Positions 1 through 22,072 of a stretch of DNA of 22,072 nt are shown here, piece by piece. Position numbers and translations under genes: made by a program. Location of the stretch: the IMG/VR virus record IMGVR_UViG_3300034082_001924, positions 1 to 22,072 of that record; one strand, given 5' to 3'. This DNA is from a virus. Under the pieces are notes generated by a model that worked only from the letters and a program-made list of their open reading frames with translations, searched no databases and had not been told where the DNA came from. Position 1 is the stretch's first letter; every line of letters begins with the position of its first letter.

Positions 1-771
1 CCGACTAATACTGTAACACCTACTAATACACCTACTAACACACCAACTAATACTCCGACTAATACTGTAACACCTACTAATACTCCGACCAACACACCTA
101 CACCAACCAATACACCAACACCAACTGTAAACTGTTCATTTGGTATTAGCATTGTTGTGTTAGCACCAACTCCAACACCTACGACAACTAATACAGTAAC
201 TCCAACCAACACACCTACTAACACACCTACTAACACACCTACTAACACACCAACAAATACGGTAACACCTACTAATACACCTACTAACACACCAACCAAC
301 ACACCAACTAATACTCCGACCAATACACCAACACCAACAAATACTCCGACCAATACTCCAACTAATACTCCAACCAATACTTCGACTAATACACCAACTC
401 CGACCAACACACCTACACCAACCAATACACCAACACCAACTGTAAACTGTTCATTTGGTATTAGCATTGTTGTGTTAGGACCAACCCCAACCCCAACTGC
501 GACTAATACTGCAACGCCAACCAACACACCAACTAATACACCAACTAATACCCCAACTAATACTCCGACTAATACTGTAACACCTACTAATACTCCGACC
601 AACACACCAACTAATACTCCGACTAATACTGTAACACCTACTAATACACCTACTAACACACCAACTAATACTCCGACTAATACTGTAACACCAACTAATA
701 CTCCGACCAACACCCCAACTAACACAGCAACACCAACTAAAACACCAACGGGAACGCCTACACCAACTCCA
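1..771 (+). repeat. Coding tandem repeats (PTNT units) in the fibre gene
   Basis: Hexanucleotide units coding Pro-Thr and Asn-Thr alternate across the region. A higher-order unit of 54 bases (18 codons, [18 protein letters not shown]) recurs in the block from about 570 to 720. A larger arrangement repeats with a period of 315 bases: the segment coding [12 protein letters not shown] begins at 127 and again at 442. Synonymous codons differ between units (CCA, CCT, CCG; ACT, ACA, ACC), so the array has some age, yet the near-identical blocks suggest continuing expansion and contraction. Such a Thr-rich stretch would be extended and could be glycosylated; that is inference. Confidence 0.9.
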
Positions 772-1836
772 TCATTACCAGCATTAACGGTATCGGTAAG
801 TTCAAGTTCATTACAATCATGTTATAATGTTAGTGATGCTTCATTTACATTAAGTGCAAGTGGTGGAAATGGTGGAACTTACGAATATTCTAAAAACAAT
901 AGTGACTGGCAATTATCTGCAACATTTAGTAGTTTGGCGGGAACGTCACATACTGGTTATGTTAGAAATAGTAATAGAGTCGGGACCGTAGCTCAGGTTG
1001 TAGTAAGTAGTTTGGCTAGAACAGCACCAAACGCAACTAGAACGGTAACAAATGTAAGTTGTAACGGCGGTGCGGATGGGTCTATTGCAGTTTCATCAGG
1101 TACGGGTGGTTCTGGTGCATCATACAGTGCTTCGACAGATAACTCAACTTATTTTGCATTACCTAAAACATTCTATTCATTAAACGCAGCAAATAGTCCA
1201 TATACAATTTACGTTAAAGATGGTGCAGGTTGCGTACAATCTTACGCACAAACAATCACACAACCTACAGCACAAACATGTGAAATTTCACTTGCGGCTT
1301 ACGATGATGGAACCAATATCGGTCAAATTACGGCATCATTAGGTGGTGGAACGGGAGTTAAAACAGTTAAATTATATTTAGACACTTCAGCACCGTATAG
1401 TGACTACTCAACCGATACTTTAGTTGCAACTCAGACAGGTGTTTCAAATGGCGGAACACATACATTCACTGGTTTAAATTGTAACACTTCAAAATATTGG
1501 GTTCAAGTTACAGATGCAAATGGATGTGTTGTTAATTCAACAACATCTATAAATGTTTGTAGTTTTATTTTAACAAATAGAGTTAGATTTAATACCACAG
1601 CAAATTCAGCAGATGGAGGGGACATGGTAAATCCTATTCATTTAAGAAATGACGATTATGTTAATTATGTGGCGAATGGAAATAGATACAGTGCTGGTAT
1701 GATTTTATATAGAGATGGGTCAGGTCTTGCATGGAATCAAGGTTCGGGATATATATTTGATCTTTTTGGTAGTAATTGTGCTCTTGCCATAAGTTCAGGT
1801 GGTTTAATATCGGGAGCACAAACCAACTGTTTATAG
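1..1836 (+). CDS. Tail fibre / adhesin-like protein with Pro-Thr-Asn repeats and SprB-type domains (5' end missing)
   Basis: The reading frame is open from base 1, so the true start lies upstream; the GTG at 157 is only an internal in-frame codon. The N-terminal part to about base 771 is almost wholly TPTN repeats, broken twice by the segment [12 protein letters not shown]. After that come Ser/Thr/Gly-rich beta-type domains. One, at about bases 1040-1280, has the SprB-repeat pattern: [10 protein letters not shown], then [13 protein letters not shown], then TITQPT. A second, with [11 protein letters not shown], follows at about 1290-1560. SprB repeats are known from Bacteroidota surface adhesins used in gliding. 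A further domain of about 90 residues ends the protein. The low-complexity stalk plus globular C-terminus, next to baseplate genes, suggests a host-contacting fibre. The late motif at 1859 follows it. Role inferred; fold class fairly sure, exact function not. Confidence 0.75.
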
Positions 1837-1858
1837 AATACAAAATAAAAAATATAGA

Positions 1859-1866
1859 TATTTATA
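1859..1866 (+). promoter_or_regulatory. Candidate late-promoter motif TATTTATA
   Basis: TATTTATA lies in GATATTTATAATAAAAG, 24 bases before the ATG at 1891. Similar sites precede the genes at 2669, 3255, 6641 and 17355. The T4 late promoter is TATAAATA, the reverse complement of this motif, so orientation and function are not settled. Confidence 0.45.
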
Positions 1867-1890
1867 ATAAAAGAAATAAAAATTTAAAAA

Positions 1891-2586
1891 ATGCCAGGAT
1901 ATTTCCCGACTTCCCAAGTTAGTGTACAATTAACAGGGACATCATCAGTACCAAATAATTTTACAGTTGAAATCTATAAATGGGATGTTGCAACTGATGC
2001 TGCGGTTTATGATAGAACAATTGTTACAGGTTTAACGAGAACCACAACTTCATCAGTAAATAGTGGATCATTAGTGGTATCACCTTATTATGGAATTACA
2101 GGTATAACAGGTTTAGATAATTATGTTAAATTAACAAGTACTACCTCATGTAGTACAACTGCAACACAAGATATTACAACCGCAGCATTAACGGTTTATC
2201 AACCAAGTAGTGGTACATTAACTGAAAATTATGCTAGTTCAATTAATTATGATAGCTTTGCCCAAAATGGAAGTTATTTAGCTTCAGGTAATCACCAAAT
2301 GGCAACTATTGACACATTGTCTTATATAACCGCATCTGATTTTGAATTAGTCTATATTAGTGGAACATATACATCAGGAGGCGCTACGGTTACAGGAACA
2401 TATGCTAATGGACCATTCAGTAGTTTTTCAGTAACTAAAACAGGTAAATCATTTTCATTATTTGGTGCAGCTAACACATCTTTATTGGCCGATAATAATA
2501 AAATTCATGGTATCGTTAGGTTAACATATACACCATCTGGAGAACATGTTGATTTCAATTACTATTATAATCCAGTAACTATATAA
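1891..2586 (+). CDS. Putative virion (tail/baseplate-associated) protein, 231 aa
   Basis: I do not recognise the family. The protein is rich in Ser, Thr, Gly and Tyr, has few charged residues and no signal peptide or membrane segment, and alternates short hydrophobic and polar stretches as all-beta phage structural proteins do. It starts with MPGYFPTSQ after an A-rich leader with no Shine-Dalgarno sequence, typical of Bacteroidota genes. It lies between the fibre gene and further structural genes and has its own upstream TATTTATA motif, so late expression is likely. The composition matches the C-terminal part of the fibre protein just upstream, so it may be a fibre tip, adaptor or decoration protein. 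Structural role is an inference from position and composition. Confidence 0.6.
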   Translation: MPGYFPTSQVSVQLTGTSSVPNNFTVEIYKWDVATDAAVYDRTIVTGLTRTTTSSVNSGSLVVSPYYGITGITGLDNYVKLTSTTSCSTTATQDITTAALTVYQPSSGTLTENYASSINYDSFAQNGSYLASGNHQMATIDTLSYITASDFELVYISGTYTSGGATVTGTYANGPFSSFSVTKTGKSFSLFGAANTSLLADNNKIHGIVRLTYTPSGEHVDFNYYYNPVTI

Positions 2587-2644
2587 TTAAAACCCCTTTA
2601 TTTACATTAAATTAATCTTTACATTACCTAAAACCTAATAAAGA

Positions 2645-2652
2645 TATTTATA
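2645..2652 (+). promoter_or_regulatory. Candidate late-promoter motif TATTTATA
   Basis: TATTTATA in AAGATATTTATAGG, 16 bases before the ATG at 2669, in the 82-base gap after the previous gene. No other structure or terminator hairpin was seen in that gap. Confidence 0.45.
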
Positions 2653-2668
2653 GGTGTAAATAATTTAT

Positions 2669-3229
2669 ATGTCAGATTTATTTGGAAGTATGTCTTTTTA
2701 TGTTCCGTCTTACCCAAAAGATGGAGAAGTCCAATCTGGTATTACACAAAACTATTTAAACGATTATGAATATAATCCAGCAACGGGATATACGTCATTT
2801 TCATATATTGGTATTGGAACAAGTAGATTGTCCGAATTAAAAAAATACGGAACAACCGGATATACACAAAATTTACTCTATAGTTCAAAAACTGAAAATA
2901 ACGTATCTATTGATTTCACTGGATATACTTTTACATATTCAGGAAAAACAGGAACTACCACAACATTACAATATTACGATAGGTCAGATGGATACACTGA
3001 AATTGCAGGAAATACAACTGGATTTACCAAGGAAGAAGTTTTTGAACAGGTATTAACAAGAAATGAACATTTCTTGGGGTTTGTGGAACAACCAACCGTT
3101 TATTCGGACATTTTTGTGGAACGAGGTAAATTGGGCGTTATGGAAAGGAACTTCAGATTAAGTGAAATTGACAGTATGGGTGAATTGAGTATATATGGAA
3201 ATGGGTATTTTAAAGTTAGAAAACAATAA
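2669..3229 (+). CDS. Putative tail/baseplate structural protein, 186 aa
   Basis: Family not named with confidence. The first 120 residues are Tyr-, Thr- and Gly-rich and likely beta. The C-terminal 45 residues are more compact and charged, around DIFVERGKLGVMERNFRLSE and then the ending GNGYFKVRKQ. From memory, similar endings (a VERGK...ERxxRLxE core followed by GNGYF) occur in structural proteins encoded near baseplate genes of other T4-like phages; this was not checked. No transmembrane segment is visible. The gene stands alone between two copies of the late motif, so it may be its own transcription unit or part of a nested late series with the next gene. The ATG at 2669 is the natural start, 16 bases after the motif. 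Confidence 0.6.
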   Translation: MSDLFGSMSFYVPSYPKDGEVQSGITQNYLNDYEYNPATGYTSFSYIGIGTSRLSELKKYGTTGYTQNLLYSSKTENNVSIDFTGYTFTYSGKTGTTTTLQYYDRSDGYTEIAGNTTGFTKEEVFEQVLTRNEHFLGFVEQPTVYSDIFVERGKLGVMERNFRLSEIDSMGELSIYGNGYFKVRKQ

Positions 3230-3235
3230 GATTTA

Positions 3236-3243
3236 TATTTATT
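3236..3243 (+). promoter_or_regulatory. Candidate late-promoter motif, one-base variant TATTTATT
   Basis: The context ATATTTATTAATAAAAGAAA closely matches ATATTTATAATAAAAGAAA ahead of the 1891 gene, with one inserted base. The ATG at 3255 follows 11 bases later. Confidence 0.4.
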
Positions 3244-3254
3244 AATAAAAGAAA

Positions 3255-4163
3255 ATGGCAGTAGGATCATATGGTATTGTAAGACCCGCAGATGTATCAC
3301 CAGCAGACGTAGATATATTTTATCATTACGTTTCAGATAGAACTGCGAACGTTACACCAACATTAACAAAATTAGATTCCACAGCAATATTAACACCAGT
3401 GTTTCATAATGAAACGACAGGTGGTGTTGCAAATAAAGAAATTTTAGGTGGTTTATATAATCTGAAATTACAAGCCGGTCAATTCTCTGAATTAGGAATT
3501 TACACATTACATTTACGTCCTAAACAAGTTAGAACTACAATTATGGATTGTGGAGTTTTGGCTTCACTTCCATCGGTTAGAGGGTTGGTTATTGACATTG
3601 GTAATGTACCGGTTGATGACCAAGGTAAGTTTACACCACAGGGATTAGTTGGATATAGAATTGAATATATTAATAAGACCAATTACCAAAAAGTTCCAAA
3701 CTTTTATAGATTGGTAACTTCATCTTTTTATTGTGTACCAACTACCGCAAATTTATCAAACTCAACAGATAAGGCGATAAGGTATCAATATACCGATTCA
3801 TCATCTAACTTTATATTTTTAACAGTAACACCAAGTTCATCACCATCAAGTAGACCAAATGTGGTTCCATTTATTGGTGAACCAGGTCAAAGTATTATTT
3901 TAACAAATACATTCTTCAACCCAACAACGGTTGAAATTGAAATGGTTGAACATGATGCATCAACATTGGCACACGCTCTTTACGGTGACCAAACTAAGGC
4001 AATTGCTCCAGGTATTTACACTATCTACGATAAGGATAAGAATATCTATAAACAATACAATCTTTATGAAATTAAAGACCAATTTAATGAGACATTATAT
4101 GAAGTTCGTGAAGAAAGAACAAGCGTTGATGAAACCTTAAATTTAGATAACATAACAGGATAA
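3255..4163 (+). CDS. Putative tail/baseplate protein, 302 aa
   Basis: Not a family I can name. The N-terminus reads MAVGSYGIVRPADVSPADVD and is followed by a mixed alpha/beta segment with ILGGLYNLKLQAGQFSELGI and IYTLHLRPKQVRTTI, then a Ser/Pro-rich loop (SSSPSSRP, about residue 200) and a C-terminal part with EVEMVEHDAST-like residues and YDKDKNIYKQYNLYEIKDQ. The protein is soluble, without membrane segments. Its stop codon overlaps the start of the next gene by one base (TAATG), so the two are almost certainly translated together, which points to the same baseplate subassembly. The ATG at 3255 lies directly after an A-rich leader. Structural role is inferred from context. Confidence 0.65.
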   Translation: MAVGSYGIVRPADVSPADVDIFYHYVSDRTANVTPTLTKLDSTAILTPVFHNETTGGVANKEILGGLYNLKLQAGQFSELGIYTLHLRPKQVRTTIMDCGVLASLPSVRGLVIDIGNVPVDDQGKFTPQGLVGYRIEYINKTNYQKVPNFYRLVTSSFYCVPTTANLSNSTDKAIRYQYTDSSSNFIFLTVTPSSSPSSRPNVVPFIGEPGQSIILTNTFFNPTTVEIEMVEHDASTLAHALYGDQTKAIAPGIYTIYDKDKNIYKQYNLYEIKDQFNETLYEVREERTSVDETLNLDNITG

Positions 4164-6619
4164 TGGCTAAAGTAAGATATAAAGTTCCAAGTGAAGCTGC
4201 TAGTGGTGTAGAAACATTTAGTGATAAATTAGTCGGCACACAGATTACTGATGGTACTAGTCAACTGACTAATACGAACTTTGATATTAATAGAGTCATT
4301 CCTGAAAAAGACAGTAAGGATTTTAAATCACAACCTTTTTCTGATTTCTTAACATTAAAAGATTTAAAGGAAGAATTAAGCGCTGCAACCACACAAAACG
4401 GTAGAGCAAAGAAAAAAGAAAAAATTAAATTTAAAGGTGGAATTAATGATGCTGGTAAATCTTTATATGGTTCATTAAAACAAAGATTAGAAGCGTCAAT
4501 ATCAAATATTATTACAAATTTTCCTGCGGCAATACTAGTTGATAAAGATAGTCCCATTAAAAGTGTTGACGTCACATTATCAGGAATAACATATAGTGAA
4601 AGCGCAAAGACAACTGATTTTTATATTCAAAAATCAATTTTATTTAATCCGTTTGATATTACACTTATTAAACCATTAAGTAATACTTTACCAACAACTG
4701 ATAACACAATAAGAAATTTTTATTCTTCATATACAAAATATGTTTTAGTTTATAATAATCTAACATATGATATTGTTTCATATACCGAACCTAACGCATT
4801 AAATTTAATTAAATTAAAAGTTAAAGGAAAACCATTCACAGGTTCAACAATAAACGATAGTGTTTTAATAAGACCAAATGATGGAATTACCGAAGAATTT
4901 TTTAGTGGGTTAGATGAATTAGAAACTCTTTTATTAAATAGAGAAACCAATCCAAAATATCAAGCAAGTTTTAAAGTACCGAAAGATAGTTTAGACGAAA
5001 CTAAAACTGAAATCGTTAATGTATATGTTAATTGGCCAACAACTAAAGATAATTGGAATTTACAAATAGTTGGCATTGATTATGCTGATTACATTAGTCA
5101 ATTAAGTAGTTTAGGTGATGAGATTGATGATTACAAATCTAATTTAATTGTAAGATTTTTAACTGCACCACAATTATTTGAGTTTGACACGGATGACCAA
5201 AAGGCACAATCAATATTTCAATTATATGGTCAGTCATTTGATAGAGTAAAAAAATATATAGATAATATTGCTTACGTACGTAATGTAAGTTATGATGGAA
5301 TAAATAATATTCCCGATGTGTTATTGAAAAATCTTTCACAAACATTAGGACTAACAACCACAAATCTATTTGATGAAAAAACATTAGAGGATACATTATA
5401 CACTAGACAAAATAGTGTATTTGATGGTTTATTAGTTGGTAAGACATTAATAGAGGCAGAGTATGAATTTTATAGAAGATTATTAGTTAATCTTACTCAT
5501 CTTTATAAATCTAAAGGAACTAGAGTATCTATAGAATTTTTCTTAAAATTTTTAGGTGCACCTGAACCAATGATTAAAATTGACGAACATGTATATAATG
5601 TAACAAAATTACCAAACAACCCTGATTTAGAAACCGATTTATATGATGTAATTCAAGGAACAAAAGTTGATACTTTAGTAACAGGAACAACCGCAGTTAC
5701 AGGAAGTATTTTTACATATTATAGTGGAGGAACAACAGGATTAACAAGTGGATATACGTTTGCAACTGGTTCAGTTACAAGTTCATCAACATTAAGTAGA
5801 GATGAATATCCAATTGACGAAAATGGATTACCAAGAAAAACAACAAATTTATCTTCGGACATATTTTTTCAAAAAGGTTCAGGATGGAATGATTTAACTT
5901 TAGATCATAGGTCTAGTACAATTATTGATACGGATTTATCTAGTGGATCATTTGTTAATGGAGTTTTTCAATTAACAGGTAGAACTAAAACCATTAAAAC
6001 AAAATCAAAAGATTATACTTACGGAGAAGAATATTTTGATAATTTTAGAACACTACCAGGATTAGACTATGGGTTTAACATTGAAGGTTCAATTGACAAT
6101 AAAAAGGCATCCGTTGTTACTGACGATGACTCATCTAAATTAATTCTTAATAGAAAAAATATTAACATATATCTATCACCGTCACAAACTATTGATTATG
6201 ACGTCTATAGAAGATCAAGAAACAATAGTAAAACATTTGGTAATTTAACGCCACAAACTGGAAATACTTTTGATAATTTTATTAATACAGCATTAAGTCA
6301 AGTTATTACAAATTCAAACAGTATTAAATTTAGTAAATCATACAGTGGATTAACAAATGTTTTTTATGATTACACCACTAACACTGGATTCACCCCATAT
6401 AACTTCACATCGGTTAATGAGTTTATAAACAAAATGAGTCCATCATGGTTAAAAGTTGTAGAACAATTTGTTCCATCAACAACCCTATGGACAGGTGGAA
6501 ACTTAATTGGAAATAACATTTTTAATAGATCAAAATACAATTATAGAAAACCAAGATATGGAGTTTATAGTACAACACCTCATAGTGGAGATACAATTAA
6601 TTGTGAAGAAATAGAATAA
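4163..6619 (+). CDS. Large tail/baseplate protein with a P2 gpI-like segment, 818 aa
   Basis: The N-terminal third (MAKVRYKVPSEAAS onward) is charged and includes a Lys-rich stretch near residue 85. The middle, at about residues 330-480, resembles the phage tail protein I / baseplate wedge type: FLTAPQLFEFDTDDQKAQ, then GQSFDRVKKYIDNIAYVR, then YEFYRRLLVNLTHLYKSKGT and SIEFFLKFLGAPEP. An aligned helical block ending in KSKGT plus a FLxxLGxP-like turn is typical of that group. The C-terminal half is Thr/Ser/Gly-rich and beta-like and ends in CEEIE. It is translationally coupled to the 3255 gene by a one-base overlap. Position between structural genes and size fit a baseplate wedge component, possibly corresponding to T4 gp6 or gp7, but I cannot choose between them. 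Confidence 0.65.
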   Translation: MAKVRYKVPSEAASGVETFSDKLVGTQITDGTSQLTNTNFDINRVIPEKDSKDFKSQPFSDFLTLKDLKEELSAATTQNGRAKKKEKIKFKGGINDAGKSLYGSLKQRLEASISNIITNFPAAILVDKDSPIKSVDVTLSGITYSESAKTTDFYIQKSILFNPFDITLIKPLSNTLPTTDNTIRNFYSSYTKYVLVYNNLTYDIVSYTEPNALNLIKLKVKGKPFTGSTINDSVLIRPNDGITEEFFSGLDELETLLLNRETNPKYQASFKVPKDSLDETKTEIVNVYVNWPTTKDNWNLQIVGIDYADYISQLSSLGDEIDDYKSNLIVRFLTAPQLFEFDTDDQKAQSIFQLYGQSFDRVKKYIDNIAYVRNVSYDGINNIPDVLLKNLSQTLGLTTTNLFDEKTLEDTLYTRQNSVFDGLLVGKTLIEAEYEFYRRLLVNLTHLYKSKGTRVSIEFFLKFLGAPEPMIKIDEHVYNVTKLPNNPDLETDLYDVIQGTKVDTLVTGTTAVTGSIFTYYSGGTTGLTSGYTFATGSVTSSSTLSRDEYPIDENGLPRKTTNLSSDIFFQKGSGWNDLTLDHRSSTIIDTDLSSGSFVNGVFQLTGRTKTIKTKSKDYTYGEEYFDNFRTLPGLDYGFNIEGSIDNKKASVVTDDDSSKLILNRKNINIYLSPSQTIDYDVYRRSRNNSKTFGNLTPQTGNTFDNFINTALSQVITNSNSIKFSKSYSGLTNVFYDYTTNTGFTPYNFTSVNEFINKMSPSWLKVVEQFVPSTTLWTGGNLIGNNIFNRSKYNYRKPRYGVYSTTPHSGDTINCEEIE

Positions 6620-6628
6620 TAACATAAA

Positions 6629-6636
6629 TATTTATA
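6629..6636 (+). promoter_or_regulatory. Candidate late-promoter motif TATTTATA
   Basis: TATTTATA forms half of the perfect 12-base palindrome ATAAATATTTAT (6624-6635). Only four bases separate the motif from the ATG at 6641. If it sets transcription as T4 late sites do, the message would have almost no leader or start inside the gene. Confidence 0.4.
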
Positions 6637-6640
6637 ACAT

Positions 6641-8152
6641 ATGAGCTTTTTAAATACAGGATATTCAGCAACAGTTGCAGCAAGATTAACACAAAAGGGT
6701 AGAAACTCTATTGCAAAAGGTAATTTTGTAGTGAGTTACTTTGCGGTAGGAGATTCTGAATACAATTATAGCGGTGGAACATCAAGTCAGAATATATTGG
6801 CACCATTTGATAAAGATAGTCATATAAAATATCCATTGTGGTATACAAGTGGAAGTACCTTTTTTGGAATACCAGTGGATGGCTCAAATACTACAATATG
6901 TAAGAATTTAGTCACAGCAAATAGTGATTGGACATTGAGTACAGTTTGGGATAAAAATCCGATTGGATTAGTAAATACAGGTACAACTAATCCATATGTT
7001 GGGGTTAAAAATTTATTAGGTTATTCATCATCTTCAGGACAAACATATAATACAGGTACAACAATATATGACACCACAGGAACTGCGGTAACTATATCAC
7101 CTGAAGAACAAAAAGCAATTGCAATATTACATTATACACAGAGCGGAACCACTGGCGACCCTTATAGGTTCTTTAAATATGATGATTACATCTGTATCGA
7201 TAATACGACCGGTCAAACATCGTTTAATGTGACATTGACCTCAATTATGTATCACAGATTAACTGGTGCAACATCGGGAGCAACATTTACAATGGGAACC
7301 ATTGACAAAAAAATGGTATCTAATTACAACTCAAGATATGAATTACCGTATAGAGATTTAGTGGATTATACTGGTAATACGGTTGGTAAAATATTTCACA
7401 ATCAAAAACTTGTAGTATTTGATGATGAGGAAATTGTTGCCGCGTTAGATACATCATCGTCAAGATTTTATACATTAACAGCACCAAAGGTTGATGTTTT
7501 GGTCACAAATAATAACCCAATTACTGGATTAACAACAACAGGTAAAACTATGTGGGTTACGTATAAATTTAGTGGAGGTACAGTATCTGATGATTTACCT
7601 TGTAATTATTTTATGAAAGTTACAGGGTCGACAAATGATGAAAATGTTACTGTTAAATTTAGTAGTGGTGGATTTAAACATTTAAATAATGGTTATACAG
7701 CAACTCAATTTCATATATTACATCAATTAACAGATAACGGTACAAATCCCGTATCAGATGCTTGGAAGATTAGAAATTACACAGGTGATTTAAGTTCAAT
7801 AGATGATTTGAAAACAGGATTCACATTCACAATTAATCAAACCAAATTTGCGGATACAACAACATATTCATCAAGTTTGTCTTCATTTGGTGTAGATAGA
7901 GCGTTGTCTGGCGGAACAATAACAGGTACGGTTGCATTAGTAAGATCAAGTGATATTGAGGAAATGGTCTTTAAATTGAACCTACCCTCAAATACCTTTA
8001 CAACATCTCAGAACCCAACTTTTACTGGAACATCTAAAATAACTGAAGTTGCTTTATTGAACACAAACAAAGAAGTATTAGCAATGGGTAAATTAGCAAC
8101 CCCATTAACAAGAAGTGGTAATCAGGTAATTGAAGTTAAATTAGATTTCTAA
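6641..8152 (+). CDS. Putative tail/baseplate structural protein, 503 aa
   Basis: The N-terminus MSFLNTGYSATVAARLTQKG, followed by SIAKGNFVVSYFAVGDSEYN, looks like a conserved attachment domain; from memory such openings occur in large virion proteins near the baseplate of T4-like phages (not checked). The rest is Thr/Gly/Ser-rich and beta-like, with many short polar turns, and ends in LTRSGNQVIEVKLDF. No membrane or enzymatic motif is visible. It is the last gene of the structural block; a 38-base AT-rich gap follows before the resolvase gene. It has its own copy of the late motif just upstream. It could be a wedge/fibre connector or a short-fibre protein; I infer only that it is a virion component. 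Confidence 0.6.
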   Translation: MSFLNTGYSATVAARLTQKGRNSIAKGNFVVSYFAVGDSEYNYSGGTSSQNILAPFDKDSHIKYPLWYTSGSTFFGIPVDGSNTTICKNLVTANSDWTLSTVWDKNPIGLVNTGTTNPYVGVKNLLGYSSSSGQTYNTGTTIYDTTGTAVTISPEEQKAIAILHYTQSGTTGDPYRFFKYDDYICIDNTTGQTSFNVTLTSIMYHRLTGATSGATFTMGTIDKKMVSNYNSRYELPYRDLVDYTGNTVGKIFHNQKLVVFDDEEIVAALDTSSSRFYTLTAPKVDVLVTNNNPITGLTTTGKTMWVTYKFSGGTVSDDLPCNYFMKVTGSTNDENVTVKFSSGGFKHLNNGYTATQFHILHQLTDNGTNPVSDAWKIRNYTGDLSSIDDLKTGFTFTINQTKFADTTTYSSSLSSFGVDRALSGGTITGTVALVRSSDIEEMVFKLNLPSNTFTTSQNPTFTGTSKITEVALLNTNKEVLAMGKLATPLTRSGNQVIEVKLDF

Positions 8153-8190
8153 CGATTTACATTTATTTTAAATTACATTATATTAGAATT

Positions 8191-8802
8191 ATGAGTATAG
8201 ATGTAAAATTTAAGAATAAGCCAAAGATACTAGGTCTTGACATTAGCACAAAAACCATAGGGTTTGCTTTGTTTGATATTTCAGGTTCTAAATTATTGGA
8301 ACTAACACATTTTTCCCCAAAAATTAAACCACAACCTGAAGATAAGTTGGAAGAACTTATGATGAAGGCCAATACATTTCAAAGACATTTGGAAGGATAT
8401 AAAGATATGGGTATTACTCGTGTCATCATTGAGGAACCTTTATTAAACTCAAATAACGTTTATACAGTAGGGACATTATTGAGATACAACACAATGATAT
8501 GTAAATTGATTTATGATATTTTTGAGATTGTTCCAACATTCATTTCAACATATAACGCAAGAAAATATGCATTTCCTGATTTAGTGGGTCCAAATGATAA
8601 AGGACGTAATGTATTATTTGGTGGTTATCCAAAAGACATTGATAAGAAACAAGTTATTTGGGATCATGTTAATGATGTATGTCCTGATGTTCAATGGTTG
8701 TATGATAAGAATGGTAAATTGAAAAAAGAAAACTTTGATATGAGTGATGCTGCCACAGCGGTTATTGGTCACTTCAATATGATAAAACAATTGGATAAAT
8801 AA
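8191..8802 (+). CDS. RuvC-like Holliday-junction resolvase / RNase H-fold endonuclease, 203 aa
   Basis: Predicted to resolve branched DNA during phage recombination and before packaging, the job done in T4 by the unrelated endonuclease VII. Acidic residues of the RuvC/RNase H fold are in order: Asp17 in ILGLDISTKTIG, Glu81/Glu82 in RVIIEEPLL, and Asp183/Asp186 in NFDMSDAATAV, where a C-terminal helix carries the last ligand. Length fits phage RuvC-like resolvases. It lies between the structural and replication blocks. The AT-rich 38 bases upstream contain no Shine-Dalgarno sequence and no clear promoter, and downstream is the structured element at 8856-8931. The fold is well supported; junction specificity is inferred from the family and context. 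Confidence 0.82.
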   Translation: MSIDVKFKNKPKILGLDISTKTIGFALFDISGSKLLELTHFSPKIKPQPEDKLEELMMKANTFQRHLEGYKDMGITRVIIEEPLLNSNNVYTVGTLLRYNTMICKLIYDIFEIVPTFISTYNARKYAFPDLVGPNDKGRNVLFGGYPKDIDKKQVIWDHVNDVCPDVQWLYDKNGKLKKENFDMSDAATAVIGHFNMIKQLDK

Positions 8803-8807
8803 TATTT

Positions 8808-8849
8808 GGCAACTTAGATTTTATATTACGATTTAGCAATGATATATTT
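8808..8849 (+). promoter_or_regulatory. Candidate promoter region: GGCAACTTA ... TATATTT
   Basis: GGCAACTTA (8808-8816) is followed 26 bases later by TATATTTA (8843-8850), seven of eight positions matching the Bacteroidota TAnnTTTG element. The same nine-base word with a TATATTT at similar spacing occurs at 12089-12128. Both copies begin a few bases after a stop codon. It would drive the structured RNA just downstream and perhaps the primase operon. A clear TTG element at the usual distance is missing. Confidence 0.35.
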
Positions 8850-8855
8850 AATAAT

Positions 8856-8931
8856 AGGACGGGACAAGGGTTAAAAGCCTTGTTTGGTTGGTAGGAGGTC
8901 AGCGGTGGTGTGCTGGCCTCCATTTTTTTTT
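8856..8931 (+). ncRNA. GC-rich, two-hairpin transcript leader or small RNA ending in a terminator
   Basis: This patch is far richer in G and C than anything nearby. Hairpin 1 pairs ACAAGG (8864-8869) with CCTTGT (8878-8883) and can extend by G-U pairs. Hairpin 2 is the terminator stem at 8894-8921. A G-rich linker holding AGGAGGT (8893-8899) joins them. No open frame of useful length is present and it is not a tRNA. It could be a small RNA, an attenuator, or only the terminator of the upstream unit with an extra hairpin. Confidence 0.4.
8894..8931 (+). terminator. Strong intrinsic terminator between resolvase and primase genes
   Basis: A ten-base-pair stem pairs GGAGGTCAGC (8894-8903) with GCTGGCCTCC (8912-8921), with a single G-U pair and an eight-base loop. 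Nine T residues follow (8923-8931). It separates the late structural/resolvase unit from the replication operon. Confidence 0.88.
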
Positions 8932-8959
8932 ATAAGATTTTTTTGTTATAATATACAAC

Positions 8960-9901
8960 ATGAACACCCAAGAAGTAAATTATTCCGCAGTATTTGAAAT
9001 TTTGGAAGATATATTTGGTGACTATAAGAATCATAATGATTATAGATATCAAGTGTCTTTTGACTGTCCTGTGTGTTCTCATGAAATCAAAGGGTTAGAA
9101 AAAGGTGACGGTAAAGGAAACTTGGAAATCAATTACAAATATGGGGTTTATAAGTGTTGGGTGTGTGCCGAATCTCACGAAACACACGGTTCAATATATA
9201 AGTTAATTAAGAAGTTTGGTAATCCTAAACAACTTAAAAAATATATTTTATTAAAACCAGAAGAAGATGAGGATGGTAATAAAAAAGAATATAAACCAGT
9301 TAGATTACCAAAAGAATTTATTCCATTTAAAGATGCTAGTTTTGGAATGAAATTAACACCAGGATATAAGCAGGCATACAATTATATTAAAAGTAGAAAT
9401 ATAACAGATTTGATGTTACAACTTTATAATATTGGATTTTGTGCGACAGGTGTATATGAAAATAGAATCATCATTCCTTCATATGATGAAAATAGAAGAT
9501 TGAATTACTTTATTGCTCGTTCTTTTTTAAACAAAACGAAGAGAAAATATATGAACCCCGTGGTACAAAAGGAAATCATTATTTTCAATGAAAGTTTAAT
9601 TAATTGGGACGAACCTGTTTATGTAGTTGAAGGTGCGTTCGATAGTATTTTCATTCCAAACGCAATTCCAATGTTGGGAAAGTTTATGGGTGAACATTTA
9701 TTTAAAAAACTATATGATAATGCAAAAAAAATAATTATAGTACTTGACCCCGATGCGTGGAACGACCAAGAAAGATTGTATCATAGATTGAATTGTGGTA
9801 AACTAATGGGGAAAGTATGGAGTATTAAATTAGAAGGGGATAAAGACATTGCCGATTTACAAGGAAACTTAAGTGAATATAAAATGAAACAAATAGAATA
9901 A
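8960..9901 (+). CDS. DnaG-type DNA primase (zinc ribbon + TOPRIM), 313 aa
   Basis: Makes RNA primers for lagging-strand synthesis at the phage fork. The N-terminal zinc ribbon shows CPVC (Cys36, Cys39) and CWVC (Cys66, Cys69), with His residues just after. The TOPRIM domain has the catalytic Glu224 in VYVVEGAFDSIF and the metal-binding DPDAW (Asp263, Asp265) after the hydrophobic strand KKIIIVLD. At 313 residues it is about the size of T4 gp61 and lacks a helicase domain, so a separate helicase is expected elsewhere in the genome. It is the first gene of the operon running to gp46, and the next gene starts one base after its stop codon. A perfect TATAAT at 8947-8952 lies just ahead of the ATG. 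Confidence 0.85.
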   Translation: MNTQEVNYSAVFEILEDIFGDYKNHNDYRYQVSFDCPVCSHEIKGLEKGDGKGNLEINYKYGVYKCWVCAESHETHGSIYKLIKKFGNPKQLKKYILLKPEEDEDGNKKEYKPVRLPKEFIPFKDASFGMKLTPGYKQAYNYIKSRNITDLMLQLYNIGFCATGVYENRIIIPSYDENRRLNYFIARSFLNKTKRKYMNPVVQKEIIIFNESLINWDEPVYVVEGAFDSIFIPNAIPMLGKFMGEHLFKKLYDNAKKIIIVLDPDAWNDQERLYHRLNCGKLMGKVWSIKLEGDKDIADLQGNLSEYKMKQIE

Positions 9902-9902
9902 C

Positions 9903-10772
9903 ATGAATTTAAAAGACATCTCATTAGAGATAAATGACTTATTAGAAAAGAGACGACAAGAATTAGAATTAACATTCATAGAAGAAGAACACATTTACTA
10001 TATGAAAGATGTTGATGGTGAAGTCAAAAAGAACTTTCCATCTGTATCTAAAATCGTTAAGAAATTTCATAAACCATTTGATGCTGATGGTATGGCACTT
10101 AAAATGGCAAAAGGAGACCCTGAAGGACAATCACAATTACTTGCTGAATGGAAACAAGCGGGTGACCTATCAACTAATATGGGTAGTCGTGTTCACTTTG
10201 AATTGGAATCTGAATTGATTGGTCGTTTTGATAACTACAAAGAAGTTAGACAACCAATATTTGAAATTAATGAGGAACAACAACGTAAGAGTGATAACAT
10301 GATTATTGCGGGAAAACAATTTCTTGATTTAATGTTAGAACGAGGTGGGGTATTGTTAGATACTGAAATCGTATTAGGTGACCCGACAGAACAATACACA
10401 GGACAACCTGATAAAGTATGGTTGATGCAAAACAAAGAGAAAGATGGATTTGGTTTTGTTATTACAGATTGGAAGACGAATCAACCAAAAAACTTTGAGG
10501 TTCATCATTACACTGGTAGATTATATCCACCATTTAACAACTATCATGATAACGCTTTAGGTCATTATTTTTTACAACTTCCATTATATGGTAGATTACT
10601 ACGTAAGATGTTAGAAGGTACAAAATATAGTGATACTAAATTATTGGGTAATGTTGTCGTTTTATTAAAAGATGATTCAACTTTTGTAGAATATAAAGTT
10701 CCACATCAAATCAATAATGCAATCCAAACAATGGATTTATCAAAATATATTTCAAGATGGTCAAAAAAATAA
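9903..10772 (+). CDS. PD-(D/E)XK nuclease, RecB/Cas4-like, 289 aa
   Basis: Predicted metal-dependent DNA exonuclease. Visible motifs follow the RecB/Cas4 order: GSRVHFELE (His98), Glu155 in DTEIVLG, GQPDKV (Asp170), ITDWKTNQP (Asp189, Lys191), then QLPLYGR (Gln225, Tyr229), matching the QxxxY motif of that group. There is no Cys cluster, so no iron-sulphur centre of the kind found in many Cas4 and AddB proteins. The N-terminal 90 residues are helical and charged. The gene follows the primase almost directly and overlaps gp47 by 16 bases, so it probably works with the gp46/gp47 complex in end processing or host DNA breakdown. Family assignment is firm; substrate is inferred. Confidence 0.82.
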   Translation: MNLKDISLEINDLLEKRRQELELTFIEEEHIYYMKDVDGEVKKNFPSVSKIVKKFHKPFDADGMALKMAKGDPEGQSQLLAEWKQAGDLSTNMGSRVHFELESELIGRFDNYKEVRQPIFEINEEQQRKSDNMIIAGKQFLDLMLERGGVLLDTEIVLGDPTEQYTGQPDKVWLMQNKEKDGFGFVITDWKTNQPKNFEVHHYTGRLYPPFNNYHDNALGHYFLQLPLYGRLLRKMLEGTKYSDTKLLGNVVVLLKDDSTFVEYKVPHQINNAIQTMDLSKYISRWSKK

Positions 10773-11575
10773 TTCATATTGCTGATTTACATATTCGTAC
10801 AATTCAAATGCATGATTTGTATAGAGAACAATTTGAAACATTAATTGATGAGATACGAGAACATAATATCGTGTGGCATCAAGAAGGTATTCAGTATGAA
10901 GAAATTCGTATAGTTGTTGCGGGGGACATAGCGCATCAGAAAATAAATATTTCTAATGAACAGTTATTATTAACAAGTTGGTTCCTAAAAGAATTATCCA
11001 AATATGGTAAAGTTGTAATTATACCAGGTAATCACGATTTCTTGGAAAATAACACACAACGTATGGATAGTATAACACCAGTGGTTCAGTTATTAGACGA
11101 CCCAACTATTGTTTATTATAAAGATAGTGGTGATTATATGGATGATAATATTCAGTGGGTTGTTTATTCACTATACCAACATAACTCACGTCCTGAGTTT
11201 ACAAAAGATGAAAGTAAATTAACAGTTGGATTATTTCACGGACCTATTATGGGGTTATCAACTGATTTAGGATATGAGTTTGAGGATGCGTATGACCAAT
11301 TAAACTTTGTTGATTTAGATTTATTGTTATGTGGTGACATTCACAAGAGACAACAATTTACATTACCAAACGGAGGACATGCAATTATGGTTGGCAGTTT
11401 AATACAACAAAACTTTGGTGAAACAGTTAAACATCACGGGTATGGTATTTATGATGTGGAAACAAATGAATATACATTTCATGATTTGGACAACGAACAA
11501 CCGTTTCTTCATTTCTCAATAAACGATATAAAAGACATTGAAGATGGAAAAGAAACACACGTTAATCTTGGATAA
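10757..11575 (+). CDS. 47: Recombination endonuclease subunit gp47-like (SbcD/Mre11 phosphoesterase), 272 aa
   Basis: Nuclease subunit of the Mre11/Rad50-type complex that resects DNA ends for recombination-dependent replication. All core metallophosphoesterase motifs are present: IADLH (Asp10, His12), VVAGDIAH (Asp57), IPGNHDF (Asn92, His93, Asp94), LFHGP (His161) and LCGDIHK (Asp194, His196). At 272 residues it is shorter than T4 gp47 (339), so the C-terminal capping and Rad50-binding part is reduced. The start overlaps the upstream nuclease gene and the end overlaps the next gene. Its partner gp46 is not adjacent: a repeat protein, a membrane protein and a restriction-modification pair lie between them. 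Confidence 0.88.
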   Translation: MVKKIIHIADLHIRTIQMHDLYREQFETLIDEIREHNIVWHQEGIQYEEIRIVVAGDIAHQKINISNEQLLLTSWFLKELSKYGKVVIIPGNHDFLENNTQRMDSITPVVQLLDDPTIVYYKDSGDYMDDNIQWVVYSLYQHNSRPEFTKDESKLTVGLFHGPIMGLSTDLGYEFEDAYDQLNFVDLDLLLCGDIHKRQQFTLPNGGHAIMVGSLIQQNFGETVKHHGYGIYDVETNEYTFHDLDNEQPFLHFSINDIKDIEDGKETHVNLG

Positions 11576-12083
11576 GGAGTTCATACAATTTTGTGAATTA
11601 AATAACATAACAGATATTGAGAAACAAGCAGAAGAAACCTTCAATAGAGGGTTTTCTTTATTAAAATATGGTGAGATACCAAATGGTAATAAAATTAGAG
11701 AAATTGTTGAAGTAACTAAAGAAATAATCAAAGAAGTTATTGTTGAAAAAATAGTTGAACGTATTGTTGAAGTTCCCGTTGAAGTCATTAGGGAAGTCAT
11801 TAAAGAAATAACAATAGAGGTACCTGTGGAGGTCATTAAAGAGGTCGTTGTTGAAAAGAAAGGTAAGAGTAAAACCGTAACTAAAGAGGTGATTAAAGAG
11901 GTTCCGGTTGAGAAAATTGTGGAAGTTATTAGGGAGGTAGTTAACAATGATGAGATAGATAGGTTAATGAAAGAGAATGAAAAACTTAAGACAGATTTAA
12001 ATAATATTACAAATTCACTATCCAAATTAGGTAAGGGTAGATTAATGAAGAATAGTAATATGAATTCATTATACGACGAATAA
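11544..12083 (+). CDS. Val-Glu/Lys-Glu repeat coiled-coil protein of unknown function, about 179 aa
   Basis: I chose the ATG at 11544 (MEKKHTLILDKEF); an in-frame TTG at 11538 is the only earlier option. The gene overlaps the end of gp47 by about 32 bases. After a 50-residue N-terminal region, residues 55-130 are a degenerate repeat built from EVIKEV, VEVPVEVI and VEKIVE units, strongly amphipathic and highly charged. A second helical part (DRLMKENEKLKTDLNNITN) looks like a regular coiled coil. Such Val-Glu-Pro repeats are seen in many phage and bacterial proteins without a common function. Being inside the recombination operon it might tether or space protein complexes; that is speculation. 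No membrane segment. Confidence 0.7.
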   Translation: MEKKHTLILDKEFIQFCELNNITDIEKQAEETFNRGFSLLKYGEIPNGNKIREIVEVTKEIIKEVIVEKIVERIVEVPVEVIREVIKEITIEVPVEVIKEVVVEKKGKSKTVTKEVIKEVPVEKIVEVIREVVNNDEIDRLMKENEKLKTDLNNITNSLSKLGKGRLMKNSNMNSLYDE

Positions 12084-12088
12084 TTTCC

Positions 12089-12128
12089 GGCAACTTACTT
12101 TTTTTTACGGAATCTTTTCTCTATATTT
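12089..12128 (+). promoter_or_regulatory. Candidate promoter region: GGCAACTTA ... TATATTT
   Basis: GGCAACTTA (12089-12097) lies five bases after the stop codon of the repeat-protein gene and is followed 24 bases later by TATATTTT (12122-12129). The arrangement matches that at 8808-8849. A short stem TTCCG/CGGAA (12085-12089 with 12107-12111) brackets the conserved word and a T8 run. It would start a transcript for the membrane protein, the restriction-modification pair and gp46. Confidence 0.35.
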
Positions 12129-12142
12129 TTAATATTAAATTA

Positions 12143-12448
12143 ATGATTATGATGAATTTTATTATGTGGTTGTTCATTTCTTACGGGGTATCAAACATTA
12201 TGGTTTTCGGTAGTATATTCAACACACCAAGAGAATGGATTACAAGAAAATCAGAATGGTTTGGAAAACTGGTGAATTGTATGATGTGTCTACCCTTTTA
12301 TGTTGGCATTTTTATGTCACTAGTACTTGGTAGTTTGACAAATAAATTTTTTCCATGTCCTTGGTATATGTGTTTATTTTTTGATGCCGTATTAACCAGC
12401 GGATTAGTCTACTCGTTTAATGTCTTGATTGAAAAATTAGAAAAATAA
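12143..12448 (+). CDS. Small membrane protein, DUF1360-like, 101 aa
   Basis: Three likely membrane segments: about residues 5-25 (MWLFISYGVSNIMVFGSIF), 49-65 (around LPFYVGIFMSLVLG) and 76-96 (MCLFFDAVLTSGLVYSFN). A Cys-x-x-Cys pair, NCMMCLPFYVG, precedes the second segment and resembles the CxxC-x-F/W-x-G signature of DUF1360 proteins, which are common in phages and bacteria and of unknown function. Several ATG codons are possible (12143, 12149, 12152); the first is given. Base composition looks like the operon's resident genes, not like the AT-richer restriction-modification pair. Its stop overlaps the start of the endonuclease gene by one base (TAATG), so it reads directly into the restriction cassette. 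Confidence 0.7.
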   Translation: MIMMNFIMWLFISYGVSNIMVFGSIFNTPREWITRKSEWFGKLVNCMMCLPFYVGIFMSLVLGSLTNKFFPCPWYMCLFFDAVLTSGLVYSFNVLIEKLEK

Positions 12449-13152
12449 TGACACAATCTAATATATTAAGAGAAAGTGTTAATCAACACACAGTAAAAAA
12501 TAACGAATCAAAATTACAAGATGAAAATATTTTAGAAATTTCATATCAAATACACGAAGAAATGAAATTATTATATCCTAATTATCATTTTGGAGTTGAT
12601 GTTAATTTTCCAATTACCAATTTAAGAGATATGGTTTATTCAGATGTTGAAGTTAACGATAAAAGTTATTTTAAACCTGATGGTGGATTATTATGGGTTT
12701 TAATAAAAAATAAAAAATATAATTATTTATTTCCTGAACAAAAAAGACAAGGAACTAACGATAAAAGATTAATTGAGGGTAAAGATAAACAACCACAAGG
12801 TAATGCAAGTGAAAGAATTGCGGATAAATTATGTATTGCTAGAATACTTTTTGGTGATGAAGATATATTTCCTTTTGTGACGTTTTTTCAAGGGTGTGAT
12901 TTCTATGAACCAGAATCAACAATACCTGATAGAATAAAAAGAACTTTTAATTTTATCGAACCTAATATTATACATTATGAATGGATAAAATTACAAAAAA
13001 ATAATAATGTAGGAGGTAGTTATTTTATGAGAGGACACTCAATGAACGAAGCCCCTGGATCAAGTGATTGGACAAAAATTGAAATGTATAGTGTAATGAA
13101 AAAAATAGCTATTTATAGTATACAATATTATATAAGAAAATATGGAAAATAA
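12448..13152 (+). CDS. EcoRI-family type II restriction endonuclease, 234 aa
   Basis: Predicted to cut double-stranded DNA at a short palindrome. Residues 74-80 (YFKPDGG) and 96-102 (PEQKRQG) match the EcoRI sequences KPDGG and EAKHQG and supply the catalytic Asp78, Glu97 and Lys99; the Asp-Glu spacing is 19, against 20 in EcoRI. Next come GNASER (118-123), equivalent to EcoRI GNAIER, whose Asn, Glu and Arg contact bases, and FPFVTFFQGCDF (141-152), matching EcoRI FPYVLFLEGSNF. At 234 residues it is shorter than EcoRI (277), mainly at the termini. The gene follows the membrane-protein gene by a one-base overlap and overlaps the methylase gene by 11 bases. There is no sign of a frameshift or active-site decay. 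EcoRI-family enzymes recognise AATT-centred sites, so GAATTC or a relative is likely; the outer bases cannot be read from sequence. Confidence 0.88.
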   Translation: MTQSNILRESVNQHTVKNNESKLQDENILEISYQIHEEMKLLYPNYHFGVDVNFPITNLRDMVYSDVEVNDKSYFKPDGGLLWVLIKNKKYNYLFPEQKRQGTNDKRLIEGKDKQPQGNASERIADKLCIARILFGDEDIFPFVTFFQGCDFYEPESTIPDRIKRTFNFIEPNIIHYEWIKLQKNNNVGGSYFMRGHSMNEAPGSSDWTKIEMYSVMKKIAIYSIQYYIRKYGK

Positions 13153-14242
13153 AGATTATTTAAATAAACAATTAATTACTTATTTAGGTAATAAAAGAAA
13201 TTTAATTGATTTTATTGATACTGTGGTAACAATAGTAAAAACGGAATTAAATAAAGATAAACTTAAAATACTTGATGGGTTTTCAGGGTCGGGAGCGGTT
13301 GCTCGTTATTTTAAACAACATTCGTCTATGTTAATTACTAATGATTTTGAAAATTATTCTAAAATTATTAATGAATCATTTTTGTTAAATAAATCATCTA
13401 TAGATGAAAGTGAAATTTTAAAATACGTTAAATTATTAAATGAAAAAAAGTATAGAACAGATTTAGGTGAAGGTATAATTGAAAAATTATATGCTCCTAA
13501 AAATACTAAAAATCCACAAATAGATGAAAGATGTTTCTATACTAATGAGAACGCAAAAATAATTGATAATATAAGAAGAACAATTGATTTAGAAGTTCCA
13601 GATTACTTAAGGGATATTTTTATATCTATTTTACTTTTTAAAGCTTCAGTTCATACAAATACTTCTGGAGTATTTAAAGGTTTTTATAAAGGACTTAAAT
13701 CTCCAATAGGTAAGTTTGGTGGGGAAAAAGAAAACGCATTAGAAAGAATCATGGGAGAAATAAAAATGGAATCAATACTATTAAGTAATTATGATTCTAA
13801 TTGTTTTACTTTTCAAAAAGATACCAATAGATTAGTTGAAGTATTAGATGAAATGGATTTAATTTATTATGACCCACCGTATAACCAACATCCATATGGA
13901 TCTAATTATCATATTCTTAATACTTTAGTTGATTATGTGGAACCAAAAGAATTATCAAAAGTATCTGGAATACCAAAAAAATGGAGTAAATCTAAATATA
14001 ATAAGAGGACATTAGCAATTAACGCGTTAAGTGATTTAATAAAAAAAACAAATTCTAAATATATTATGATATCTTATAACAATGAAGGATTTATAAGTTA
14101 CGATGAAATTATAAAAATTTGTGAGGAAAAAGGTGAAGTAAAAGTGTTCGATGAAAATTATCCAGCATACAGAGCAAGTAGAAATTTAAAAGATAGAAAA
14201 ATAAATGTTACTGAATATATTTTCTTAATTAAAACTTATTAA
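13142..14242 (+). CDS. DNA adenine-N6 methyltransferase (D12/alpha class), partner of the EcoRI-like enzyme, 366 aa
   Basis: Predicted to transfer a methyl group from S-adenosylmethionine to adenine in the endonuclease target, protecting phage DNA. Motif order is that of the alpha class: motif X-like LITYLGNKRNLIDF near residue 11, motif I ILDGFSGSGAVARYF near 43 with the FxGxG signature, a long variable region probably carrying target recognition, and catalytic motif IV DPPY near 244. The late position of DPPY and the roughly 190-residue insert mean it is not a minimal Dam. Its stop overlaps gp46 by one base. Like the endonuclease gene it is very AT-rich; sampled lines run about 13-25% GC. 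Pairing with the upstream endonuclease is inferred from overlap and shared composition. Confidence 0.88.
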   Translation: MENKDYLNKQLITYLGNKRNLIDFIDTVVTIVKTELNKDKLKILDGFSGSGAVARYFKQHSSMLITNDFENYSKIINESFLLNKSSIDESEILKYVKLLNEKKYRTDLGEGIIEKLYAPKNTKNPQIDERCFYTNENAKIIDNIRRTIDLEVPDYLRDIFISILLFKASVHTNTSGVFKGFYKGLKSPIGKFGGEKENALERIMGEIKMESILLSNYDSNCFTFQKDTNRLVEVLDEMDLIYYDPPYNQHPYGSNYHILNTLVDYVEPKELSKVSGIPKKWSKSKYNKRTLAINALSDLIKKTNSKYIMISYNNEGFISYDEIIKICEEKGEVKVFDENYPAYRASRNLKDRKINVTEYIFLIKTY

Positions 14243-16575
14243 TGGTTCCATTTATAAAAGTAACGTGGGAAGATGTCCCCGAAAATTTCACTCCTGAGAA
14301 AATCAGAAGGGTAAAATCTTATTTTGAGAAAAAATATAACGCAAAGACGGTTCAAGTAATTACTAAAACATTAACTAGTGTTAATCAAACACGATTAGAA
14401 TCGTTAGAGGCCTCAGATAATATCTTAGATCATCAGTACCAAAAGAAACTAATGAAAGATTTCATTAAGGATAATGAAATCGACATTAAATGGGAATTGG
14501 TTGATAGATTAGATAATAAAGTTAATGTTCAAATAGATAAATTAAATGAAAACAAAGTTAGATATAATAAATGGTATATTAGGAAAGTGGAGTTTTCTAA
14601 TTTTCTATCATTCGGAGATAATAACGTTATTGATTTTACTGGCTTGGACGGTATTACGGTAATTGAATCCACACCTAAGAACTTCGGTGGTAAATCTACA
14701 TCTTCAGTAGACCTTTTAATGTTCTTATTCTTCAACACAACAACAAAGACAAAAACTAATGGAGAAATCTTTAATAGATTTACCGATAAGAATGATGTGA
14801 GTGTTCGTGGTGAAATTACCATTGATGGGGATGATTATGTGATTGAAAGAAAGACATCTCGTAAGATGGGTAAGTCTGGTGAATATACCGTTAAAAACGA
14901 ATTAGAGTTTTATAAAAAAACTGAAGATGGGGAAATTGTAAATTTATCTGGTGAACAAAGAAGAGAAACGGAAGCATTTATATCTTCAGCAATTGGAACA
15001 GAAGAAGATTTCTTATCGACCATATTAACAACTGGTTATAATTTAGAAGAACTGATTGAATCCAAACCAACCGCTCGTGGACAAATCTTAACAAAGTTCA
15101 TGGGATTAGAAAATTTAAAAATTAAAGAAGAACTTGCAAAAGAAATTTATAATGATTGGGGTAAGAAATTAGTATCCAACACATATAACAAAATTAGTTT
15201 AGAATCTGATAATGAAACGTACAAAGAAAGTATTATCAATTCAGAAAGTGAGATTGTAAAATTAACAAAAGAATTAGGTAAGTTTGAAAAGGATTTAGAC
15301 AAGTTAGAAAAGAAAAGGGACGATGTATTCTTAAAAAGAAATAATGACGTTGATAAAGAATTACTGAACACAAACCCAACTTTATTACAAAGAGAAGTTA
15401 CTTTTTTATTAACTCAAAAAAATGTAAGTCAAACAAATGCCGACGGAGTTAGTGTTGTTGAACCATCACAATTCTATGATGAAGACCAACACAAAGAGTT
15501 AAAAGGTGAAATGGCGAACCTTCAAGGAATTGATGTTGTATCCAAATATGAAAAGACCCAAAGAGAAAAATTAATCAAACAATTTGAAGAAGGAACAGTT
15601 TGCCCTACTTGTAATCGTGCGTTAGATGAGGTTGACCACACAGATGAAATTGAAAAGATTAAAAAAGAAATTGAAGATATCATTAAAGAGATGGAATTAA
15701 ATCAAACTCAATTTGATTTATTAAAAGAACAATCGGAAGGGTTTGATAAATTAAAAACTGAATTTGAATCTTACGAAAGAAACAAACTTCGTAAGGAAAG
15801 ATATCAATTAGAGATTGAACAAAAACAATTGGAGATTGATAGTAAACAAAAAAGATTAGATAATTACGAAAGTAATAAAAAGAAACTTGAGGATAACCAA
15901 AAGATTGATGCTGAAGTGATAGCACTTAAAACTAAAATTGAAACAGCAAACGGAGACATTAGACAGACAAACACTAACATTGAAAAACACACCAATAACA
16001 TTTCAAATATGAATGGTAAGGTCGGTATCAATGAGGAGTTAATTAAAAAGATTACGGCGGAGGAAGAGTTAGCTGCGGTGTTTAAAATATATTTAACGGT
16101 ATACGGTAAGAATGGTATATCTAAAATTATCCTTAAAAATATGATTCCATTAATCAATCAGGAATTATATCGTTTGTTGGTGGATAGTTGTCATTTCATT
16201 TTAGAGATGAATATAAATGATAAGAACGAGGTTGAATTTATTATGATAGATACAGAGACCCGAATCGTTAAACCTTTAAACGCGGGGTCTGGTTATGAAA
16301 GAACCATATCCTCATTGGCACTTCGTAGTGTATTAACTAAAATATCATCGTTACCCAAACCTAACATCGTAGTTATGGACGAGGTGTTCGGTAAGATTGC
16401 TGACGAGAACTTGGAAATGGTTGGTGAGTTCTTTAAAAAGATTAAAAATTATTTTGACCATATACTTGTCATATCACATAATTCTTTAATACGTAATTGG
16501 TCTGATAATATCGTTATGATTAAGAAAGAAGAAAATGTTTCATCCATAGATTTTATCACAACAAAAATTTCTTAG
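14242..16575 (+). CDS. 46: Recombination endonuclease subunit gp46-like (SbcC/Rad50 ATPase), 777 aa, with N-terminal extension
   Basis: ATPase partner of gp47 in DNA-end resection. The ATPase begins with IRKVEFSNFLSFGD at residue 113. The P-loop is NFGGKST (147-153), lacking the usual first Gly of GxxxxGK. Coiled coils flank the zinc hook VCPTCNRA (Cys454, Cys457). The signature-like SGYERTISSLALRS (near 682-695) and Walker B NIVVMDEVFG (near 708-717) follow, then the His-switch strand HILVISH. Ahead of the ATPase are about 112 extra residues (MVPFIKVTWEDVPENFTPEK onward) not found in typical Rad50 or T4 gp46, which start at the ATPase. T4 gp46 is 560 residues, so this protein is also longer in the coils. 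The start overlaps the methylase stop by one base. Confidence 0.87.
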   Translation: MVPFIKVTWEDVPENFTPEKIRRVKSYFEKKYNAKTVQVITKTLTSVNQTRLESLEASDNILDHQYQKKLMKDFIKDNEIDIKWELVDRLDNKVNVQIDKLNENKVRYNKWYIRKVEFSNFLSFGDNNVIDFTGLDGITVIESTPKNFGGKSTSSVDLLMFLFFNTTTKTKTNGEIFNRFTDKNDVSVRGEITIDGDDYVIERKTSRKMGKSGEYTVKNELEFYKKTEDGEIVNLSGEQRRETEAFISSAIGTEEDFLSTILTTGYNLEELIESKPTARGQILTKFMGLENLKIKEELAKEIYNDWGKKLVSNTYNKISLESDNETYKESIINSESEIVKLTKELGKFEKDLDKLEKKRDDVFLKRNNDVDKELLNTNPTLLQREVTFLLTQKNVSQTNADGVSVVEPSQFYDEDQHKELKGEMANLQGIDVVSKYEKTQREKLIKQFEEGTVCPTCNRALDEVDHTDEIEKIKKEIEDIIKEMELNQTQFDLLKEQSEGFDKLKTEFESYERNKLRKERYQLEIEQKQLEIDSKQKRLDNYESNKKKLEDNQKIDAEVIALKTKIETANGDIRQTNTNIEKHTNNISNMNGKVGINEELIKKITAEEELAAVFKIYLTVYGKNGISKIILKNMIPLINQELYRLLVDSCHFILEMNINDKNEVEFIMIDTETRIVKPLNAGSGYERTISSLALRSVLTKISSLPKPNIVVMDEVFGKIADENLEMVGEFFKKIKNYFDHILVISHNSLIRNWSDNIVMIKKEENVSSIDFITTKIS

Positions 16576-16591
16576 TTTCAAATATCTTAAT

Positions 16592-16599
16592 TATATTTG
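16592..16599 (+). promoter_or_regulatory. Candidate Bacteroidota-type promoter element TATATTTG
   Basis: A perfect match to the TAnnTTTG -7 element, 23 bases before the clpP ATG, in the 47-base gap after gp46. The -33 position carries TTTC (16568-16571) instead of TTTG at an acceptable spacing of 20 bases. Confidence 0.5.
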
Positions 16600-16622
16600 T
16601 CCTATAAACTAAATTTACTTTT

Positions 16623-17300
16623 ATGACACCAAAAGATTACCAACAATTTGGACTTTATGCTAAAGACAAAGGGATTAGCTCCTTAGATTTACATTATCAC
16701 AATCAAAAAATTCAAGATAGTTTAACTCCATATATTTTGGAGGAGAGACAAATGAATGTTACAATAATGGATGTGTTCTCAAGATTGATGATGGAACGTA
16801 TCATTTGGGTTGCTGGTGGTGTAGATGACCATATGTCGACTATTTGTCAAGCACAATTAATGTTCTTGGATAGTTTAGATCATAATGACATTACAATGCA
16901 CATCGATAGTCCAGGTGGAAGTGTGAAATCAGGTCTTTCAATTGTGGATGTTATGGATTATATCACATCTGACATTAGAACCATCAATACAGGTATGGCA
17001 GCTTCAATGGGTTCGGTCCTATTAGGGGCTGGTACCAAAGGTAAAAGAGGGTCATTGAGGTTTTCCCAAACCATGTTACACCAATCATCAGGAGGTGCTG
17101 GAGGTAATATTCAAGACGCGAGAATTACTTTCCAAGAATGGGAAAAAGTAAACAATATCCTATTTGAATTATTAGGTGAATATTGTGGAAAAACCGCAGA
17201 ACAGGTTAAAAACGACGCCACAAGGGATTTATGGTTAAATGCGGAAGACGCACTATCCTACGGAATTATTGATGAAATTGTTAAAAAGAAGAAAAAATAA
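16623..17300 (+). CDS. clpP: ClpP serine protease, host-like, 225 aa
   Basis: Self-compartmentalising serine protease subunit. The triad is Ser128 in GMAASMGSVLL, His153 in TMLHQSSGG and Asp198 in NDATRD. The N-terminus, with YILEERQMNVTIMDVFSRLM, and the tail DALSYGIIDEIVKK closely follow Bacteroidota ClpP, suggesting capture from a host. No ClpX or ClpA is visible here, so it would depend on a host unfoldase or work with a phage adaptor. In many phages a ClpP-type enzyme serves as prohead protease, but no head gene lies nearby; it may instead alter host proteolysis. It has its own promoter-like site and a terminator, so it is a single-gene unit. Confidence 0.9.
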   Translation: MTPKDYQQFGLYAKDKGISSLDLHYHNQKIQDSLTPYILEERQMNVTIMDVFSRLMMERIIWVAGGVDDHMSTICQAQLMFLDSLDHNDITMHIDSPGGSVKSGLSIVDVMDYITSDIRTINTGMAASMGSVLLGAGTKGKRGSLRFSQTMLHQSSGGAGGNIQDARITFQEWEKVNNILFELLGEYCGKTAEQVKNDATRDLWLNAEDALSYGIIDEIVKKKKK

Positions 17301-17302
17301 GT

Positions 17303-17325
17303 AAAGGGGGGATAAAACCCCCTTT
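17303..17325 (+). terminator. Intrinsic terminator after clpP
   Basis: An eight-base-pair stem AAAGGGGG (17303-17310) with CCCCCTTT (17318-17325) encloses the loop GATAAAA, three bases after the clpP stop. The downstream tract TTTCTTCATATTT is only moderately T-rich, while the other side is A-rich, so it may work in both directions. Confidence 0.75.
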
Positions 17326-17330
17326 CTTCA

Positions 17331-17338
17331 TATTTATA
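17331..17338 (+). promoter_or_regulatory. Candidate late-promoter motif TATTTATA
   Basis: CATATTTATAATAAAAC closely matches the sequence ahead of the 1891 tail gene (GATATTTATAATAAAAG). It sits between the clpP terminator and the envelope-protein gene, 16 bases before the ATG at 17355. Confidence 0.45.
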
Positions 17339-17354
17339 ATAAAACATAGAATAG

Positions 17355-17996
17355 ATGAAAAAATTTTTAAACTTAAAAAACATTGCATTAGGATTATTAA
17401 TTGTAATAGTAGTTTTCCAACAATGTGGTGGAAACAAAAAAGGAACGGGAGAAATTGTGAAAATAGATGGTAAAAAGTATGAACTTATCAAACATGAGAT
17501 TGATACAATTGAAGTAGTTAAAACAAAGGTGGTAACTAAAAAAGGTGAAGACATTTATCACGAAACAATTAAAGAAGTAACTATTCCTGCAATTGTAGAT
17601 ACTCAAGCTTTATTACACGATTATTTTGCAAAGAACATTTATAAAGACACATTACAATTACCAGATAGTTTAGGAACGGTGTCTTTAATTGATACCATCA
17701 CTCAAAACAAAATTTTAGGTAGAATGTTTAATGCAAGTGTTAAACAAAGAACTATTAAAGAAACTACAATTGTAAAAGAATTACCAAAGACTAAAGTATT
17801 CTACGGTTTTGAAGGTGGATTTAATAAAGCAGATGTGGTATCTCATTTAGGATTTGGCGTTTTAATTAATACAAAACAAGATAAAATATTTCATTTAGGA
17901 ATTGGTGCAGCAAATAGAGTAACAGACGGAACCAATGGAGCATTAGCACCTTATATTGGAGGTGGTGTGTATTGGAAATTGAAACTTAAAAAATAA
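17355..17996 (+). CDS. Membrane-anchored envelope protein with a possible beta-sheet C-terminus, 213 aa
   Basis: An N-terminal hydrophobic segment (about residues 9-21, NIALGLLIVIVVF) is followed by Cys24 in FQQCGGNKKG. This could be a signal anchor or an atypical lipoprotein signal, since the residues before the Cys do not fit a standard lipobox. Residues 35-135 are charged and repeat a TIxxV/VxTKVVTKKG-like pattern, likely a periplasmic stalk. The last 65 residues alternate hydrophobic and polar positions and end FYGFEGG...YIGGGVYWKLKLKK, like antiparallel strands of an outer-membrane-type beta domain. The late-type motif ahead suggests expression with the virion genes. A spanin-like lysis protein or envelope-modifying protein is possible; I cannot assign the family. 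Confidence 0.6.
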   Translation: MKKFLNLKNIALGLLIVIVVFQQCGGNKKGTGEIVKIDGKKYELIKHEIDTIEVVKTKVVTKKGEDIYHETIKEVTIPAIVDTQALLHDYFAKNIYKDTLQLPDSLGTVSLIDTITQNKILGRMFNASVKQRTIKETTIVKELPKTKVFYGFEGGFNKADVVSHLGFGVLINTKQDKIFHLGIGAANRVTDGTNGALAPYIGGGVYWKLKLKK

Positions 17997-18003
17997 TCCA
18001 TAA

Positions 18004-18450
18004 ATGAATACATATGTATTATTTATTTTTGGTATGTTTGATGACCACGAAGATGTTGAGTATTTTTGTACCGATGTTATAGGTGAAAGTAAGGTTATCA
18101 AATCAATTAGATTCATTATAGAAAATTCAGAGAATATAATAGTAATATTTGATTCTGAAATGGAACCAATAGAGGTTGACCGAGAATTATATACAATATT
18201 AATTGACGAACATATTAAATTTTATTTCTTATTCAAAAGAGAAGATATGGTCACGGCTCACTTACCCCAACAAATTAAAGATTTAATTTTTACCCCGACT
18301 ATTGATAATACGATAATTAGGGTAGATTACGAGAAAAACAAAAAAAGGGAAACTTTAGATTTAGACAGATTACTTGAAAAAATAGAAGAATCTGGAATTG
18401 AGAGCCTTACAACAGAAGAAAAAAACTTCCTTGACAATTTTGAAAATTAA
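18004..18450 (+). CDS. Unknown protein with a Bacteroidota-style C-terminal motif, 148 aa
   Basis: Function not recognised. The first 100 residues form a likely alpha/beta domain (MNTYVLFIFGMFDDHEDVEY; ENIIVIFDSEMEPIEVD). The C-terminal helix LDRLLEKIEESGIESLTTEE followed by KNFLDNF resembles the tail LDKIxxxGxxSLTxEEKxFL found on various Bacteroidota proteins (the DUF6576 type, seen for example after rhomboid-family proteins). The likeness is from memory, not a search. The ATG at 18004 is seven bases after the stop of the previous gene, so the two probably share a transcript. The next gene's promoter-like site overlaps its 3' end. No membrane segments. Confidence 0.6.
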   Translation: MNTYVLFIFGMFDDHEDVEYFCTDVIGESKVIKSIRFIIENSENIIVIFDSEMEPIEVDRELYTILIDEHIKFYFLFKREDMVTAHLPQQIKDLIFTPTIDNTIIRVDYEKNKKRETLDLDRLLEKIEESGIESLTTEEKNFLDNFEN

Positions 18451-18460
18451 GATATATTTC
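18431..18460 (+). promoter_or_regulatory. Strong promoter candidate for the sigma-factor gene
   Basis: TTGACA (18431-18436) and TATATTTC (18453-18460) are 16 bases apart. This is a near-consensus sigma-70 promoter and equally a Bacteroidota-type site: TTG, 19 bases, TAnnTTT plus C. It overlaps the end of the 18004 gene; the sigma ATG at 18499 is 38 bases downstream. A host holoenzyme should recognise it. Confidence 0.6.
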
Positions 18461-18498
18461 TTATCTTAGTACTATCCATCCACTTAAACTTACACCAC

Positions 18499-19314
18499 AT
18501 GAAAAAATCCATTTTAGTTAATCCAGACGAGATTCAATTGTACATCAAAGATTTACGAAAAATTCCTGTAATGTCACATCAAAGACAGGAAGAAATTTTT
18601 GAAATGTTAAACAATAAAAAAACTGATAAAGAAACAAAAGGAAAACTTTATAATGAATTGGTTGTTGGTAATTTAAGATTTGTAATATCCGTAGCTAAAA
18701 TGTTTCAAAATCAGGGAATGGATTTATTGGATATTATTTCAGAAGGTAATATTGGTTTGATAAAGGCAGCGGAAAGATTTGACCCAACGACTGGATTGAA
18801 ATTTATTTCATATGCTGTATGGTGGGTTAGACAATCAATAATGGCATCTCTAAATGAAAACTGTAGAACAATTCGTATACCTTCAAATTTAGTACAAGAT
18901 GCTCAAAAACAAAAGAAAATTGAAATAAGTGAAGAAGATAATTTCTTCATAAACAATGTTGAAGATGAAACTCCAATCGGAATTAATCTTCCATACTGTA
19001 TTGGTTTATATAAAGAAATTAATGAAGATGGTGACCAATTAATTGATGTCATACCTAACAGAGAGGCTGAAAGTCCTGACGCCATTCTTAATTCACCAGA
19101 AGAAATAAAGAAAAAAGTTTCAGCAATGTTAAGTGTGTTGGATGATAGAGAAAAAATAATCATTGAAAGATATTATGGGTTAACGGGTATAGAATCTAAC
19201 TTGGAAGATTTAGGTGAGGAGTTTGGTTGTACTAAAGAACGTATAAGACAATTACGTGATAAGGCTATTAAGAAACTAAGAAACGAAAGTTTTGGTCTCT
19301 TAAACTATTTATAA
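18499..19314 (+). CDS. Phage-encoded sigma-70 family factor of the primary (RpoD-like) type, 271 aa
   Basis: Predicted to direct RNA polymerase to a set of phage (or host) promoters. Residues 8-35 look like region 1.2 (DEIQLYIKDLRKIPVMSHQR). Region 2 has NLRFVISVAKMFQNQGMDLL, then SEGNIGLIKAAERFDPTTGL and FISYAVWWVRQSI, almost the Bacteroidota RpoD sequence including the DNA-melting tryptophans. Region 3 starts at RIPSNLVQDAQKQKK, then diverges. Region 4 has VLDDREKIIIERYYGL and the helix-turn-helix LEDLGEEFGCTKERIRQLRD. Region 1.1 is absent, as in short Bacteroidota RpoD (about 287 residues). Divergent regions 3 and 4.2 suggest altered promoter choice. T4 uses the far more diverged gp55 for late genes; this could be the equivalent for the TATTTATA sites, which is inference. 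Confidence 0.9.
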   Translation: MKKSILVNPDEIQLYIKDLRKIPVMSHQRQEEIFEMLNNKKTDKETKGKLYNELVVGNLRFVISVAKMFQNQGMDLLDIISEGNIGLIKAAERFDPTTGLKFISYAVWWVRQSIMASLNENCRTIRIPSNLVQDAQKQKKIEISEEDNFFINNVEDETPIGINLPYCIGLYKEINEDGDQLIDVIPNREAESPDAILNSPEEIKKKVSAMLSVLDDREKIIIERYYGLTGIESNLEDLGEEFGCTKERIRQLRDKAIKKLRNESFGLLNYL

Positions 19315-19317
19315 GGT

Positions 19318-20685
19318 ATGAATAATAATTGGTTAAAGTATTTGGTTGCACTGGCGGCTATTATGATTGCAGGTAGTGCTGCATATTTTTCAGTAACAGG
19401 TCTTGGTGTTTTATTTAGTGGTGCAGCAATTGCCGTCATGATTATGGCAAGTTCATTAGAATTTGCAAAGTTAGTTACTGCAACTTATTTAAAACAAAAG
19501 TGGGAAAAAATAGAGTTACTTAGTAAAATTTATTTAACCACCTCCGTTGTTATTTTAATGTTAATTACATCTGCGGGTATCTTCGGTTATCTTTCAAATG
19601 CATTCCAACAACAAAATTTAGGATTACAAAAAATTGAAAGAGACATTGCAGTTTACCAAACACAAATCGTTAAAAATGATTTAGAAATATCTCGTTACAC
19701 CACTCAATTAAACAATCAACAAAATATTCGTAATTCACAAGAGACAAATTTAACCAAACAAATTGATAAGGATAAATCAACATCTAGAGTGTCTCAAATG
19801 ATTAAATCCGCAGATAAAGAAATTAATTCTATTTCAAAAAGAATTGATGAATTAACAATAAAAAACAACGCATCATTAGATTCAATTAATGTTATTAAAA
19901 ATAATAATATTGAATTAGAAAAAGAAGTAGGGGGGTTTCGTTTTGTAGCAGAATCTTTCGGTGTACCACTTAATTCTGTTGTTAAATTCTTTATAATTTT
20001 AATTGTGATTGTGTTTGATCCATTGGCGGTTGCGTTAATTATTTCATTCAATCAATTAACCATGGAAGGTAAGAAGAAAGATGAGGATGAAAAAGAACCA
20101 TCGTCTCCGGAAGATTTAAAAAACTTTGTTGATGAAACCACAAGATTACATTTAACTGAAAACGATTTAATGAAGTTAGAAGAAACTTTATTAAATCCAC
20201 CAAAACCAAATGACAATTTAAAATCTGCTGCCGAATATTATAAAATGAAGACAGATATTGAACGTGAAAAACGTGGAGAACTATTAGCGGAGATGATGAA
20301 GAACGACCAAGAATTAGGTTTATATGACGATACATCAGATTGGGATGTTACTTTAATGGATGGTTTAGAAGATGAAGAACCATTCTTTACTGAAGAAGAA
20401 ACGGAGAAAATTTTACAAGAAGAACCAACTGAAGAAGAAATTAAAAGAAATTTTTCCACTATAGAACCTGAAACAGAGAATATTTTACAAGAAGAACCAA
20501 CAACAACCGCAAATAATAAAATATTCACAACAATTGAACAACATAAAAAGAATGGTTATAAAGTAAGTCAAATTCCTGAAGACAACGAAAGAATGAACAT
20601 TATAGGTCAGAATGGAAATGAAGGGTTACATTACGACAATGAAGAAGATACATCATTAGAAAAAAATGATGAAAAAAAAAATTAG
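19318..20685 (+). CDS. Multi-pass membrane protein with periplasmic coiled coil and acidic tail, 455 aa (probably longer by frameshift)
   Basis: Four hydrophobic segments: about residues 7-27 (YLVALAAIMIAGSAAYFSV), 30-46 (GVLFSGAAIAVMIMASS), 72-92 (TTSVVILMLITSAGIFGYL) and 222-246 (VKFFIILIVIVFDPLAVALI). A coiled coil of about 120 residues lies between the last two and would be on the outer face of the inner membrane. A long, very acidic C-terminal region follows, containing two 24-codon repeats. From memory, phage proteins with a SLEFAKLVTATYLKQ-like segment are common and uncharacterised. The start is three bases after the sigma stop. The frame ends just past an A10 run, but a coding-like frame continues on the other side; see the entry at 20673. 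Function unknown; a membrane anchor for a phage assembly is possible. Confidence 0.75.
   Translation: MNNNWLKYLVALAAIMIAGSAAYFSVTGLGVLFSGAAIAVMIMASSLEFAKLVTATYLKQKWEKIELLSKIYLTTSVVILMLITSAGIFGYLSNAFQQQNLGLQKIERDIAVYQTQIVKNDLEISRYTTQLNNQQNIRNSQETNLTKQIDKDKSTSRVSQMIKSADKEINSISKRIDELTIKNNASLDSINVIKNNNIELEKEVGGFRFVAESFGVPLNSVVKFFIILIVIVFDPLAVALIISFNQLTMEGKKKDEDEKEPSSPEDLKNFVDETTRLHLTENDLMKLEETLLNPPKPNDNLKSAAEYYKMKTDIEREKRGELLAEMMKNDQELGLYDDTSDWDVTLMDGLEDEEPFFTEEETEKILQEEPTEEEIKRNFSTIEPETENILQEEPTTTANNKIFTTIEQHKKNGYKVSQIPEDNERMNIIGQNGNEGLHYDNEEDTSLEKNDEKKN
20398..20541 (+). repeat. Two imperfect 72-base coding repeats
   Basis: Copy one (20398-20469) begins ETEKILQEEPT and ends FSTIEP; copy two (20470-20541) begins ETENILQEEPT and ends FTTIEQ. 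The first eleven codons are nearly identical; the middle has diverged. The duplication lengthens the acidic tail of the membrane protein by 24 residues. Confidence 0.8.
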
Positions 20686-20924
20686 TAGACCTTCAAATTC
20701 CAACAACGGAAAAAAACGTCCCAACGTTAGAATCTCAAGATTCTGATAATTTATATTGGGAAAAAGATGACGTAAATCCAAACCAAGTACTATATGATTT
20801 GGAAAATAATAAGGTTATAATATCTAATGATGATATAACCCTTAACTCACCACTAACTGATTTAGGCCCTAAATTCATTAAGAAAAATGTTAGTAATACA
20901 CGAAATAGAAAAAATAGATTATAA
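20673..20924 (+). CDS. Out-of-frame continuation of the membrane-protein gene past an A10 run (83 codons)
   Basis: From the A10 run (20672-20681) the -1 frame stays open to a TAA at 20922-20924 and codes an acidic, coding-like stretch: LVDLQIPTTEKNVPTLESQD, then YWEKDDVNPNQVLYDLENN, ending in a basic RNRKNRL. It has no ATG, and its only preceding codons after an in-frame TGA (20670-20672) are three AAA, so it cannot start alone. It joins the 19318 frame by a -1 slip, or if one A was missed. The end overlaps the next gene by 38 bases. It may be a real programmed frameshift, RNA polymerase slippage, a recent mutation, or an assembly error in a homopolymer. Confidence 0.55.
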   Translation, partial: KKKLVDLQIPTTEKNVPTLESQDSDNLYWEKDDVNPNQVLYDLENNKVIISNDDITLNSPLTDLGPKFIKKNVSNTRNRKNRL

Positions 20925-21510
20925 TAGTTTAATTATTAATAAAAGAAAATCTAAAAAAACTCAAATATTCCTATACGATACACAAAGAAGATTTGACGAC
21001 TTTGTTAATAAAATTGAACATCGTAATAATGGTAAGTTTGACGACATCCCACATTTTATAGTTACAAAATTAGGTAGTATATATCAATTGTTTGATACCA
21101 ACTATAGTTCTAATACGTTTAATGACTCACAGAACGATAAGAGGATGATTAAAATAGCAATTGAGAACTTGGGTTGGTTGAATAAGAATACCATCACTGG
21201 TGTCCTTAATAATTGGATTGGAGACCCATATAGGTCAGAACCTCATATACGTAACTGGAGGAATTACTATTTTTGGGATAAGTACACTGAAATTCAAATG
21301 AATTCACTATCTGAACTATGTGATTCCCTATGTGATAAACATGAAATACCAAAACAAACCGTACCGTCCCAAGGATATTTGGAAAACATATCTAATTTCA
21401 AAGGAATAGTATGTAAATCCAACTTTTCAAGTATTTATACAGATATAAACCCTTCTTTTAATTTTGGGGTCTTTTTTAACTATGCAAATGAAAATGAAAA
21501 CAGATTATGA
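20887..21510 (+). CDS. Amidase_2-fold protein lacking the zinc ligands, 207 aa
   Basis: The fold of N-acetylmuramoyl-L-alanine amidases is recognisable: IPHFIVTKLGSIYQLFDTNY matches the central strands, IAIENLGWL the next core strand, YTEIQMNSLSELCDSLCDKH the helix before the active site, and INPSFNFGVF the PSFDL-like end of T7 lysozyme. The expected zinc ligands are not there. Where T7 lysozyme has His17 (IFVHCSAT) this protein has IFLYDTQR. The His122/Cys130 region reads CKSNFSSIYTDINPS, without His or Cys at the aligned places. No signal peptide. It is therefore probably not a working zinc amidase, and may bind cell wall or serve as a virion part. The start overlaps the frameshift extension, and the end overlaps the next gene. 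Confidence 0.68.
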   Translation: MLVIHEIEKIDYNSLIINKRKSKKTQIFLYDTQRRFDDFVNKIEHRNNGKFDDIPHFIVTKLGSIYQLFDTNYSSNTFNDSQNDKRMIKIAIENLGWLNKNTITGVLNNWIGDPYRSEPHIRNWRNYYFWDKYTEIQMNSLSELCDSLCDKHEIPKQTVPSQGYLENISNFKGIVCKSNFSSIYTDINPSFNFGVFFNYANENENRL

Positions 21511-22009
21511 TGTAACCAAGAATATGTTAAAGACCATTAGGTCTATAACAGAAACTAAATTATCAAAACAATCAATTAACGAGGTGGCTGAATTTGAATC
21601 AACATTATCTGATAATGCTGACCAAGAACAAAAAAATGATGTTACAGTAATCAACAATGTTGATGTTAAGTTATTATCTACGGATCAAGCTGACATGACA
21701 TTGAGTGAAACACAAAAAACTACAATTTCAGGTTTAATTGATAATTTCAAACAACAAGTTTCACAAATTGCAGAATTTGACCCGGGGATGACAATTAACC
21801 AAGACCAAATCAGATTGGATGGTTATTTACCAGATGAAGATATTAATTTTGTTTTTATTGCTGGAACCGAAAGTGGTGTTTATATCAATGCTGATATGTT
21901 GAAACTTGAACAAAATGTTGCAACAGCGTTAGAAAAATTAGCGAAATTTGACGAAACATTCAAAACATCAATTGAACCATTAATAAATCAAAGAGATAAT
22001 AACATATAA
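21482..22009 (+). CDS. Small probable structural or assembly protein, about 175 aa
   Basis: Family not named. ATG codons at 21482, 21488 and 21494 are all possible; the last gives MKTDYDVTKNMLKTIRSITE, which looks like a natural N-terminus. An in-frame TTG at 21464 is less likely. It overlaps the amidase-fold gene by 17-29 bases. The N-terminal half is helical and charged; the centre has IAEFDPGMTINQDQIRLDGY, then INFVFIAGTESGVYINADML, an alternating strand-like segment; the C-terminal LEKLAKFDETFKTSIEPL is helical. No membrane segment. Compact acidic proteins like this occur near head or baseplate genes of T4-like phages. The next gene starts on its stop codon. Confidence 0.6.
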   Translation: MQMKMKTDYDVTKNMLKTIRSITETKLSKQSINEVAEFESTLSDNADQEQKNDVTVINNVDVKLLSTDQADMTLSETQKTTISGLIDNFKQQVSQIAEFDPGMTINQDQIRLDGYLPDEDINFVFIAGTESGVYINADMLKLEQNVATALEKLAKFDETFKTSIEPLINQRDNNI

Positions 22010-22072
22010 TGGCATTAACAGACCAAGATAAAAAAGAAATAGAAAGAATCACCAAAAGGGAGATTAAAGATT
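22009..22072 (+). CDS. Start of a further gene, cut by the window edge
   Basis: An ATG overlaps the previous stop by one base (TAATG) and the frame stays open for 21 codons to the end: MALTDQDKKEIERITKREIK and on. The translated part is a charged helix. Too little is visible to say more. Confidence 0.7.
   Translation, partial: MALTDQDKKEIERITKREIKD

Follow-up and report, generated by a model that had tools for sequence, protein, structure and literature searches.

The gap between the genes for a RuvC-like resolvase and a DNA primase in the virus record analysed here holds a two-hairpin element which, judged from its conservation in related phages, represents a new phage family of structured RNAs. 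Since its shape and its loops are kept while the letters of its stems are rewritten, the element very likely works as a small RNA. On balance we think that it is a stand-alone small RNA gene of about 75 nt belonging to one phage clade. A small RNA had been one of the candidates in the original prediction made from the window, and it is now supported by covariation in both hairpins, by an invariant loop and by a promoter-like module. The carriers form a group of phages known from uncultured sources, which probably infect Bacteroidota; the host phylum is inferred from the likeness of the primase to that of a Flavobacterium phage and from the base composition.

The RNA element and its neighbours

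The window, i.e. the whole stretch of DNA that was analysed, is a 22,072-base virus record, and ten of its proteins were put through a family scan. Its main genes are on the + strand, and large proteins without a family match precede the RuvC-like gene. The window also encodes an exonuclease, SbcD-like, SbcC-like and head-maturation-protease-like proteins, and a sigma factor. The features in and around the element are collected in Table 1. Elsewhere, the ORF at 157-1836 has long PTNTPTNT repeats and codes for a low-complexity fibre-like protein, and a G-run/C-run hairpin with terminator-like tails on both strands is found at 17303-17325, between the head-protease-like gene and the ORF that begins at 17355.

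Table 1. Features of the RNA element and its surroundings (positions in the window)
Feature	Position	Strand	Evidence
Conserved RNA element	8856-8931	+	covariance model match, 75.6 bits
Hairpin 1: base GAC/GUU, G x G mismatch, GGACAAGG/CCUUGUUU, loop GUUAAAAG	8858-8889	+	fold, covariation
Linker GGUA, unpaired; GGU belongs to conserved UUGGU	8890-8893	+	fold
Hairpin 2, terminator stem: 11 pairs, loop GUGGUG	8894-8921	+	fold, terminator scan, covariation
UGGUG of loop 2, invariant	8906-8910	+	49/49 distinct sequences
T9 tract, expected RNA 3' end	8923-8931	+	sequence, terminator scan
RuvC-like resolvase, upstream neighbour	8191-8802	+	phrog_159, E 3.2e-06
DNA primase, downstream neighbour	8960-9901	+	phrog_47, E 1.8e-38
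GGCAACT box, upstream promoter-like element, 35 nt before TATATT box	8808-8814	+	conserved spacing
TATATT, -10-like box just 5' of RNA	8843-8848	+	9/12 match (TTTATA N17 TATATT), alignments
TTTTTTTGTTATAAT, second promoter-like stretch, 7 nt before primase ATG	8938-8952	+	sequence, alignments

A stretch of 106 nt around the element folds with an energy of -35.6 kcal/mol (z = -4.46), which none of 200 dinucleotide shuffles matched. Hairpin 2 has the features of an intrinsic terminator: seven of its 11 pairs are G-C and in the window a single A separates it from the T9 tract. The element ranked first among 14 terminator-like sites in window positions 1-20000, where 6.2 were expected. The two-hairpin element first predicted is thus real, with some revision of its parts. 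Hairpin 1, described as ACAAGG/CCTTGT, is present and is longer than that; the terminator stem, given as ten pairs, has 11 both in the fold and in the terminator scan; and the AGGAGGT that was placed partly in this stem does lie there, almost wholly, in the 5' arm.

Relatives and distribution

Homologues of the RuvC-like protein were searched for in IMG/VR, and the best 80 of 276 candidate loci were used. In most of these 80 the gap between RuvC and primase holds the same element with different stem letters. Alignment A1, made of 41 sequences (the window and 40 loci), gave the covariance model R1. The covariance search in related phages which had been suggested as a check found the element in 73 of the best 80 of 276 loci and in the window (E <= 3.6e-06), the misses being L069, L070, L075, L077, L079, L080 and L081. 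The 41 sequences behind R1 match it by construction; outside this training set eight distinct sequences (L021, L083, L087, L091, L102, L119, L122 and L123) score 63.6 to 91.7 bits. A pattern scan blind to the neighbouring genes (GACGGGACN{12,24}GTTTRGTTGGT) led to 56 loci, 51 of which match R1, all of them adjoining RuvC and/or primase; the remaining five (L089, L105, L111, L126 and L133) have neither an R1 match nor these genes beside them. Among 28 whole records 22 carry exactly one strong R1 match (E <= 5.1e-7) and six carry none; one of these six, G022, is the source of the chance match L089.

A midpoint-rooted RuvC tree was made from the 45 distinct proteins of the best 80 of 276 loci. 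In this tree all occurrences of the RNA fall within a single well-supported group; 38 of its 42 rows have the RNA and four do not, and one gain plus two losses (3 changes) suffice to explain its presence. Among cultured phages the best-ranked primase belongs to Flavobacterium phage immuto, with 34.5% identity. Searching immuto with R1 gave no convincing element; its one weak match (26.2 bits, E 0.002) looks by eye like a plain terminator-like hairpin after the tail completion gene and was rejected.

Rfam release 15 gave no match at the gathering cut-off in the window, where the best chance matches reached 10-16 bits against family cut-offs of 45-105, and no match at E <= 1 in the loci of nine relatives. 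No DNA match turned up among 50,697 phage records, the searches brought up no cultured phage of this clade, and no published account of this RNA was found as judged by titles and the beginnings of abstracts. The pattern was also searched for in a genome collection described as covering 84,980 species, to look for bacterial copies: of the nine loci obtained none had an R1 match at E <= 0.1 (the best being L143, E 0.79), which leaves the absence of the element from bacteria unproven because the pattern fits just 32 of the 49 known members.

Conservation and covariation

Many loci are near-copies of one another, and counts were therefore taken over 49 distinct sequences (alignment A2). In A2, which was fitted to the R1 structure and is biased towards it, 96.3% of 975 pair cells are paired and both-sided changes occur at 15 of 20 pairs. 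The covariation score of A2 is 0.704, compared to 0.188 (sd 0.013) for shuffled alignments and at most 0.256 for slid versions. RNAalifold applied to the unfitted A1 found the same two hairpins, with both-sided changes at 15 of 18 pairs.

One check named in the original prediction was whether hairpin 1 is conserved in relatives, and this is what we find, the main helix being paired in 98.6% of cells with both-sided changes at three of its six pairs. The letters at its base are conserved (GACGGGAC/GUUURGUU, including G.U pairs and a G x R mismatch) and the upper stem is variable. In 26 of the 49 sequences its loop reads UAGNRAU, a GNRA type, and in the group of the window it is UUAAAA-like. Three of the pairs at the base of hairpin 1 are G.U in 45 sequences; on the other strand they would become C x A, so the working molecule is the RNA of the + strand.

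The most conserved part of the element is the terminator loop, in which the invariant UGGUG has a mean unpaired probability of 0.94 (lowest 0.03) over the 49 sequences. On the linker side GUUGG is kept in 46 of the 49, and its GG has a mean unpaired probability of 0.87. When eight phage records were scanned for terminator-like hairpins, 101 sites came up, some counted on both strands, and eight of them are this element. UGGUG is found in the loop of none of the 93 others, GAAA being their commonest loop (14 cases), and a second hairpin at most 45 nt upstream is found for eight of the 93.

Promoter-like sequences

As a class, sigma-70-like matches are not above chance in the window (91, against 116 in shuffles). 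The GGCA box is located 45-50 nt 5' of the RNA in 39 of the 49 distinct sequences, ten having no box, and in 38 of the 39 a TATA box follows exactly 35 nt past it. For 21 of these 39 boxes there is overlap with the final RuvC codons (GGC AAC TAA), so the conservation of the box may be partly coding. In the other 18, the window included, it lies beyond the RuvC stop: 0-7 nt beyond in 15, and at 93, 830 and 833 nt in L044, L123 and L062, where other DNA intervenes. The intervening DNA of the L062 subgroup (L062:3598-4430) is coding-like, and its start, read by eye from the letters, resembles a UDP-sugar dehydrogenase.

Sites of the form CGGCAA-N28..31-TATAWT number 15 in eight records. Sorted by hand, six belong to this RNA, five are intergenic and four are inside genes; the automatic labels were seven intergenic and eight coding, with four of the RNA's own sites included in the latter. 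The five other intergenic sites (in G001, G004, G007 and G010) are 47-65 nt before gene starts, and at all five the spacing from box to TATA is 33 versus 35 at the RNA. The window has such a module, CCGGCAACT + TATATTTT, at 12087-12129 (box at 12089, TATATT at 12122, spacing 33), upstream of the ORF 12143-12448. Seven loci of the pattern scan contain a second site of this promoter-like kind 3.3-4.2 kb from the first, and the diverged loci L072, L074 and L076 have a different promoter-like stretch, TCGTATATTTTGAA after a T run. We also considered whether CAACU of the GGCAACT box pairs with AGUUG of the linker, and dropped the idea since genes that have no such linker are preceded by the box too.

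The distance from the end of the RNA to the primase ATG is 25-48 nt in all 49 sequences. The primase seems to have its own promoter directly 5' of its ATG, going by the second promoter-like stretch; in record G001 similar stretches precede an ATG at five other places.

How the RNA may work

As a stand-alone gene the element would be transcribed from a phage-type promoter made up of the GGCAACT and TATATT boxes, with a start at or just before 8856 and a stop at the T9 tract around 8931. The product would be a two-hairpin RNA of about 75 nt, and the terminator hairpin would be the small RNA's own 3' end. That it has its own promoter is suggested by the conserved spacing and by the likeness to the other sites, bearing in mind the overlap with RuvC codons in 21 of 39 sequences. 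The RNA may act in trans through its exposed G/U-rich letters, namely the UUGGU running into the linker and the UGGUG in loop 2, which could pair with C/A-rich host RNA or bind a protein, and hairpin 1 might provide stability or a protein site.

Phage gene starts in eight records have no general excess of sites for the linker or the loop. Duplex energies of -9 or lower were obtained with the loop in 25 of 1048 start windows versus 42 internal windows, and with the linker in seven of 1048 versus 35. In the k-mer scan the loop pattern included linker letters in four of the eight records (G018, G025, G010 and G027), and the sole notable excess with the right letters was in G001, with 6-mers in 9 of 209 starts against a control averaging 3.9, with its 95% point at 9. 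The duplex-energy scan was also evaluated with orthologue ranks, using the right letters in all eight records. The best loop group, at 0.197 against a 5% permutation limit of 0.137, is not significant; the best linker group, at 0.101 against 0.122, is below its limit but is confounded by its position in a coding start that is itself conserved. Among the loop groups the sigma factor ranks best, and it has ACACCAC just before its ATG in the window (18492-18498) and in G001, and lacks it in the other six listed orthologues. The ACACCAC ahead of this sigma factor ATG (window 18492-18501) could pair with loop 2.

Alternative explanations

The RNA is never found away from the primase, so that a role in cis fits too, and the main rival is a cis-acting leader for protein-dependent antitermination, which we consider rather unlikely. 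It proposes that a phage or host factor loads at hairpin 1 of an RNA begun at the upstream promoter, and that the loaded factor decides whether the polymerase passes through hairpin 2 into the primase operon; the factor could be a NusG paralogue as in the LoaP system, or the RNA could do this alone as in HK022 put. A hairpin followed by a terminator is also the order in the LoaP-controlled dfn leader (PMC12691694), and the constant position of the element before the primase is as expected. The phages moreover encode a NusG-like protein (PF02357, E 1.4e-09) about 17-21 kb downstream; in G001 it is L152 (G001:C1:114052-114582, reverse strand), with an NGN domain and a KOW match just below the cut-off. 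The NusG domain was found in 18 of 34 records, and most of the 16 absences say little because many contigs, being short, may not reach its place. Record G014, which has lost the RNA, is also without the NusG-like gene, with the genes flanking the NusG place present: four large RNA-bearing records (G001, G007, G018 and G025) have 38 genes in common, 36 of which are found in G014, and the NusG-like gene is one of the two that are missing. This gave NusG the look of a partner. At variance with it, G029 (the contig of L077) has lost the RNA and retained the NusG gene, and in the outgroup record G019 the gene is present without the RNA; we treat the connection between NusG and the RNA as a lead. 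Antitermination is further opposed by the apparent promoter of the primase itself, by the single strong copy per record, and by the terminator loop being the most conserved part, which antitermination does not obviously need. A classical attenuator, an attenuator having been among the original suggestions, is not supported: with pairing of at least 80% required at each column pair, no conserved alternative helix of more than 5 pairs competes, and those touching hairpin 2 have 4 pairs only.

The strong terminator formed by hairpin 2 could make the element an elaborate but ordinary intrinsic terminator of RuvC or late transcripts, hairpin 1 merely shielding the 3' end. The loci L069, L070 and L075, which are without the RNA, do keep a plain terminator-like stretch before the primase as seen by eye. 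We nevertheless regard this explanation as improbable in view of the loop that is missing from 93 other terminator-like hairpins, the conserved letters at the base of hairpin 1, and the promoter-like module that stays with the element where other DNA separates it from RuvC. A replication origin or primer transcript, in which the G-rich RNA forms an R-loop or a primer beside the primase gene, would account for the adjoining primase, the G-rich letters and the promoter-like module upstream. The extremes of cumulative GC skew are off the element in eight records, some of them fragments, the nearest one, at the end of record G027, being 10 kb distant, and an end in a U-tailed terminator is atypical of a primer; this explanation is very improbable. 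Scarcely credible is the decoy for the anti-Shine-Dalgarno end of 16S rRNA, which had been proposed from the AGGAGGT at 8893-8899. Of the 49 distinct sequences five contain AGGAGG and 13 have GGAGG at any place, and in the window the motif is inside a stem; it is not kept because stem 2 varies freely, e.g. to TCCCTCGG/CCGGGGGA.

A bolder proposal, which must be called a long shot, takes one of two forms. Either the element would belong to a switch in which a phage NusG-type protein opens the replication operon of Bacteroidota phages by antitermination, with the RNA as loading site and hairpin 2 as gate, or it would act in trans, its two UGGU motifs gripping C/A-rich host RNA, e.g. the ACCA ends of tRNA, and so shift the host to phage growth.

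Comparison with known systems

RNA regulation in Bacteroidota phages is little known, and a review of phage sRNAs (PMC12197685) uses neither "Bacteroid" nor "Flavobacter" as a word in its main text. A heavily covarying small RNA fixed before the primase would be a handle on phage replication timing, and the model R1 can find this RNA in metagenomes. The element would also be an example of a terminator loop conserved for a purpose beyond termination.

Most Bacteroidota have no Hfq. Lambda PreS (~88 nt) and VP882 VpdS (~50 nt) are short phage RNA genes, as we propose for this element, and they differ from it in depending on Hfq; PreS acts on the host replication gene dnaN (PMC12197685). PreS and VpdS are not known to be related to our RNA by sequence, and the comparison with Rfam gave no match. 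The sRNAs of the GcvB type share with it the G/U-rich unpaired letters between and in hairpins. Such regions of GcvB-type sRNAs could meet C/A-rich targets, and GcvB is longer and enterobacterial. The RNA described here has no Rfam match, and no target for it was found in the phage gene starts.

The two stem-loops of HK022 put RNA are made from a phage promoter and are followed by genes and distant terminators, whereas the second stem-loop of our RNA is the terminator itself. The likeness to the LoaP-controlled dfn leader consists of a small hairpin upstream of an intrinsic terminator (PMC12691694), together with the NusG-like protein in these phages. The dfn hairpin has a UNCG loop and is part of a 417-nt leader (PMC12691694), whereas the loops of hairpin 1 are of the GNRA or UUAAAA type and in the window 4 nt separate the two hairpins. 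In contrast to the LoaP system, the presence of the RNA and that of NusG are not tightly matched.
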